Positions 1 through 64,000 of a stretch of DNA of 64,000 bases are shown here, one piece after another; position 1 is the first letter of the stretch, and each line of letters starts with the position of its first letter. Source of the stretch: Thalassospiraceae bacterium LMO-JJ14 (lineage in GTDB: Bacteria; Pseudomonadota; Alphaproteobacteria; Rhodospirillales; Casp-alpha2); contig CP134604.1 of NCBI GenBank assembly GCA_021555105.2, forward strand, positions 3,510,501-3,574,500, given 5' to 3'. The notes beneath the pieces are model-generated. The model was not told where the DNA came from. It worked only from the letters and a program-made list of their open reading frames with translations, and searched no databases. The position numbers were made by a program, and so were the translations under genes.

Positions 1-1
1 C

Positions 2-952
2 ACGCTCAGCGATATCCGCGACGCGGCCGGGCGGATTGCCGGATGTGTCACACGCACCCCGCTCAGGCTGTCACCGTACCTGAGCGAAAAGCACGACCAT
101 CCGGTACGGCTCAAGCTCGAAACCATGCAGGATACCGGGGCCTTCAAGCTGCGGGGCGCGACGAACGCCCTGCTGGCCTTAAGCGAAGGCGACCGCAAAA
201 AAGGGGTCATCGCCGTTTCGACGGGCAATCACGGACGCGGCGTCGCCTATGCGGCACAACAGCTCGGCATCGCATGCGCCGTCTACATGTCGGCACTGGT
301 CCCGGCGGTGAAGGTCGATGCCATCCGCGCGCTCGGCGCCGAGGTGGTGATCACCGGCCGCTCGCAGGACGAAGCAGAGGCCGAGGCCATGGCGCGGATC
401 GAAAAGGACGGCCTTATATACATTCATCCCTTCGACGATCCCGCCGTGATCGCCGGACAGGGCACCATCGGGCTGGAAATTCTCGAAGACATGCCGGACG
501 CCGCCAACGTTATCGTGCCGCTTTCCGGGGGCGGGCTGTTCGCGGGCATCGCCACCGCCGTCAAGACCATGAAGCCCGATACGCGGATGTTCGGCGCGAC
601 GATGGAGAACGGCGCGGCGATGATCTCGTCCCTGAACGCAGGCAAGCCGGTCCCGGTCGAGGAAGTCGAGAGCCTCGCCGACAGTCTGGGCGGCGGCATC
701 GGCCTTGAAAACGCCTACACCTTCGACATCACGCGCAAGCTGATCGACGGCACCTTGCTGCTCAGCGAAGCCGAAATCGCCGCCGCCATGCGCACGCTGT
801 TTCTGCACGACCGCATCGTCGCCGAAGGCGGCGCGAGCGTCGGCGTCGGCGCCCTGCTGTCGGGCAGGCTCGATCTGAAGCCCGGGCCGACCGTCATCAT
901 CGTCTCCGGCTGCAATGTCGATATGCAGCGGTTTCTTGAAATTGTCGGGTGA
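2..952 (+). CDS. eutB: PLP-dependent threonine dehydratase-like enzyme, probable EutB (5' partial)
   Basis: The reading frame is open from base 2, so the true start lies before the window. The protein is a fold-type II PLP enzyme of the threonine/serine dehydratase family. The Schiff-base lysine sits in GAFKLRGA (near base 145), the substrate loop is STGNHGRG, and the glycine-rich phosphate-binding loop is PLSGGGLFAG. The next gene on the same strand is an ornithine-cyclodeaminase homologue, and that pairing is typical of eutB-eutC in hydroxyectoine catabolism. The specific eutB call therefore rests on family plus neighbour; a generic threonine or serine dehydratase remains possible. The rest of an ectoine cluster would be expected just left of the window. 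Confidence 0.75.
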   Translation, partial: TLSDIRDAAGRIAGCVTRTPLRLSPYLSEKHDHPVRLKLETMQDTGAFKLRGATNALLALSEGDRKKGVIAVSTGNHGRGVAYAAQQLGIACAVYMSALVPAVKVDAIRALGAEVVITGRSQDEAEAEAMARIEKDGLIYIHPFDDPAVIAGQGTIGLEILEDMPDAANVIVPLSGGGLFAGIATAVKTMKPDTRMFGATMENGAAMISSLNAGKPVPVEEVESLADSLGGGIGLENAYTFDITRKLIDGTLLLSEAEIAAAMRTLFLHDRIVAEGGASVGVGALLSGRLDLKPGPTVIIVSGCNVDMQRFLEIVG

Positions 953-962
953 TCGTTTCAGG

Positions 963-1048
963 CGTCATCCCAAACTAGATTTGGGATCCATGGGCCAGCA
1001 GCACCAAAGCCGGTATTTTATGGACCCTGAATCAAGTTCAGGGTGACG
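963..1048. repeat. REP-like two-hairpin palindromic element
   Basis: Outer arms CGTCA (963-967) and TGACG (1044-1048) enclose two short hairpins. The first is CCCAAA/TTTGGG (969-974 with 980-985) and the second CCCTGAA/TTCAGGG (1025-1031 with 1037-1043). The unit fills the gap between eutB and eutC. A single-hairpin relative with the same CGTCA...TGACG arms lies at 43293-43324. Dispersed palindromes of this style are common in alphaproteobacterial intergenic DNA. It may act as a weak terminator or mRNA-stabilising structure; that role is inferred. Confidence 0.7.
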
Positions 1049-1079
1049 GTGAACGAATTATGTTAGGGTTGTCCGCACA

Positions 1080-2036
1080 ATGAGCGAAGAAAACACACCT
1101 CTCGTCATCGGCGAGACTAAACTGCGCGAGGCCATTCCCCTCGATACCGCCGTCATCGATTGCATCGCCGATGCCTTCAGCGCGCTCAATGCCGGCAAGG
1201 TCGTCATGCCGCCGATTCTGCGGCTCGACATCCCGGATAAAAACGGCGAGGTCGACATCAAGACCGCCTATATCGACGGCTTCGATTGTTTCTGCGTCAA
1301 GATGAGCACCGGGTTTTTCGACAACCCGGAGCGGGGCTTGCCGTCGCTGGGCGGGATGATGACCGTGCTCGATGCGAATACCGGGCATGTCCGGGCCGTG
1401 CTGCTGGACAACGGCTATCTGACCGATATCCGGACCGCCGCCGCGGGCGCCGTGGCGGCCCGGCATCTGGCCCCGGAAGGGCCGGTGCGCGCCGGAATCA
1501 TCGGCACCGGGGTGCAGGCACGGTTGCAGTTGCAGGCGCTCGCCCTTGTCCGCGATCTGGCCGAGGTGCGCGTCTGGGGGCGCGATCCGGCCAAGGCGGA
1601 AAGCTTTGCCGCCGAGTTGCCGTTCGAAATCGAGGTCTGCACCGACATCGACGCCCTGGTCGGCACCAGCAACGTCATCGTCACGACGACACCGGCAACG
1701 GCGCCGCTGTTCGAGCGCGCCGGCGTGCAGCCCGGCACGCACATCACCGCCATGGGATCGGACGCACCCGGCAAGAACGAGCTGGACCCGGTCATCTTCC
1801 TCAGCGCCAATCTGGTGGTCTGCGACAGTCCGGTTCAGTGCGCCGAGTACGGCGAGCTTCGCAGCGCTCTCGATGCCGGGTTTGAAGACAGCATCGTCGA
1901 ACTGGGCATGATCACCGGCGGCGGACATCCGGGCCGCACCGACACGAACCAGATCACCGTCTGCGATCTGACGGGGTGCGGCGTCCAGGATACGGCAATT
2001 TCCGATCTGGCGGTGCGCCGGCTCGGCTCGGATTAA
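1080..2036 (+). CDS. eutC: Ornithine cyclodeaminase/mu-crystallin family protein, probable EutC
   Basis: This 318-residue protein has the NAD(P)-binding Rossmann signature GIIGTGVQARLQ (about residues 139-150) and the N-terminal substrate half typical of the ornithine cyclodeaminase/mu-crystallin family, including RTAAAGAVAARHLAP just before the dinucleotide fold. Length is normal for the family. Members deaminate or reduce cyclic or imino amino acids; in ectoine/hydroxyectoine catabolism EutC acts with EutB. It follows the eutB-like gene after a 127-base gap holding a REP-like element, so co-transcription is plausible but not certain. Its stop overlaps the end of the convergent cyclase gene by four bases. 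No strong Shine-Dalgarno sequence is visible before the chosen ATG. Confidence 0.75.
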   Translation: MSEENTPLVIGETKLREAIPLDTAVIDCIADAFSALNAGKVVMPPILRLDIPDKNGEVDIKTAYIDGFDCFCVKMSTGFFDNPERGLPSLGGMMTVLDANTGHVRAVLLDNGYLTDIRTAAAGAVAARHLAPEGPVRAGIIGTGVQARLQLQALALVRDLAEVRVWGRDPAKAESFAAELPFEIEVCTDIDALVGTSNVIVTTTPATAPLFERAGVQPGTHITAMGSDAPGKNELDPVIFLSANLVVCDSPVQCAEYGELRSALDAGFEDSIVELGMITGGGHPGRTDTNQITVCDLTGCGVQDTAISDLAVRRLGSD

Positions 2037-3823
2037 TCGGAAACAGTGGACGCGCCGACCCGGTAAAGGGTCATCGGTTCCGGCACACCCTTCATTTCGA
2101 ATTTCCCGGCTTCGAGCAGTTCGACGCCCTGCCCTTTCGATAGTTCCAGAACGTTCCCGGTGACGAATATTTCGCCCTCGCCCGCCTTGTCGCAGACCCT
2201 GGCCGCCAGTTGCACGGTAGTGCCGAAGAAGTCGTCTTCTTCCTGCACCGCCTCGCCGGCGTTGAGGCCCATGCGCACGCGGACCTGAAGCGCATCGTTG
2301 CGGGCATTATGCGTTTCCAGGGATTCACGGATCTGCATACCCGCGCGCACCGCGTTGGCGGCGGACGTGAAGCTGGCCATGATTCCGTCGCCGGTATGCT
2401 TGACCTCGCGCCCGTGATGCCCGGCAAGGGCGGTGCGGACGATGGCATTATGGATGCGGACGATTTCCTGCGCGCCGTAATCGCCGCGTTCGTGCGTCAT
2501 CTGCGTCGAGCCGACAAGGTCCGTGAACATGATGCAGACAATCCCCTGCGCCTGTGCACGGGCCGCCGAGTCAGACGTCCACATGTTCAAAACATCGGCA
2601 AAGTCCGCAAACGGGGTGCTGTCGCCTTCGATGCTTTTCGCCATCGTCGCGCGGCCGGCGTTGATCATCATGCGGTAACGCTCTTCGGTGCGGTATTGTT
2701 CGTAATTCCGGCAGAACGCATCCACACGTTCCTCGGAATTGCCGAGCGCGCCGATCACCTCGCGCACCAGGACAAACGCCTGCATGCGCTTGAGCCCCGC
2801 GTGCTCGCCATACCGTTCCGCCGCACCGGCGCCGAACAGGTTCAACCCGAAATTGACGTGCTGGTTCATCTTCGGCACTTCGTCCTTGATCGCGGCCAGC
2901 GCACTGGCGAGGAACTGCAACACGGCGCGGCGCATCTGTTCCGTCAGACCGCCGCCCGGCGGCACGGACGATGCGGCGTCGGCATCGGTGTCTTCACGTG
3001 CGCCTGATTCGTCCGTTGCGCCAGCGCTGTCGTCCCCGCTGTCCGTGTCCTGCGCATCCGGAACCGGTGACGCTTCGGATTGCGGCCGGCGCGGCAGATC
3101 TACGATGTCCGGTTGCTGTCGGCGGACGGCGGATACGGGTTCTTCCGGGGCTTCGTATGCGGCGATGCGGTCGATCAGGGCACGGTATTCCCGGTACACC
3201 CGCACCATCAGGAATGTCGCGGTGAGCACAAAGATCAGAACCGAAATGCCGAAAATGGCATTCTGTACCCCGGCACCGGCGAGGCCGAAATTCGGCCCGA
3301 AATTACGGATCAGCGCCGAAACCGGCACGAACAGGACCGCCGTGATGCCGAGCGCGATGGCGCCTGCACCGAGTATCTTGCCGAGCGCGCGCATGTCCTC
3401 GTTGCCGTCGGGTATGTTCACCGGCGGCTGGTCCGATGGCTTGTTCGCCGTGCTGGACGGCGCGGTCGGCGTCGCGCTCGGGCCCTGTTCTTCGACGAGC
3501 GATTTCACCGAAGCTACATTTTCCACCGCCGCCGCTTCAGGAGGGGTCGCGGCTTTTCCGGCGGCGGCAGCGGAATTCGCCATCTGCCGTTTAACGGCGG
3601 CCATCTTGTTCAGATGCGGGCTGATCCAGGCAAGGGTTTCCAGCGGCGCGCGGCCCGCCCCATATTCGACCACGGCCATGGCACGCACGCCGTCGAATTC
3701 ACCGCCGCCATCGAGTTCCGAGGACCGAAGCACAGCGGCTTCCTTTTCAACGCCGGTGAGTTCTTCGTGGCGGCGCCAGCGTCCCCCCTGACGCACGTAT
3801 ATGTCGTAACGAGTCGGCGTCAC
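2033..3823 (-). CDS. Membrane-anchored class III adenylate/guanylate cyclase
   Basis: This 596-residue protein uses a GTG start behind GAGGGAAG. The order is: a soluble N-terminal region (1-145), two transmembrane helices (about 148-170 and 186-208), an acidic low-complexity linker (about 250-285), a helical segment, and a C-terminal class III cyclase domain (about 428-590). Visible catalytic features are the metal-binding Asp435 (FTDLVGS) and Asp479 (TGDG), and Lys475 as candidate purine-selecting residue. The usual Asn of the V-N-L-A-x-R motif is Gln538 here. The product would be cAMP (or cGMP) made on the cytoplasmic face. It stands alone, convergent with eutC, and faces the candidate RNA at 4074-4168 across a divergent gap. 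Confidence 0.85.
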   Translation of the reverse strand: MTPTRYDIYVRQGGRWRRHEELTGVEKEAAVLRSSELDGGGEFDGVRAMAVVEYGAGRAPLETLAWISPHLNKMAAVKRQMANSAAAAGKAATPPEAAAVENVASVKSLVEEQGPSATPTAPSSTANKPSDQPPVNIPDGNEDMRALGKILGAGAIALGITAVLFVPVSALIRNFGPNFGLAGAGVQNAIFGISVLIFVLTATFLMVRVYREYRALIDRIAAYEAPEEPVSAVRRQQPDIVDLPRRPQSEASPVPDAQDTDSGDDSAGATDESGAREDTDADAASSVPPGGGLTEQMRRAVLQFLASALAAIKDEVPKMNQHVNFGLNLFGAGAAERYGEHAGLKRMQAFVLVREVIGALGNSEERVDAFCRNYEQYRTEERYRMMINAGRATMAKSIEGDSTPFADFADVLNMWTSDSAARAQAQGIVCIMFTDLVGSTQMTHERGDYGAQEIVRIHNAIVRTALAGHHGREVKHTGDGIMASFTSAANAVRAGMQIRESLETHNARNDALQVRVRMGLNAGEAVQEEDDFFGTTVQLAARVCDKAGEGEIFVTGNVLELSKGQGVELLEAGKFEMKGVPEPMTLYRVGASTVSD

Positions 3824-4020
3824 CTGGCTTCCCTCAATATTTGCTGCCTGGGATTGTCCCGTTTGCGGTCAGCAACTTACGGTATTTTTCCCGTTTCAGG
3901 ATCATTTTATTGATCTTGCCCCATATAAAATCGCCATCCGCAAGCATCCCCGGCTGATCGTATACGCGATGCGCGCGCGGTTTTTGTTGCGGCGGATTTT
4001 ACTTCCGCTTTAAGTGGAGC

Positions 4021-4066
4021 ATCAGGATTACCTGATAAAGATCAAGTCACGTCCCGCACGTGCGGG
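4021..4066. promoter_or_regulatory. Two palindromes in the cyclase/subtilase gap
   Basis: Two inverted repeats lie just upstream of the candidate RNA: ATCAGG-atta-CCTGAT (4021-4036) and the loop-free CCCGCACGTGCGGG (4053-4066). Both have the size and symmetry of dimeric-regulator operators. The rest of the 418-base gap (3824-4241) shows no other coding signal. No specific regulator can be named. Confidence 0.35.
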
Positions 4067-4073
4067 AAAAAAT

Positions 4074-4168
4074 CCGGAGACGGGCCGCAAGCGCCTGACG
4101 GCAGCATCCCCCCGTTGAAAGTTGCCGTCATTATTGCGGAACCCCCCGTCTCCGGTTTTCTTTATTTG
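4074..4168 (+). ncRNA. Candidate structured small RNA ending in an intrinsic terminator
   Basis: A nested set of perfect pairings forms one long hairpin: CCGGAGACGGG (4074-4084) with CCCGTCTCCGG (4145-4155), CCGCAA (4085-4090) with TTGCGG (4134-4139), and TGACGGCA (4096-4103) with TGCCGTCA (4123-4130). The apical loop is C-rich (CCCCCC at 4108-4113). The last stem is followed by TTTTCTTTATTT, a U-tract. The element sits between divergently oriented genes, so it is unlikely to be the terminator of a coding gene on this strand; a stand-alone small RNA is the simplest reading. It does not carry the conserved core of SRP RNA and is shorter than 6S RNA. The transcript start is unknown. Confidence 0.5.
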
Positions 4169-4241
4169 TAATTAGTCGAACCGGTAGGCGGCCGTCTGGC
4201 GCATTGACTGAAATGCGCCTTCAGCGCAGTTTTGCCGTCTG

Positions 4242-5519
4242 ATGCGCAGACATATTCACATCACGAAACTGGCCGGCATTGCGGCCCTGACGGCGATGCT
4301 GTGTAGCCCCTTGGCGGCGAGCGCGGAAATCGCACTGCGGCACATCGAACCATTGCTCGGGGTTGCCTGCGACGCGCCCTATACCGATCCGGGGCGGTTT
4401 CGCAGCGCCCTCGCCGACATCCGCATCATCACCCATGACATCGACGATTTCGCCGGCGTGCCGGGCCGGGCCAGAACCGTGATGTTGCTCGGCGACGGCA
4501 CACGGCTCGAGGCCAATGCCCTGTTCCCCGGCGGGCGGTTGCGCCGCATCACGTTCGAATGGCAAAGCGACAAACCGCTCAGCAGCCTGTCCGTCGATCA
4601 TACCTGCCGCATCACCGAGGCCAGGGAAATTCTTTACGACGACGCCGGGCGGGCGCAATCGATCCGCGTCTATGCAGGCGATCTCGAAACGGTGCTGGAC
4701 GACATCGCCCTCAATCCACCGCCGCCGGCCGCCGTCGATCCGGGCGGTGTCAGCGTCGGCCTGATCGACAGCGGCGTGAATTATACCCTGCCGCCGTTTG
4801 CGGACCGGCTCGCGCGGACCGCCGACGGGCAGCTTCTCGGCCGCGATTACTGGGACGGCGACGACCGCCCCTTCGACGCCGACACCGGGCGTTCCGCGTT
4901 CTTTCCGCTGCATCACGGCAGTGCGGTGATGAGCGTGCTGATCGCCGAAGCGCCGATGGCACGGGTCGTGCCGGTACGTTATCCCAGGCCCGACATGACG
5001 AAGATGGCCGACGCCGTCGACTGGCTGGCGGCGCAAAACGTCCGCATCGTCAGCATCGCCATGGGCTCGAACGATATTGAAGAATGGCGCAACTTCGAGG
5101 CGGCGGCGAGACGCCATCCGCGCCTTTTGTTCATCGTCTCGGCCGGCAACAACGGGCGCGACATCGACCGCCAACCGGTCTATCCGGCGGCGCTCCGCCT
5201 ATCCAACACCCTCGTCGTCACGTCATCAGAGCCGGACGGCCGGCTGGCGCAGGGATCGAACTGGGGGGCGGAAAGTGTCGACATCATGACTCCCGGCGAG
5301 CGGATCCCCGTCACCGATCACCGCGGCGCACCGGGCAAGGCGTCGGGATCGAGTTTTGCCGTGCCGCGCATCGCCGCCCTTGCCGTCCGGGCATTGGCGA
5401 AAAATCCTGACTGGCACGGACCGGAATTGCGCGACTGGATCTTAAAACGCGCCCGGCCGCTGAGCGGTCCGAAACAAACCCGCTACGGCTGGATCCCCGA
5501 TCCGACGGACGGCCCGTAA
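4242..5519 (+). CDS. Exported subtilisin-like serine protease (S8)
   Basis: A 425-residue protein starting with a Sec signal peptide (hydrophobic core about residues 10-24, likely cleavage after ASA at 28). After a roughly 130-residue pro- or N-terminal region comes a subtilase domain with the catalytic triad Asp176 (GLIDSG), His225 (HHGSAV) and Ser371 (GSSFA), plus the oxyanion Asn303 in SAGNNG. The Ser motif has Phe where most family members have Met (GTSMA). It should act in the periplasm or outside the cell. It converges with a second, trypsin-like protease gene; the two stops are about three bases apart. The start is weakly supported by a ribosome site but gives a clean signal peptide. 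Confidence 0.85.
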   Translation: MRRHIHITKLAGIAALTAMLCSPLAASAEIALRHIEPLLGVACDAPYTDPGRFRSALADIRIITHDIDDFAGVPGRARTVMLLGDGTRLEANALFPGGRLRRITFEWQSDKPLSSLSVDHTCRITEAREILYDDAGRAQSIRVYAGDLETVLDDIALNPPPPAAVDPGGVSVGLIDSGVNYTLPPFADRLARTADGQLLGRDYWDGDDRPFDADTGRSAFFPLHHGSAVMSVLIAEAPMARVVPVRYPRPDMTKMADAVDWLAAQNVRIVSIAMGSNDIEEWRNFEAAARRHPRLLFIVSAGNNGRDIDRQPVYPAALRLSNTLVVTSSEPDGRLAQGSNWGAESVDIMTPGERIPVTDHRGAPGKASGSSFAVPRIAALAVRALAKNPDWHGPELRDWILKRARPLSGPKQTRYGWIPDPTDGP

Positions 5520-5522
5520 AGT

Positions 5523-6644
5523 CTAGGGTCGCAGCTTCGGTGCCGGTGGCGGTGCGTCGTAAAACCGCCGTGCCGCCGGCGCCATCTGCGGCAGCACCGC
5601 TTCAATCCGCCGCATAGCCTTGTCGGCCAGCGCCTGATCGCCGCCCCATATCCCGGCCTGCAATGCCAGCCTGAGAATCTGCGGCTCGTCCGGCAGGATT
5701 TCCAGCGCGTGATGGAGGATCGGGATTTCATCCTTGAAGCGCCCGGCGATGTGATAGGTCACGGCCAGCGAGATCAGCGCATTCGGCGCATTGGGGTCGA
5801 TACGGTAAGAGGCTTCCAGCATGACAAGCGCGCGTGCAAGATCGCGCCGCATGCCGAACACCTTGCCGGCTTCGTCCATCAACTGGCGGTTGGACGTGGC
5901 CAGGCAGGCATCCTGGATTTCAACCGCATCGCCGTCATTCAGCGGCCCCGCCGCATGGCGCACACTGTCCAGCCGCTCGACGCAGCGGCGATAGGCGCGG
6001 CCGATGAGCAACGAAGCGTCGAGCCTGTCGGGGCCGGTCATTTCCCTGAGACGTGCGATCTCGGGAACGGCGATGGCCTCGTTCCGGCCCTCGCCGCCCG
6101 AGGCGACGATCCCGACGAGACGGCCTTCGGCATCGACCAGCGCACCGCCGGAATTTCCGGGCAGCGAACGCGCATCGTGATGCAGTCTGGCCAGCGGTGT
6201 TTCGGCGCGGGGTGCGATCAGCCGGCCCGGCGTGTAGACCCGCACCGCCTGACGGCCGACATCGAAGCCGATCACGTAAAGCTCGCTCTGCATCGTCGGT
6301 TGGCCGTTTTGCGGCAGCGCGGGCGGGTCGATCCCCGCCGCGACGAGCGCGACCAGGTCGCCCGGATACGCCGTCGGGGCCACCCGCGCCTGCACCTTGC
6401 GGCCGTCGGCGAGGGTGATTTCCACCGCCGCGTTGTCCGCAACCATATGCCGGTTGGTGACCAGCAGTCCGTCACCGATGATGACGGCGCTGCCGATCGG
6501 CTCGAACGACGAAATCATCACGACGTTCCCGGCCGCCCGGCAAACCGGCTCAGGCGCAGTGCAGGACGGCGCCCCGCTGCTCTGGGCCTGAAGGCCCGGC
6601 GCCAGCGCAATCAGCACGGCAAATGCGATCAAGCATGGCCGCAT
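5523..6644 (-). CDS. Exported trypsin-like serine protease with C-terminal helical repeat region
   Basis: The start at 6644 gives a signal peptide (MRPCLIAFAVLIALAPGLQA); longer upstream in-frame sequence overlaps azlD and is not protein-like. The mature protein has an S1/HtrA-type fold with triad His66 (TNRHMV), Asp96 (YPGDLVAL) and Ser165 (LPGNSGGAL). From about residue 265 a TPR-like helical segment follows (LARALVMLEASYRIDP, then a second unit around 300-320), probably a protein-interaction or substrate-recruiting tail. Cysteines in the mature part suggest disulfides in the periplasm. It starts three bases after azlD on the same strand, so it could be the last gene of an azlC-azlD-protease transcript, a pairing with no evident functional logic. 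Confidence 0.8.
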   Translation of the reverse strand: MRPCLIAFAVLIALAPGLQAQSSGAPSCTAPEPVCRAAGNVVMISSFEPIGSAVIIGDGLLVTNRHMVADNAAVEITLADGRKVQARVAPTAYPGDLVALVAAGIDPPALPQNGQPTMQSELYVIGFDVGRQAVRVYTPGRLIAPRAETPLARLHHDARSLPGNSGGALVDAEGRLVGIVASGGEGRNEAIAVPEIARLREMTGPDRLDASLLIGRAYRRCVERLDSVRHAAGPLNDGDAVEIQDACLATSNRQLMDEAGKVFGMRRDLARALVMLEASYRIDPNAPNALISLAVTYHIAGRFKDEIPILHHALEILPDEPQILRLALQAGIWGGDQALADKAMRRIEAVLPQMAPAARRFYDAPPPAPKLRP

Positions 6645-6646
6645 CG

Positions 6647-7009
6647 TCAAAGCATCCCCTGTGTCCTGGCCCAGACAAGAAGCATGAAGACGCCTGCGGC
6701 GGTCAGCGTGCCGGCGCCGATATGCTTTTTGAAGGCAAAGAATACCACAAAGCCGAGCGCCGTTGCGCCTAGCCGGTCGACCAGTTGCGTGTTTTCCAGA
6801 ATGCCGACGGGCAGAAACACGATGCGCGATATCAGGGCCGCCAGCAGGCCGTAAGCAACGCAGGCGACCCATTGCAGAAAACGGCTTTCCGGATCGAGCC
6901 GCGCGGCAATGACACTGCCCATACCGCGCCACAGATATGTCGCCGCAATGGCCATGAACAGCAGCGCCCACGGCCCGATCGCGCCCAGACTTTGCCCCGC
7001 CCCGTTCAT
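6647..7009 (-). CDS. azlD: AzlD family branched-chain amino acid exporter subunit
   Basis: This 120-residue, very hydrophobic protein with about four membrane helices matches AzlD in size and in position directly after azlC. The ATG overlaps the azlC stop (ATGA overlap at 7006-7009), indicating translational coupling. AzlD is the small partner of AzlC in two-component exporters of branched-chain amino acids and related compounds. The actual substrate here cannot be read from the sequence. Confidence 0.8.
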   Translation of the reverse strand: MNGAGQSLGAIGPWALLFMAIAATYLWRGMGSVIAARLDPESRFLQWVACVAYGLLAALISRIVFLPVGILENTQLVDRLGATALGFVVFFAFKKHIGAGTLTAAGVFMLLVWARTQGML

Positions 7010-7692
7010 GCGCGCACCTTCAAAATCCGGTCGGCATAATACCCGACACTGCCGGCGATAATCCCGGAGATCGGCAGGCTCCAGTCCGGCGTCAGCAGAT
7101 AGATCAGCGGCCCCGCCACCGCCCCAGCGGCGAACGCCAGCAGGCAGGCCCGCACCCGCATCGCCGCGAACACGAAGGCGAAATAGATCGGATTCAGAAA
7201 CACCAGCGATACGGTGACATAAAACGGCAGCGTCTCGGCCATCAGGTAGCCGGTGGAAACGCCGACGACTCCGGCGATCATGCAGTTGGTGGAAAACCCG
7301 GCAAAGAACGGCGCGCGCTGATCGGGGCTCAATTCCGGGATACGCCTGAGCAATCCGATCCAGGTGTTCACGGACATGAACTGCACCCACAGATAACGCC
7401 AGCGCCAGCCGGTCTCTGAACCGCGGAACATCGGCACCAGCGACAGGCTCATCGGCAAAAACCGCATATTGGCCAGCGACACCGCTATCATCATCGAGAC
7501 CAGCGGCGCGCCGAGCAGAATGTATTCGACAAACGCCACCTGCCCCGGCAAGCCCCAGATACCGAGGGTGGAGACGATGGCGATGGGCAAGCTCATGCCC
7601 GCCGAGTGGACCATGGCGCCATATCCGAGCATGCTGGCGGCGACCATGAACGCCGGCAGGCCGAAAGCATCGCGCATGCCCATGCGAAACAA
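7006..7692 (-). CDS. azlC: AzlC family branched-chain amino acid exporter permease
   Basis: A roughly 228-residue integral membrane protein with several hydrophobic helices, large subunit of the AzlCD exporter. The annotated start is a TTG at 7692 with no good ribosome site. An ATG lies a few codons inside (7683). In the same frame upstream, residues ISTDQNQEIAVWAL look coding and are preceded by AAAGGGGG seven bases before an ATT codon (7731-7729), so a rare ATT start is possible. The gene is divergent from the IclR regulator, with which it shares a promoter region. The start is uncertain; the family assignment is good. Confidence 0.78.
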   Translation of the reverse strand: MFRMGMRDAFGLPAFMVAASMLGYGAMVHSAGMSLPIAIVSTLGIWGLPGQVAFVEYILLGAPLVSMMIAVSLANMRFLPMSLSLVPMFRGSETGWRWRYLWVQFMSVNTWIGLLRRIPELSPDQRAPFFAGFSTNCMIAGVVGVSTGYLMAETLPFYVTVSLVFLNPIYFAFVFAAMRVRACLLAFAAGAVAGPLIYLLTPDWSLPISGIIAGSVGYYADRILKVRA

Positions 7693-7819
7693 GGCCCAAA
7701 CGGCGATTTCTTGATTTTGATCGGTGGAAATGGTGACGCCCCCTTTACCGGCCCCATGCTGTCGTAAAGCGGGCGTCGCATCAACAACCTGATTTCTGTG
7801 TCACTATTACAAATATCGA

Positions 7820-7843
7820 GACAAATTTAGGTTATAATTTGTC
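7820..7843. promoter_or_regulatory. Candidate IclR operator overlapping a -10 box
   Basis: GACAAAT (7820-7826) and ATTTGTC (7837-7843) form a 24-base inverted repeat in the azlC/iclR divergent gap. It covers a perfect TATAAT (7833-7838) on the plus strand. A repressor bound here would block the promoter of the iclR-glmSLE transcript. Autoregulation by the IclR protein is the natural inference. Confidence 0.45.
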
Positions 7844-7901
7844 AGAAAGATGCATTTCTGCTTTGCTTTTCCTGTCTATCGACGGGAGGGGGAAAGAAAA
7901 T

Positions 7902-8729
7902 ATGCCCGACGGCACATCGCTTTCACACATTGTTCCACCGGACATGGGTTCCGCCCTCGGCAAGGGGATGGCCGTCCTTTCGGCGATTCTGACAGCCAAA
8001 AGACCGCCCAGCCTCAACGACATCGCTGAGCAGACCGATCTGCCGCGGCCGACCGTGTTCCGGGTCGTCAGGCAGCTTGAGGAAACCCTGCTGATCACGC
8101 GCGCGCCGGATGGCGACAAATATCTGGTCGGCCCGAACCTGATGGCACTGGCGACCAATGCCATGTCGGCCTTCATGCACGCCTCGCCGGTGCGCTCGAT
8201 CCTCAGCGGTCTCGTCCACGACGTCGGCGAAACCTGTAACCTCGGCGTGCTGGAACGCGACAGCGTCGTCTATATCGACCGGGTCGAATGTTCGTGGCCG
8301 CTCAGGCTGCAGATCGGCATCGGCTCGCACGTGTCGCTGCATGCCACCGCGATCGGCAAGCTTCTGGTCGCCCACATGCCGACGCGCAGCCGCCGCCGGG
8401 TCATCAACTCGACGCCGCTGGAACGCTTCACCGAGAACACCATCACCGATCCGAAAGCCCTTGAAGCGGAATTCAAGAAAATCCGCCGCGAAGGGTTTGC
8501 CCGCAACAACGAAGAAAACACCTTGGGCCTGATCGGCATCGCCGTGCCGGTCTTCGACATCCGAAACCGCGTCGTCGCCGGGCTGTCACTGCATGCGCCG
8601 GTGGCGCGGATGCCGATGCAGGTTGCCGTATCGAAGCTGGAACGCTTTCGCGACACCGCGCGGCAGATCGAGCAGGCCATGCGCGACATGCTTGAGCCGC
8701 AAACCGCAACCGGGGAGGCCGCCGAATGA
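7902..8729 (+). CDS. IclR family transcriptional regulator
   Basis: A 275-residue protein with an N-terminal winged helix-turn-helix (about residues 18-80; DLPRPTVFRVVRQLEE is the recognition region) and a C-terminal IclR effector domain (about 95-265). The ATG at 7902 is chosen over an in-frame upstream codon at 7839 because GGGAGGGGG lies just before it. The stop overlaps the start of glmS (ATGA), so regulator and mutase genes are co-transcribed. It probably controls glutamate mutase expression in response to a pathway intermediate. A candidate operator lies at 7820-7843. Confidence 0.85.
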   Translation: MPDGTSLSHIVPPDMGSALGKGMAVLSAILTAKRPPSLNDIAEQTDLPRPTVFRVVRQLEETLLITRAPDGDKYLVGPNLMALATNAMSAFMHASPVRSILSGLVHDVGETCNLGVLERDSVVYIDRVECSWPLRLQIGIGSHVSLHATAIGKLLVAHMPTRSRRRVINSTPLERFTENTITDPKALEAEFKKIRREGFARNNEENTLGLIGIAVPVFDIRNRVVAGLSLHAPVARMPMQVAVSKLERFRDTARQIEQAMRDMLEPQTATGEAAE

Positions 8730-9178
8730 CCCTGACACCCGAACAACGCGCGGGGATCACACTGATCACCGGTGTCATCGGCGCTGACACGCATATCGTC
8801 GGCAACCGTATTCTGTCGATGGCGCTGGAAAAGGAAGGCTTCAAGGTCGTGGCGCTCGGCGCCCTGACGCCGTCCGAGGATTTCATCAAGGCCGCCGTCG
8901 AGACCGATGCCGACGCCATTCTGGTGTCATCGCTGTACGGTCAGGGGGAACTGGACTGCCGCGGCTTTCGCGACATGTGCATAGAGGCCGGACTCGGCGA
9001 TATTCTGCTGTATGTCGGCGGCAATCTGGTTGTCGGCAAACAGGCATGGGATGACGTCGAGCAACGCTATATCGACATGGGCTTCGACCGTGCCTTCCCG
9101 CCCGGCACACGCACGCCGGATGTCGTCGCCATGCTGGATGAAGACATGAAAGACAAGGTGGAAGGCGCTGCCGCATGA
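8726..9178 (+). CDS. glmS: Glutamate (methylaspartate) mutase subunit S, cobalamin-binding
   Basis: A 150-residue B12-binding protein. The cobalamin signature is complete: D-x-H-x-x-G in GADTHIVGN, S-x-L in VSSLYGQG, and GG in YVGGNLV. GlmS carries adenosylcobalamin and pairs with GlmE to interconvert L-glutamate and (2S,3S)-3-methylaspartate by a radical carbon-skeleton rearrangement. Start and stop overlap iclR and glmL by four bases each, so the operon is tightly coupled. Length fits the family. Confidence 0.88.
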   Translation: MTLTPEQRAGITLITGVIGADTHIVGNRILSMALEKEGFKVVALGALTPSEDFIKAAVETDADAILVSSLYGQGELDCRGFRDMCIEAGLGDILLYVGGNLVVGKQAWDDVEQRYIDMGFDRAFPPGTRTPDVVAMLDEDMKDKVEGAAA

Positions 9179-10611
9179 CGGCTGAAAGCGCTCTTCTGAT
9201 CGATTTCGGCAGCACCTATACCAAGCTGCGCGCCATCGACCTCGAGGCCGGCACGATCCTCGGCGCCGGACAGGGGCCGTCGACCGTCACCAGTGACGTC
9301 AACATCGGCCTCGACGCGGCGCTGGCCGATCTTGAACGTACACTGGGGACGCTGCCCGACTTCACGCACCGCCTCGCATCTTCCAGTGCCGCCGGCGGTC
9401 TCGCCATGATCACCGTCGGACTGGTCAAGGAACTGACGGCCGAAGCGGCCCGCCTGGCGGCGCTCGGCGCCGGGGCCAAACTGATCGGTGCACATGCCTA
9501 CAAGCTGACGGAAAAGGATGCCGCGGGGATTGCCCGGCAACGGCCGGATATTCTTCTGCTGGCGGGCGGCACCGATGGCGGCAACGAGGAAACCATCCGC
9601 TGGAATGCGGACAGGCTGGCGCAAGCCGGACTTGAATGCCCGGTCATCATCGCCGGCAACCGGGTGGCCTGCGACGATGTCGCGGAAACGCTCTCGGCCG
9701 CCGGGATCGATGCCCGCATCTCGGGCAACGTCATGCCGGAATTCAATGTGCTGGACGTGGAACCGGCGCGCGCCGCGATCCGCGACGTCTTCATCGAACG
9801 CATCGTCCACGCCAAGGGCATCGACAAGGCCGAAGCCCGCTTCGATGCGGTGCTGATGCCGACCCCCGCCGCCGTCATGGAAGGTGCCAGGCTGCTTTGC
9901 GACGGCACCGCCACCGAACCCGGCTGGGGGCCGTTGATCGTCGTCGATGTCGGCGGCGCCACCACCGACATCCACTCGATTTCCGACGGCGCGGCGACGG
10001 AAGGCGGCGTCATTCAGTACGGCCTGCCGGAGCCTTACGCCAAGCGAACGGTCGAGGGCGATCTCGGCATGCGGCACAATGCGCGCAGCATCGTCGAGTC
10101 GCTCGGCATGGACGCCTTCGCCCGGGACTTCGGATTCAGCAACGATGACATCGAGACCTTTCTGGGCGCGATCGAGGCCGATGTCGAACGTCTGCCGGAA
10201 ACCGCAGCGGAACGGGATTTCGATACCGCGCTGGCCCGCACCGCCGTCGCCCGCGCCATGAAACGCCACGCTGGACGGATTGAAATCAAGCAGTCGGTCA
10301 GCGGCCCGGTCGCGGTGCAATACGGCAAGGACCTGACGAAGATCGAAACCGTGATCGGCACCGGCGGCGTGCTGGTGCACGGCGCGGCACCGGAAGAAAT
10401 CCTGCGTGCGGTGCTTTTCGACGCCGACGCGCCGCACGCACTGCGCCCCAAGAACCCGCGCCTGCTGATCGACGAAACCTATGCGCTTTATGCCGTCGGC
10501 CTGCTGGCCGGCGTCGCCCCGGACGCCGCGCTGCGTTTCGCGCACAACAACATCGACGCCACGCAGACCCCTCGGAAGGATGAAATCCATGGCCGCTCTC
10601 CCGCAGCTTGA
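9175..10611 (+). CDS. glmL: Glutamate mutase accessory/reactivation protein MutL-type
   Basis: A 478-residue member of the GlmL/MutL family with an actin-like (ASKHA) ATPase fold: phosphate-1 loop LLIDFGSTYTKL near the N-terminus, LAGGTDGGN in the middle and VVDVGGATTDIHSI as phosphate-2. These proteins lie between glmS and glmE and are thought to reactivate or chaperone the B12 mutase. It overlaps glmS by four bases at its start and overlaps the start of glmE at its end. Confidence 0.85.
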   Translation: MTAESALLIDFGSTYTKLRAIDLEAGTILGAGQGPSTVTSDVNIGLDAALADLERTLGTLPDFTHRLASSSAAGGLAMITVGLVKELTAEAARLAALGAGAKLIGAHAYKLTEKDAAGIARQRPDILLLAGGTDGGNEETIRWNADRLAQAGLECPVIIAGNRVACDDVAETLSAAGIDARISGNVMPEFNVLDVEPARAAIRDVFIERIVHAKGIDKAEARFDAVLMPTPAAVMEGARLLCDGTATEPGWGPLIVVDVGGATTDIHSISDGAATEGGVIQYGLPEPYAKRTVEGDLGMRHNARSIVESLGMDAFARDFGFSNDDIETFLGAIEADVERLPETAAERDFDTALARTAVARAMKRHAGRIEIKQSVSGPVAVQYGKDLTKIETVIGTGGVLVHGAAPEEILRAVLFDADAPHALRPKNPRLLIDETYALYAVGLLAGVAPDAALRFAHNNIDATQTPRKDEIHGRSPAA

Positions 10612-12088
10612 CGCCGACGATATACCGTTTTCGGATACACGAATCCCCGACGATGCGTTCGACGCGATGCGTAAAAAGAACCTCGCCCGCTGGCCGACCG
10701 GCGCCGAGATCGATCTTGAAGAAGCCGCCGCCTATCACCGCGCCATGCCGAAGCACAAGCAGCTCGGCTGGGTCATGCGCCAGGCCGACGCCGAGGGGCG
10801 CTGCCTGACGCAACCGCGCGGCGGCTTCGGCACGCTGGAATTGCAGAAGGAACTGATGGTCTGCCTCGACAAGGAAGGCCACGCCGACATCGTGCCGACG
10901 ACAACCGACAGCTATACCCGCAACGAACAATGGGAAAACGCCGCGCGCGGCATCGAGGAATCGAAAAAGGCCGGCCGTTCCATGCTCAACGGCTATCCGA
11001 TGGTCAACTACGGCCACAAGGTCACGCGCCAACTGATCGAAGCCATCGACAAACCGGCCATCGTGCTTTCCGGCACATCGATGCCGCGGCTGACCTGCGA
11101 GATCGGTTTCGCCAGCGGCTATTCCGGGTATCTGGGATCGGGGCTGGCCTATACCACGTCGTATACCAAGGAACTCAGCATCGAGCAGGGCATCCGCAAT
11201 TACCAGTACCTGGACCGTCTCGCGGCGCGCTATCAGGAACTGGGTGTCGAGTTGCACCGCCGTCAGCCGGGTTTCCTGACCGGGACCAATATTCCGCCGT
11301 CGATTGCGATCCTGACCTGCATCATCGATGCCCTGCTTGCCGTCGGCCAGGGCGTCAAGAACTACGGCCTCGAACTGGGACAGACTTTGCATCTGGTGCA
11401 GGATGCGGCAGCCATCAAAATGGCCCGCGAGTTAACGCAGGAATACCTGACCAAGCTCGGCCATGACGATATCTTCACGCCGGTCACATCGCTGCACTGG
11501 ATGGGGGCGTGGCCTTATGACGATGCGCAGTGCGAGGCGCTGGTTGCCTATGGCGGCACGCTCGCGGCGATCGGCGGTGCGGTCAGCGTCACCACCAAAT
11601 CGTCGCATGAAGCGTTCGGCATCCCGACGCCCGCCGCCAATGCCGCCGGCCTGCGCTCGACCCGGATGGCGATTTATCTGGCCCGCCATATCCGTCTTGA
11701 TTCCATGCCGGAGTTCAAGACCGAGTGCGACATGATCGCCAGGGAAGTCCGCCCGGTAATGGACAAGATACTCGAGATGGGCGACGGTGACATCGCCATC
11801 GGCACCATCCGCGCCTGCGAAGCGGGGGTCATGGATATTCCCTGGTCGCCCAACAACTATATGAAAAGCCGCGTCATGCCGGCCCGCGACGCGGACGGGT
11901 ATCTGCGCATCTACGATTGCGGCGACATGCCGATGGACAAGGATGTGATGGACTACCACCATGAAAGGCTGCGCAAACGCGCCGAACGCGACAACGTGGC
12001 TTTCGATCACGAGCTGGCGGTTTCCAGCGTCTACGAACTGTCGGAAAGCCTTGAGACCCTGATCCCGTTCCCGTGGGCCGCCGAATAA
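10589..12088 (+). CDS. glmE: Glutamate (methylaspartate) mutase subunit E
   Basis: A 499-residue catalytic subunit with a TIM-barrel glutamate mutase E fold. Recognisable stretches include YPMVNYGHKVTRQL, LTCEIGFASGYSG and TPAANAAGLRSTRMAI. The ATG at 10589 is preferred because GGAAGGA sits nine bases upstream; the in-frame ATG at 10580 touches that site. With GlmS it makes 3-methylaspartate from glutamate. No methylaspartate ammonia-lyase gene follows: only a 29-codon remnant is present, so the fate of methylaspartate is not explained by this locus. Confidence 0.88.
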   Translation: MAALPQLDADDIPFSDTRIPDDAFDAMRKKNLARWPTGAEIDLEEAAAYHRAMPKHKQLGWVMRQADAEGRCLTQPRGGFGTLELQKELMVCLDKEGHADIVPTTTDSYTRNEQWENAARGIEESKKAGRSMLNGYPMVNYGHKVTRQLIEAIDKPAIVLSGTSMPRLTCEIGFASGYSGYLGSGLAYTTSYTKELSIEQGIRNYQYLDRLAARYQELGVELHRRQPGFLTGTNIPPSIAILTCIIDALLAVGQGVKNYGLELGQTLHLVQDAAAIKMARELTQEYLTKLGHDDIFTPVTSLHWMGAWPYDDAQCEALVAYGGTLAAIGGAVSVTTKSSHEAFGIPTPAANAAGLRSTRMAIYLARHIRLDSMPEFKTECDMIAREVRPVMDKILEMGDGDIAIGTIRACEAGVMDIPWSPNNYMKSRVMPARDADGYLRIYDCGDMPMDKDVMDYHHERLRKRAERDNVAFDHELAVSSVYELSESLETLIPFPWAAE

Positions 12089-12107
12089 TTTTCAGGAGAC
12101 GTTTTAC

Positions 12108-12197
12108 ATGTCGATGCATGCGATCCGCGTCAGCGCCTATGGCGGCGGTGTGGTCGAAGCCGTCGACAACGTACGGACCGGCGAGCAGCTAGCCTGA
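12108..12197 (+). pseudogene. 29-codon N-terminal remnant, possibly of an MDR/quinone-reductase-type gene
   Basis: TTTTCAGGAGAC gives a good ribosome site before ATG at 12108, and the frame reads MSMHAIRVSAYGGGVVEAVD and then stops at 12195. The pattern x-A-I-R-V-x-A-Y-G-G resembles the first residues of zinc-independent medium-chain dehydrogenases/quinone reductases, which are normally over 300 residues long. The downstream DNA does not continue the fold in any frame. It is best read as the leftover start of a deleted third or fourth enzyme of the glutamate mutase operon; a genuine short peptide is less likely. Confidence 0.45.
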
Positions 12198-12207
12198 TAA
12201 TCGGCGT

Positions 12208-12735
12208 TTAGTTTCCGGCAACGATCTCGACGTAGGTTTCCTGCTTACGGTGCATCAGTTCCAGCGCCTCGCGCGAGAAATCGACGACGACGATAATATG
12301 ATGGATATTCCAGTCATCATTGCTGAGCGGCAGACGCAGTACCGAGTGCGAATGCATGTACCCGCCTGCGGCGAGGAAAGAATAATGCCAGGCCAGGGGG
12401 CGCTTCTTCTCAACCACGGCGCCATGATCTGCCAGAAGCTGCTGCCCGAATTCATACGGCTGCAGATCGTAGGGACACCGGGCCGTCATGTCTTCGCCGT
12501 GTATTTCGGTCAGCCTGCTACCCCAGTAACGGAATACGCTGTCTTCGAGCGGTTCGTGAACGTCAACAATCATCGTCGTCGGCAAAAGTCTGGCCGGAAA
12601 GCGGACGAGTTCCACTTCCGACCACGCCGGCGCCATGCGCGCACACCGCAATTCGTCCCAGTACTCAAGGACGTCCCGCAACCCTGAAGGCAGATCTTTC
12701 AGCTCGGCGGCTAAGATGTGCATTTTGCCCTGCAT
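12208..12735 (-). CDS. PAS-domain protein (PAS_5-like)
   Basis: A 175-residue single-domain protein. The start pattern LEYWDELRCARMAPAWSEVE, followed by a line on ligand-domain strands (TMIVDVHEP, FRYWGSRLTEIHGEDMT), is characteristic of the alphaproteobacterial PAS_5-type domain, where an aromatic-rich N-terminal helix precedes a PAS core. No output domain is attached, so it may be a stand-alone sensor or scaffolding protein. It lies tail-to-tail with the glmE remnant and is followed upstream by a 79-base gap to a permease gene on the same strand. Confidence 0.65.
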   Translation of the reverse strand: MQGKMHILAAELKDLPSGLRDVLEYWDELRCARMAPAWSEVELVRFPARLLPTTMIVDVHEPLEDSVFRYWGSRLTEIHGEDMTARCPYDLQPYEFGQQLLADHGAVVEKKRPLAWHYSFLAAGGYMHSHSVLRLPLSNDDWNIHHIIVVVDFSREALELMHRKQETYVEIVAGN

Positions 12736-12814
12736 TCCCGACGCCGGCGACCCGGCATGTATCCAATTTAGAATATACTGTCGAGAGACTAGCCCGAGAA
12801 ACGTGACCGCAACC

Positions 12815-13573
12815 TTACATCCCCATCAGGGCCCGCCGGATCATGTTCAGGCCGAACACGAAGATCGTCAGCAGCAGGAGCCTGCGAAACAGCGCCTCGT
12901 CGATGTAGCGGCGCAACCGTTCGCCGATCACGATACCGGCCATGCCCGGGATGCAGGCAGCCACCGACAGCCACAGCATATCCCCGCCAAGGACACCGTT
13001 CTGCAGATAAAACAGCATCAGCGGAATCCCGCCCAGCAAATACAGCCCGGTGATGGAGCGCACCCACATGTCCTTGTCCATCTTGAGCATGAACAGGAAC
13101 ATCATGATCGGCGGGCCCCAGACGCTGGTCATACCGCCCATGAGGCCGGAGACGATCCCGACGAAGGGGCCTAGAATCTTTTCCGTTCGCGGATGGAGCG
13201 GCGGGGCATCCGGTTTATAGAATTGCGAAACCGTGAACACGATTGCCGTGATGCCCATGACCGCAAACAGCACCGGCGCTTCGAACACGTTGATCAGCTC
13301 CGAGCCGATATAAAGGCCGATCACCAGCATCAGAGCGACCGGCCAGAACCGTTTCAGCGGCCTGATGAAATCACCGCCGCCGAATGTCTGCCAGATGTTC
13401 GTGACGACGATCGGCAGCGATACCAGTGCCAGACCGACGCGCGGCTCGACGAAGTTCAACGCGATCGACAGCGCCACGATCGGCAGCGCGACACCGCTTA
13501 TGCCCTTGGCGAGACCGCCGGCAAAGATCGACAAAGCAAGCCAGGCGACAATATCAGGCGGCAGGCCAAACAC
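12815..13573 (-). CDS. TauE/SafE family permease
   Basis: A 252-residue polytopic membrane protein with about seven to eight helices and the paired glycine-rich repeats typical of TauE/SafE (GGLAKGISGVALPI near the N-terminus, GIVSGLMGGMTSVWGPP in the middle). Start is GTG at 13573. These permeases export sulfite, sulfoacetate or other small organic anions. It lies three bases after the enolase-superfamily gene on the same strand, suggesting that enzyme and permease act on related compounds. Substrate unknown. Confidence 0.8.
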   Translation of the reverse strand: MFGLPPDIVAWLALSIFAGGLAKGISGVALPIVALSIALNFVEPRVGLALVSLPIVVTNIWQTFGGGDFIRPLKRFWPVALMLVIGLYIGSELINVFEAPVLFAVMGITAIVFTVSQFYKPDAPPLHPRTEKILGPFVGIVSGLMGGMTSVWGPPIMMFLFMLKMDKDMWVRSITGLYLLGGIPLMLFYLQNGVLGGDMLWLSVAACIPGMAGIVIGERLRRYIDEALFRRLLLLTIFVFGLNMIRRALMGM

Positions 13574-13575
13574 GC

Positions 13576-14652
13576 TCAGAGCTGACCCAGCATGGCACTG
13601 TCCTTAACGGCTTCTTCGTGCGCGCGGAATACCGGCATGCCGGACGGCAACCGGACAGCACCGTTTTCAACGCGTAACGGTTTGGAAAACAGCGGATGGA
13701 CCGGTTTCAGGAAGCCATTCATTTCACCCGCATTATTGATCATCCGATGTGCGACACAACACTCCATCCAGCAACCGAGATCGGCGGCGACACCGTTACC
13801 CAGCACCGGCTTCATGCCGAAATCGCGGATCATCTGCAACTGCGCCATCAGATTGTCGATACTGCCGGCTTTCATCAGCTTCAGTTTGACGTAGCTGACA
13901 CCGCCAAGTTTCGCCGCGCGTTCGATTTCGCGTTCACCGTATATACTTTCATCGAGCATGAACGGCACATTGGTCGCCCTGGCGATGGCCGCCGAGGCGT
14001 CCCAGTCGTCCATGTGGCAGGGCTGTTCAAGCAGCTCGACGTTTGCCGGGTCGACGCGCGAAGCGAACGCCACGCCGTCCTCTTTCGAATATCCCTGATT
14101 GCCGTCGATACGGATGGTGACGCCCGGCGGCAGGCAGGATTGAATGAATGCCGTGCGTTTCAGGTCGTCTTCGAGTTCCCAGCCGATCTTGACCTTGATG
14201 GTTTTGTACCCGGCGGCAGCATGCGCGGCGACTTCGGCTTCGATCCCGGCCTCGTCCATGGCGCTCAGGATCGCCAGCAATGGCACGTCGATACCGTTGC
14301 CCGGCGACAGCACCGGGTGGCCTTCAAGCATCTCGACCGCCGTCGCCAGCGCCGTCACCGTGAAAGGCGCGTCATGATGATGCGCGAGCGCCGCAGCCTT
14401 TGCTGCCGGCAGGGGCTGAGCGATCATCTCCTTTGCGATCCGCTGCATCGACTGCCAGCAGCCGGCAATGGTTTCCGGGGTGTACCCGGTGAGGATCGTC
14501 GCCTCGCCGAAACCCGACCTGCCGTCATCATTGATGACCTCGGCGATCACCGTGTCGAACGCGGTGACCGGCCCGAAGGCGAGCTTGTAGGGAACCGTGA
14601 GCGGCAGTTCGAGACGCTCAAGACGAATAGCGGCGATACGTTCGGATGACAT
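13576..14652 (-). CDS. Enolase-superfamily enzyme (mandelate racemase/muconate lactonizing type)
   Basis: A 358-residue protein with the capping domain (1-130) and barrel of the MR/MLE branch. Barrel landmarks are the K-x-K motif in YKTIKVKIG, metal ligands in RIDGNQ, LLEQP and LDESIY, and a second catalytic lysine region VKLKLMKAG. Opposing lysines favour a racemase/epimerase (for example dipeptide epimerase) or syn-eliminating activity. The carboxylate substrate cannot be fixed from motifs. Expression would couple with the TauE/SafE gene downstream. The ATG is preceded by a run of ten G residues (complement of 14654-14663) that doubles as the Shine-Dalgarno sequence. Confidence 0.75.
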   Translation of the reverse strand: MSSERIAAIRLERLELPLTVPYKLAFGPVTAFDTVIAEVINDDGRSGFGEATILTGYTPETIAGCWQSMQRIAKEMIAQPLPAAKAAALAHHHDAPFTVTALATAVEMLEGHPVLSPGNGIDVPLLAILSAMDEAGIEAEVAAHAAAGYKTIKVKIGWELEDDLKRTAFIQSCLPPGVTIRIDGNQGYSKEDGVAFASRVDPANVELLEQPCHMDDWDASAAIARATNVPFMLDESIYGEREIERAAKLGGVSYVKLKLMKAGSIDNLMAQLQMIRDFGMKPVLGNGVAADLGCWMECCVAHRMINNAGEMNGFLKPVHPLFSKPLRVENGAVRLPSGMPVFRAHEEAVKDSAMLGQL

Positions 14653-14653
14653 T

Positions 14654-14663
14654 CCCCCCCCCC
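14654..14663. repeat. C10 homopolymer tract next to a start codon
   Basis: Ten consecutive C residues (G10 on the coding strand) end one base before the ATG of the enolase-superfamily gene. Because the tract is also the ribosome-binding site, slipped-strand length changes would alter translation initiation. It could equally be a static purine-rich site or a sequencing-length error. Confidence 0.6.
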
Positions 14664-14735
14664 TTCCGGCACAGGTTGCCTCGGCGCCGGCCGATGCCTA
14701 ACATCGCCAGCATAATCAAGACGAAAGGCGCGGTC

Positions 14736-15599
14736 ATGCCCCGAGGAATAGATCATCTCGTTTTATGCGTTAACGACCTGAAAAAGGCGCGTGCGCAATA
14801 TGAAAAGCTCGGCTTCACCATGACCCCAGAAGCCCAGCACCCGTTCGGCACCGGCAACACGCTGGCCCAGCTCGACGGCTGTTTTCTGGAAGTGCTGGCG
14901 GTAACGAAGCCTGAAGACATCACCGAGGCTGAGGGCGATAATTTTTCGTTCGCCGCCTTCAACCGGGATTTCCTGCAACACGGCGAAGGCATGTCGATGC
15001 TGGTGCTCGACAGCACCGACGAGGTTGCCGACCGGAACGATTTCAAAAGCAAGGGCCTGCATGTCTATGCGCCGTTCGATTTTCAGCGCCTCGCAAAGCT
15101 GCCGGACGGCAGCGATCAAACGGTCGGCTTTTCACTGACATTCACCGCCGATGCGAGCCTGCCCGATATGGGGTTCTTCACCTGCAAGCAATGGCGCCCG
15201 GATCTGTTTTGGAAGGAAGAATATCAACGCCACGCCAACGGGGCGGCGTGCATCGACGAGGTGTTCATCGTCGCACCGGACCCTGTGGTGCCGACGGCGT
15301 TTCTCGCTGCTTTCGCGGATTCTCTCGACATCGCGAGCGGGGACGGCTTTGCGAAGGTCGTCACCACGCGCGGCAAATTGGGCGTCTATACCCCCGCCGC
15401 CTTCGATGACAAGTTCCCCGGTGCGTTTCCAGCAAAGTCACTCACCAAGCCCAGCTTTACCGGCTTCGCCATCGAAACCGCCGATCCCGGCGCGGCTGCC
15501 GCGCTATGGAGTAAGAACGGCTTCGACGTTCAGGGCGGCGGAAAAAAGACTTGGCTCGGCCCTTGCGAAGGGATGGGCTGCGTGATTGCGGCTGTATGA
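14736..15599 (+). CDS. VOC/glyoxalase-like domain protein
   Basis: A 287-residue protein starting MPRGIDHLVLCVNDL, the classic first strand of a vicinal-oxygen-chelate module, with a second module in the C-terminal half (PSFTGFAIETADPGAA). This two-module layout fits the glyoxalase-like (Glyoxalase_3) group found widely in proteobacteria. A metal site is suggested by His6 and the glutamate in CFLEVLAV, but the reaction is unknown. ATG at 14736 is chosen because the VOC strand begins there; upstream in-frame sequence is not conserved-looking. The gene is divergent from the enolase-superfamily gene. Confidence 0.7.
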   Translation: MPRGIDHLVLCVNDLKKARAQYEKLGFTMTPEAQHPFGTGNTLAQLDGCFLEVLAVTKPEDITEAEGDNFSFAAFNRDFLQHGEGMSMLVLDSTDEVADRNDFKSKGLHVYAPFDFQRLAKLPDGSDQTVGFSLTFTADASLPDMGFFTCKQWRPDLFWKEEYQRHANGAACIDEVFIVAPDPVVPTAFLAAFADSLDIASGDGFAKVVTTRGKLGVYTPAAFDDKFPGAFPAKSLTKPSFTGFAIETADPGAAAALWSKNGFDVQGGGKKTWLGPCEGMGCVIAAV

Positions 15600-15648
15600 A
15601 GCGCCTTATTTGCATGAGTAAAATTTATGTATCTGTATGATAAATCAA

Positions 15649-15654
15649 TATAAT
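15649..15654 (+). promoter_or_regulatory. Candidate -10 box for the sdh/frd-like operon
   Basis: A perfect TATAAT lies in an AT-rich patch (about 15605-15660) that stands out in this high-GC gap, roughly 50 bases before the sdhB-like start. The -35 region with normal spacing is weak, so activator dependence is possible. Confidence 0.35.
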
Positions 15655-15703
15655 TTCAAGTTTTCAACTGGCATTCGCAGCGCCCGGAGCGTATAACCGT
15701 GTC

Positions 15704-16432
15704 ATGAGCAACAACATCAAAGTATCGGTCTGGCGCGGCGCCAAGGACGGGGAATATCAGACCTTCGAGGTCCCCCGCCAGCCGTCGCAGACGGTCCTCG
15801 ACGTCATTACCTACATCCAGCGCAACATCGATCCGACGCTGAGTTACCGTTTCGCCTGCCGGGTCGGCGTCTGCGGGTCGTGCGCCATGACCGTCAACGG
15901 CCGCCCGCGCTGGACCTGCCGCACCCATGTCGACAAGGTCGCCAGCGACGGCACGCTGGAAGTCGCGCCGCTCAGGAATCTTGAGGTCGTGAAAGACCTC
16001 GCCTGCGACATGACCGATTTCTTCGACAAGATGAACCGGGCCGAAGGCAAGTTCCATCCGACCAAGACGCGGCATGACGACTTCGCTTTCATCGACCCGA
16101 ACGACAAGAAGCGCAAACAGGCTGCCGCCGGGATCGAATGCATCGGCTGCGGCGTCTGTTACGCGGCCTGCGATATCGTCGACTGGAACAAGGATTATCT
16201 CGGTCCGGCCGCGCTCAACCGCGCCTGGACGCTGGTCAACGACGAACGCGACGGCGGCAATGAAATACGCCTCGCTGCGGTATCCGGCGATGCCGGTTGC
16301 CATGCCTGTCATTCGCAGCAAGGCTGCGTCGAGCACTGTCCGAAACACCTGAGCCCGACGCACGCGATCACCGGGCTCAAGCGCGAAACCGCCAAGGCCG
16401 TGCTTAAGGGTCTGCTGGGCGGCGACGACTGA
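15704..16432 (+). CDS. sdhB: Succinate dehydrogenase/fumarate reductase iron-sulfur subunit
   Basis: A 242-residue SdhB/FrdB homologue. The N-terminal plant-type ferredoxin domain binds [2Fe-2S] through CRVGVCGSC plus a fourth Cys eleven residues later. The C-terminal domain carries CIGCGVCYAAC and CHSQQGCVEHCPKHLSP for the [4Fe-4S]/[3Fe-4S] clusters. It transfers electrons between the flavoprotein (17858-19597) and the membrane quinone site. The operon order B-membrane-membrane-TauE-A is unusual, since the flavoprotein comes last after an inserted permease. It could be a second, specialised dicarboxylate oxidoreductase rather than the TCA-cycle enzyme. Confidence 0.88.
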   Translation: MSNNIKVSVWRGAKDGEYQTFEVPRQPSQTVLDVITYIQRNIDPTLSYRFACRVGVCGSCAMTVNGRPRWTCRTHVDKVASDGTLEVAPLRNLEVVKDLACDMTDFFDKMNRAEGKFHPTKTRHDDFAFIDPNDKKRKQAAAGIECIGCGVCYAACDIVDWNKDYLGPAALNRAWTLVNDERDGGNEIRLAAVSGDAGCHACHSQQGCVEHCPKHLSPTHAITGLKRETAKAVLKGLLGGDD

Positions 16433-16788
16433 TGTCCAGCGCCCGCGTCGAAACCAAGCTCTGGATATGGCAGCGCGCGAGTGCCGCGGTGCTGGCGCTT
16501 TGTGTCCTCGTGCATCTGGGCATGATCATCTATGCCGTGCAGGACGGGTTGAGCGCCGCCGAGATTATCTCCCGCGTTTCGGGTAACGTGCTCTGGTTTG
16601 TCTTCTACGCCCTGTTCATTATCGCCGTCGCGGTGCACGCGCCGATCGGCGTGCGCACGATCCTCAACGAGATGACGGACCTCAGCCAGAAAACCACACA
16701 TCTGGTCATGGCCGTTCTGTGCCTCGTCATCCTGGTCATGGGCTTTCGCGCCGTGATCGGCCTGTATCAGGCGGGGGCGGGTATATGA
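16432..16788 (+). CDS. Succinate dehydrogenase/fumarate reductase membrane anchor subunit
   Basis: A 118-residue protein with three predicted membrane helices (about residues 14-34, 52-72, 88-110). Its ATG overlaps the sdhB-like stop by one base. Helix one contains a His (LCVLVHLGM) and helix two has AVHAPIGVR, histidines suited to haem b or quinone-site roles as in SdhC/SdhD and FrdC/FrdD. Which of the two anchor types it represents is not clear. Confidence 0.72.
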   Translation: MSSARVETKLWIWQRASAAVLALCVLVHLGMIIYAVQDGLSAAEIISRVSGNVLWFVFYALFIIAVAVHAPIGVRTILNEMTDLSQKTTHLVMAVLCLVILVMGFRAVIGLYQAGAGI

Positions 16789-17129
16789 GGACCGGGGCAC
16801 ATCGCAATCATCCGCATTACTGGGCGTTCCTGCTGCATCGGCTTTCGGGGCTGTTGCTGGCGCTGTTTCTGCCCGTGCATTTCTATGTACTCGGCCTCGC
16901 CATCGAAGGCGCGGCAACGCTCGACGGGTTTCTGAGCTGGTCGGCGACGCCGCTTGCCAAGCTTGCCGAAACCGCACTGGTGATTCTTTTGGCGGCACAT
17001 CTGACCGGCGGGCTCAGGCTCATGGCGCTGGAATTCATCGGCACCCGCGAAAGCTCGAAAATCGCCGTCGCCATCGGCACCGGCATTGCCGTCTGCACCG
17101 GCCTGATCTTTTTGCTCAATGGGACCTGA
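16785..17129 (+). CDS. Succinate dehydrogenase cytochrome b-type anchor subunit
   Basis: A 114-residue, three-helix protein whose ATG overlaps the previous stop (ATGA). The HRLSG motif in the first helix region (LLHRLSGLLLALFLPVHF) is the SdhC cytochrome b556 signature, with a further His in ILLAAHLTGGLR as a likely haem ligand. Together with the upstream subunit it forms the quinone-reducing membrane domain. The 3' end overlaps the TauE/SafE gene by eleven bases. Confidence 0.75.
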   Translation: MRTGAHRNHPHYWAFLLHRLSGLLLALFLPVHFYVLGLAIEGAATLDGFLSWSATPLAKLAETALVILLAAHLTGGLRLMALEFIGTRESSKIAVAIGTGIAVCTGLIFLLNGT

Positions 17130-17856
17130 GATCGCCATCATCCTGAGCGGCGCCTTTCTGGCAGCCTTTGTCTCCGGCGCCGCCGGGTTCGGCGACGCGC
17201 TGGTCGCGGCCGCCATCTGGCTGCAGTTCTTCGCCCCCGCCGAAACCGTGCCGCTGATCGTCGCCTGTTTCTTCGCCATGCATATCGTCATGTTGCTGTT
17301 GATGCACAAACGTCTCGACTTCGTGCATCTGTGGCCGTTCGTGATCGGCGGCGCCATCGGTGTGCCGATCGGCACGCAACTGTTGAAGATCATAGATCCC
17401 ACCACCTTCAAACTGGCCGCCGGCGCCGGACTCATGATTTACGGCGTTGTCATGCTGATGCTTTCGAACCTGCCCGTGATCCGCGCCGGCGGGCGGCTGC
17501 TCAACGGTCTTGTCGGCTGGATCGGCGGCGTGCTCGGCGGCTTTGCCGGACTGTCGGGGTTCATTCCCGCGATCTGGTGCACGCAACGCGGCTGGACACG
17601 CGAACAATCGCGAGGCGTCACGCAACCCTATATCCTGACCATGCACGGTATGGCGCTGGCATGGCTGGCCATGGGCGGTCTGGTCACGCCGACGACGGCC
17701 ACACGCTTTGCCATCGCCGTCCCGGCGATTGCGCTGGGGGCATGGGTCGGCGTCAAGGTGTACGGCCATTTCAATGACAAACGTTTCCGCCAATGTGTGC
17801 TGATCATGCTGATCGGCGCCGGTGTGCTGTTACTTCTCAATCCGGGAGGACGCTGA
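17119..17856 (+). CDS. TauE/SafE family permease inside the sdh/frd-like operon
   Basis: A 245-residue polytopic membrane protein with repeated glycine-rich half-motifs (SGAAGFGDALVAAAI and GGVLGGFAGLSGFIPAIW), as in TauE/SafE exporters. It overlaps the SdhC-like gene by eleven bases and ends one base before the flavoprotein ATG, so it is embedded in a single transcript. That position suggests transport of the substrate or product of the oxidoreductase. It is a paralogue of the TauE/SafE gene at 12815-13573. Confidence 0.8.
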   Translation: MGPEIAIILSGAFLAAFVSGAAGFGDALVAAAIWLQFFAPAETVPLIVACFFAMHIVMLLLMHKRLDFVHLWPFVIGGAIGVPIGTQLLKIIDPTTFKLAAGAGLMIYGVVMLMLSNLPVIRAGGRLLNGLVGWIGGVLGGFAGLSGFIPAIWCTQRGWTREQSRGVTQPYILTMHGMALAWLAMGGLVTPTTATRFAIAVPAIALGAWVGVKVYGHFNDKRFRQCVLIMLIGAGVLLLLNPGGR

Positions 17857-17857
17857 C

Positions 17858-19597
17858 ATGTCCACGAACATCCAGATCGAAAACCTCAAGACCGATGTCC
17901 TGATCCTCGGCTCGGGCGGCGCCGGCCTGTTCGGCGCATTGCACGCCAAGGCCGCGAACCCGGACCTCGAGGTCACGGTCGCGGTCAAGGGGCTCCTCGG
18001 CAAGTGCGGCTGCACCCGCATGGTGCAGGGCGGCTACAACGTCGCCATCGCGCCCGGCGACAGCACCGAGCGTCATTTCATGGACACCGTCGAAGGCGGC
18101 AAGTGGATCAACCGCCAGGACCTGGCGTGGACGCTTGTCGAACAGGCGCAGGTCCGTATCCGCGAGCTGGAAAACGAGCTGGGCTGCTTTTTCGACCGCA
18201 ACCCGGACGGCACCGTGCACCAGAAGGCCTTTGCCGGTCAGACCTTCGACCGCACCGTGCACAAGGGCGACCTGACCGGGATCGAGATCATCAACCGCCT
18301 TTCCGAACAGGTCTGGGCGCGCGACATCAAGCGCATGGAAGACCACCGCGCCGTGGCGCTGATCCCCGCCAAAGACGGATCGAAGCTGGCCGGCGTGCTG
18401 ATGATCGACATGCGCACCGGCAACTTCCGTATGGTGCAGGCCTCTGCCGTGCTGCTGGCGACCGGCGGCGGACCGACGATGTACAAATACCATACCCCCA
18501 GCGGCGACAAGACGTGCGACGGCATGGCCATGGCGATGCGCCTCGGCCTGACGCTGCGCGATATGGAGATGGTGCAGTTCCACCCGACCGGCCTGATCGC
18601 CGGCGAGGATACGCGCATCACCGGCACGATTATCGAAGAAGGCCTGCGCGGCGCCGGGGGCTATCTGCTGGACGGCAACCTTGAGCGTTTCATGCACAAG
18701 TACGACGAACGCGGCGAGCGCGCGACCCGCGATATCGTCAGCCGCGGCATGTTCGCCGAAATGCGCACCGGCACCACGGCCAAGCACGGCGGGCTGTACA
18801 TCACCATGAAGCATCTGGACCCGGCAATGGTGAAGAAGAACTTCAAGGGCATGGTCGAGCGTTGCGCCGACTGCGGCTTCGATCTCGTCGGTGGCAATGT
18901 CGAGGTGGTGCCGACCGCACACTACATGATGGGCGGTGTGGTTTTCGAACCGGACTGCACGACGGAACTGCCGGGCCTGTACGCAGCCGGCGAGGATACC
19001 GGCGGCGTGCACGGCGCCAACCGTCTGGGCGGCAACGGCGTCGCCAACTCGACCGTGTTCGGCGGCATTGCCGGCGACACCATCGCCCGCGACATCAAGC
19101 CCGGCGCGGCCCTTGCCGATCCGGATCAGGGCGCGATCGATGCGGCGGTGGAACTTTGCTGCCAACCGCTGGCCAGGCCGGCGGCCCGGATCGATCAGGT
19201 CCGCACCAGGCTCTGGCACCACATGTGGGAAGACGCCGGGATCGTCCGCGATGCCGCAAGCCTGGGGCGCGCGAAGGTGACACTGGATGAACTGGACGCG
19301 GAACTCGATACCGTCGGCGTCGCCGGCGACAACCTTGCCTATAACCTGACCTGGCACGACTGGCTCAACCTGAAGAACCTGATCCTTGTTTCCAAATCCG
19401 TGGTTGCCGCCGCGACGGCGCGCGAAGACAGCCGCGGCGCACATTACCGCGCCGACTTCCCCGACGTTCGCGACCTTGAAAATTCAACGTTCACGGTTGT
19501 CCGCATGAAGGACGGCGAGATCACCCTGGGGACGGAACCGGTTGAATTTTCGCGCGTCAAGCCCGGTCAATCGCTGATTGACGACAGCGCCGCCTGA
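17858..19597 (+). CDS. sdhA: Succinate dehydrogenase/fumarate reductase-like flavoprotein subunit
   Basis: A 579-residue FAD enzyme starting at 17858 behind GGGAGGACG. The Rossmann FAD loop is LGSGGAGLFGA (about 18-28). Substrate-site motifs of the family are present: FHPTGL, TAHYMMGG and GVHGANRLGGNG. In E. coli SdhA the residue five before the QGG motif is His45, which bonds FAD covalently; here the aligned residue is Cys52 (CGCTRMVQGG). The FAD is therefore either non-covalent or attached differently, which argues for a divergent dicarboxylate oxidoreductase rather than the housekeeping enzyme. A soluble L-aspartate-oxidase-like role is less likely given the linked iron-sulfur and anchor subunits. 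Confidence 0.85.
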   Translation: MSTNIQIENLKTDVLILGSGGAGLFGALHAKAANPDLEVTVAVKGLLGKCGCTRMVQGGYNVAIAPGDSTERHFMDTVEGGKWINRQDLAWTLVEQAQVRIRELENELGCFFDRNPDGTVHQKAFAGQTFDRTVHKGDLTGIEIINRLSEQVWARDIKRMEDHRAVALIPAKDGSKLAGVLMIDMRTGNFRMVQASAVLLATGGGPTMYKYHTPSGDKTCDGMAMAMRLGLTLRDMEMVQFHPTGLIAGEDTRITGTIIEEGLRGAGGYLLDGNLERFMHKYDERGERATRDIVSRGMFAEMRTGTTAKHGGLYITMKHLDPAMVKKNFKGMVERCADCGFDLVGGNVEVVPTAHYMMGGVVFEPDCTTELPGLYAAGEDTGGVHGANRLGGNGVANSTVFGGIAGDTIARDIKPGAALADPDQGAIDAAVELCCQPLARPAARIDQVRTRLWHHMWEDAGIVRDAASLGRAKVTLDELDAELDTVGVAGDNLAYNLTWHDWLNLKNLILVSKSVVAAATAREDSRGAHYRADFPDVRDLENSTFTVVRMKDGEITLGTEPVEFSRVKPGQSLIDDSAA

Positions 19598-19720
19598 GCA
19601 TTCCTGTCCGTATCTCAATTCGGTTACCGGGAATTTCTCTACGGGTAATCCGCAACTGCGGCCAGAAGAATGTTCACGTAATATCACTTCATAGTCGTGA
19701 AGTCGGCTGAAGACCCGACT

Positions 19721-19737
19721 GGCTGGCACTTCCAGCC
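19721..19737. other. Short hairpin in the sdhA/sensor-kinase gap
   Basis: GGCTGG (19721-19726) and CCAGCC (19732-19737) can pair with a 5-base loop. No U-tract follows, so it is a weak terminator candidate at most. The rest of the 254-base gap 19598-19851 shows no gene or recognisable motif. Confidence 0.3.
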
Positions 19738-19851
19738 ATAAAACGACGCAACGAATAAGCTCTGCGCCCGACCTAAATTTTAATGCAGTCCAGTGCCTGA
19801 ACAGGCATGTTTCGCACCCTTTGATTTTGATGCAAACACTCGAAAGCAAAC

Positions 19852-21273
19852 ATGCCGCTTGAAAGCGATGATCGTAGCATCTGGATGAAGATTGGCCCGT
19901 TGACCGTTGCGTCTGTTGCATCGCTGACGGTGCTCGGGCTCGTCAGCGTCATCATTCTCAACAACATCAGCGAGCACCTGATCCGCCAACAGGCAGAGCG
20001 GGAATCGATTGCCTGGGCCGGATACATCGGCTCGTCCGTCGACCGCATCGATGAAATTGCCAAAGGCGACAAACCGACACAGAGCGAACATGCGTTTCTT
20101 TTGCGTGTCCGCCGGTTCGGCAATATTTTCCGCTATAAGATTTTCGACCCCTCAGGCGTTCTCCGGCTCATTTCCGACGATCTGTCATTCCAAGAATCGC
20201 CATCCCAGGACCTCGGCCAACACAACCCCATCGCCGCCGGCGTACTCGCCAGCGGCAAACCTTTTGCGCAAATTCATGACGGCAGCGGCGTCAAGAACCG
20301 CCCGGACATCTATGTCGAGGCTTACGTACCGATTTTCCAAGACGGCAAGATCATCGCCATCTCGGAAGTCTACGTCGACCAGACCAAAACAACGGCGTTG
20401 ATCAAGGAGGACTTTGCCGTCTTCGGCGTCATCATTGCCGGCCTCACACTGCTGGTACTGCTGGTGCCGCTCTGGGCGCTGCGGCTTTTGACGCAGGAAC
20501 TGCAAAAGCGAAACCATGATCTGGATATCGAACGCGCGCGCGCCGTCGATGCGGAAAACGCCAAGTCAGCCTTTCTGGCGCACATGAGCCATGAACTGCG
20601 CACGCCGCTCAACGCCATTCAGGGGCTATCGGAAATGATGATCCGCGGCGATCTCGGGAAGCTCGAACACCCGAAGTACCTGGAATACTCGAAGGACATT
20701 AACTTTTCCGCCGCGCATCTGCTGAAACTTGTCAACGATATCCTCGATCTGTCGAAAATCGATGCCGGAAAATTCGAGCTGATGGAAAGCGAAATCGACC
20801 TGAACAAGGCGATCGCCGAAGCGCTCCGCATTGCCCGCGCCTGGCCACGGGCAAACTTGCTGACATTGACAACCAGCATCGAAATCGACCCCCTGATCGC
20901 TTTCGCCGATGAACGCGCCATCAAACAGATCCTTCTGAACCTGCTTTCCAATGCTTCGAAATTCACACCGCCCGGCGGCGAAGTCCGTGTTAACGCGCAC
21001 CTCGATGACGCCGGCAACGGCATCATAAAGGTGAGCGATACCGGTCTCGGCATTCCCGAAAATGACCTGAACAGCATCGTTGAGCCGTTCAGCCAGTTAC
21101 ACCGCCCGGCGGGTTTGCAGCAGGAAGGCACGGGCCTGGGCTTAAGCCTCGTCAAATCCATGGTCGAACTGCACGGCGGTTCGCTTGCCATTGAAAGCAC
21201 CGAGGGCAAAGGCACGACCGTAACCGTCACGATCCCGGCCGAACGGATGCGGAACAAGGCTGTATCGGACTAG
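19852..21273 (+). CDS. Membrane sensor histidine kinase
   Basis: A 473-residue kinase with transmembrane helices at about 16-38 and 189-212 flanking a roughly 150-residue periplasmic sensor domain. The dimerisation helix has the phospho-acceptor His247 in FLAHMSHELRTPLNA, followed by an ATPase domain with the N box (LLNLLSNASKF), G1 (DTGLGIPE) and G2 (GTGLGLSLV). No receiver domain and no adjacent response regulator are present, so it is an orphan kinase. The neighbouring convergent gene is a degenerate EAL-like protein, a possible functional partner though on the opposite strand. Confidence 0.88.
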   Translation: MPLESDDRSIWMKIGPLTVASVASLTVLGLVSVIILNNISEHLIRQQAERESIAWAGYIGSSVDRIDEIAKGDKPTQSEHAFLLRVRRFGNIFRYKIFDPSGVLRLISDDLSFQESPSQDLGQHNPIAAGVLASGKPFAQIHDGSGVKNRPDIYVEAYVPIFQDGKIIAISEVYVDQTKTTALIKEDFAVFGVIIAGLTLLVLLVPLWALRLLTQELQKRNHDLDIERARAVDAENAKSAFLAHMSHELRTPLNAIQGLSEMMIRGDLGKLEHPKYLEYSKDINFSAAHLLKLVNDILDLSKIDAGKFELMESEIDLNKAIAEALRIARAWPRANLLTLTTSIEIDPLIAFADERAIKQILLNLLSNASKFTPPGGEVRVNAHLDDAGNGIIKVSDTGLGIPENDLNSIVEPFSQLHRPAGLQQEGTGLGLSLVKSMVELHGGSLAIESTEGKGTTVTVTIPAERMRNKAVSD

Positions 21274-21302
21274 TTTATCCGGGCGCGCTGTATGAACCCC
21301 GC

Positions 21303-22505
21303 TCAGGTCTGGCCTTTTGCCATATCGTCGATATGAAATCCCTGAAACAGGGTAACGCCGAGGTCGTGGCCGACCTGAATGCCGAGATCGTCATCGACAC
21401 GTGCCAGGATCACCTGCGTCCCTTCGTTCTGCAGTTGCTCGATTTCCTTGTTGAAGCGCTGCAATACGGTCTCTGCACCCTGACGCCAGAATATCTTGGC
21501 GTAATCGGCGCTGAGGCGTTGCATGTTGACGATGCCGACGGTTTCCGGAAATACGGCGTCGATGGCGATCCGGCCCTTTCTTGACGAGATCAGGTTCGCC
21601 GCGACTTCGTACTCGTCATATTGCTGCAAGACGTTGGCCTGGCGGAATTCAAAGACAAGATTATCGAAGGATTGCTTTTCCGCCTCTTCAAGAAACGTCT
21701 GGAAGGCCCGGGTAAAAACGGATTCCACGTTCAGATTGATCGAACACGCCACCCGTTCCGGATTGGCATCGGCGAACGCATCCAGCAAAAGCCGATCCAG
21801 CGTGATCGTCAACTGGTTGAAAATGTTGCCGCTGCCGCGCAACTCGACATCAAGAAAGACATGCGACTTCAGCGCATCCATGCCGACAAAGTATTCCCGC
21901 ATCACATCGCGCGGCGGGCCGCCCGGCAGAATTTCCACCATCTTCTGGTGACGGATAAATACTTTCGCAAAGGATTCCGTACCGATCTGCTGATTGACCT
22001 CGACGACGCGGTCGATGTCCTGTTCGCCCAGCCTGCGCAACTTGCGCCGGGGCGCCGCCGGCTTGGACGTTCCCTCTTCCTTTTCCTCGTAGCGTTCAAG
22101 GAAGCGGATCGCATTGGCCATTTTGAATCGCAGGTCGATGGGCCTGAGCAGACGCGACTGGTCGATCATGCCGAACTGGTCGGGGAAGTACTGCTGGATC
22201 AGACGCAGCAACTCGACCTTGGCGTCGGTAAACAGCGTGACCTGATTATATTCGTTAATTTTGACGAGACAGGCGCGATCCATCTGCGACAGCGTAAATT
22301 GCGCGGCATGATGGCGGCGCCGGAAGGCGGCGATCATGTCGTCGAAATCTTTCCAGAATGAAGGGTCCGCATCGTCCGTTGCGAGCATGCCAATAGAAAT
22401 CAAAAGCAGGGTGTTGTGTTCCTGCGACTGATTTCCCCAATTGCGCAACAAGCCCAGCAAATCGCCAGCGTTTTGCACTCGCTGCGGCGCCACCTCGCTA
22501 CTCAA
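21303..22505 (-). CDS. Degenerate EAL-domain-like protein
   Basis: A 400-residue protein with a TTG start just after GGGGGAG. The C-terminal part (about 235-395) follows the EAL phosphodiesterase pattern: SINLNVESVFTRAFQTFLEE like the NLS-x-x-S-L strand, VFEFRQ where active enzymes have FEITE, IAIDAVFPET where they have ALDDFG-T-G, YAKIFW, and GVTLFQGFHID like the YxQGY-x-F end. The EAL signature and metal-binding acidic pairs are lost, so c-di-GMP hydrolysis is unlikely. It is probably a binding or scaffolding protein. The N-terminal 150 residues are helical with a charged linker (KPAAPRRKLRRL) and are not recognised. Confidence 0.55.
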   Translation of the reverse strand: MSSEVAPQRVQNAGDLLGLLRNWGNQSQEHNTLLLISIGMLATDDADPSFWKDFDDMIAAFRRRHHAAQFTLSQMDRACLVKINEYNQVTLFTDAKVELLRLIQQYFPDQFGMIDQSRLLRPIDLRFKMANAIRFLERYEEKEEGTSKPAAPRRKLRRLGEQDIDRVVEVNQQIGTESFAKVFIRHQKMVEILPGGPPRDVMREYFVGMDALKSHVFLDVELRGSGNIFNQLTITLDRLLLDAFADANPERVACSINLNVESVFTRAFQTFLEEAEKQSFDNLVFEFRQANVLQQYDEYEVAANLISSRKGRIAIDAVFPETVGIVNMQRLSADYAKIFWRQGAETVLQRFNKEIEQLQNEGTQVILARVDDDLGIQVGHDLGVTLFQGFHIDDMAKGQT

Positions 22506-22606
22506 ATCGCTCCCCCATCAATTATTGAGCGTCACTATGACATAGACGCCTAATCAAGGGTAGGCTTTGAAATACTAAGGAAGTGTAATTGTCTTCGCTT
22601 TTTTCA

Positions 22607-25051
22607 CTATAGCCTGATTTTTTCGTTCTTCGGGTCGAACAACGGCTTGAGTGACGCCTTGGCGGCGAATTTTACGCCGGCGACTTCGATCTGATATTCA
22701 CCCGAGGCCACGAAGGCCGCATCCACACCTTCCGCGTTCTTGACGTAGCCCAGCCCGATGGCGGCACCCAGCGTATGGCCGTACATGCCCGACGTCAGAT
22801 AACCGACGATCTCGCCGTCCCGATACACCGGCTCGTTGTGATACAGCAGCGGTTCCGGGTCTTCGAGGGCGAACTGCACAAGGCGCTGCGTCACGCCCGC
22901 TTCTTTCTGGCGCAAGACGGCATCGCGGCCGATGAAATCGCCTTTGTCCGGTTTGACGGCGAACATCAGCCCGGCCTCCAGCGGCGTTTCTTCTTCCGAA
23001 ATATCGTGCCCCCAGTGGCGATAGGCTTTCTCCATCCTGAGAGAGTTCAAGGCATGCAGGCCCGCAGGCTTGAGGCCATGCGCGTCGCCCGCTTCCATCA
23101 CCGTCTCGAAGACATACGGGGCGAATTCGGTGGGCACATAAAGCTCCCAGCCCAGCTCGCCGACATAGGTGATCCGCGACGCACGGACCAGTCCCATGCC
23201 CAGCTCGATTTCGCGGGAACGGGCAAACGGAAAGGCCTCGTTCGAAAGATCGTCGGGGCTGAGCGATTGCAGCAACGCGCGGCTGTTCGGCCCCATGACG
23301 CTGATCACCGCATAACCCGACGTGACATCCGTGGCGATGCAATTGGCATCTGCCGGTATATGCGATGTCAGCCACTTGAAATCGCGGACCTGCGCACCGG
23401 CGCTGGTGACGATCAGGAAGTCGTTTTCAGCCAGGCGCGTCACCGTCAGATCGGCCTCGATCCCGCCGCGGTCGTTGAGCCACTGGGTATAGACGATACG
23501 CCCGGCGGCGACGTCGACATCGTTGGCGCAGATATGGTTCAGCACCTTGCAGGCATCGCGGCCCTGCACGCGGAATTTGGCGAACGACGACTGATCGAAC
23601 ACACCGACGTTTTCTCGGACGTTTGTGTGTTCGGCGGCGGAATGTTCGAACCAGTTCTGACGCTTGAAGGAATACTCGTACTCCGGCTTGACGCCGAACG
23701 GTGCAAACCAGTTGGCGCGCTCCCAGCCGGCCGTCTCGCCGAAGCAAGCACCCAGCGTCTCAAGGTGGCGGTGCAGGCTCGAGCGGCGCACACCGCGGCT
23801 GGTCTTGTACTGATAGAACGGCCAGTGCGTCGCATACAGAAGCCCCAGCGTCTCCGTGACCCGGTCGTGCAGGTATTTGCGGTTGCGCTGGAACGGCAGG
23901 TTGCGGCGGATATCGACGCCGTTGAAATCGCCCGGCGGATGACCGTCGACGATCCAGCCCGCCATCAACCGCCCGACGCCGCCGGCGGACTGCACGCCGA
24001 TGGAGTTCATGCCGGCTGCTATGAACAGGCCGTCCAGCTCCGGCGCCGCGCCGAGATGATAACGGTCATCGGGGGTGAAGCTCTCCGGGCCGCAGAAGAA
24101 CGTCTGGATACCGGCATTTTCCAATGCCGGCATGCGACGGATGGCGTCTTCGAGAATGGGTGCAAAGTGATCGAAGTCGTCGGGAAGCTGGTCGAAGCAG
24201 AAATCTTCGTTGATACCGCCCATGCCCCAGGGCTTGGCCACCGTCTCAAATGCACCGATGAGAATCTTGCCTGCATCCTCCTTGTAGTATGCCTGATGAT
24301 CGTAATCGCGATACACCGGCAGATCCGGGGTGACACCTTCGAACGGCTCGGTAATGACATAAAAATGCTCGCACGCGTGCAGCGGCACCGTGACGCCGAG
24401 CCGGCTGGCCAGTTCGCGCGTCCACATGCCGCACGCCAGCACGACGTGATCCGCCATCACCGTGCCCGCGTCCGTCTCGACGCCGGTCACCTTGTCGCCA
24501 TCCGTCAGGACACGGCTGACCAGCGTGTTTTCGAAAATCTGGGCGCCGCCCATGCGCGCGCCCTTGGCCAGCGCCTGGGTGATGCCGACCGGGTCGGCCT
24601 GACCGTCGGTCGGAATGAAGATGCCGCCGATGACGTCATCGATTTCGATCAGCGGGTGATGGTCCTTGCAGCCCTCGGGTCCCAGCACATCGACCTTGAG
24701 GCCGAACACCTTGGCCATGTCGGCGCGGCGCAGAAGGTCTTCCATGCGGCCTTCGTTGGTCGCCGTCGACAGCGAACCGTTGACCTTGTAGCCGACCGCC
24801 TGCCCGGTCTCGGCTTCCAGTTCCAGATAAAGCTCGGCGGTATACTTGGCGAGTTCCGTCATGTGATGGTTATCGCGCAGCTGGCCGATCAGCCCCGCCG
24901 CGTGCCACGTCGTCCCCGACGTCAGTTGCTTGCGTTCCAGAAGCACCACGTCGCTGACCCCGATCTTGGTCAGGTGATAGGCGATCGAGCAGCCGATGAC
25001 TCCGCCGCCAACGATGACGACACGGGCTTGTTTCGGTAGTTCCTTGGCCAT
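22607..25051 (-). CDS. FAD-dependent oxidoreductase with GcvT domain (dimethylglycine/sarcosine dehydrogenase-like)
   Basis: An 814-residue two-part enzyme. The N-terminal DAO-type domain has the FAD loop VGGGVIGCS (about 14-22) and TSGTTWHAAGL with His50, the covalent-FAD histidine of dimethylglycine and sarcosine dehydrogenases. The C-terminal half (about 430-800) is a GcvT/aminomethyltransferase fold that binds tetrahydrofolate and captures the methyl group as 5,10-methylene-THF. Likely substrates are N-methylated amino acids from glycine betaine or choline breakdown. It follows the XRE-cupin regulator gene by 36 bases on the same strand. Confidence 0.85.
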   Translation of the reverse strand: MAKELPKQARVVIVGGGVIGCSIAYHLTKIGVSDVVLLERKQLTSGTTWHAAGLIGQLRDNHHMTELAKYTAELYLELEAETGQAVGYKVNGSLSTATNEGRMEDLLRRADMAKVFGLKVDVLGPEGCKDHHPLIEIDDVIGGIFIPTDGQADPVGITQALAKGARMGGAQIFENTLVSRVLTDGDKVTGVETDAGTVMADHVVLACGMWTRELASRLGVTVPLHACEHFYVITEPFEGVTPDLPVYRDYDHQAYYKEDAGKILIGAFETVAKPWGMGGINEDFCFDQLPDDFDHFAPILEDAIRRMPALENAGIQTFFCGPESFTPDDRYHLGAAPELDGLFIAAGMNSIGVQSAGGVGRLMAGWIVDGHPPGDFNGVDIRRNLPFQRNRKYLHDRVTETLGLLYATHWPFYQYKTSRGVRRSSLHRHLETLGACFGETAGWERANWFAPFGVKPEYEYSFKRQNWFEHSAAEHTNVRENVGVFDQSSFAKFRVQGRDACKVLNHICANDVDVAAGRIVYTQWLNDRGGIEADLTVTRLAENDFLIVTSAGAQVRDFKWLTSHIPADANCIATDVTSGYAVISVMGPNSRALLQSLSPDDLSNEAFPFARSREIELGMGLVRASRITYVGELGWELYVPTEFAPYVFETVMEAGDAHGLKPAGLHALNSLRMEKAYRHWGHDISEEETPLEAGLMFAVKPDKGDFIGRDAVLRQKEAGVTQRLVQFALEDPEPLLYHNEPVYRDGEIVGYLTSGMYGHTLGAAIGLGYVKNAEGVDAAFVASGEYQIEVAGVKFAAKASLKPLFDPKNEKIRL

Positions 25052-25087
25052 GAGTATTCCGTCCCTGAAATAAAGCGTTGTTCACAA

Positions 25088-25687
25088 TCAATACGTCGGT
25101 GGTGCGACGATCCACAGCACCGTGGTTTCCTTGTCCGTCGGGTTGCGCGACTTGTGCGGCGCCGACAACGGGAAGGTGAAGGAGTCCCCCGCGCGCAGCC
25201 GGTGCGCCTTGCCGTCGACGATCAGTTCCAGCTCGCCGGAAATGACATAGCCGCCTTCCTCGCCGGTCTGCGCGTACTTGGCATCGCCGGTTTCCGCACC
25301 CGGCTGGAAGCGGCCCAGAATCATTTCGAACATACCGTTGAGGCTCGGCGACAAAAGCTCCTCGGTGACGCCGGTGCCGGGAAAATCGAGCCGGCCGCGG
25401 TCCTCGCGGCGCACGATCAACCCCTCCTCGTCCGAGGATTGCGCACCGCCCTCGCCCCGGAAAAACCAGTTGATGCCGATGCCGAGCTGCTCGGCGATGG
25501 CTTTCAGATTGGGGATCGTCAACGGCGACAGGCCGCGCTCGACCTGGCTGACATACCCGACCGAGCGGCCGATGCGGGACGCCAGGTCTTCCAGCGTCAG
25601 GCCCCGTGCTTTTCTCAGGTCACGGATTTCCGCACCGATCTTTTTGGCGTTGGCGTCGGCATCTTCGATTTTCGGTATCGAGTTCAT
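25088..25687 (-). CDS. XRE-family regulator with C-terminal cupin domain
   Basis: A 199-residue protein with an HTH_3 domain at about 14-70 (LEDLASRIGRSVGYVSQVERG) and a cupin sensor at about 105-190 (GEEGGYVISGELELIVDG). This architecture is common in regulators next to polyamine, betaine or amino-acid oxidation genes. It is the first gene of a leftward pair with the FAD/GcvT enzyme and probably controls it. An A/T-rich palindrome cluster just upstream (25711-25739) is a likely autoregulatory operator. Confidence 0.85.
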   Translation of the reverse strand: MNSIPKIEDADANAKKIGAEIRDLRKARGLTLEDLASRIGRSVGYVSQVERGLSPLTIPNLKAIAEQLGIGINWFFRGEGGAQSSDEEGLIVRREDRGRLDFPGTGVTEELLSPSLNGMFEMILGRFQPGAETGDAKYAQTGEEGGYVISGELELIVDGKAHRLRAGDSFTFPLSAPHKSRNPTDKETTVLWIVAPPTY

Positions 25688-25710
25688 GGCTTATGAAATC
25701 GCCATAATTA

Positions 25711-25739
25711 ATTTCAGTCAAATGAAATTTTTTTCATTT
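25711..25739. promoter_or_regulatory. Overlapping ATGAAA palindromes, candidate XRE-cupin operator
   Basis: AAATGAAA (25720-25727) pairs with TTTCATTT (25732-25739), and ATTTCA (25711-25716) pairs with TGAAAT (25723-25728). A further ATGAAAT occurs at 25693. The cluster is 24 to 52 bases upstream of the regulator start and is strikingly AT-rich against the background, consistent with a promoter-operator. Confidence 0.5.
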
Positions 25740-25805
25740 TCGAGATTCCCCTGCTTTTTTGCCGCGCCGATGCATCCAAATGCGGTTGCGCGACGTATCC
25801 CTTGT

Positions 25806-26738
25806 ATGAAACGCCTTGTGCACAAATGCCGCAAAGCCGGCCGGGTCGTCTGCGCCGTCGCGGCGGCAGTCCTTTCCACGGGATGCTCCGGCCTCGATCT
25901 CATCAATGCCGTCACCCCCAGTGACGGCGTTCTGGTGACCCCTGCCCTTGCCTATGGGCCGCACCCGCGCCAGCAGCTCGATCTTTATCGGCCCGAGGGC
26001 ATGTCCGGCCCCCTGCCGGTCATTCTTTTCCTCTACGGCGGAAGCTGGAAGGAAGGCGACCGCGCCGACTACGCCTTCGCCGGGCGCACCCTGGCGCGGG
26101 CCGGTTTTCTGGTCGCCGTCGCCGATTACAGGGTGTATCCGGAAATCGCCTTTCCGGCTTTCGTCACGGATACTGCCAAGGCCGTGCGTTGGCTGTCCGA
26201 ACATGCCGGCGAACATGCAGGCATGACCGATCGCATTCATCTGGTCGGCCATTCCGCCGGTGCGCACATCGCCGCCATGACGGCCCTGGACCGGCGCTTT
26301 CTGGAAGCCGAGGGCGTTCATCATGATATTCTCGGGCGCTGGGTCGGACTGGCCGGGCCGTATGCGTTCTATCCGTCGAAAACAGCCGCCGTCAGCGCCG
26401 TCTTCGAGCACCTCGACGACGAGGATGCGGCGCGCCCGATTACCTTCGTCGATGAAAAATCACCACCGGCGCTTTTACTGCACGGCGCCGACGACAGCAT
26501 CGTGATCCCGCTGCACTCGGAAAAGCTGGCCCGCGCCATGAACGATGCCGGGGTCGATGCCGAGGCGCATTTCTATGACGGGATCGGGCATGTCAAACTG
26601 CTGTTGTCGCTGAGCCCGCCGTTCACGGGCTATGCGTCCAGCCTTGCCGACGCCGCGCGATTTCTGAAAAGCGGCGCGTTCCCCCAGGCCAATCAAACCG
26701 GGCAGGCCGAACAAGGCAGCTACGCCGCCCTTCCCTAA
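25806..26738 (+). CDS. Alpha/beta-hydrolase lipoprotein (esterase/carboxylesterase type)
   Basis: A 310-residue protein. The ATG at 25806 gives a basic N-terminus, a hydrophobic core and a lipobox (VLSTGC, Cys about 25), so it should be an outer- or inner-membrane lipoprotein. The fold is a hormone-sensitive-lipase/arylformamidase-like alpha/beta hydrolase: oxyanion region FLYGGSW, nucleophile elbow GHSAGAH, acid LLHGADDS and His in DGIGHVKLL. Substrate unknown. It is divergent from the XRE-cupin gene and convergent with mmsA, so it forms its own unit. Confidence 0.75.
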   Translation: MKRLVHKCRKAGRVVCAVAAAVLSTGCSGLDLINAVTPSDGVLVTPALAYGPHPRQQLDLYRPEGMSGPLPVILFLYGGSWKEGDRADYAFAGRTLARAGFLVAVADYRVYPEIAFPAFVTDTAKAVRWLSEHAGEHAGMTDRIHLVGHSAGAHIAAMTALDRRFLEAEGVHHDILGRWVGLAGPYAFYPSKTAAVSAVFEHLDDEDAARPITFVDEKSPPALLLHGADDSIVIPLHSEKLARAMNDAGVDAEAHFYDGIGHVKLLLSLSPPFTGYASSLADAARFLKSGAFPQANQTGQAEQGSYAALP

Positions 26739-26754
26739 CCGTCAAGCGTGCGGA

Positions 26755-28260
26755 TCAGACGTCGTGCCCTGACGAGAAGTTGAACACGGCGCCTTCCTTG
26801 ACGCCGCTGGGCCAGCGTGCGGTCACGGTCTTGAGCTTGGTATAGAACCGCACCCCTTCCATACCGTGGATGGAATGGTCGCCGAACAGCGACGCTTTCC
26901 AGCCGCCGAACGAGTGATACGCGACCGGCACCGGGATCGGCACGTTGACGCCGACCATGCCGATGTTGACGTCGCGCACGAAATCGCGCGCCGTGTCGCC
27001 GTCGCGGGTAAACACGGCGGCACCGTTGCCGTATTCGTGATCGATGACGAGCCCCTTGGCTTCTTCATAGGTCTTGGCGCGGACCACCGACAGCACCGGG
27101 CCGAAGATCTCGTCGGTATAGATCGACATATCCTTGGTGACGTTGTCGATCAGGGTGCCGCCGACGAAAAAGCCGTTCTCGTAGCCCTGCAAGCTGATGC
27201 CGCGGCCGTCGACGACGACCTTGGCGCCGTCGGCTTCGCCTTCGGAAATATAACGCTCGATCTTTTCCTTGGACTCTTTGGTGATGACCGGCCCCATTTC
27301 CGCGGCACGGTCGGTGTACGGTCCGATCTTCAGGCCGCGCACGCGCGGCGCCATTTTCTCGACGAAGCTGTTGGCCGCATCTTCGCCCACCGCGACGGCG
27401 ACGGACACCGCCATGCAGCGTTCCCCGGCAGACCCGAACGCGGCGCCGACGGCGGCGTCAACGGCCTGGTCGATGTCGGCGTCGGGCATGATGACCATGT
27501 GGTTCTTGGCGCCGCACAGTGCCTGCACCCGTTTGCCGTTGGCGCAGCCGGTCTCATATATGTAACGGCCGATCGCCGTCGAACCGACGAAGCTGATGGC
27601 GCCGATGGTCGGATCGGTAAGCAGCGTGTCGACCGCTTCCTTGTCGCCGTTGACGACGTTCAGCACACCTTTCGGCAGTCCCGCTTCGATCAGGAGCTGC
27701 GCCAGCAGCATCGGCGCCGACGGATCGCGCTCGCTTGGCTTCAATATGAACGTGTTGCCGCACGCCAGCGCGACCGGGAACATCCACATCGGCACCATGG
27801 CCGGAAAGTTGAACGGCGTGATCCCGGCACAGACACCGACCGGCTGGCGCATGCCGACACTGTCGACACCACCGGCAACGCTGTCGGAATACTCGCCCTT
27901 GAGCAGATGCGGAATACCGCAGACGAACTCGACGACCTCGAGACCGCGGGCGACTTCGCCCTTGGCGTCATCGAACGTCTTGCCGTGCTCTTCGGAAATA
28001 GCCTCGGCGATCGCATCGTGGTTCTGCATCAGAAGATCGCGGTACTTGAACATGACCTGTGCGCGTTTGGCCGGCGGCGTTGCGGCCCAGGCCGGCAGCG
28101 CGGCGGCAGCGCTGGCAATGGCGGTCCTGACCTCGTCGGCGCTGGCCAGCGACACCTGCTTGGTGACTTCACCGGTCGCCGGATTGTTGACGTTGCCGGT
28201 ACGGCCGCTTTTCCCCTCGATGATCCCGCCATCGATGAAATGGTGAATTTGTGCGCTCAT
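26755..28260 (-). CDS. mmsA: Methylmalonate-semialdehyde dehydrogenase (CoA-acylating)
   Basis: A 501-residue aldehyde dehydrogenase of the MmsA type, with the motif ITPFNFPAMVPMWMFP, the nucleophile Cys282 in AGERCMAVS, and the MmsA-typical C-terminal region around PVPVAYHSFGGWK. It converts malonate or methylmalonate semialdehyde to acetyl- or propionyl-CoA with NAD+ and CoA. The start at 28260 gives the usual family length; longer upstream sequence is not conserved-looking. The omega-aminotransferase at 34095-35405 could supply malonate semialdehyde from beta-alanine, making the two genes a likely pathway pair around the ABC importer. Confidence 0.88.
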   Translation of the reverse strand: MSAQIHHFIDGGIIEGKSGRTGNVNNPATGEVTKQVSLASADEVRTAIASAAAALPAWAATPPAKRAQVMFKYRDLLMQNHDAIAEAISEEHGKTFDDAKGEVARGLEVVEFVCGIPHLLKGEYSDSVAGGVDSVGMRQPVGVCAGITPFNFPAMVPMWMFPVALACGNTFILKPSERDPSAPMLLAQLLIEAGLPKGVLNVVNGDKEAVDTLLTDPTIGAISFVGSTAIGRYIYETGCANGKRVQALCGAKNHMVIMPDADIDQAVDAAVGAAFGSAGERCMAVSVAVAVGEDAANSFVEKMAPRVRGLKIGPYTDRAAEMGPVITKESKEKIERYISEGEADGAKVVVDGRGISLQGYENGFFVGGTLIDNVTKDMSIYTDEIFGPVLSVVRAKTYEEAKGLVIDHEYGNGAAVFTRDGDTARDFVRDVNIGMVGVNVPIPVPVAYHSFGGWKASLFGDHSIHGMEGVRFYTKLKTVTARWPSGVKEGAVFNFSSGHDV

Positions 28261-28465
28261 GTTTCCACCCCGTTTATTCGTGATCGGCCTATTGCCTTGC
28301 CGATAGTTAAGGCCCGGCCTGATTAAATGGCAAGCGGTGCAGGGGCGGAAATCCGGGGTTTTCAATGGTTGGTGCCAAGAATTTGGGACGGTTGGCACTA
28401 ACGATGATTTCCGATTCCACATGAAGCTAACGCGTGAGTTGCATTAAACCGTCATGGAAGGGCCG

Positions 28466-28495
28466 TTGACCTCAGAACACATACGGTTTCATAAT
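28466..28495 (+). promoter_or_regulatory. Sigma-70-type promoter for the polyamine-type ABC operon
   Basis: TTGACC (28466-28471) and CATAAT (28490-28495) are separated by 18 bases; each matches consensus at five of six positions. Transcription would start near 28502, giving a leader of about 115 bases. The remainder of the 357-base mmsA/ABC gap (28261-28617) shows no other clear motif. Confidence 0.5.
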
Positions 28496-28617
28496 TTATA
28501 TAAAACCTTGCGGACAAACGCGGGGAAAAGCTCATCAGGGGGCTGCCAATTCAATATCAGATCACAGCAATGTCCCCTGTTACCGTATTACCTACTCAGA
28601 CTCAGGGAGCTACATTA

Positions 28618-29775
28618 ATGACCTCTAAAGTGAAAACCAGCGCTCAGAAAACGGTCGAGGCGGCGAAGGCATTCAACCGCCGCACCGTTCTCAAAGGGAC
28701 GGCAGCAGCCGTTGGCGTTGCCGCCGTTGGGCCGTTCGTGATCCGCGATGCGTTCGCAGCGGGCACCGTCAACGCCATCGTTTGGACCAACTACCTCACC
28801 GAAGACTTCCTCAAGAAGTTCGAAAAAGACACCGGCATCAAGGTCAACGTGACCCCGCTCGGTTCGAACGAGGAACTCCTCAACAAGATGAAAGCCTCGA
28901 AAGGCCGCGGCTTCGACATGATTACGCCGACCCTCAACCGTAAGGGTCAGTGGATCGATCTCGGCCTGCTGCAGCCTTGGGATCTCGGCAAAATCTCGAA
29001 CCTGAAAAACGTTGAGCCGGCCTTCGTCAAAGCCTCCGAAGCATGGACCTGGGGTGGCGGTCAGCATCACCTGCCGCACATCTGGGGCACCGAAGCCATG
29101 TCGTGGCGGACCGACCTGTGGTCGACGGAATACGGCAAACTGTCGCTCGGCGATCTGTGGATTCCGGAAATGAAGGGCAAGGTTCAGGGCCGTCCGCACT
29201 CGATGATGGCCGGCATCGGCCGCTACCTCGAAGGCGCCGGCAAGCTGCCGCCGTTCGTCGATGCCTACAAGGACGAAGACAGCATGCGGAAAATTTGGGA
29301 AGAGATCACCAAATTCGCCGTTGAGCACAAGCCTTGGGTGAAGCAGTTCTGGAACGATCACGACACCCAGAAAACCGGCTTCATGCAGAACGGCGTCGTC
29401 CTCGGCCAGACCTGGGACGGTCCGGCAATCGAGCTGTTCAAGGACGGCAAGCCGGTTCAGTACATGGCCCCGAAAGAAGGCGCGTTTGCCTGGCTCGACG
29501 GTCTGTGCATGCCGGTTGGCGCCAAAAACAAAGCCGAAACCTACGAGCTTATCAATGCCATCTACACCGTCGAAGCCGCCGCGGATTCCGCAATCAAGAC
29601 CGGCTACAACGGGACGGTTAAAGGCTATGCCGACAAGCTCGATGCCAAGTCGAAGGAAGCGTTCAACCTCGCTTACCCGGGCGATGCGCTTTCCAAGCTC
29701 TGGTGGTGGCCGGACGAGCCGGCCTGGTACGCGTCGATCCGCGCCGAGTACCGCGACAAGTTCGTCGCCGCCTGA
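28618..29775 (+). CDS. ABC transporter substrate-binding protein, spermidine/putrescine-like
   Basis: A 385-residue periplasmic protein. The N-terminus carries a twin-arginine-like signal (FNRRTVLKG, then a hydrophobic stretch ending in AFA). The mature part begins with NAIVWTNYLTEDFLKKFEKDTG in fragments typical of the PotD/PotF family (WTNY, FEKDTGIKV). ATG at 28618 has GGGAG upstream and is preferred over 28570. It delivers a cationic or polyamine-like solute to the permease encoded by the next genes. Relatively AT-rich codon choice compared with neighbours suggests high expression. Confidence 0.82.
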   Translation: MTSKVKTSAQKTVEAAKAFNRRTVLKGTAAAVGVAAVGPFVIRDAFAAGTVNAIVWTNYLTEDFLKKFEKDTGIKVNVTPLGSNEELLNKMKASKGRGFDMITPTLNRKGQWIDLGLLQPWDLGKISNLKNVEPAFVKASEAWTWGGGQHHLPHIWGTEAMSWRTDLWSTEYGKLSLGDLWIPEMKGKVQGRPHSMMAGIGRYLEGAGKLPPFVDAYKDEDSMRKIWEEITKFAVEHKPWVKQFWNDHDTQKTGFMQNGVVLGQTWDGPAIELFKDGKPVQYMAPKEGAFAWLDGLCMPVGAKNKAETYELINAIYTVEAAADSAIKTGYNGTVKGYADKLDAKSKEAFNLAYPGDALSKLWWWPDEPAWYASIRAEYRDKFVAA

Positions 29776-29786
29776 CGATCTGCGTT

Positions 29787-29811
29787 GCCGCCCGGCCCTG
29801 CGCCGGGCGGC
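29787..29811 (+). terminator. GC-rich hairpin between binding-protein and ATPase genes
   Basis: GCCGCCCGGC (29787-29796) pairs perfectly with GCCGGGCGGC (29802-29811) around a five-base loop, twelve bases after the binding-protein stop. There is no U-tract, so it probably protects the upstream mRNA or attenuates read-through rather than ending transcription fully. This would give more binding protein than ATPase, the usual stoichiometry in ABC importers. Confidence 0.55.
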
Positions 29812-29908
29812 ACTCGCCGATAACCGCCAAAGGCGGCAAAGACCGTCCGTGACAAAAAAATTGATCGCATTGTGGGAGGACCGAACGACAGGTCCATAAG
29901 GGGGACGG

Positions 29909-31000
29909 ATGAGCAGCGTCGAACTTGATCAGGTTACTATCCGCTTCGGTGATTTCGTCGCCGTCGATAACTGCAACCTGACGATTGAATCAGGTGAATT
30001 CTTCAGCTTCCTCGGCCCGTCGGGCTGCGGCAAGACAACCATTCTCCGCGCCGTTTCGGGCTTCAACGACCCGACCGAAGGCAGTGTACGCATCGGCGGC
30101 AAGGAAATGCGCGGGATCGGCCCGAACAACCGGCCGACCGCTCTGATCTTCCAGAATCTGGCGCTGTTCCCGCTGATGAGCGTTGCCGACAACATCGCCT
30201 TCGGGCTTGAGGTTCGCGGCATCCCTTATAATGAACGCCGCCGCCGCGCCGAAGAACTGCTCAATCTCATTGCCCTGCCGGGTCAGGGCGACAAGATGGT
30301 TTCCGAACTTTCCGGCGGCCAGCGCCAGCGCGTCGCCATTGCCCGCGCCCTGGCCGTGGAGCCGGAAGTACTGCTGCTCGACGAGCCGCTTTCGGCGCTC
30401 GATCTGAAACTGCGCCAGCACATGCGCACCGAGCTGCGCGCCATCCAGCAGCGTGTCGGCATCACCTTCATCTATATCACCCACGATCAGGGCGAGGCGC
30501 TGACCATGTCGGACCGCATCGCCGTGATGAGCGCCGGGATCGTGCAGCAGGTCGGCAACGGCTCGGATATTTACAACAACCCGGCGACGTCTTTCGTCGC
30601 CTCGTTCGTCGGCGAGAACAATGCCTTCCGTGGCACCGTCAGCCGTGCCGAAGGCGGGCATGCCGTGATCGACACGTCGTTCGGGCCGCTCAGGGGCGTC
30701 AACAACCGCGGTCTCAAGGAAGGCGACGATGCGTATCTGTTTATCCGTCCCGAAGTCCTCCGCCCGGCCGGCAACGATGCTTCCGGCGACACGGTGTTCG
30801 AGACCGAGGCGCTTAAAGAGGAATTCGAGGGCAGCTTCCTGCACGTGTTCCTGAAATCCGACAATCCCGACAAGCCGTTCAAGATGGCCATCGTCAACGA
30901 CGCCAACGTGACGCGCCACAGCGCCGGTTCGACCGTCAAGGTCGCGTTCGACGCCGATCGCGCCGTGGCCCTTCCGTTCGGGGAACTTGCCGATGAGTGA
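29909..31000 (+). CDS. ABC transporter ATP-binding protein, PotA-like
   Basis: A 363-residue importer ATPase with Walker A GPSGCGKTT (about 36-44), signature LSGGQRQR, Walker B VLLLDEP, the H-loop ITHDQGEA, and a C-terminal TOBE-type regulatory domain (about 240-363). It energises the polyamine-type importer. A purine-rich AAGGGGGACGG precedes the ATG. Its stop lies inside the start region of the permease gene (ATG at 30993), so translation is coupled. Confidence 0.87.
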   Translation: MSSVELDQVTIRFGDFVAVDNCNLTIESGEFFSFLGPSGCGKTTILRAVSGFNDPTEGSVRIGGKEMRGIGPNNRPTALIFQNLALFPLMSVADNIAFGLEVRGIPYNERRRRAEELLNLIALPGQGDKMVSELSGGQRQRVAIARALAVEPEVLLLDEPLSALDLKLRQHMRTELRAIQQRVGITFIYITHDQGEALTMSDRIAVMSAGIVQQVGNGSDIYNNPATSFVASFVGENNAFRGTVSRAEGGHAVIDTSFGPLRGVNNRGLKEGDDAYLFIRPEVLRPAGNDASGDTVFETEALKEEFEGSFLHVFLKSDNPDKPFKMAIVNDANVTRHSAGSTVKVAFDADRAVALPFGELADE

Positions 31001-32372
31001 CGGCACCGCCACAGCACCGGTGACCCCGGACATCACACTGGCACAGCTGCAGATCACCCCCAGCTTACCAGAGCCGTCACAACCCGCAGCACCGGCACCC
31101 GCACCGGCGCCGAGTTCCGGCGGCGGGCTGGGGATCTCGCCATCGCTGCCGGGCGCAGGCTCGTCGGGTATTTCACCGTCGCTGCCGGGGTCGAGCGCAC
31201 CGGCGCCGTCTGCCCCCACGACGCCGATGCCCAGCGGTTCGGGCAGCAACCTCAACATCACCATCACCAATCCGGACAACCTGCCGCAACTGCCGCCCGG
31301 TCAGCATGAACTGAAACTGGTGATCGCCGACCCGGCGAAGCAACAGCCCGTCGACAGCGGCCTCGGCTTTGTCGAGATTTTCATCGCCATCGTCGCCGCC
31401 CTGCTGATTGCGCCGTTCGTACAGCGCGAAGCCGGCAAATGGACGGCGAACGTCAACGCGCTGGCGTTCGTGCAAAAGAACGGCATGGCGATTTCCGCCT
31501 ATCTGCTGATTTTCACCATCGGCTGGATCGTCTTCATGATCATCCTGCCACAGCTTTACATGTTCGACTTCTCGTTCCGTCACAACCTGAACCCGTCCGA
31601 AATCGGCGGCCCGGCGGACACCTACACACTGAAGAACTACAAGTACCTGGTCTTCGGCCGCGAGAGCGATTCCGACATGTTCAACTGGCTGCATCTGGAA
31701 GTCTTCACCAAGACCATTTTCGCCAGCGTCATCGTGACCTTGATCAACTTCGCACTCTGTTATCCGCTGGCGTTCTTCATGGCGCAGATGGTTCGCGGCC
31801 GCAGCCAGCGCCTGCTTTTCCTGTGCCTGTTGCTGCCGTTCTGGGTCAACGAAATCCTGCGTGCCTTTGCCTTCAAGCTGATCTTCGCCGATCTCGGCCT
31901 GATCAATAATCTTCTGGTCGGCCTCGGCATTCTCGATCAGCCGTATGACTTCCTCAGTGCCAACGTCGCGCTGTATACGGGCCTGACATACGCTTATATC
32001 CTGTTGATGATCTTGCCGCTGTATAGCGCCATCGAAAGCCTCGATCCGAACCAGGTCGAGGCGGCCCGGGATATGGGCGCATCGTGGATTGCCATTCACC
32101 GCCGCGTCGTCATGCCGCATGCCAAGCCGGGCATCGCGTCTGGCTGCACCATGGTCTTCATGCTGACCGCCGGCGCCCTGGCGGCACCGAACATTCTCGG
32201 CGGGCCAAGCTCGCTGTGGTTCACGCAGATCATTTACCAGTGGTACAATACCGGCGGCAACTGGCCGCAAGGGTCGGCGTATGCCTTCGTGCTGCTGATT
32301 TCGTGCATCATCTTCGTTCGGATCATGATGCGGGTGTTCAAGGTCGGACTTGGGGATATCGCGAAACGATGA
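30993..32372 (+). CDS. ABC transporter permease (PotB-like) with a proline/serine-rich N-terminal extension
   Basis: A 459-residue protein, about 150 residues longer than a normal PotB. Residues 1-118 are low complexity, rich in Pro, Ser, Ala and Gly. They contain two copies of GISPSLPG (47-54 and 60-67) and a related QITPSLPE (20-27). A first hydrophobic helix (about 125-143) and then the regular permease core follow, with the EAA loop EAARDMGASWIAIHRRVVMP for ATPase docking. ATG at 30993 has GGGGA eight bases upstream and overlaps the ATPase stop, so the extension is translated. The extension would lie before helix one, probably in the cytoplasm or crossing once; its role is unknown. Confidence 0.82.
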   Translation: MSDGTATAPVTPDITLAQLQITPSLPEPSQPAAPAPAPAPSSGGGLGISPSLPGAGSSGISPSLPGSSAPAPSAPTTPMPSGSGSNLNITITNPDNLPQLPPGQHELKLVIADPAKQQPVDSGLGFVEIFIAIVAALLIAPFVQREAGKWTANVNALAFVQKNGMAISAYLLIFTIGWIVFMIILPQLYMFDFSFRHNLNPSEIGGPADTYTLKNYKYLVFGRESDSDMFNWLHLEVFTKTIFASVIVTLINFALCYPLAFFMAQMVRGRSQRLLFLCLLLPFWVNEILRAFAFKLIFADLGLINNLLVGLGILDQPYDFLSANVALYTGLTYAYILLMILPLYSAIESLDPNQVEAARDMGASWIAIHRRVVMPHAKPGIASGCTMVFMLTAGALAAPNILGGPSSLWFTQIIYQWYNTGGNWPQGSAYAFVLLISCIIFVRIMMRVFKVGLGDIAKR

Positions 32373-33277
32373 GTACCAATCAACTCCGCACCTGGGTTGT
32401 CAGAGGGTACATCCTTCTGTTCTTCCTTTATCTTTTCGGCCCCCTGCTGATCATGTCGGCGTCGGCGTTCAACGCGTCGAGCTATCCGACGATCACGCCG
32501 TGGGAAGGCACGACCGTCAAATGGTTCGGCGAACTGGCGGCCAACGACCGGCTGGTCAACGGCTTCTTCAACAGCCTATGGGTCGGCGCCGGTGTGGTTG
32601 CACTATCCGTCCCCACGGCGCTCGCCGGTGCGATCATGCTGATGCAGGTCTCCGAGCGCGTGCGTCCGATCTATTACACCATCGTCGTCTCGCCGGTGCT
32701 GGTGCCGGGCGTCATTATCGGTATTTCGACGGTGATCTTCTGGGAAAGGTTCGGCTCGCTGGTCGGCCTGGATTACGAGACCACCAACAACCCGTTCTTC
32801 CTGACCATCGTCGGTCAGTCGACGTTCATTTCAGCGTATTGCATGCTGGTCTTCATCGCCCGGTTGCAGCGGTTCGACAAAACGCAGGAAGAAGCGGCGC
32901 TGGATCTCGGCGCAACGCACGTGCAGGTGTTCTGGAAAGTCCTGATCCCGTTCCTGCGCCCGGCGATCCTGTCATCCATCGTGCTGGCGTTCCTGACCTC
33001 GTTCGAGAACTACAACACCACCGTCTTCACGATGGTCGCGCGCGGCACCCTGACGACCGAACTGGCCGGTCTGGCGCGGTTCGGGGTCAATCCGTCGATT
33101 TCGGCGCTCGCCGTCGTCATCATGGGCTTTACACTGATCGGCGCGGTCATCTATGAGGTCAAGAAGCGCCGCGAGGAAGCGATTGTCGAAGCCTCGAAAA
33201 GACGCGCCGCCATGAAACGCATGAAAGACACCGAAGCCGCCGCCGAGCAGGTCGCTGTTGCCGCTGCTGCCGGCTAG
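32369..33277 (+). CDS. ABC transporter permease, PotC-like
   Basis: A 302-residue permease with six membrane helices and the EAA loop EEAALDLGATHVQVFWKVLIPFLRP. ATG at 32369 overlaps the previous stop (ATGA). The C-terminal tail is charged and alanine-rich (KRREEAIVEASKRRAAMKRM) and longer than usual. It completes the two-permease core of the polyamine-type importer. Confidence 0.85.
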   Translation: MSTNQLRTWVVRGYILLFFLYLFGPLLIMSASAFNASSYPTITPWEGTTVKWFGELAANDRLVNGFFNSLWVGAGVVALSVPTALAGAIMLMQVSERVRPIYYTIVVSPVLVPGVIIGISTVIFWERFGSLVGLDYETTNNPFFLTIVGQSTFISAYCMLVFIARLQRFDKTQEEAALDLGATHVQVFWKVLIPFLRPAILSSIVLAFLTSFENYNTTVFTMVARGTLTTELAGLARFGVNPSISALAVVIMGFTLIGAVIYEVKKRREEAIVEASKRRAAMKRMKDTEAAAEQVAVAAAAG

Positions 33278-33287
33278 GGAGAACAAG

Positions 33288-33653
33288 ATGCCGTCCACGG
33301 TCCAGAAGATATCCCGCTACGCCGTCCAGGTGCTGAACAAGCGCACCGGCCCGGCGCCGCGCCCGTCGATCATCGTCCGGCTGTATCTGGACGACGGCAA
33401 GATGGTCGGTACCGCGGTTTTCAAGAACTACGGCAATTTGGAAGCCGAGCTGCCGTTCGGGCAGAACGAAAATGAAAACGTCACGGCGTTTTTCGATATC
33501 AGCTTTTACGAGGCCTTTGTCGGCTTGCTTCGGACCGAAGAAGACCTGTACTGGAAAATCCAGTGGACACAGCTCGGCGCGCGCCGGGAAGTCGCGGATG
33601 TGTCCCTCGACACCAAAGAAGAAATCATCGGCGAGTACTTTGCCAAGGGCTGA
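33288..33653 (+). CDS. Conserved-looking hypothetical protein
   Basis: A 121-residue soluble, mixed alpha/beta protein without signal or membrane segment, starting at 33288 behind GGGAGAA, ten bases after the permease gene. A strand-rich middle (PSIIVRLYLDDGKMVGTAVF) and acidic C-terminus are visible. It is not recognised. Position suggests co-transcription with the ABC importer. Confidence 0.6.
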   Translation: MPSTVQKISRYAVQVLNKRTGPAPRPSIIVRLYLDDGKMVGTAVFKNYGNLEAELPFGQNENENVTAFFDISFYEAFVGLLRTEEDLYWKIQWTQLGARREVADVSLDTKEEIIGEYFAKG

Positions 33654-33972
33654 GATCGCCGCATTCTCGGTGCTGCTTCTGTTCGCCGTCCCGGCCGACG
33701 CCGGTCCGGACGATCCCTATTACCGCCTGATGTACGATTACGAGGTCGCGAGTTTCTGCGGCCTCGTCAAATCCCCCGTGCACAGCGCCTACAAGGAAAA
33801 GCGCGCGGATATTGAAGCGTCGTCGGACCTGTCGTTCCAGGAGCTGACGAAGATCCGTATCGGCGCCATGGCCGACGCCGAGCGCGAATACATCAATCGC
33901 GGGCTGGGCGGACACAAGCCCTGGTGCCGTTCGGACGGCGTGGCGGGAGTGCAGCGGATTTTAGCGGAATAA
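33640..33972 (+). CDS. Small secreted hypothetical protein (TTG start)
   Basis: About 110 residues. The frame carries a short hydrophobic stretch (IAAFSVLLLFAVPADAG) that looks like a signal peptide, followed by a compact mature domain with Cys residues in SFCGLV and PWCRSDG that could form a disulfide. No ATG precedes the signal; TTG at 33640 is the best start, overlapping the upstream gene by fourteen bases. Function unknown. Confidence 0.45.
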   Translation: MPRAEIAAFSVLLLFAVPADAGPDDPYYRLMYDYEVASFCGLVKSPVHSAYKEKRADIEASSDLSFQELTKIRIGAMADAEREYINRGLGGHKPWCRSDGVAGVQRILAE

Positions 33973-34082
33973 CCCCCTCACCTGTCCTCTCCCCCACTCC
34001 GTAGGGGAGAGGGACTCTCGCATAAATGCACAGTTCCTCTTATCCCTCTCCCCCTTTCAGGGGGAGAGGTTAGGTGAGGGGG
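33973..34082. repeat. Long imperfect inverted repeat between convergent genes
   Basis: CCCCCTCACC (33973-33982) pairs with GGTGAGGGGG (34073-34082). Inner arms also pair: CCTCTCCCCC with GGGGGAGAGG, and CCCC...GGGGAGAGGG units nested inside. The 110-base element starts immediately after the stop of the rightward gene and ends twelve bases before the stop of the leftward aminotransferase, so it can work as a bidirectional terminator. Such CCCTCTCCC/GGGAGAGGG units are dispersed repeats in many proteobacteria and may be a mobile REP-like family. Confidence 0.7.
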
Positions 34083-34094
34083 TGTTGAACGGTT

Positions 34095-35405
34095 TCAGAT
34101 CTTCGACAGCGTGGCGCGCAGCTTGTCGACCATTTCGTCGATATGCTTTTCCTCGGCGATGAACTGCGGCGCGATGATGCCGGCGTCGCCGGTGAACTTC
34201 ACGTGCAGGCCGTTCCAGAACAGATCCTTCTGCAACTGCGTGCCGAGCGCGCCGGGCGCGCCCTGCGGCTTGACCTCGACCGCCGCCAGCAGGCCATAGC
34301 TGCGGATGTCCTTGAGGCATTCCAGGTCTTTCAGGCTGTGGATCGCTTCGCCGAAGTAGCCGGAAAGCTTGCCGGCGCGTTCGAACAGGTTCTCGCGCTG
34401 ATAGATGTCCTGCGCCACGTTGCCCGCCGCGCACGCCGCCGGGTGACCGGAATAGGTGTAGCCGTGGAAGAACTCGATGGCGTTTTCCGGCGAGGCATTG
34501 GTGATGGTGTCGTAAATCTCGTCCTTCACCGCGACCGCACCCATCGGCTGCGCGCCGTTGGTCAGGGCTTTGGCCATGGTCATGATGTCCGGGGTCACGC
34601 CGAAGGCATCGGCGGCGAAGCTGTGGCCGAGGCGGCCGAAGCCGGTGATGACTTCATCGAACACCAGAAGGATGCCGTGCTGGTCGCAAATTTCACGGAG
34701 ACGCTCAAGATAGCCCACCGGCGGCACCAGGCAGCCGGTCGAGCCTGCAATCGGCTCGACGAAGACGGCGGCGATGGTCGAGCCGCCATAGGTTTCGCAG
34801 ATACGCGCCAGGTCTTCCGCCAGTTCCACACCGCGTGTCGGCTGGCCCGGGACGAAGGCGTTTTCTTCCATCCAGGTGTGACGCATGGTGACGACGTTCG
34901 GCATGACGTTGGTAAAGGTCTCGCGGTTCTTGACCATGCCGGCAAGGCTGACGCCGCCCATGTTGACGCCGTGATAGGCGCGTTCGCGCGACACGAAACG
35001 GGTGCGATGCCCCTCGCCGTTGGCCCGGTGATAGGCCATCGCCATCTTCAGCGCGGTATCGATGGACTCGGACCCCGAGTTGACGAAAAACACGTGGTTG
35101 ATCGGTTCCGGCGTGATGCGTGCGACCTTGCTCGCCAGTTCGAACGAGCCCGGGTGACCGAGCTGGAACGGCGGCGTGTAATCGTTGGTCAGAAGCTGTT
35201 CGCGCACGGCGTCGGCGATTTCCGGACGGCCATGGCCGAGCGGCACGCAGAACAGGCCGCTTGAACCGTCAATCACGGTGCCGCCTTTATGATCGATGAA
35301 ATACACCCCTTCCGCCTTCACGACGATCCGGGGATCGGCCTTGAATTCGCGGTTGGCCGTAAACGGCATCCAGTGCTGCTCGAGCGAGTTCGTCGTGAAT
35401 TCCAT
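34095..35405 (-). CDS. Class III omega-amino acid:pyruvate aminotransferase
   Basis: A 436-residue PLP enzyme. The start at 35405 follows GGAGGATACC. Motifs: phosphate loop SGSESIDTALK, PLP-stacking aromatic in RAYHGVN, Asp250 in VFDEVITG and Schiff-base Lys279 in MAKALTNG. The HWMPFTANREF start is typical of beta-alanine/omega-amino acid aminotransferases. It would yield malonate semialdehyde from beta-alanine, or semialdehydes from other omega-amines, for MmsA at 26755-28260. It is divergent from a MocR regulator that probably controls it. Confidence 0.85.
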   Translation of the reverse strand: MEFTTNSLEQHWMPFTANREFKADPRIVVKAEGVYFIDHKGGTVIDGSSGLFCVPLGHGRPEIADAVREQLLTNDYTPPFQLGHPGSFELASKVARITPEPINHVFFVNSGSESIDTALKMAMAYHRANGEGHRTRFVSRERAYHGVNMGGVSLAGMVKNRETFTNVMPNVVTMRHTWMEENAFVPGQPTRGVELAEDLARICETYGGSTIAAVFVEPIAGSTGCLVPPVGYLERLREICDQHGILLVFDEVITGFGRLGHSFAADAFGVTPDIMTMAKALTNGAQPMGAVAVKDEIYDTITNASPENAIEFFHGYTYSGHPAACAAGNVAQDIYQRENLFERAGKLSGYFGEAIHSLKDLECLKDIRSYGLLAAVEVKPQGAPGALGTQLQKDLFWNGLHVKFTGDAGIIAPQFIAEEKHIDEMVDKLRATLSKI

Positions 35406-35538
35406 GGTATCCTCCACAATCCAAAAGCCGCGCCGGTTCGCCGCGGGCCTGTAAACATCATTGCTGATCGTCGACATGTACAGGCCAAAGCGGGCCGGGT
35501 CTGTCGTTATTCCTAGACATTAACCGTAGACGTTTGAC

Positions 35539-35577
35539 CTGGACCCACAATAGGGCCAGATTCCAGCATTATTCCAG
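35539..35577. promoter_or_regulatory. Candidate MocR-type operator
   Basis: A 21-base inverted repeat CTGGACCC-acaat-aGGGCCAG (35539-35559) is followed by two direct copies of ATTCCAG at 35560 and 35571, eleven bases apart (about one helical turn). It lies in the divergent gap between the aminotransferase and the MocR gene, 32 bases before the regulator start. MocR proteins commonly bind helically phased repeats; CTGGAC resembles half-sites reported for TauR. Confidence 0.45.
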
Positions 35578-35608
35578 ACCACGCAAAGCCACGGGGGAGG
35601 TTTCAGGC

Positions 35609-37081
35609 GTGCGAGACGCGATTTTTCATCTGAAGCGGAACAGGAATATCAGCCTGCAGGCGCAGATCCGCGAGACGCTGGTCGACGCGATCCTGGGCGG
35701 TCAGCTCGGCGGCGGAGAACCCCTGCCCTCCAGCCGACGCATGGCGGAAAACCTCGGCGTTTCCAGAAATACCGTCGTGCTGGCGTATCAGAACCTGGTC
35801 GATGACGGCTACCTGATCCCGCGTGAACGCAGCGGCTATTACGTAAACGAGGAAATGTGCGGCCAGACGGTCCACTCGCCCGCCGGCCCGCCCCGCCCGC
35901 TCAATGACGGCATCGACTGGGAACGGCGGTTCCGCGTCCACCCGAGCCGCCAGGAAAACATCGAAAAAGCCATCGACTGGTCGTCGTACCCGTATCCGTT
36001 CGTCTATGGGCAGGTGGACCAGCAGCTTTTCCCGCTGGCGGCGTGGCGCGAGTGTGCCCGCCAGGCGCTCGGCCGGCGCGCCATGGATGCATGGACCGGC
36101 GACCGTCAGATCCACGATGACCCGATGCTGATCGAACAGATCAGAACCCACATCCTGCCGAGACGGGGCATCACCGCCAGCGCCGATGAAATCCTTGTCA
36201 CCATGGGCGCGCAGAATGCCCTGTATATTCTGGCCAGCCTGCTGTTCACGGAAAGCACCACGGTCGGCCTCGAAGATCCCGGCTATCCGGACATGTTCAA
36301 CATCGCGCGCCTGAAAAGCGATCGCGTGGTGCCGATCCCCGTCGACCAGCACGGCTTGCCGGCGGACCAGCGGATCGACGGCTGCGAATACCTGTATGTG
36401 ACGCCGAGCCACCAGTTCCCGACAACGGCGACGATGCCGATGTCGCGCCGCGAAGAACTGCTGGCCCGCATCGAACGCAACGACGCGATCCTGATCGAGG
36501 ACGATTACGAGTTCGAGACCAATTACGTCGGCCGCCAGACCCCGGCGCTGAAATCGATGGACGATGCCGGGCGGGTGATCTACGTCGGTTCGCTGTCGAA
36601 GTCGCTGTTTCCGGGGCTGAGACTGGGCTACATGGTTGCGTCGCCGAACCTGATCGCCGAGGCGCGTGCGCTTCGCCGCCTGATGCTGCGCCACCCGCCG
36701 ACGGTCAACCAGCGCCAAACGGCGCTGTTCCTCTCGCTCGGCCATCACGACGCCCTGATCCATCGCCTGCACCGGGAATTCCGCATCCGCTGGGAAAAGA
36801 TGGACCACGCGCTGCAGCACTTCCTGCCGGCCTCGGCGACCCGCCCCGGCTTCGGCGGCACCAGCTTCTGGGTCAAGGGACCGGATAAACTGGACGCCCG
36901 CGAACTGGCCGAACGCGCGCGCGAGGAAGGCGTCCTGATCGAACCGGGCCGCGTGCATTTCCTTGGGGCTGACAGGCCGAAGAACTACTTTCGCCTCGCC
37001 TTCTCGTCGCTGCCGGCCGAGCGGATCGAGCCCGGCATCCGCATCCTCAGCGAACTGATTTACGGTTTCGGACGGCTGTAA
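35609..37081 (+). CDS. MocR/GabR-type regulator (GntR HTH fused to aminotransferase-like domain)
   Basis: A 490-residue protein. GTG at 35609 is preferred, with GGGGGAGG eight bases upstream; a longer form from 35534 would add 25 unconserved-looking residues. Residues 5-80 are a GntR winged helix (LPSSRRMAENLGVSRNTVVLAYQ in pieces), and 110-490 form a fold-type I PLP domain with the lysine near residue 331 (VGSLSKSLFPG). It should sense an amine or PLP adduct and control the divergent aminotransferase gene. Confidence 0.85.
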   Translation: MRDAIFHLKRNRNISLQAQIRETLVDAILGGQLGGGEPLPSSRRMAENLGVSRNTVVLAYQNLVDDGYLIPRERSGYYVNEEMCGQTVHSPAGPPRPLNDGIDWERRFRVHPSRQENIEKAIDWSSYPYPFVYGQVDQQLFPLAAWRECARQALGRRAMDAWTGDRQIHDDPMLIEQIRTHILPRRGITASADEILVTMGAQNALYILASLLFTESTTVGLEDPGYPDMFNIARLKSDRVVPIPVDQHGLPADQRIDGCEYLYVTPSHQFPTTATMPMSRREELLARIERNDAILIEDDYEFETNYVGRQTPALKSMDDAGRVIYVGSLSKSLFPGLRLGYMVASPNLIAEARALRRLMLRHPPTVNQRQTALFLSLGHHDALIHRLHREFRIRWEKMDHALQHFLPASATRPGFGGTSFWVKGPDKLDARELAERAREEGVLIEPGRVHFLGADRPKNYFRLAFSSLPAERIEPGIRILSELIYGFGRL

Positions 37082-37160
37082 GCCTGATCCCCGCTTGACC
37101 CGCCCGGGGCATGCCTCTTCTAATACGCGCCGGGGAAACGACAGATCGGGGACATCCATA

Positions 37161-38213
37161 ATGAGCAAACGCATCGCCATCATGGGCTGCGGCGCGCTCG
37201 GCGGCTACGTCGGCGGCTATCTGACACGGAACGGCCTCGACGTCACCATGATCGACCCGTGGCCGGCACATGTCGCGGCCATGCGCGACCCCGGCCTGAA
37301 ACTCGAAGGCGTCACCGACGAGGAATGTTTCGACGTCGCATGCAACACGGTTCTGCAATCGGAATTGCCGCCGCCGGGCGGGATCGGCCCGTTCGATATC
37401 GTCTTCATCGCCGTCAAATCCTATGACACCCATGACGCCGCCCAGTTCATGCAGCCGTATCTGGCGGACGGCGGGTTCGCGGTGTCGTTGCAGAACGGCA
37501 TCAACGAACACCTGATCGCCGCCGTGCTGGGTGCCGAACGCACCGTCGGCTGCATCGCCAGCCAGATTTCCTTGTCGTTGCCGGGGCCCGGCAACATCCA
37601 GCGCAAGATCAAGAAGGGCGGCGACCAGCACACCGTGTTCCGGGTCGGCGAAATCAACGGCGACGTGACGCCGCGCGTCCGCGAAGTGGCGGACATGCTG
37701 TCCATGATCGACAGCACACGGGCGACCGATAACCTGATGGGCGAACGCTGGTCGAAGCTGGCCGCGAACGCCATGCGCAACCCGGTTTCCGCCGCCACCC
37801 AGCAGGGCGCCAATACCAACGACAAGGATGCGAACATGCGCCGCATCACCATCGGCCTGGCCGCCGAAGCCGTCCGCGTCGCCCGCGCCGAGAATGCGAA
37901 ACTGGTCAAGATCATGGGCCTCGATCCCGATCAACTGCTCGCCGCCGATGAAGGCGACGCCGCCGCGCTTGAAGCCATCACCGCGAAATTCCATGACGAC
38001 ATGACGCGCCGCAAGGACAGCCAGCGCCCGTCGATGGCGCAGGACGTGGAAAAGGGCCGGCCGACCGAAATCGATCACATCAACGGCCTGATCGTCGAGC
38101 GCGGCAAAAAGCACGGCATTCCGACACCGTTGAACGCCGCGATCTGCACCGTCATCCGCCGTATCGAGAGCGGCGAAAGCACACCCGGGCCCGACGCGCT
38201 CGGCGATCTTTGA
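37161..38213 (+). CDS. 2-Dehydropantoate 2-reductase family protein
   Basis: A 350-residue NAD(P)H-dependent reductase. The N-terminal Rossmann fold starts at MGCGALGGYVGGYL and the C-terminal helical ApbA domain includes KLAANAMRNPVSAAT and EIDHINGLIVERGKKHGIPTP in fragments. PanE catalyses ketopantoate reduction, but many paralogues act on other 2-oxo acids. It is about 50 residues longer than E. coli PanE, and its neighbours are not pantothenate genes, so it is probably a specialised paralogue. Confidence 0.8.
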   Translation: MSKRIAIMGCGALGGYVGGYLTRNGLDVTMIDPWPAHVAAMRDPGLKLEGVTDEECFDVACNTVLQSELPPPGGIGPFDIVFIAVKSYDTHDAAQFMQPYLADGGFAVSLQNGINEHLIAAVLGAERTVGCIASQISLSLPGPGNIQRKIKKGGDQHTVFRVGEINGDVTPRVREVADMLSMIDSTRATDNLMGERWSKLAANAMRNPVSAATQQGANTNDKDANMRRITIGLAAEAVRVARAENAKLVKIMGLDPDQLLAADEGDAAALEAITAKFHDDMTRRKDSQRPSMAQDVEKGRPTEIDHINGLIVERGKKHGIPTPLNAAICTVIRRIESGESTPGPDALGDL

Positions 38214-38227
38214 GGACATGATACACC

Positions 38228-39151
38228 ATGCTGAGTGACCACCCCTTCGAAGTCCCCGACGCCCTGATCGCCAAGGCAAAAGCGCTGCCGGCCGTCGAGA
38301 TGGCGGTTGCCGGCGCCGATCATCCGGTGGCCATGGAAAGCGCCAGGCAGGCGGCGGAACATGGCTTCATCATCCCGACGCTGGTCGGCGACAAGGCGGA
38401 CATCGAACGTATCGCCCGCGATCTCGGCTGGGATATTTCCGGGATCCGCATCGTCAACTCGAAGCCCGAAGGACATGCCGCCGACGCCGCCGTGCAACTG
38501 GCCTCCGCGGGCGAGGTGCAGGCGCTGATGAAGGGCCAACTGCACACCGACGCCATCATGCGCGCCGTCGTCGCGCGCGAGGCCGGGCTCAGGACCGAGC
38601 GCCGGATCAGCCATGTCTTTCACATGACCGCGCCCGGCTCCGACAAGGTGCTGATGATCACCGACGGCGCGGTCAACGTCGCACCCGATGAAAAGACCCT
38701 TTTGCATATCGTGCAGAACTCGGTCGATCTGGCGCATGCGCTGGGCTACGAGATGCCGAAGGTAGCCATGTTGTCGGGATCCGAAAGCGTTATCGAGAGC
38801 ATGCCGTCAACCATGCTGGCGCGCCAGATCGTCGAGCGCGCCAATACCGGCGAGGTTGCAAACGCCCACGTCGACGGGCCGTTCGGCTTCGACAACGCGG
38901 TCTCGCCCGATGCGGCGAAGCTCAAGGGCATCGGCGGCCCGGTCGCCGGTCAGGCGGATATTCTCGCGGTGCCGAACATCGAAATGGGCAACGGGCTGTT
39001 CAAGATGCTGGTGTATTTCCGCTCCGCGCTGGCTGCCGGGGTCGTGCTCGGCGCCAAGGTGCCGATCGTCCTCACCAGCCGCGCCGACCCGCCGGAAGCC
39101 CGCCTCGCCGCCAGCGCCATCGCGCAGATCAGGGCGAATTATAAGGGCTGA
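38228..39151 (+). CDS. Phosphate acetyl/butyryltransferase family protein
   Basis: A 307-residue member of the PTA_PTB family, starting fifteen bases after the reductase gene. Recognisable parts are EVQALMKGQLHTDAIMRAVV (in pieces) near residue 100, LMITDGAVNVAP and AVPNIEMGNGLFKML. It transfers an acyl group between CoA and phosphate. No acetate or butyrate kinase is adjacent. Phosphate acyltransferases are often paired with thiamine-diphosphate enzymes that release acyl phosphates; one lies next door (39637-41277) but on the other strand. Confidence 0.82.
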   Translation: MLSDHPFEVPDALIAKAKALPAVEMAVAGADHPVAMESARQAAEHGFIIPTLVGDKADIERIARDLGWDISGIRIVNSKPEGHAADAAVQLASAGEVQALMKGQLHTDAIMRAVVAREAGLRTERRISHVFHMTAPGSDKVLMITDGAVNVAPDEKTLLHIVQNSVDLAHALGYEMPKVAMLSGSESVIESMPSTMLARQIVERANTGEVANAHVDGPFGFDNAVSPDAAKLKGIGGPVAGQADILAVPNIEMGNGLFKMLVYFRSALAAGVVLGAKVPIVLTSRADPPEARLAASAIAQIRANYKG

Positions 39152-39193
39152 CAATTCATCCTTCGAGACGGCCTGACGGCCTCCTCAGATCGC

Positions 39194-39625
39194 CTAATGC
39201 AGTCTCGGCGCCGGGCTGTCCCCGTCGTCGTCGCTGTCCTGTTCTTCGTCGGGTGCGTCGGGGCAGGGTCCGGCATGATGCGAAATCATCCGCCACTGCC
39301 CGCCTTCCCGGGCGAAACCGTTGCTCGCGACCAGCGTCCCGCCGCCCAGCGTTTCGTAACAGATGACCAGCGCGAAATCGCCATGGGCGACGATGCGGGC
39401 GGTATGCATCTGCATCTCGCGGACCCCCGGATCGGCGAGGATGTGCGCCCAGCTGCGCATGATCTCGGCACGGTCATAAATCGGCGTCGCGCCCGGATGC
39501 AGACAGACGCAGGGAACCTCCCTGGCCCAGATGCCGTCCATCGCCTCGATATCGCCGGCGGCGAAGGCGGCATAAAACGCTTCGTTCGCAAACAGGATCA
39601 GCGTGTCATCCGTACCCTTGGCCAT
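39194..39625 (-). CDS. SnoaL/NTF2-like small protein
   Basis: A 143-residue protein starting at MAKGTDDTLILFANEAFYAAF, with the cone-fold pattern of NTF2/SnoaL (AAGDIEAMDGIWA, PCVCLHPGATPIYDR, GGQWRMISHHAGPC). Members serve as small-molecule binding or isomerase domains. An acidic tail (EEQDSDDDGD) ends the protein. The start is eleven bases after the TPP enzyme stop, on the same strand, implying co-transcription. Confidence 0.7.
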   Translation of the reverse strand: MAKGTDDTLILFANEAFYAAFAAGDIEAMDGIWAREVPCVCLHPGATPIYDRAEIMRSWAHILADPGVREMQMHTARIVAHGDFALVICYETLGGGTLVASNGFAREGGQWRMISHHAGPCPDAPDEEQDSDDDGDSPAPRLH

Positions 39626-39636
39626 GCGGGGCTCGC

Positions 39637-41277
39637 TTACAGCTCGCTGAGACGGCGGCCGGGGGCGATGTCCTCGGGATCGATGCGGATTTCGATCAGC
39701 GCCATCCGGTCGCTGGCGATCGCATCTTCGAGGGCCGGTCGGAACCCCGCCGTCTTCGTCACCAGATAGCCCTTGCCGCCGTAGGCTTCGCACAACGCCG
39801 GGAAGTTCGGGTTAATGATGTCGGTGGCGGAAATGCGGTCCGGGAAACGCCGCTCCTGGTGCATGCGAATGGTGCCGTACATCGAATTGTTGACGACGAT
39901 GAAAATCACATTGGCGCCATATTGCATCGCCGTGCCGAGCTCGTTGCAGTTCATCTGGAAGCAGCCGTCGCCGGCGAACGAAACGACGACGCGGTTCGGG
40001 TGTTCGAGCTTCGCCGCCACCGCCGCCGGCACGCCATAGCCCATGGCGCCGGACGTCGGCGCGAGCTGCGTGCCGGGTTTCCTGTAACGGTAATAGCGAT
40101 GCACCCAGATCGCATAGTTCCCGGCACCGTTGGTGACAATGGCGTCGTCGGGCAGAAGCTCGCGAACGGTTTCCATCACCGATCCCATGTCGACGTCGCT
40201 GCTGGACGCCGCCGGGGTCGTGAAAGCCATGTAATCGGCGTGTGCGGCTTTTGCATCGTCGGCCCACGCCACACTGTCGAGCGGTGCCATATCCGCGCAG
40301 GCTTCCAGAAACTGCGTCACATCCGCCTGGATCGGCAGCTCGGCGGCATAGACCCGGTTCAGTTCCTCGCCCGACGGATGCACGTGCACCAACGGCTGAT
40401 CCGCGTGCAGCGGCTTCAGAAGCTCATAACCGCCGGTCGTCATTTCGCCCAGCCGGGGGCCGATGACGATCAGCGGATCGGCGGTCCTGACGCGGTCGAT
40501 CAGCTTCGGGTCGGCGCCGATGCCGACATGGCCGGCGTAAAGCGGATGCGTGTTATCGAAACAGTCCTGGCGGCGGAATGCGCACGAAACGGCAATGTTG
40601 TTGGCCTCGGCAAAGCGGGTCAGGGCGGCCGTTGCCTGCGGTGTCCAGCCGCCGCCGCCGGCCATGATCAGCGGGCGTTTCGCCGTCGCCAGACGGGCGC
40701 GGAATTTCTCAACGTCCTTCGCCGCGACGCCGGGCCGGGCAATCGTCACCGGCTTGGTTTCCGGCGCATCGGCCTTGTTCGACAGCATGTCTTCGGGCAA
40801 CGCCAGCACCACCGGACCGGGACGACCGGCCAGCGCCGTCTGGAAAGCGCGGCTCATATATTCAGGTACGCGCGACGTATCCTCGATCTCGGCAACCCAT
40901 TTCGCCATTTGACCGAACATGCGGCGGTAATCGATTTCCTGGAACGCCTCGCGGTCGGCCTGATCGCGCGCCACCTGACCGACGAGGACGATCATCGGCG
41001 TCGAATCCTGAAACCCCGTATGCACGCCGATCGACGCGTTGGTCGCGCCGGGTCCCCGCGTCACCATGACGACGCCGGGCTTGCCGGTCAGCTTGCCATA
41101 GGCCTCGGCCATGTTGGCGGCGCCGCCTTCCTGGCGGCAGACCGTCACCTTGATCTGGTTGGAGACGTCATACAACGCGTCGAGGACAGCCAGATAGCTC
41201 TCGCCGGGCACGCAGAAAACCCTGTCGACACCATTGGCGACCAGCGCCTCGACCACCATCTGACCACCTGTACGCAT
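39637..41277 (-). CDS. Thiamine-diphosphate-dependent enzyme, acetolactate synthase-like
   Basis: A 546-residue three-domain TPP enzyme. The catalytic Glu lies in CRQEGGAANMAEAYG and the TPP/Mg motif is AGDGCFQMNCNELGTAMQYG followed by VNNSMYGT (in pieces). The N-terminal GVDRVFCVPGESYLAVLDAL is typical of the acetolactate synthase/benzoylformate decarboxylase superfamily. It is neither the linked oxalyl-CoA decarboxylase nor an obvious sulfoacetaldehyde acetyltransferase. Substrate unknown; a 2-oxo acid is expected. Confidence 0.8.
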   Translation of the reverse strand: MRTGGQMVVEALVANGVDRVFCVPGESYLAVLDALYDVSNQIKVTVCRQEGGAANMAEAYGKLTGKPGVVMVTRGPGATNASIGVHTGFQDSTPMIVLVGQVARDQADREAFQEIDYRRMFGQMAKWVAEIEDTSRVPEYMSRAFQTALAGRPGPVVLALPEDMLSNKADAPETKPVTIARPGVAAKDVEKFRARLATAKRPLIMAGGGGWTPQATAALTRFAEANNIAVSCAFRRQDCFDNTHPLYAGHVGIGADPKLIDRVRTADPLIVIGPRLGEMTTGGYELLKPLHADQPLVHVHPSGEELNRVYAAELPIQADVTQFLEACADMAPLDSVAWADDAKAAHADYMAFTTPAASSSDVDMGSVMETVRELLPDDAIVTNGAGNYAIWVHRYYRYRKPGTQLAPTSGAMGYGVPAAVAAKLEHPNRVVVSFAGDGCFQMNCNELGTAMQYGANVIFIVVNNSMYGTIRMHQERRFPDRISATDIINPNFPALCEAYGGKGYLVTKTAGFRPALEDAIASDRMALIEIRIDPEDIAPGRRLSEL

Positions 41278-41380
41278 GTCTTATGTCCTCATTTTGCGGA
41301 AAATCAGCGGCCATATTCGCCAAGCCCCGCCCGCTTGGCAATGCCCGCAATCGACTACAGTCAAAACAACCGGGCAAAGT

Positions 41381-41396
41381 TGGCCCCGGTTTTGCT
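41381..41396 (+). promoter_or_regulatory. Sigma-54 promoter for amtB-glnK
   Basis: TGGCCCCGGTTTTGCT has the -24 GG and -12 GC with exactly ten bases between, as in the consensus TGGCACG-N4-TTGCT. Transcription would start near 41407, leaving a leader of about 150 bases. Sigma-54/NtrC control is the rule for amtB-glnK operons, which supports the call. The remaining part of the 278-base gap shows no clear NtrC site. Confidence 0.65.
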
Positions 41397-41555
41397 GTTA
41401 TCCCTGTGTTACGGGAGAAACCAACGGTCAGCGCGGAATTATGCCCTCGTTTTAGGCATTTTCCGAAAAAGCTGATCAAGGGATATGCAACGAAGCGGTG
41501 TGCCGAGCGGCTTGGGAGAGCCAAATCACCGTTTCGACAAATCGGAGGGAACACT

Positions 41556-42848
41556 ATGTCGGGTACAATAAACCGGTGTGGCGGCGCTGCGATCGCGCTG
41601 GCCATGATGCTGATCGCCTTTCCGGCGGCGGCACAGGAAGTTAACGGCGCCAACACGGCGTGGATACTGACGTCGACGGCGCTTGTGCTGTTCATGACGT
41701 TGCCGGGACTGGCGCTGTTCTATGGCGGTCTGGTTCAGGCCAAGAACGTGCTTTCGGTGCTGATGCACTGCTTCGCCATTGCCTGCCTTGCCTCGATCCT
41801 GTGGTTCGCGGGCGTTTACAGCCTCGCTTTCGATGCAGGCAACGGTCTCGTCGGGGGCCTCGGCAAAGCGATGCTCAACGGTGTCGGCTTCGATAGCCTG
41901 TCCGGCGATATTCCGGAAAGCGTGTTTTTCATGTTCCAGATGACCTTCGCCATCATCACCCCGGCGCTGATCGTCGGCGCCTATGTGGAACGCATTAAGT
42001 TCTCGGCGGTGCTGCTGATCAGCGGCTTGTGGCTGATCTTTGTCTATGCGCCCGTCTGCCACTGGGTGTGGGGCGGCGGATTTCTTGCCGGCATGGGTGT
42101 GATGGATTTCGCGGGCGGGCTGGTCGTGCATGCCACCGCCGGTACATCGGCACTGGTCATCGTCAAGGTCCTGGGCGCCAGACCCGGATACCCGACGCAA
42201 CTGCATCCGCCGCACAGCCCCGGCATGACCATGATCGGGGCGTCCATGCTGTGGGTCGGCTGGTTCGGCTTCAATGCCGGCAGCGCGCTTGCCGCCAACG
42301 GCAGCGCCGGCATGGCCATGGCCGTGACGCACATCTCGGCCGCCACGGCGTCTCTGGTGTGGATCTTCATCGAATGGAAGAAATTCGGCAAACCGAGCCT
42401 CGTCGGTGTCGTCACCGGCATGGTCGCGGGGCTGGCGACGATCACCCCGGCGTCGGGTTTCGTCGGCCCGCTCGGCGGGCTTTGCATCGGGCTTCTCGGG
42501 GGCTTCGTGTGTTACGGCGCCGTCGTTCTGATCAAGGAGAAACTGAAATTCGATGACTCCCTCGACGTCTTTGCCGTGCACGGTGTCGGCGGGATCCTCG
42601 GCACACTGGCGGCCGCCGTGTTCGTCATCGAGGAACTGGGCGGGGCCGGTCTTGCCGAGGGCATGACGGTGACATCGCAGCTCGGCGTACAGGCACTGGG
42701 CGTCAGCGCCACGGTGGTCTGGTCCGCGGTCGCGACCCTGATCATCGCCTATATCGCCAAGGCTGTTTGCGGTATTCGCGCCGACGACGATGAAATGGAA
42801 GAAGGGCTCGACCTTTCGTATCACGGCGAACGCGACTACAATTTCTAA
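41556..42848 (+). CDS. amtB: Ammonium transporter
   Basis: A 430-residue protein with a signal peptide (AFPAAAQ) and eleven membrane helices. The pore histidine pair is visible in APVCHWVWGGGF and FAVHGVGGILGT. ATG at 41556 follows CGGAGGGAA. It conducts ammonium under nitrogen limitation and is gated by the PII protein encoded 22 bases downstream. The gene order amtB-glnK is the reverse of the common enterobacterial order. Confidence 0.92.
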   Translation: MSGTINRCGGAAIALAMMLIAFPAAAQEVNGANTAWILTSTALVLFMTLPGLALFYGGLVQAKNVLSVLMHCFAIACLASILWFAGVYSLAFDAGNGLVGGLGKAMLNGVGFDSLSGDIPESVFFMFQMTFAIITPALIVGAYVERIKFSAVLLISGLWLIFVYAPVCHWVWGGGFLAGMGVMDFAGGLVVHATAGTSALVIVKVLGARPGYPTQLHPPHSPGMTMIGASMLWVGWFGFNAGSALAANGSAGMAMAVTHISAATASLVWIFIEWKKFGKPSLVGVVTGMVAGLATITPASGFVGPLGGLCIGLLGGFVCYGAVVLIKEKLKFDDSLDVFAVHGVGGILGTLAAAVFVIEELGGAGLAEGMTVTSQLGVQALGVSATVVWSAVATLIIAYIAKAVCGIRADDDEMEEGLDLSYHGERDYNF

Positions 42849-42870
42849 CCCAGGGACAGAGGAGAGACAG

Positions 42871-43209
42871 ATGAAACTCATTATGGCGGTCATCAAACCA
42901 TTCAAGCTCGAAGCTGTCCGGTCGGCGCTGACGGAGCTTGGCGTCGAGGGCATGACGGTTTCCGAGGTCAAGGGCTTCGGACGCCAGAAAGGCCAGACGG
43001 AAATCTACCGCGGGGCCGAATACAACGTCGAGTTCGTGCCCAAGGTCCGGCTCGAAATCGTCACCGATGACGAACGCGCCGAACGCGTGGTCGAAGCGGT
43101 GCGCGAAGCGGCGCAAACCGGCAAGATCGGCGACGGCAAGATATTCGTTCTCGATGTCGAACAGGCGGTGCGCATCCGTACCGCCGAAACCGGCAACGAC
43201 GCACTTTAA
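42871..43209 (+). CDS. glnK: PII nitrogen regulatory protein GlnK/GlnB
   Basis: A 112-residue PII protein: MKLIMAVIKPFKLEAV start, T-loop with the uridylylation Tyr51 (YRGAEYNVEF) and the C-terminal GKIGDGKIFVLDVEQAVRIRT in pieces. ATG at 42871 follows AGAGGAGAG. It senses ATP/ADP and 2-oxoglutarate and blocks AmtB when nitrogen is sufficient. Position after amtB identifies it as the GlnK-type copy. Confidence 0.92.
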   Translation: MKLIMAVIKPFKLEAVRSALTELGVEGMTVSEVKGFGRQKGQTEIYRGAEYNVEFVPKVRLEIVTDDERAERVVEAVREAAQTGKIGDGKIFVLDVEQAVRIRTAETGNDAL

Positions 43210-43292
43210 GATACGCGACTTAATCGTCAGGGCCGTCCACGCCTTCGGGCAGCGGGCGGCCCTTGCGATTCGGGGTCCCGCGGAAATGTAAT

Positions 43293-43324
43293 ATCGTCAC
43301 CCCGGCCTTCGCCGGGATGACGAT
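43293..43324. repeat. REP-like palindrome (single-hairpin form)
   Basis: ATCGTCA...TGACGAT arms (43293-43299, 43318-43324) enclose the hairpin CCCGGC-cttc-GCCGGG (43301-43316). It lies between the convergent glnK and fdhA stops and can end transcription in both directions. The arms match those of the element at 963-1048. Confidence 0.7.
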
Positions 43325-43343
43325 AAAGTCCGAACCCGCCCCC

Positions 43344-46106
43344 CTAGCGCAGCGGCTCCACCTTGGCGGCACAGTACTTGAACTCGGGGATCTTGCCGAT
43401 CGGATCGAGCTGCGGGTTGGTCAGTTCGTTGGCCGAGGCCTCGACGTACGCGAACGGGATGAAGATCGTTCCCGGCGCCACCGCATTGTCGGCGCGCACC
43501 GCGATTTTGACCTCGCCCCGGCGCGTCGACACCTTCACCTTGTCGCCCGGCTCGATGCCGAATTTGGCGATGTCGATGGTGTTCATCTGCACCGTCGGCG
43601 TCGGCTGCACCTGGTCGAGCACATACGAGCGCCGCGTCATCGCGCCGGTATGCCAGTGTTCGAGTTGACGCCCGGTGATCAGGATGTAGGGGAATTTCTT
43701 GTCCGGCACTTCGTTGGGCGGCGTGACGTTGGCCGGAACGAACTTGCCGAGCCCGTCGTCGGTCACAAAACGGTCGGCAAAAACGATGTCCTCGCCTGGA
43801 TGACCCGGCGCCGGGCACGGATAGGTGACGGAGTTCTCGTTCTCCAGCCGCTGCCAGGTAATGTTGTCGAGCGACGGCATTGCCTGTTTCATCTCCGCGA
43901 ACACATCGGCCGGCGACTTGTACTTCCACTTCAGACCCAGACCCTTGGCCATCTGCACCGTGATCCACCAGTCCGGCTTGGCGTCGCCCGGCGCATCCAG
44001 CGCCTTGCGGCCCATCTGCACCTGGCGGTTGGTGTTCGATACCGAGCCGTCCTTTTCCGGCCATGCCGTCGCCGGCAGCACGACATCGGCGAACATCGCC
44101 GTTTCGGTGAGGAAAATGTCCTGCACCACCAGATGATCGAGCTTGGCCAGCGCATCGCGCGCATGGTTGGCATCCGGGTCCGACATCGCCGGGTTTTCGC
44201 CCATGATGTACATGCCGTGAATTTCATCGTCATGAATGGCGTGAATGATCTCGACCACGGTCAGGCCCGGATCGGGATCGAGTTTGGTCTGCCACAGTTC
44301 CTCGAAGCGGCCCCGCAGGTCGTCGTTGCCGACCTTCATGTAATCGGGGAAGACCATCGGGATCAGACCCGCATCGGACGCACCCTGCACGTTGTTCTGA
44401 CCGCGCAGCGGATGCAGACCGGTACCGGGACGCCCGGTGTGGCCGGTCATCAGCGCCAGCGAAATCAGGCAACGCGCATTGTCCGTGCCGTGCGTATGCT
44501 GCGACACACCCATACCCCAGAAGATGATCGACCGTCCTGAGGTCGCGTATTTGCGGGCGACCGTGCGCAGTTCATCGGCCGCGATGCCGCAAACGGCTTC
44601 CATCTTCTCGGGCGAGAAGTCCTTCAGGTGCTTCTTGATCTTGTTGAAACCCTCGGTGTGCGACTGGATGTACTGCTTGTCGTACAGGCCTTCCTCGACG
44701 ATCACGTGCATGATCGCGTTCAGCATGGCGACATCGCTGCCCGACTTGAATTGCAGCATGTGCGTGGCGTGGCGTTTCAGGGCCTGGCCGCGCGGATCCA
44801 TGACGACCAGCTCGGCGCCGCGTTTGACGGCCTGCTTGAAATAGGTCGCGGCGACCGGGTGGTTTTCGATCGGGTTGGCACCGATGACGACAATCACGTC
44901 CGCGTCCTTCGCCGCCATGAACGGCGCGGTCACGGCACCGGAACCGATGCATTCCATCAGCGCAGCCACCGACGATGCATGGCACAGACGCGTGCAGTGA
45001 TCGACGTTGTTGGAGCCAAAACCGGTCCGCACCAGCTTCTGGAACAGATACGCTTCCTCGTTCGAGCATTTGGCCGAACCGAACCCGGCAAGGGCCTTCG
45101 GCCCGTGCTTGGTGCGGATGCCCTTCAGGCCCTTGGCGGCAAGCTTCAATGCTTCGTCCCACGTCGCTTCTCGGAAGTGGGTATAGGGATTGGCGGGATC
45201 GACATTGATGCCCTTGGGCTTGCCCGGCTTGCGGATCAGCGGCTTGGTCAGGCGCTCCGGGCTGGTGACGTAATCGAAGCCGAAGCGGCCCTTGACGCAC
45301 AAGCGGTTTTCATTCGAACGCCCGCCGGCGCCCTCGACCCAGGCGATTTCATCGCGGCCGGTCTTCTTGTTCTTCTTGATGTTGTAGGTGATCTGACAAC
45401 CGACACCGCAGTACGGACACACCGACTGCACCTGCTTGTCGGCGACACGCCCGCCCCGGCCCTTGTCATCGATGATTGTCTTCGGCATCAGCGCGCCGGT
45501 CGGGCAGGCCTGCACGCACTCGCCGCAGGCGACACAGGTCGAATTGCCCATCGGATCGTCGAAATCGAAGACGATCTTGGCGTCGTGCCCACGCGACGCC
45601 ATGCCGATGACGTCGTTGACCTGCACTTCGCGGCACGCGCGCACACACAGATTGCAATGGATGCAGGCATCGAGATTGACCGCCATCGCCGAATGCGAGA
45701 CGTCCGGCTTGGGACGGTTGCCCTTGGGGAAGCGCGACGTCTTGACGTTCATCGCTTTGGTCCAGCTCAGGAACGCAGACTGGCTGTCATGCGCGTCCTT
45801 GGTCTTCGGCTGATCGGCCATCAAAAGCTCGATCACCATTCTGCGGGACTTCTTGGCACGTTCCGACTGGGTGAAAACTTTCATGCCATCCGCCGGGGTG
45901 CGCACGCACGACGCCGCCAACACGCGCTCGCCTTCGATCTCGACCATGCAGGCGCGGCAGTTGCCGTCGGCCCGGTAACCGGGCGCGTCCTTCCAGCAGA
46001 GGTGCGGAATCGTCTTCCCCCGACGTTTGGCGACCTGCCAGATCGTTTCGTCGGGTTCAGCAGTGACTTTCTTGCCGTCGAGCGTGAAGGTAATTTGGTC
46101 CGACAT
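43344..46106 (-). CDS. fdhA: NAD-dependent formate dehydrogenase, molybdopterin alpha subunit
   Basis: A 920-residue Mo/W-bis-MGD enzyme. The order is: NuoG-like [2Fe-2S] domain (Cys37, 50, 53, 67), two [4Fe-4S] ferredoxin motifs (Cys148-158 and Cys191-201), Fe4S4 at the start of the catalytic domain (CPYCGVGC at 230-237, Cys270), then the catalytic domain with Mo ligand Cys375 followed by His376 (CTRLCHAS; the position of Sec in E. coli FdhF), and a C-terminal dinucleotide-binding domain. It oxidises formate to CO2. The ATG overlaps the fdhB stop. In this cluster it disposes of formate released from formyl-CoA. Confidence 0.92.
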   Translation of the reverse strand: MSDQITFTLDGKKVTAEPDETIWQVAKRRGKTIPHLCWKDAPGYRADGNCRACMVEIEGERVLAASCVRTPADGMKVFTQSERAKKSRRMVIELLMADQPKTKDAHDSQSAFLSWTKAMNVKTSRFPKGNRPKPDVSHSAMAVNLDACIHCNLCVRACREVQVNDVIGMASRGHDAKIVFDFDDPMGNSTCVACGECVQACPTGALMPKTIIDDKGRGGRVADKQVQSVCPYCGVGCQITYNIKKNKKTGRDEIAWVEGAGGRSNENRLCVKGRFGFDYVTSPERLTKPLIRKPGKPKGINVDPANPYTHFREATWDEALKLAAKGLKGIRTKHGPKALAGFGSAKCSNEEAYLFQKLVRTGFGSNNVDHCTRLCHASSVAALMECIGSGAVTAPFMAAKDADVIVVIGANPIENHPVAATYFKQAVKRGAELVVMDPRGQALKRHATHMLQFKSGSDVAMLNAIMHVIVEEGLYDKQYIQSHTEGFNKIKKHLKDFSPEKMEAVCGIAADELRTVARKYATSGRSIIFWGMGVSQHTHGTDNARCLISLALMTGHTGRPGTGLHPLRGQNNVQGASDAGLIPMVFPDYMKVGNDDLRGRFEELWQTKLDPDPGLTVVEIIHAIHDDEIHGMYIMGENPAMSDPDANHARDALAKLDHLVVQDIFLTETAMFADVVLPATAWPEKDGSVSNTNRQVQMGRKALDAPGDAKPDWWITVQMAKGLGLKWKYKSPADVFAEMKQAMPSLDNITWQRLENENSVTYPCPAPGHPGEDIVFADRFVTDDGLGKFVPANVTPPNEVPDKKFPYILITGRQLEHWHTGAMTRRSYVLDQVQPTPTVQMNTIDIAKFGIEPGDKVKVSTRRGEVKIAVRADNAVAPGTIFIPFAYVEASANELTNPQLDPIGKIPEFKYCAAKVEPLR

Positions 46107-47812
46107 CACGTAATGTCCTTCTTGAAGTATTTGATCACCGAGCGGATCGGGTTCGGCGCTGCCTGCCCCAGACCGCAGATCGATGCATCCATCATGGCAT
46201 CCGAAAGTTCACCAAGCAGTTTGGTGTTCCACTTCTTGGTATCCATCAGTTTGACCGCTTTCTCGCAGCCGACACGGCACGGTGTACACTGACCGCAGCT
46301 TTCATCTTCAAAGAATTTCAGAAGATTCACGGACACGTCGCGCATGTGATCCTTGTCCGACAGGATCACCACGGCGTGCGACCCGACGAAGTGCCCGTAC
46401 TTTTCAAGCTGGCCGAAATCGAGCGCAAGATTGCCCATCGACGCGGGCATGATCCCACCGGACGGCCCGCCCGGCAGATAGCCCTTGAAGGTATGCCCGT
46501 CGAGCATCCCGCCACAGGCTTCGATCAGTTCTTCCGCCGTCGCACCGGCCGCGGTCAGCACCACACCCGGGTTCTTGACGCGCCCGGAAACGGAATAAGA
46601 CCGGTTGCCCTTGTGGCCGTCGCGGCCCTGCTTGATGAACCAGTCGGCCCCCTTGGCGAGGATTTCCGGCATCCAGTAAACGGTTTCGACGTTGTGAACC
46701 AGCGTCGGGCGGCCGAAGACGCCGACCTGTGCCACATACGGCGGGCGGTGACGCGGCAGGCCGCGTTTGCCCTCGATGCTTTCGATCATCGCGCTTTCCT
46801 CGCCGCAAATATAGGCACCCGCGCCACGGCGCAGATGCACATAACCGGGCTCGATGATCTTCTTCTTTTCGAGTACCGCGATTTCCTTGAGCAGAACGTT
46901 GCGGATGTGCGGATATTCATCGCGGAGATAGATATAGACCGCCGTGGCATCCACACCCCAGGCGCCGATCAGCATCCCTTCGAGGAATTGGTGCGGTTTG
47001 GTTTCCAGATAGAGCTTGTCCTTGAACGTCCCCGGCTCGCCTTCGTCGGCGTTGATGCACATGTAACGCGGCCCCTCGGCCGCACGCACGAACTTCCACT
47101 TCTGCCCGGACGGAAACCCGGCGCCGCCCAGCCCGCGCAGTCCGGCTTCGAGAAACGTCTCGATGACCTGATCGGGCGTCTGCTTGCCCTTGCGCAGACC
47201 CTTCAGAACTTTGTAGCCGCCCGCCTTCACATAGGCATCATGGCTCTGGTATTTGACTTTCGCAGGCTTGATGTCGCGGTTTTTGGCGGCTTTCAACAAC
47301 GACGCAACCGACACGTTGCCGGTATAATTCTGGCCGATCGCCGCCGCCGGCGCCTTGTCGCAAAGTCCCATGCACGGCGCGTGCTGGACTCGCACATACT
47401 TGGGCGCCTTGTTACCAAGCGATTTGATGATGTCCTTGGCGCCGGCCATTTCGCAGCTCAGCGAATCGCAGACCCGGATCGTCACTTCGGCCGGGGCATC
47501 CTCGCCTTCGCGGACCACGTCGAAGTGATGATAGAATGTCGCGACCTCGTACACCTCGGCCATTGCCAGCTTCATTTCCTCGGCCAACGCCGCCAGATGC
47601 GCGGCTGACAGATGCCCGTACTTGTCCTGAATCAGATGCAGGTGCTCGATCAGCAGATCCCGTGCGCGGGACTTGCCTTTCAAAAGCTTCTGCACGTCCC
47701 CCCGTGCATCGGGCTGAACCTGTCGGCCTTTCGGGAAGGCCCGCGATTTCTTGCGATTGCCGCCGCCCGGGCGAACAGGCTTGGTTTTCTTTCTTTTCTC
47801 GAATGTATCCAT
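46106..47812 (-). CDS. fdhB: Formate dehydrogenase NAD-reducing subunit (fused 24-kDa/51-kDa type)
   Basis: A 568-residue fusion. Residues about 40-200 are a NuoE/FdsG-like thioredoxin-fold domain with the [2Fe-2S] cysteines in CDSLSCEMAGA and APCMGLCDKAP. Residues about 220-568 are a NuoF/FdsB-like NADH/FMN domain (GLRGLGGAGFPSG, NADEGEPGTFKD) ending with the [4Fe-4S] motif ESCGQCTPCRVGC. In many bacteria these are two genes (fdsG, fdsB); here they are one. It passes electrons from FdhA to NAD+. A basic N-terminal tail precedes the first domain. Confidence 0.9.
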   Translation of the reverse strand: MDTFEKRKKTKPVRPGGGNRKKSRAFPKGRQVQPDARGDVQKLLKGKSRARDLLIEHLHLIQDKYGHLSAAHLAALAEEMKLAMAEVYEVATFYHHFDVVREGEDAPAEVTIRVCDSLSCEMAGAKDIIKSLGNKAPKYVRVQHAPCMGLCDKAPAAAIGQNYTGNVSVASLLKAAKNRDIKPAKVKYQSHDAYVKAGGYKVLKGLRKGKQTPDQVIETFLEAGLRGLGGAGFPSGQKWKFVRAAEGPRYMCINADEGEPGTFKDKLYLETKPHQFLEGMLIGAWGVDATAVYIYLRDEYPHIRNVLLKEIAVLEKKKIIEPGYVHLRRGAGAYICGEESAMIESIEGKRGLPRHRPPYVAQVGVFGRPTLVHNVETVYWMPEILAKGADWFIKQGRDGHKGNRSYSVSGRVKNPGVVLTAAGATAEELIEACGGMLDGHTFKGYLPGGPSGGIMPASMGNLALDFGQLEKYGHFVGSHAVVILSDKDHMRDVSVNLLKFFEDESCGQCTPCRVGCEKAVKLMDTKKWNTKLLGELSDAMMDASICGLGQAAPNPIRSVIKYFKKDIT

Positions 47813-47824
47813 AATGCCGTAAAC

Positions 47825-48367
47825 CTATTTCACCAATGGCAGCAGTTTCTTGAAAGCGTCCGTCCCGGCTTTTCCTAGCCATTCGAACACGACCATTTCC
47901 GTCGTAACAATGCCCGCTCCGCAAGCCCCCAGACGGTCGAGGCATGCCCGCTCGCTTTCCAGCGTGCGTGACGACGTCGCATCCGTCACGACAAACACCT
48001 CATAGCCTTCGTCCATCAGGTTGACTGCTGTCTGCATGACGCAGATATGCGCCTCCATCCCGGCTATGACGGCCTGTTTGCGCCCCAGGGCGTGGAATGT
48101 ATCGGCAAAGTGTTGATCTTCCATGCAGGAAAAATGCATCTTTTCCAACACCGGCAGGCCGCTCGACACCGAAGCAATTTCCTTCACTGTCTGGCCCAGT
48201 CCCTTTGGGTACTGTTCCGTCAGCAGAACAGGAATTTCCAGCTCGCGGGCCACGGAAATCAGAAGCTTCGCATTCTTGATGGTGCGCGCCGGCGCCTGCA
48301 TGGCCGGCACAAGCCGCTCTTGCATGTCGATGACGATGAGGCATGAATCGCTTGATCGTATTAGCAT
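47825..48367 (-). CDS. Isochorismatase-fold hydrolase
   Basis: A 180-residue cysteine hydrolase with the triad Asp14 (LIVIDMQE), Lys in LEKMHFSC and Cys in GMEAHICVMQT. These enzymes hydrolyse N-carbamoyl compounds, nicotinamide-like amides or related esters. It lies twelve bases upstream of fdhB on the same strand and downstream of the CoA-ligase pair after a 166-base gap in which no other gene is visible. A role in an oxalate-related amide (for example oxamate-type substrates) is conceivable but only inferred from position. Confidence 0.78.
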   Translation of the reverse strand: MLIRSSDSCLIVIDMQERLVPAMQAPARTIKNAKLLISVARELEIPVLLTEQYPKGLGQTVKEIASVSSGLPVLEKMHFSCMEDQHFADTFHALGRKQAVIAGMEAHICVMQTAVNLMDEGYEVFVVTDATSSRTLESERACLDRLGACGAGIVTTEMVVFEWLGKAGTDAFKKLLPLVK

Positions 48368-48533
48368 GGATGCCGTCCGGCTTTGATGCCTTTACCCATT
48401 GCAACCGATGAACGAGAACGCCGTTCACGACCGCTTCCTCCGTTGCCATTCCGCTCAATGGCGCGCGACACACCATATGGCGCGTCTTGCCCGGTGGTCA
48501 AACATACATCGAACGCCGTTTCGTTGACGCACA

Positions 48534-49412
48534 TTAGGCACGCACCATTGCATCGGCCATCGCCGGCGCGACAGAGACTACGTTCTCGACGACACTCGCG
48601 CCCGCAGCCTTGAGAGCCGCGTTCTTCGTAACGGCATTGCCGCTGCCGAACACGGAAAGCGTTCCGGCATGGCCCATGCGGCGTTGCGCCGGGGCATGGC
48701 GCCCGACAACCAGGGCGATGACGGGCTTTTCGTAGGACTGCGCCTTCAGAAATGCCGCCGCCTGTTCTTCCTCGCTGCCGCCGATTTCACCGATCAGCAC
48801 GACGCCATGCGTGTCCGGGTCGGCCATGAAAAGTTCAAGGCAGCGGACAAAGCCTATCCCGTGCACGGGATCACCGCCGATGCCGACCGTTGTCGACTGG
48901 CCGAGGCCGAGGCTGCTAAGACTGGCGACGACTTCGCTGGTCAGTGAGGCCGACCTGGAGGCAATGCCGATGTGGCCGGGCTTGGCATCGGCCGTCGACA
49001 TGACGCCGATTTTGCAGGCCCCCGGGGTCAGAACGCCTTGCGAGTTCGGCCCGACCAGTTCGCTTTTCGAGCCCCGGAGTGCATCTTTGACACGCACCAT
49101 ATCAAGCACCGGAATGCGTTCGGTGACGCACACGATCAAAGGCATTTCCGCCTCGATCGCCTCGATCATGGCCTGCGCGGCGTTGTGCGCCGGCACCATG
49201 ATCATGCTCGCATTGGCAGCGGCTTCGCGCATCGCTTCACCGACCGTGTTGAACACGGGACGGCCGATATGGTTCTTGCCGCCCTTGCCGGGGCGCACGC
49301 CGCCGACAACGTTGGTGCCGTAGTTGATGGCCTGATCGGTATAGAACGTGCCGGATCGCCCGGTCATACCCTGTACGATCAGTTTGGTGTTTGCATTTGC
49401 AAGAATGCTCAT
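48534..49412 (-). CDS. Succinyl-CoA synthetase alpha-like subunit of an acyl-CoA ligase (SucD/MtkB family)
   Basis: A 292-residue protein with the CoA-binding Rossmann domain ([19 protein letters not shown]) and the phospho-histidine His248 in RMGHAGTLS. Two usually invariant stretches differ from E. coli SucD: GPNCPGV is GPNSQGV (residues 121-127) and SRSGTLTYE is SRSASLTSE (152-160). These changes, and the location in an oxalate/formate cluster rather than with TCA genes, point to a different acid substrate. Malate-CoA ligase (MtkB) is one alternative; a dedicated oxalate ligase is another. Confidence 0.8.
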
Positions 49413-49426
49413 GTTTCCGTTCCCCC

Positions 49427-50590
49427 TCAGGCCGCGCGCGCGATTGCGGTCTGAACCGCATCGCTTATCGAATCGCAGCGCTCATGCGGCACGTTCCGGT
49501 CGACCAGCATTTGCCGCGCATAGTCGGCATTATGTCCGGCAAGGCGGGTCACGACCGGCACCTTGCGGTCCGACCAGGCGAGCGCAAGCGCCAGCGCTTC
49601 GGCAATGGTGTCGCAAGGCGTCATGCCGCCACCGTGAATGTGCACGAGTATCGACTTCACGTTCGGGTCGCTCAGCAGCATGCCGATCCCGCGCGCCACC
49701 TGCAGGCTCGTCGCGGTGGTGCGGATATCCATGAAGTTGGCGGCACGCCCGCCGGCATCGGTGATCATGTCCTGGGTCGCCAGGGCAAGCCCCGCACCGT
49801 TGACGACGACGCCGATATTACCGTCGAGGCGGACCAGATTGATCTCGTCCTTCTGTGCCTGCATCTCGATTTCATCCCCTTCCGCGCCGGAAGAGAGGGT
49901 GGCGAATTCCGGATGCCGGTAGAGCGCATTGTTGTCGATGCTGATCTTGGCATCGACCGCGCAGAACGTGCCGTCGCGGGTCAGCGTCAGGGGATTGACC
50001 TCGATCAGGGTTGCATCCGTGCGCAGAAACACCTTGACCAGAGCGGCGATGATATCGCGCGCCTCTGCCGCCGGTGTACCGGAAATCCCGAGCTTGTCGA
50101 GGAACCCGGTACAGGCGGCATCGTCGAACGCGCCGTCATAGGAGACGCTCAGGGCCTCGACGATCCCGGGTTCGCGTTTGACGCGTTCCTCGAAATCGAC
50201 ACCGCCCGCTTTCGAGCCGAGCACCGAAACAGTGCCGCTCGACTGATCGACAATGACGGCAAGAAAAAAATCACGTTCGGAATCGACAGCCGTTTCGACA
50301 TACACCCGCTCGACGGTTTCGCCGTCGGCGCCGGTTTGCGGCGTCACCAGCCGGGCGCCGATCAGGCGCTTGGCGATTTCACCGACCTTGCTCGGCGTTG
50401 CCGCCAGCTCGACGCCGCCGGCCAGACCGCGCCCGCCGGCCAGGATTTGAGCCTTCACGGCAAATTTATGTCCCGGCAGTACGCGCGCCTGCGCTTCCGC
50501 GTCGGCGGGCGTCGTGGCGATATGTCCCTCGGGCACGGGCACGCCGTATTGCGCCAGGATTTCCTTCGCTTCGTGTTCATATAAATTCAT
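49427..50590 (-). CDS. Succinyl-CoA synthetase beta-like subunit of an acyl-CoA ligase (SucC/MtkA family)
   Basis: A 387-residue ATP-grasp subunit (MNLYEHEAKEILAQYGVP start, ILAGGRGLAGGV, LIEVNPL, DAKISIDNNALYR, DGNIGVVVNGAGLA). Loops that contact the acid or CoA differ from standard SucC: D-V-G-G-G-A becomes DIRTTA (288-293), G-G-I-V-R-C-D becomes GGGMTPCD (320-327), and the E of x-E-G-G-V becomes A in SKAGGV (126-131). It is the first gene of the leftward transcript from the operator-bearing gap 50591-50923 and sits fourteen bases before the alpha subunit gene. Substrate is not settled. Confidence 0.8.
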   Translation of the reverse strand: MNLYEHEAKEILAQYGVPVPEGHIATTPADAEAQARVLPGHKFAVKAQILAGGRGLAGGVELAATPSKVGEIAKRLIGARLVTPQTGADGETVERVYVETAVDSERDFFLAVIVDQSSGTVSVLGSKAGGVDFEERVKREPGIVEALSVSYDGAFDDAACTGFLDKLGISGTPAAEARDIIAALVKVFLRTDATLIEVNPLTLTRDGTFCAVDAKISIDNNALYRHPEFATLSSGAEGDEIEMQAQKDEINLVRLDGNIGVVVNGAGLALATQDMITDAGGRAANFMDIRTTATSLQVARGIGMLLSDPNVKSILVHIHGGGMTPCDTIAEALALALAWSDRKVPVVTRLAGHNADYARQMLVDRNVPHERCDSISDAVQTAIARAA

Positions 50591-50682
50591 GGGCCACCTC
50601 CCGGTCTGCTGGGGATAAAACCTGCATGCAGTTGTTATTGCGATTTTTTTGCTTGCAATTCAGTCTGATTTATCCCTTCAAT

Positions 50683-50701
50683 CTGGTATACCATATACCA
50701 G
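50683..50701. promoter_or_regulatory. GntR-type operator, site 1
   Basis: CTGGTAT-accat-ATACCAG is a perfect 19-base palindrome and contains TGGTATACCA (50684-50693). It lies 93 bases upstream of the sucC-like start and 223 bases upstream of gntR, in the 333-base divergent gap (50591-50923), where no gene is visible. The symmetry and core GTATAC fit operators of FadR/FCD-type GntR regulators. Confidence 0.6.
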
Positions 50702-50822
50702 TGAAGAAGTTTCGGCAATTCAAAAAACTGCAGAAAACCAAGGGTTACAGAGGGAACTTTAGGTGCACCGCAACATAAAAATGTTCAGATTCAGCTATTG
50801 CGGCTGCATGGGAGGTGGCATA

Positions 50823-50832
50823 TGGTATACCA
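50823..50832. promoter_or_regulatory. GntR-type operator, site 2
   Basis: A second exact TGGTATACCA, about 92 bases before the gntR ATG at 50924 and 139 bases from site 1. Two identical palindromes in a divergent promoter suggest cooperative control or looping by the GntR protein. Confidence 0.6.
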
Positions 50833-50923
50833 AGTACATATGAAGCGGCCGGGCGGGCGTCAGGTGCGGATAACGCATCGTCACCCGATAAAAAAGCAAT
50901 CCGGCGGCAATCAGGAGGGGGCG

Positions 50924-51679
50924 ATGGCGCGGAGCTTGAAGCTCAAGGCAGTCGGCACGAATTTCAGCCTCAAGGATCATATCTATGAGGTGCTGAAAGA
51001 AGCCATCACCGGCATGAATATCTATGATGCCGATGCCAACCTGAAGCTTGAAGAACGGAAAATGGCCGAGCAGCTCGGCATTTCCCGCACCCCGATTCGC
51101 GAAGCCCTGGCCCGTCTCGAACAGGAAGGCTTCGTAGATATCCAGCCCCGCAAGGGCATCTTCATCAAACGCAAGTCCAGAGAAGAAGTCCTCGAGATGA
51201 TCACCGTCTGGGCGGCACTGGAAAGCATGGCGGCGCGCCTGACGACGACCCATGCCAGCGACGACGAAATCAGTTCGTTGCGCCGCATGGTCGCCGATTA
51301 CACCAAAAACGAAGCGCGCGAACACATGGACGAGTATTCGGAAGCGAATATCCGCTTTCATCGCCGCATTCTCGAACTTTCAAAATGCTCGATGCTGCAT
51401 TCCATCGCCGACGGATTGTTCTTGCACATGCGCGCCATCCGCGCCCGCGCCATGGCCGAGGCCGACCGGGTCAGCCTTTCGGTCGACGACCACATGCACA
51501 TCATCGAGGCGCTGGAAAAGCGCGACGGCGATCTCGCCAGCAAACTGGTGCGCGAACATACCATGCAGTTGCATGCGCATATTCGCCAGAGCTGGCACGA
51601 ATTCACGGACCACGCCCCGGAAGACGACGACAAGTCCGAACCGGCGCCAACCCGGTCCAAACGCAAAACTGCCGGCTGA
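50924..51679 (+). CDS. GntR-family (FadR/FCD) transcriptional regulator of the oxalate cluster
   Basis: A 251-residue regulator. ATG at 50924 is chosen for GGAGGGGG just upstream. The winged helix is at about 20-85 (MAEQLGISRTPIREALARLEQEGFV in pieces), and an FCD ligand domain at about 95-225 carries the metal-site pattern FHRRILELS and HMHIIEALEKRD. A basic tail ends the protein. It precedes oxc by 30 bases on the same strand. Its probable operator TGGTATACCA occurs at 50684, 50823 and, with one change, 58455. Ligand probably oxalate, oxalyl-CoA or formate. Confidence 0.85.
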   Translation: MARSLKLKAVGTNFSLKDHIYEVLKEAITGMNIYDADANLKLEERKMAEQLGISRTPIREALARLEQEGFVDIQPRKGIFIKRKSREEVLEMITVWAALESMAARLTTTHASDDEISSLRRMVADYTKNEAREHMDEYSEANIRFHRRILELSKCSMLHSIADGLFLHMRAIRARAMAEADRVSLSVDDHMHIIEALEKRDGDLASKLVREHTMQLHAHIRQSWHEFTDHAPEDDDKSEPAPTRSKRKTAG

Positions 51680-51709
51680 AAACAGCCGCCCGACCACGGA
51701 GGATACGAC

Positions 51710-53452
51710 ATGTCGTCGACCGCGACGGAAGTCCAGGCAACTGAAGCCACCGATGACGCACAGGCGCTCACCGATGGGTTCCATCTTGTCATCGATGCGC
51801 TGAAACTTAACGGTATCAGCACAATATATAATGTCCCGGGGATTCCGATCACCGATCTCGGCCGCATGATGCAGGCCGAAGGCTTGCGTGTCCTGTCGTT
51901 CCGCCACGAACAGCATGCCGGGTATGCCGCCGCGATCGCAGGCTACCTGACGAAAAAGCCCGGTGTCTGCCTGACGGTGTCCGCGCCCGGCTTCCTCAAC
52001 GGTCTGACCGCGCTGGCGCACGCCACCACCAACTGTTACCCGATGATCCTGATTTCCGGTTCGTCGGAGCGTGAAATCGTCGACCTGATGCAGGGCGACT
52101 ACGAGGAAATGGACCAACTCGCCATCGCCAAGCCGATGTGCAAGGCGGCATACCGCGTGCTGCACGCCGAAGACATAGGAATCGGCATTGCGCGTGCCAT
52201 CCGCGCCGCGGTTTCCGGCCGTCCGGGCGGCGTTTACCTGGATCTGCCGGCAGCGCTGCTGGGTCAGGTCATGGATGCCGAAGCAGGCGCCAAATCGCTG
52301 GTCGAAGTCATCGACCCGGCACCGGCGCAGCTACCGGCACCGGATTCCGTCAAACGCGCGCTGGATGTTCTCAAATCCGCCGAGCGGCCGCTGATCGTTC
52401 TCGGCAAGGGCGCCGCCTATGCGCAGGCCGATGACGCCATCCGCGCGCTGGTCGAAAAAAGCGGCATTCCGTACATCGCCATGAGCATGGCCAAGGGCCT
52501 TTTGCCGGACGATCACGATCTGTACGCCGGCGCCGCCCGCTCGCTTGTGCTGAAAGAATCCGACACCGTGATGCTGATCGGTGCCCGGCTCAACTGGCTG
52601 CTGTCGCACGGCAAGGGCAAAACCTGGGGCACGGCGCCGAAGAAATTCATCCATATCGATATCGAACCGAAGGAAATGGACTCCAACGTCGAAATCGTCG
52701 CCCCGCTGGTCGGCGATATCGCATCGTGCGTCGATGCCCTTCTGGACGGCATGGGGAACGGCTGGACACCGCCGCCCGCGGCATGGACCGACGCCGTCAA
52801 GGCGAAGCGCGACACCAACGTCGAGCGCATGGCGCCGAAGCTGCAAAACAACAACGTGCCGATGGATTACCACGGCGCACTCGGCGCGCTGAAACGGATC
52901 ATCGCCGCCAACCCCGACGTGATCCTGGTCAACGAAGGCGCCAACACGCTCGATTTCGCACGCTCCATCATCGACATGTTCAAGCCCCGCAAGCGGCTTG
53001 ATGTCGGCACCTGGGGTGTCATGGGCATCGGCATGGGCCAGGCCATCGCGGCGGCCGTGGAAACCGGTCATCCGGTGCTCTGCGTCGAGGGTGACAGCGC
53101 CTTCGGGTTCTCCGGCATGGAGGTCGAGACGATCTGCCGTTACAACCTGCCGGTCTGCGTCGTTGTCTTCAACAACGGCGGCATCTACCGCGGCACCGAC
53201 ACCAATCCGACCGGCGGCGCCGACGTGGCACCGACGGTGTTCGTCAAGGACGCGCGTTATGACAAGATGATGGAAGCGTTCGGCGGCGTCGGCGTGTATG
53301 CGACATCCCCCGACGAGCTGGCACAGGCGGTCGAAGAAGCCCTGAAATCGGGCAAGCCGACCCTCGTCAACGCCGTCATCGACGGAAACGCCGGTACCGA
53401 AAGCGGCCGTATCGGCAATCTCAACCCGCAAAGCGTCGTGTCCAAGAAATAA
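51710..53452 (+). CDS. oxc: Oxalyl-CoA decarboxylase
   Basis: A 580-residue TPP enzyme with the catalytic Glu67 in [12 protein letters not shown], the TPP/Mg segment [20 protein letters not shown] (about 460-480) followed by NNGGIYRG, and the C-terminal [12 protein letters not shown] typical of oxalyl-CoA decarboxylases. It converts oxalyl-CoA to formyl-CoA and CO2 in the cytoplasm. ATG follows GGAGGATACGAC. Forms an operon with the CoA-transferase 41 bases downstream. Confidence 0.93.
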
Positions 53453-53493
53453 GAACACGTCATGGCATTCACACCAATAAGCAGGAGCAAATT

Positions 53494-54765
53494 ATGAAAG
53501 CTCTAGAAGGCGTCAAAATTCTCGATTTCACCCACGTCCAGTCCGGGCCGACCTGTACCCAGTTGCTGGCCTGGTTCGGTGCCGACGTCATCAAGGTCGA
53601 ACGCCCCGGTGTCGGCGATGCGACGCGCAAGCAACTGGTCGACGTGCCGGGCGCGGATTCGCTCTACTTCACCATGCTCAATCACAACAAGCGTTCGATC
53701 GAGCTGAACTCGAAGAACGAGACCGGCAAGGAAGTGCTGGAGCGTCTGATCAAAACGTGTGACGTGCTGGTCGAAAACTTCGCGCCGGGCGCGCTGGACC
53801 GTATGGGGTTCACCTGGGAACGCATTCAGGAACTCAATCCCCGCATGATCATGGCGTCCGTGAAAGGCTTCGGCCCCGGCAAGTACGAAGACTGCAAGGT
53901 CTACGAGAACGTCGCCCAGTGCGCCGGCGGTTCGGCATCGACAACCGGCTTCGTCGACGGCATCCCCGTTGTGACCGGTGCGCAGATCGGCGATTCCGGC
54001 ACCGGACTGCACCTGGCGCTGGGCATTGTAACCGCGCTGTTCCAGCGCGAGAAAACCGGCAAGGGCCAAAAGGTTCTGGCCGCCATGCAGGACGGCGTCA
54101 TCAACCTTTGCCGCGTCAAGCTCCGCGATCAGCAGCGTCTCAAGGCCGGTCCGCTCAAGGAATACTCCCAGTTCGGCGAAGGCATCCCGTTTGGCGATGC
54201 GACGCCGCGCGCCGGCAACGATTCCGGCGGCGGTCAGCCGGGCCGCATCCTGAAGTGCAAGGGCTGGGAAACGGACCCCAACGCGTACACGTACTTCATC
54301 ACCCAGGCGGCTGTCTGGGAAAAGATCTGCGACGTCATCGGCGAGCCGGACTGGAAAACCAAGGAAGGTTACGCCACGCCGCCCGAACGCCTCGACAAAC
54401 TGAACGAGATTTTCGCACGCATCGAAGAGTGGACGATGACCAAGGACAAGTTCGAAGTCATGGATATCTGCAACCCGCTCGACATCCCCGTCGGCCCGAT
54501 CCTCAGCATGAAGGAAATTGCCGAGGATGAAGGCCTGCGCGCGACCGGCACGATCGTTGAAGTCGATCATCCGGAACGCGGCCCGTACCTGACGGTCGGG
54601 TGTCCGATCAAGCTTTCGGGCTCGCCGGTCGAGGTCGAACGTTCGCCGCTGCTCGGTGAACATACCGAAGAAATTCTGACGCAGGTTCTGGGCTACGCGG
54701 ACGGCGATCTGGAGCGGATCAAGGCATCCGGCGCCGTCGGCCAGGTCAAGGCCGCGGCCGAGTAA
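53494..54765 (+). CDS. frc: Formyl-CoA:oxalate CoA-transferase
   Basis: A 423-residue class III CoA-transferase. The catalytic aspartate is Asp167 ([15 protein letters not shown]), with Gln16 in [11 protein letters not shown] and a flexible glycine loop GGGQPGR near residue 248, all characteristic of Frc. It transfers CoA from formyl-CoA to oxalate, making oxalyl-CoA for Oxc and releasing formate. Length and motifs match the Oxalobacter enzyme well. GCAGGAGC precedes the ATG. Confidence 0.93.
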
Positions 54766-54773
54766 TTCAGGCC

Positions 54774-54860
54774 GCCCGGTCTTTCGGGCGCGCCGTAACG
54801 ATAAGCCCGGCAAACCGGGCGCTGTACGAAATGATTTGAAGGGGCGCCAGCGTGTGCCCC
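54774..54860 (+). other. Three hairpins between frc and the formyltransferase gene
   Basis: Pairs: GCCCG/CGGGC (54774-54778 with 54785-54789), GCCCGG/CCGGGC (54805-54810 with 54815-54820) and GGGGC/GCCCC (54841-54845 with 54856-54860). The last ends just before the ribosome site AGGAGAGG. No U-tracts follow, so they look like mRNA-processing or translation-modulating structures that let frc be expressed differently from the downstream genes. Confidence 0.4.
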
Positions 54861-54876
54861 TGACAGGAGAGGAAAT

Positions 54877-55794
54877 ATGCGCGTTATCGTCATGGGTCAG
54901 CAGGCGTTCGGCAAGGATGCCCTGGCCAAGATTCTGGAAGCCGGAGTCGACGAAGTAGTGGCCGTTTACTGCGAGCCTGACAAGGACGGTAAGCCGCTCG
55001 ACCCGATCAAGGAATTCGCCCTGGAACAAGGCCTGACTGTCCATCAGCCGGCGCACTTCAAGGATCAGGAAAGCCTCGACGAGTTGGCCGCGCTGAACGC
55101 CGACCTGATGGTCATGGCGTTCGTCAACGTGTTCGTGCCGGAAGCTGCACGCAATACCCCGAAGCTCGGTTCGATCTGCTTCCATCCTTCGCTGCTGCCT
55201 CTGCACCGCGGTCCGTCCGCAGTCAACTGGCCGATCATCATGGGCAGCACCAAGTCGGGTTATTCCTGGTTCTATCCGACGGATGGCCTCGACGAGGGCG
55301 ATGTCCTGATGATGTGGGAATGCCCGATCGAGCCGGACGACACGGTGATCGATCTCTACTTCAAGAAGATATATCCGGCGGCCATCGATTCTGTTCTCGA
55401 GGTCTGCGATCTGTTCCGTTCGGGAAATCCGCCACGCATCGTCCAGGACGAAGCCGGTGCGACTTACGAACGCCGGTGCACGGCGAAGCATGCCCACATC
55501 GATTGGAACAAGCCGGTCAAGCAGGTTTACGATCTGATCCGCGGCACCAACCCGTCGCCCGGTGCGTGGACGACCTTCGGCGGTGCCGAAGTCGGCGTCT
55601 TCGATTGCCAGCGGGTCGAGGGTGATGGCGTCAGCAGCCGCGTCGTCGACGTGTCAGAAGACGGCGTGACCGTGCAATGCATAGGTGGGCGTATTCTGCT
55701 AAAGCGTGTACGCCCTGCCGGTGGGGGCAAGGTATCCGCCGCCGAATGGGCCAATGACGCCGGCTTAGAGGCCGGCACCAACCTGGGCGACTGA
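54877..55794 (+). CDS. Folate-dependent formyltransferase (10-formyl-THF hydrolase-domain-like)
   Basis: A 305-residue protein with an N-terminal formyl_transf_N fold and a C-terminal formyl_transf_C (OB-like) domain. The sequence CFHPSLLPLHRGPSAVNW (His103) and TDGLDEGDVL (Asp139) match the hydrolase domain of 10-formyl-THF dehydrogenase (ALDH1L1; His106, Asp142 in the rat protein) better than Met-tRNA formyltransferase. No dehydrogenase domain is attached. Placed between frc and fhs, it may move formyl groups between THF and another acceptor, possibly CoA, or hydrolyse 10-formyl-THF. Strong ribosome site AGGAGAGG. Confidence 0.75.
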   Translation: MRVIVMGQQAFGKDALAKILEAGVDEVVAVYCEPDKDGKPLDPIKEFALEQGLTVHQPAHFKDQESLDELAALNADLMVMAFVNVFVPEAARNTPKLGSICFHPSLLPLHRGPSAVNWPIIMGSTKSGYSWFYPTDGLDEGDVLMMWECPIEPDDTVIDLYFKKIYPAAIDSVLEVCDLFRSGNPPRIVQDEAGATYERRCTAKHAHIDWNKPVKQVYDLIRGTNPSPGAWTTFGGAEVGVFDCQRVEGDGVSSRVVDVSEDGVTVQCIGGRILLKRVRPAGGGKVSAAEWANDAGLEAGTNLGD

Positions 55795-55839
55795 ACGGCC
55801 GCCGGTACAAACAACTGATTGAATTGGGAATCTCTAACT

Positions 55840-57513
55840 ATGGCAAAAACCGATATCGAAATCGCCCGCGAAGCCTCGCCGAAGCACATCAATGACATCG
55901 GCGCTAAGCTCGGCATCAAGGAACAGCATCTGCTGCCTTACGGCCACGACAAGGCAAAGGTTTCCGCCGATTTCATCAAAAGCATTGAAGGCAACGATAC
56001 CGGCAAGCTAATCTTGGTGACGGCCATCAATCCGACCCCCGCCGGTGAAGGCAAGACGACGACCACCGTCGGTCTCGGCGACGGTCTCAACCGTATCGGC
56101 AAGAAAGCGACGATCTGTATTCGCGAAGCATCCCTCGGCCCGAACTTCGGCATGAAGGGCGGCGCCGCCGGCGGCGGCTATGCACAGGTCATCCCGATGG
56201 AGGACATGAACCTCCACTTCACCGGGGATTTCCACGCCATCACGTCGGCGCACAACCTTCTCTCGGCGATGATCGACAACCACGTCTATTGGGGCAACGA
56301 GCTTGAGATCGACGTCCGCCGTATCGTCTGGCGCCGCGTCCTCGACATGAACGACCGCGCACTGCGCCAGATCAACTGCTCGCTCGGCGGCGTCGCGAAC
56401 GGCTTCCCGCGCGAAGCCGGGTTCGACATTACCGTGGCCTCCGAAGTGATGGCCATTCTGTGCCTGGCTTCCGACCTCGCCGATCTGGAACAGCGCCTTG
56501 GCGACATGATCGTCGCCTACCGCCGCGACCGCACGCCGGTGTATTGCCGCGACATCAAGGCCGAAGGCGCGATGGCGGTCCTGCTCAAGGACGCCATGCA
56601 GCCGAACCTGGTGCAGACGCTGGAAAATAATCCTGCCTTCGTGCACGGCGGCCCGTTCGCCAACATCGCGCATGGCTGCAACTCGGTCGTCGCCACCAAG
56701 ACCGCGCTCAGGCTCGCCGACTATGTCGTCACCGAAGCCGGGTTCGGCGCCGACCTGGGGGCCGAGAAGTTCTTCGACATCAAGTGCCGCAAGGCCGGCC
56801 TCAGCCCGAACGCGGTGGTCATCGTCGCCACCATCCGGGCGCTGAAATCGAACGGCGGCGTCGGCAAGGACAAGCTCAACGAGGAAAACGTCGACGCCCT
56901 CAAGAAAGGCTGCCCGAACCTCGGCCGCCACCTCGAGAACCTGAAGAAATTCGGCGTGCCGGTCGTGGTTGCGATCAACAACTTCTACACCGATACAGAT
57001 GCCGAGGTCGAAGCCGTCAAGGAATACGTCGCCTCGCAGGGCGCCGAAGCAATCCTTTGCGAACATTGGGCCAAGGGATCGGAAGGCACGGTGGCGCTCG
57101 CCAACAAGGTCGTCGAACTCGTCGATTCCGGCGCCGCCAACTTCAAGCCGCTGTACCCCGACGACATGTCCCTTTTCGACAAGATCAACACCGTGGCGAA
57201 GGAGATCTACCGCGCAGACGAGGTCATCGCCGACACGAAAATCCGCAATCAGCTCAAGGACTGGGAAGAAGCCGGCTATGGCAACTTGCCCGTCTGCATG
57301 GCGAAGACGCAGTATTCGTTCTCGACCGATCCGAACCTCAAAGGCGCGCCGACCGGCCATTCCGTGCCGATCCGCGAAGTCCGTATTTCAGCCGGTGCCG
57401 GCTTCATCGTCGTTGTCACGGGTGAAATCATGACCATGCCGGGTCTGCCCCGGAAGCCTGCATCGGAATCGATCCGGCTCAACGCTGAAGGCCTGGTCGA
57501 GGGTCTGTTTTAA
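55840..57513 (+). CDS. fhs: Formate-tetrahydrofolate ligase
   Basis: A 557-residue protein with the P-loop [11 protein letters not shown] (about 67-77), [18 protein letters not shown], and [14 protein letters not shown] of formyl-THF synthetases. It makes 10-formyl-THF from formate, THF and ATP. ATG at 55840 is used; the ribosome site is weak (GGGAATCTC), so coupling with the upstream gene may help. It supplies C1 units from oxalate-derived formate. Confidence 0.93.
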
Positions 57514-57525
57514 GGAGCACGGAAG

Positions 57526-58389
57526 ATGGCGTTCCGCACGATACTCGTTCCGATCCGCGGTGACGGCAGAGGTGAATCCGTGCTCGATCATGCATGTGCA
57601 TTGGGCCGGCACTTCAACGCGCACATTCGTGCGGTGCACTGCAAGCCGAGCGCCAAGGATCTGATTCCTTTCGGCGTCGCGGTCCCGTCCCTGGTCAGGG
57701 ATCAGATCAACAAGTCCGCCTCACTGATCACCGACAACGAAGTTGAACGCCTGAAATCCCTGTTCGACGCCTATGTCAAAAAGAATGACATTGCCGTCTG
57801 CGATACGCGCCCGCCTATGCATGACACACTGACGATCTCGTGGAGTGTCACGGACGGCAAGCAGGCCGACATCGTCGGCATTTGGGGCCGCCTGGCCAGT
57901 GTTGTCGCCGTCGCACAGCCGGAACTCGATACCAATCTCGGCCAGCACACACTTGAATCGGCGTTGCTCAATACCGGGCGTCCGGTGCTTTTGTGCCCCA
58001 AGACCCCGCTTACCACACTAGGTGATAATGTCGCCATTGCCTGGAACGGGTCAGCGGAATCGGCACGTGCCATCGCTATGTGCGGGTCCATCATCGCCGA
58101 AGCGAAATCCGTCACCGTGCTGTGCGCAGAGGATGCGCAAAATCTTGAACTCAGCGCCGAAGACCTGATCCTGCACCTGCAGGATCATGACATTACGGCA
58201 ACCGCGAAGACCGTGAAGTCGAAAGAATCATCCCTCGGACAAAGTCTCGTGACCGCCGCCAAGGAAAGCGGCGCCGACGTTATCATCATGGGCGCTTACG
58301 GCCGTAGCCGCGGACGCGCCATGGTTCTGGGCAGCGTTACGCAATGGATCATCGATCACACGGATATGCCGGTCCTTTTGGTGCACTAG
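57526..58389 (+). CDS. Universal stress protein, two-domain
   Basis: A 287-residue protein with two UspA-like halves: ILVPIRGDGRGESVLDHA at the start and, at the C-terminus, the complete ATP motif GAYGRSRGRAMVLGSV. AAGGAG lies upstream, and it starts twelve bases after fhs, so it belongs to the oxalate operon. Probably an adenine-nucleotide-binding stress factor; its connection to oxalate metabolism is positional only. The following gap (58390-58595) contains a GntR-type operator copy. Confidence 0.82.
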   Translation: MAFRTILVPIRGDGRGESVLDHACALGRHFNAHIRAVHCKPSAKDLIPFGVAVPSLVRDQINKSASLITDNEVERLKSLFDAYVKKNDIAVCDTRPPMHDTLTISWSVTDGKQADIVGIWGRLASVVAVAQPELDTNLGQHTLESALLNTGRPVLLCPKTPLTTLGDNVAIAWNGSAESARAIAMCGSIIAEAKSVTVLCAEDAQNLELSAEDLILHLQDHDITATAKTVKSKESSLGQSLVTAAKESGADVIIMGAYGRSRGRAMVLGSVTQWIIDHTDMPVLLVH

Positions 58390-58453
58390 GCCTGGAATTA
58401 ACAAGGTTAAGGCATGAATTTGATTTGATCGAACGAAGGACAGTAACTTATCA

Positions 58454-58466
58454 TTGGTATACCTAA
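58454..58466. promoter_or_regulatory. GntR-type operator, site 3 (in front of tctC)
   Basis: TTGGTATACCTAA contains TGGTATACCT at 58455-58464, one change from the exact TGGTATACCA of sites 1 and 2, with core GGTATACC at 58456-58463. It is 130 bases upstream of tctC. This links the transporter genes to the same regulator as oxc-frc. Confidence 0.55.
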
Positions 58467-58595
58467 CACCAAGATTAGGTCCCAAAGGGCAACGTCACCA
58501 ACAGAAGTGACCATAAATGAACATCCAGTTTTGACCATGTTGCCGGTTTATCCGCTTATGCAGTGCCGGCAGAGAATATAACTTGGGAGGTTATT

Positions 58596-59579
58596 ATGGC
58601 TATCTCTAGACGTCACATTCTTGGCTTAGCCGGTGCACTCAGCATTGGCGCAATGGTTGCCGGCATGCCCGGCACGGCTGCCGCTTGGGAGCCGACAAAA
58701 CCAATCGACTTCATCATCATGGCCGGCAAGGGTGGGGGCGCCGATAAAATGGCGCGCCTGATGCAGGCAATCGTTGAGCAGGAAAAGCTGGCTTCGAAGC
58801 CGCTGGTTCCCGTCAACAAATCCGGTGGCTCGGGTGCAGAAGCACTGATCGCCGCCAAGGGTGCAAACGACCCCGATCACACTATCATGGTGACGCTCAA
58901 CTCGTTCTTCACGACGCCGCTGCGTCAATCGAAGCTCGGCATCGACATCATGACGTTCGCACCTGTCGGCCGCATGGCGGAAGACACCTTCCTGCTTTGG
59001 GTGCACAAGGATTCCGGCATCAAGACGTTCGAGGAATTCCTCGCCAAAGCCAAAGCGGACGGCAACAAATGGGTGATGGGCGGTACGGGTAAAGCGCAGG
59101 AAGACGAACTCCTGACGGAATACCTGAACAACAACTTCGGCCTGAAGATCAAGTACGTGCCGTACAAGGGTGGCGGAACCGTTGCCAAGCAGTTGGCCGG
59201 CAAGCACATCAACTCCAGCGTCAACAACCCTTCGGAAGCTCTTGGCTTCTATGAGTCGGGTGACGTCGTGCCGATCCTCACCTTCACCGCAGAACGTCTG
59301 CCGCTGTTCAAGGATGTCCCGACCCTTAAAGAAAAAGGCAAGGACTTCTCATATGGCATGCAGCGTGCCGTTGTCGGTGCGCCTGGTATGAGCGCCGATG
59401 CCCTGAAGTACTATCAGGATCTCTTCTCCAAGGTCTATCACTCGGCCAAATGGCAGAAGTACCGGAAAGACAAGTCGCTGTTCGGCGATGAGTTGTCCGG
59501 CGCTGCGCTGAAAACCTATTGGGACGCTCAGCGCGAACGTCACCGGAAGATGCTCGTTGAAATGGGTGCGATCAAGTAA
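58596..59579 (+). CDS. tctC: Tripartite tricarboxylate transporter substrate-binding protein (TctC family)
   Basis: A 327-residue periplasmic protein with a signal peptide that includes two arginines (ISRRHILGLAGALS) and ends near AAA-W. The mature fold follows the TctC/Bug pattern (PIDFIIMAGKGGGADKMARLM, where most members have a P-F-x-x-G-G-x-x-D turn; VPYKGGGTVAKQLAGKH). ATG at 58596 follows GGGAGG. It captures a carboxylate for the TctAB permease. Location next to oxc-frc and a shared operator suggest oxalate or a related acid. Confidence 0.85.
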   Translation: MAISRRHILGLAGALSIGAMVAGMPGTAAAWEPTKPIDFIIMAGKGGGADKMARLMQAIVEQEKLASKPLVPVNKSGGSGAEALIAAKGANDPDHTIMVTLNSFFTTPLRQSKLGIDIMTFAPVGRMAEDTFLLWVHKDSGIKTFEEFLAKAKADGNKWVMGGTGKAQEDELLTEYLNNNFGLKIKYVPYKGGGTVAKQLAGKHINSSVNNPSEALGFYESGDVVPILTFTAERLPLFKDVPTLKEKGKDFSYGMQRAVVGAPGMSADALKYYQDLFSKVYHSAKWQKYRKDKSLFGDELSGAALKTYWDAQRERHRKMLVEMGAIK

Positions 59580-59643
59580 GCAGCCATAACATCAAGGCTT
59601 AGCACAGACAGTATCATCAAGAGATCGGGAGCAAGTTTTCATT

Positions 59644-60141
59644 ATGAGACGTGCAGAAATTATCACGGCCGGTTTAATGGCACTTCTCTCGATCTACTTG
59701 ATGTACAAAAGTACGGAGCTGGATATCGGCTACGTGCGAGGAGAAGGCCCCGGCGGCGGCTTCTGGCCGTTCTGGCTTGCAGCCTGCATGCTGTTGTCGA
59801 CCATCTGGATCGCCATCAACTGGGTCCTCAAAAAATCACCGCCGTCGCAATCGACCGAGAAATTTCTCGACAGCTACGGATTGCGCATGCTTCTGCTGGT
59901 CGGTGGCGGTGTTACCGCGTTTATCGCCCTGACCCATATTCTCGGGTTTTACGGCGCCATCTGCGTGTTCCTTATTTACTACATCCATTTCCTTGGCCGC
60001 CACAGTTGGGGGGTCACACTGGCCATCGCCCTGACAACCCCGGTCGTGACATTTTTGTTTTTCGATATTGCGATGCGGATCGTGCTCCCGAAGGGCTATC
60101 TCGAGCCGCTGTTCCTGCCGCTGTACGATTTCTTCTTCTAA
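59644..60141 (+). CDS. tctB: Tripartite tricarboxylate transporter small permease subunit (TctB family)
   Basis: A 165-residue, four-helix membrane protein. The segment YVRGEGPGGGFWPFWLA is characteristic of TctB. It lies between tctC and tctA, in the usual C-B-A order. Confidence 0.82.
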   Translation: MRRAEIITAGLMALLSIYLMYKSTELDIGYVRGEGPGGGFWPFWLAACMLLSTIWIAINWVLKKSPPSQSTEKFLDSYGLRMLLLVGGGVTAFIALTHILGFYGAICVFLIYYIHFLGRHSWGVTLAIALTTPVVTFLFFDIAMRIVLPKGYLEPLFLPLYDFFF

Positions 60142-60215
60142 TCGAACCTGCTTCCAAATTAGCCAACAGGCATTTCATTCGCAACACCACGAGCTAAAGG
60201 ATAGGCGACGAAACC

Positions 60216-61730
60216 ATGGAAATTCTCGGGCATCTCGTAGACGGCATTTTCATCGCGCTGGAACCCCTTAACATCATGCTGATGTTGATCGGTGTTGCAC
60301 TCGGCCTGTTCATCGGCGCCATGCCGGGCCTCGGCTCCGTCAACGGCGTCGCCATTCTGCTCCCGGCGACGTTCCTGGTGCCGCCGGCATCGGCGATGAT
60401 CTTTCTCGCGGCAATCTACTACGGGGCCATGTACGGCGGTGCCATATCCTCGATCACGCTCGGGATACCAGGCGCGTCAACGGCCGTGGCGACAACGTTC
60501 GACGGGCGCCCGCTGGCTCTCAAGGGGCGCGCGGACCTGGCACTGGTCACGGCTGCCGTCGCATCGTTTGTCGGCGGCAGCGTCGCCAACGTGCTGTTCA
60601 CCGCTTTCGCGCCGCCGCTGGCCCACGTCGCCCTGGACTTCGGCGACCCGGAGATCTTCGCCCTGATGCTGCTGGCCTTTGCGACCTTCGTCGGTCTCGG
60701 CGGCGACGACATCCCGAAAACCCTGTTCTCGATCTGCTTCGGCCTGGTCATGGCGTCCGTCGGCCTCGACATCATGACCGGCGAGCCGCGCCTCGTGTTC
60801 GGCGACATCACCGGGTTCATGCACGGCATCAACTTCCTGGTGCTCGCCATCGGCGTCTACGGCATCGGCGAGATGCTGTGGACCATCGACAGCACACGCG
60901 GCGAAATGACCATGACCAGCGCGGTTCTGACCGTTAAGGGCATTCTCAGGGCAATCCGCGAAACCGCCACATCGTGGAAAGGCACAACGATCGGATCGTT
61001 CCTCGGGTTCTTCGTCGGCATCCTGCCGGCAGCCGGCGCGACCCCCGGCTCGCTGATGGCCTATGGCATCACCAAGATGGTCGACAAGCATCCCGAAACG
61101 TTCGGCAAGGGCAACATCAACGGCATCGCCGCCCCCGAAGCCGCCAACAACTCGGCCTCGACCGGTGCCATGCTGCCGATGCTGACGCTCGGCATTCCCG
61201 GCTCGCCGACTACGGCCATCCTGCTCGGCGGCATGGTCATCTGGGGCTTGCAACCGGGGCCGCTGCTGTTCACCAACCAGACCGAATTCGTGTGGGGCCT
61301 GGTCGGTTCTTTCTACATCTCGAATTTCTTCGCGCTGGCCGTCAACCTCGCCTTCATCCCGCTGTTCATCTGGATGCTGCGGATGCCCTTCACGGTGCTG
61401 GCGCCGATGATCTTCGTGCTTTCCGTGGTTGGCGGTTATGCCGCGACGCAGGACATGCACGATATCTGGCTGATGCTGATCTTCGGTGTCGGCGCATATC
61501 TGCTGCGCAAGCTGGATTACCCGGTGGCACCGGCAGTGCTGGCCATCGTGCTCGGCCCGATCGCCGAGCCGAAACTGCGCCAGTCGCTGCTGTTTTCCAG
61601 CGGCGACCCAATGATCTTCCTTGAGCGTCCGATCTCCGGACCGATCACCATCATCGCGATCATTCTGATCCTGCTGCCGCTGTTCAAGCTGATCCGCGAC
61701 AAGATGAAGGCCCGCAGCGCCGCCGCATAG
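60216..61730 (+). CDS. tctA: Tripartite tricarboxylate transporter large permease subunit (TctA family)
   Basis: A 504-residue protein with about twelve helices and the TctA motifs GAMPGLGSVNGVAILLP, ITLGIPGASTAVATTFDGRPL in pieces, GILPAAGATPGSLMAYG and NGIAAPEAANNSASTGAMLPML in pieces. Proton- or sodium-coupled carboxylate uptake is the family role. It ends the proposed oxalate regulon. Confidence 0.88.
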   Translation: MEILGHLVDGIFIALEPLNIMLMLIGVALGLFIGAMPGLGSVNGVAILLPATFLVPPASAMIFLAAIYYGAMYGGAISSITLGIPGASTAVATTFDGRPLALKGRADLALVTAAVASFVGGSVANVLFTAFAPPLAHVALDFGDPEIFALMLLAFATFVGLGGDDIPKTLFSICFGLVMASVGLDIMTGEPRLVFGDITGFMHGINFLVLAIGVYGIGEMLWTIDSTRGEMTMTSAVLTVKGILRAIRETATSWKGTTIGSFLGFFVGILPAAGATPGSLMAYGITKMVDKHPETFGKGNINGIAAPEAANNSASTGAMLPMLTLGIPGSPTTAILLGGMVIWGLQPGPLLFTNQTEFVWGLVGSFYISNFFALAVNLAFIPLFIWMLRMPFTVLAPMIFVLSVVGGYAATQDMHDIWLMLIFGVGAYLLRKLDYPVAPAVLAIVLGPIAEPKLRQSLLFSSGDPMIFLERPISGPITIIAIILILLPLFKLIRDKMKARSAAA

Positions 61731-61794
61731 TCATCCGAAACGCGGTCCGGCGCGTATAGCATCATGACAAACCAGAATCCTTATGGAGGACGTC

Positions 61795-62358
61795 ATGAAG
61801 CTGCGCCGTTACGTTCTGAGTGCGATTTTCTGTCTGTTCGGCTTTGACGCCGCTGCCGATACAAGCCTCTGGCTTAAACTGAACGAACCCGGACATTTTG
61901 CCGTCATGCGCCACGCCCAGGCCCCCGGCACAGGCGATCCCGGGAACTTCCGCATCGGTGACTGTTCGACACAAAGAAACCTGAACCGGGCCGGCCGCGA
62001 TGCCGCCGCCGCCACAGGACAGGCAGCGCGCAACGCCGGCATCATGGCCGCGTCGGTGTATTCAAGTCAGTGGTGCAGGTGCCTGGATACGGCAAGGGCG
62101 TTGAAGCTTGGCGCCGTTCAGGAACTGCCGGCGCTGAATTCATTCTATCAGCGCGAAAGCGAGCGGAAGGGCAATATGAAGGCGCTTCGTGAATTCGTCG
62201 AAAAAAATGCCGATGCGGGCGGGGCAAAAATTCTCGTCACGCATCAGGTGACGATCAGCGCCCTGACGGGTCAATTCACACGCCAGGGCGAAACGCTGAT
62301 CTTCCGTCATGCCGGGCAGGGCGAGGTCGAGGTTATCGGCTCGATCCCGCCCGGCTGA
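61795..62358 (+). CDS. Periplasmic histidine phosphatase-family protein
   Basis: A 187-residue protein starting at 61795 behind GGAGG. A signal peptide (about 1-22) precedes a histidine phosphatase domain with catalytic Arg39-His40 (VMRHAQAPG) and the second His in VTHQVTISALTG. A Cys pair (GDCSTQ, WCRCLD) could form a disulfide. Substrate unknown; phosphate-ester hydrolysis in the periplasm is likely. Confidence 0.78.
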   Translation: MKLRRYVLSAIFCLFGFDAAADTSLWLKLNEPGHFAVMRHAQAPGTGDPGNFRIGDCSTQRNLNRAGRDAAAATGQAARNAGIMAASVYSSQWCRCLDTARALKLGAVQELPALNSFYQRESERKGNMKALREFVEKNADAGGAKILVTHQVTISALTGQFTRQGETLIFRHAGQGEVEVIGSIPPG

Positions 62359-62367
62359 GCGGTTCGG

Positions 62368-63780
62368 TTAGCTGGCGAGACGCTGACGCGGGGCGTCTGC
62401 GGACTGGCGGCGGCCCTGGGACTGACCATGTGATTTGCCCTGGGACTGGCCCTGGGGCTTGCCCTGGGACTGGCCACGGTGTGCCTTCTTCGGCTTGTTC
62501 GGTTTCCAATTCGAGCGATTTCTCGGCTTTTCCGATCTATCGTCTTCCGTGCCTTTGCGTTCCTGACGCGGGCGGAGTTCCGTTGCCAGCTGCCGGTCGG
62601 CCGGCGTTACCGGATTATACGGCTTGCCGCTGTCGGGGGTATCGTCGCGCTGCACGGCATTGCCGATCAGGCGTTCGATATCGCGCAGCAGACCGCGTTC
62701 GGAATGTTCGCACAGTGAAATCGCGATGCCGCTGTTGCCGGCGCGTGCGGTACGGCCGATCCGGTGTACATAGGCTTCCGGTACGTTCGGCAGTTCATAG
62801 TTGATGACATGCGAAATGCCATCGACATCGATGCCTCTGGCGGCGATATCCGTGGCCACCAGGACCTTGGTCCGCGAGCCGCGGAAATCGGCCAGTGTGC
62901 GTTCACGCTGCGGCTGGCTCTTGTTGCCGTGAATGGCGCCGGAGTTGATGCCCGCCTTTTGCAGGAATTCGCAGACCTTGTCGGCACCGCGCTTGGTGCG
63001 TGTGAAGACGATAACCCGTTCCACGTCCTTGCCGCGCAGGATACCGACCAGGGCATCGCGTTTGCGGTCACGTTCGACGTGCATCACGCTTTGCTCGATA
63101 CGTTCGATCGGGCGTGCCGTCGGGGCAACGGAAACCTCGGCGGGACGGTTCAGGAAGTCATCGGCAAGACCGCGGATCTGCTGCGGCATGGTCGCCGAGA
63201 GCAGCACCGTCTGGCGTTCTTTCGGCAGCTTGGCGAGGATTTTGCGGATCGTCGGCATAAAGCCGAGATCGAGCATCTGGTCGGCCTCGTCGAGGATCAC
63301 CGTTTCGGTTTTATCGAGACGGATAACACCGGTCTGCACGTGATCGAGCAAACGGCCAGGCGTTGCGACGACGATGTCCGTGCCGCGTGCCAGGGCGCGG
63401 ATCTGACCGCCCGGCTTGACGCCGCCCAGAACAACGGTGACGGAAACCCGCATCTCTTTGCCGTATGTGCGGATGCTGTCGGCAATCTGCGACGCCAGTT
63501 CGCGCGTCGGTGCCAGGATCAGGGCGGAACAGTTCTTTGCACCCGGCCGTTCGGCTCGGGCGTGAATGCGATTCAGCAAAGGCAGCACGAAGGCCGCCGT
63601 TTTACCGGTACCCGTCTGGGCGATGCCGACAAGGTCCTTGCCGGACAGCATGATCGGAATGACCTGCGCCTGGATCGGGGTCGGTTGTGTGTAACCTTCG
63701 TTCGATACCGCACGAAGAATAGGCTCGGCGAGGCCGAGTTCGTTGAAGTTTTTCAAAACATAACTTTCATGTATAGACAC
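62368..63780 (-). CDS. DEAD-box ATP-dependent RNA helicase (RhlE-like)
   Basis: A 470-residue helicase using a GTG start at 63780. Motifs: Q-motif region PTPIQAQVIP, motif I AQTGTGKTA, Ia PTRELA, II DEAD, III SAT, and C-terminal domain IARGIDV and HRIGRTARAG. The C-terminal tail (about 405-470) is basic and ends in repeats of Q-G-K-x-x-G-Q-S (GKPQGQSQGKSHGQSQG), a flexible RNA-binding tail. The upstream 220 bases (63781-64000) hold a GGGGTTGTG...CACACCCC stem near 63945-63962 and a tandem GGGATTCC pair (complement) near the start, suggesting a structured leader. Confidence 0.9.
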   Translation of the reverse strand: MSIHESYVLKNFNELGLAEPILRAVSNEGYTQPTPIQAQVIPIMLSGKDLVGIAQTGTGKTAAFVLPLLNRIHARAERPGAKNCSALILAPTRELASQIADSIRTYGKEMRVSVTVVLGGVKPGGQIRALARGTDIVVATPGRLLDHVQTGVIRLDKTETVILDEADQMLDLGFMPTIRKILAKLPKERQTVLLSATMPQQIRGLADDFLNRPAEVSVAPTARPIERIEQSVMHVERDRKRDALVGILRGKDVERVIVFTRTKRGADKVCEFLQKAGINSGAIHGNKSQPQRERTLADFRGSRTKVLVATDIAARGIDVDGISHVINYELPNVPEAYVHRIGRTARAGNSGIAISLCEHSERGLLRDIERLIGNAVQRDDTPDSGKPYNPVTPADRQLATELRPRQERKGTEDDRSEKPRNRSNWKPNKPKKAHRGQSQGKPQGQSQGKSHGQSQGRRQSADAPRQRLAS

Positions 63781-64000
63781 CCGCCGGAATCCCCAAGGAA
63801 TCCCGGTGGCATCTGAATTTCAATTTGGGAGCTTGCGTAGATCAGCAACCATGTTCATGTGCCGGATGGCACGACCGGTCCGTTTATTTGCGGAGACGGC
63901 GACTGCTGACAACAGATGAGGTCATCTACACGCAGTTTGCTGAGGGGGTTGTGTCACACCCCGTTAAAATTAGCAAGGTTATTCGCGTCCGGCTGTTTGC

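Follow-up and report, generated by a model that had tools for sequence, protein, structure and literature searches.

A predicted GntR/FCD regulon with a three-part operator at an oxalate locus of the alphaproteobacterium LMO-JJ14

Both genes and transcripts attest to oxalotrophy in marine alphaproteobacteria. In Thalassospiraceae bacterium LMO-JJ14, a 64,000-nt stretch of contig CP134604.1 (hereafter the window, in whose positions coordinates are given) carries genes for oxalate breakdown between a leftward CoA ligase unit and a set of transporter genes, and short palindromes recur in front of these units. The question is whether all of them answer to one regulator. The first-pass annotation of the DNA had proposed just that, one GntR protein acting through one shared palindrome, and the proposal is supported by the comparison with related genomes, in which the sites precede gntR, tctC, sucC and even unlinked fdhB genes, and never the genes internal to the operon. 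Judged from the sequences, one regulator very probably turns on oxalate import, oxalate breakdown and formate use through three copies of one switch sequence.

Genes and palindromes of the locus

The features of the locus are collected in Table 1. Oxc and Frc both exceed their equivalog cut-offs, which identifies the oxalyl-CoA pathway, and with TctC, TctB and TctA the set of a tripartite tricarboxylate (TTT) transporter is complete; its neighbourhood and the shared operator suggest that TctCBA may import oxalate. The sucC-like product is 39% identical to that of the second sucC copy of the genome. Set against the curated cut-offs for succinate--CoA ligase, its profile scores are borderline, 393 against 370 (NF001913) and 367 against 375.55 (TIGR01016), and so are those of the SucD-like alpha subunit, 344.8 against 336 (NF004230) and 347 against 353 (TIGR01019). 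This SucCD-like enzyme may be an oxalate-activating ligase. The formate dehydrogenase genes (43344–47812) form the end of the sucC operon and are members of the regulon.

Table 1. Genes, predicted promoters and predicted operators of the oxalate locus (window positions)
Feature	Position	Strand	Remarks
fdhA, formate dehydrogenase catalytic subunit	43344..46109	-	TIGR01591 759 bits, cut-off 666
fdhB, NADH-binding subunit of NAD-linked formate dehydrogenase	46106..47812	-	PF01512, PF01257, PF10589
Isochorismatase-fold hydrolase, leftward operon	47825..48367	-	PF00857
sucD-like CoA ligase alpha subunit	48534..49412	-	profile matches
sucC-like ADP-forming CoA ligase beta subunit, divergent paralogue	49427..50590	-	
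Predicted operator O1	50684..50700	.	dyad TGGTATACCATATACCA, 15/16 to consensus; over predicted -10 of leftward sucC promoter
Predicted sucC promoter	50690..50718	-	-35 TTGCCG (50713-50718), 17-bp spacer, -10 TATGGT (50690-50695); read from sequence
Predicted gntR promoter	50798..50826	+	-35 TTGCGG (50798-50803), 17-bp spacer, -10 TATGGT (50821-50826)
Predicted operator O2	50816..50832	.	dyad TGGCATATGGTATACCA, 14/16 to consensus; over predicted -10 of gntR promoter
gntR, GntR/FCD transcription regulator, 251 aa	50924..51679	+	PF00392 and PF07729 above cut-off
oxc, oxalyl-CoA decarboxylase	51710..53452	+	TIGR03254 997 bits, cut-off 739
frc, formyl-CoA:oxalate CoA-transferase	53494..54765	+	TIGR03253 709 bits, cut-off 504
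Formyltransferase-fold protein, Fmt-like, under Fmt cut-off	54877..55794	+	PF00551/PF02911; TIGR00460 139 bits, cut-off 201.5
ftfL, formate--tetrahydrofolate ligase	55819..57513	+	PF01268, NF010030
usp, universal stress protein domain protein, final gene of gntR operon	57526..58389	+	PF00582
Predicted tctC promoter	58425..58454	+	TTGATC, 18-bp spacer, TATCAT; consensus scan
Predicted operator O3	58455..58471	.	dyad TGGTATACCTAACACCA, 13/16 to consensus; immediately 3' of predicted tctC -10
tctC, tripartite tricarboxylate-type binding protein	58596..59579	+	PF03401
tctB	59644..60141	+	PF07331
tctA	60216..61730	+	PF01970

The exact palindrome TGGTATACCA was found in the window at 50684–50693 and 50823–50832, both within the divergent gap between the start codon of the sucC-like gene (50590) and the ATG of gntR (50924), and the form TGGTATACCT at 58455–58464, 131 bases 5' of the ATG of tctC at 58596; all three lie exactly where the first-pass annotation had placed them. 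This ATG is most likely the start of tctC, and the GGGAGG ribosome site there is kept in relatives. At up to one mismatch the window contains four matches, against a mean of 0.33 in 100 dinucleotide-preserving shuffles of the window, none of which reached four. The whole genome (3.89 Mb) contains four exact copies and 15 copies with one mismatch. Many random copies inside genes, which had been named as the observation that would speak against a regulatory role, did not emerge from this genome-wide check: the exact copies are all intergenic, and the one-mismatch copies beyond the window are mostly intragenic. The remaining two exact copies (genome positions 3016502 and 3350952) fall below the dyad threshold given below and were left out of the regulon.

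The 17-bp dyad and its distribution in related genomes

Comparison with relatives placed every 10-mer within a larger unit, the 17-bp dyad TGGTATAC-N-GTATACCA. The consensus was taken from clusters of two other genera, L055 and L061, which have perfect dyads (TGGTATACAGTATACCA and TGGTATACGGTATACCA, respectively), and the search of the 3.89-Mb genome is thus not circular in yielding, at up to three mismatches, exactly three places, namely O1, O2 and O3. O2 is an inverted copy of O1, with a centre-to-centre distance of 132 bp. O1 is unchanged in five relatives in which the flanking DNA has diverged, and the same-genus relatives retain both gntR-side palindromes at equal spacing within diverged intergenic surroundings. 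The rarity of the dyad alone is weak as proof, because a reversed control pattern matches the genome six times against three for the real dyad; its placement and conservation are what count. This similar match number, and the TATGGT -10 box included in the dyad, might suggest chance matches or promoter elements without any regulator, but such an explanation is contradicted by the comparative data and hardly deserves credence, since the 17 bp are conserved between diverged flanks, the dyads keep to three or four promoters across the 103 clusters, and a third half-site occurs at a single offset in nearly every case.

To examine the third half-site, exact 10-mers were collected from gntR and tctC promoters; the 76 distinct ones form a sample anchored on the 10-mer and free of selection by the 17-bp consensus. 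The third half-site lies exactly 7 bp off in 71 of the 76, taking the form of a further TGG on the upstream side in 36 and of a further CCA on the downstream side in 37, and is almost absent at most other offsets, the main exception being offset 14 (13/76). With false-positive rates matched at about 0.8%, the 17-bp dyad recovers 88 of 99 gntR promoters and the 10-mer only 71, and the 10-bp palindrome was rejected as the complete operator. From the offset-7 half-site and the better recovery, the predicted operator is a GTATAC palindrome with a third half-site added, which can also be read as two palindromes nested at a centre distance of 7 bp. Either one or two dimers may occupy each operator. 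The palindrome first proposed as the regulatory site is thus real and conserved, but it forms only part of a predicted 17-bp unit. An earlier measure, the retention of outer versus inner half-sites, was dropped because its sites had been picked by the 17-bp consensus.

The comparison set comprised 103 non-duplicate loci including the window (1.6 Mb), in which the genes of the window again stand together, mainly from assemblies of Rhodospirillales, Kiloniellales, Hyphomicrobiales, Neomegalonema and Paracoccaceae. At 13/16 or better, a threshold chosen after the sites had been seen, 80 of 100 clusters have the dyad 5' of gntR, 48 of 60 have it 5' of tctC and 29 of 30 have it 5' of sucC (shuffles, 0–0.4%), these being counts from related genomes and not independent events; the sucC figure is also not independent of the others because most of its sites lie in divergent promoters common with gntR or tctC. 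About one-fifth of the gntR genes have no dyad at this threshold within 400 bp, and some of them have one elsewhere in the locus. The genes for Oxc, Frc, the formyltransferase, FtfL and Usp come after gntR as an operon, and no dyad was found 5' of any of them (0/71 oxc, 0/95 frc, 0/66 fmt-like, 0/55 ftfL and 0/22 usp). Altogether, 147 of the 158 dyads in the 1.6 Mb are situated in gntR, tctC, sucC or fdhB promoters.

Gene order varies among the loci: tctCBA is found before gntR, directly after gntR or after usp, and sucCD and fdhBA are present in some loci and absent in others. Because the orders differ this much, linkage alone is insufficient to explain the distribution of the dyad, which also moves with fdhBA outside the locus. 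Unlinked fdhB genes have a dyad in 15 of 26 cases in genomes with gntR, but in only one of 12 in genomes without it (p = 0.005). In that one (G032) no gntR was detected; the assembly is 86% complete, and its genus-mates carry gntR. Another genome (G015) has a dyad 5' of oxc-frc and its gntR on a different contig, and across genomes gntR and oxc nearly always co-occur. A gntR orthologue is also present in Pelagibius litoralis DSM 21314, a relative that can be cultured.

The LMO-JJ14 genome holds eight FCD proteins, this GntR and seven others, and many FadR-type regulators share GTATAC palindromes (PMC4494728). It is conceivable that another of the eight binds the sites and that the neighbouring GntR controls something else, but we regard this as very improbable, since the dyads adjoin this gntR in so large a share of the clusters and co-occur with it across genomes, and since the genome search at up to three mismatches placed no dyad near any of the other seven FCD genes.

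Promoter position, metal site and a model of control

A generic promoter scan around gntR returned no promoter, and the predicted one was recognised only once about 80 dyads had been aligned. Of 80 gntR sites, 53 have a TTG 17–19 bases ahead of the dyad, and of 29 sucC sites, 21 have one at -18/-19; given this enrichment, the -10 hexamer TATGGT falls centrally in the dyad behind a 17-bp spacer, an arrangement that the window has on both strands. The predicted tctC promoter, mostly retained in three relatives, ends right before the dyad, which would therefore cover the start site. Because the dyads lie over the predicted -10 of gntR and sucC or over the start site of tctC, the FCD-type GntR is most likely a repressor.

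That a GntR/FCD regulator adjoins the palindromes, as also proposed at the outset, was borne out by the profile scores (PF00392, 52 bits, cut-off 27; PF07729, 79 bits, cut-off 24.3). Among 89 orthologues, residues N142, H190 and H212 of the FCD domain are invariant and H146 is conserved in at least 97%, so that the protein has the Asn (or Asp) and three His of the metal-binding subgroup. A TKGT/ACMA palindromic operator candidate lies near gntR itself. Oxalate is a strong metal chelator and a plausible inducer.

We consider it highly likely that O1, O2 and O3 are operators of this GntR, which would regulate its own gene, repress three units and be released by an inducer at its metal site. The units would be its own rightward operon (gntR-oxc-frc-formyltransferase-ftfL-usp), the leftward sucCD-isochorismatase-fdhBA and tctCBA. 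With no inducer, GntR would block RNA polymerase by occupying the -10 box of both sucC and gntR as well as the tctC start region. Oxalate or a derivative (such as oxalyl-CoA or formate) would then bind in the FCD domain, at its Asn/His/His/His metal site, and GntR would leave the DNA.

A GntR tetramer might also loop O1 to O2, since they are 132 bp apart and the tetramer of Atu1419 from Agrobacterium fabrum loops two palindromes 190 bp apart (PMC7797058). The same facts, with O1 and O2 as inverted copies that stand 130–132 bp apart in window-type clusters, could mean that the operators are real but that GntR activates, or acts mainly by a two-operator loop, without directly blocking the -10. 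This is unlikely, as a dyad over the predicted -10 or start region has the position of a repressor site, in many clusters a single dyad precedes gntR, and the O1–O2 spacing is constant only between close relatives. Direct repression at the promoters is the preferred reading. The most far-reaching reading is tentative, and we would sooner doubt than accept it as a whole: an FCD regulator that senses oxalate via its metal site, binds a mandatory three-half-site operator, perhaps as two overlapping dimers, and controls in trans the whole oxalate-to-formate pathway, including an oxalate-activating ADP-forming CoA ligase, in many alphaproteobacteria.

Comparison with known systems

No published GntR regulator for oxalate, nor this regulon, was found in a literature search made largely outside the subscription journals, and the sequences give good support to the predicted regulon, which would be a new one under a known class of regulator. 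The regulon is chiefly useful as a tool for locating oxalate genes: the 17-bp operator is a way to find them anywhere in a genome, including transporters and CoA ligases of unassigned substrate. It is also a possible starting point for an oxalate biosensor, and the nearly mandatory third half-site offers a testable case of FCD dimer assembly on DNA. The locus offers a solid example of a familiar type of bacterial gene control, and its predicted three-part binding site is unusually consistent.

Oxalate catabolism by Frc and Oxc is described in Oxalobacter and Cupriavidus oxalaticus, together with OxlT and formate dehydrogenase (PMC9476978). Both core enzymes and formate dehydrogenase are shared by the present locus; however, TctCBA takes the transporter position here, FtfL, a formyltransferase-like protein and a SucCD paralogue are added, and a predicted GntR operator system is linked to the genes.

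As for the operator, Suvorova et al. 2015 (PMC4494728) described FadR-type sites with weaker additional half-sites 7–12 nt from the site centre, and made no mention of oxalate. The present sites resemble those of the FadR subfamily in the TKGT/ACMA palindrome with an extra half-site, and in the double sites of a divergon, each of which lies close to its own operon. However, the extra boxes of that subfamily are weaker than the main half-sites, whereas here the extra half-site accompanies 71 of 76 exact palindromes. E. coli NanR is an FCD repressor whose operators each contain more than two half-sites of the form GGTATA (PMC8012715). The FCD class and the number of half-sites are similar here, but NanR binds direct repeats of TGGTATA, while the half-sites here are inverted (TGGTATAC/GTATACCA), and the site is not of the NanR type.

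Atu1419 is a VanR-type FCD repressor with the zinc ligands Asn137, His141, His192 and His214 and a bound citrate (PMC7797058). Its Asn/His/His/His metal site is matched by N142, H146, H190 and H212 of the present GntR. The two systems also share 10-bp GTATAC-centred palindromes (ATGTATACAT in Atu1419), a pair of sites between divergent genes plus one at another operon, and the overlap with the -10. They differ in the genes controlled, which are hydroxycinnamate genes for Atu1419 and predicted oxalate genes here, and in the operator, whose outer bases are TGG/CCA here and which nearly always includes the offset-7 third half-site.

Further palindromes and dyads

Among related genomes, two (G009 and G022) carry, near the oxalate cluster, a second TctC-TctB-TctA set of only 25% similarity, with a long ORF divergent from it and the dyad, the 17-bp predicted operator of the FCD-type GntR protein, upstream. 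A malate dehydrogenase-like gene preceded by the dyad in a third relative, G024, is possibly an extra regulon member in that genus. Outside the window, the remaining two exact 10-bp palindromes of the 3.89-Mb genome are not full dyads; the genes beside them are named by eye.

Features of the LMO-JJ14 genome (window; contig C1) and of related loci (L) and genomes (G, contig C)
Feature	Location	Remark
Palindrome pair	C1:3016502	14 bp apart, between transhydrogenase-like and M24-peptidase-like genes
Single palindrome	C1:3350952	~250 bp upstream of DctP-like TRAP gene
Dyad	G009:C89 (L233:4575)	upstream of second TctC-TctB-TctA set
Dyad	G022:C6 (L234:4041)	upstream of second TctC-TctB-TctA set
Dyad	G024, L229:4981	~190 bp upstream of malate dehydrogenase-like gene
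TPP enzyme	L199:10748-12475	oxc slot
TPP enzyme	L163:2534-4258	oxc slot
TPP enzyme	L200:9474-11216	oxc slot
Fused ADP-forming CoA ligase	L200:12706-14859	717 aa, after frc
Isochorismatase-fold hydrolase	window 47825-48367	inside sucCD-fdhBA operon
Formyltransferase-fold protein and ftfL	window 54877-57513	neighboring genes

Clusters in records with distant taxon labels

Clusters of the alphaproteobacterial type also occur in records labelled Oceanobacillus sp. HTM 045 (L129), Planctomycetota (L159) and SAR324 (L196), with GntR identities of 54-68%; their presence there may reflect gene transfer, misbinning or mislabelling.

Variation in enzyme content

The isochorismatase-fold gene is kept in the closest relatives only. 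The fused ligase of L200 resembles 4-hydroxybutyrate/acetate--CoA ligases, and sucCD was not detected in that cluster. In most clusters, ftfL adjoins a formyltransferase-fold protein scoring under the Fmt cut-off; speculatively, this protein and FtfL could together formylate tetrahydrofolate from formyl-CoA, with ATP recovered by reverse FtfL.

Between gntR and frc, the three tabulated loci and about 25 further clusters encode another TPP enzyme, which may substitute for Oxc or form C-C bonds from formyl-CoA. It scores under the Oxc cut-off, with about 25% identity to Oxc, and is nearest to the acetolactate synthase and 2-hydroxyacyl-CoA lyase families.
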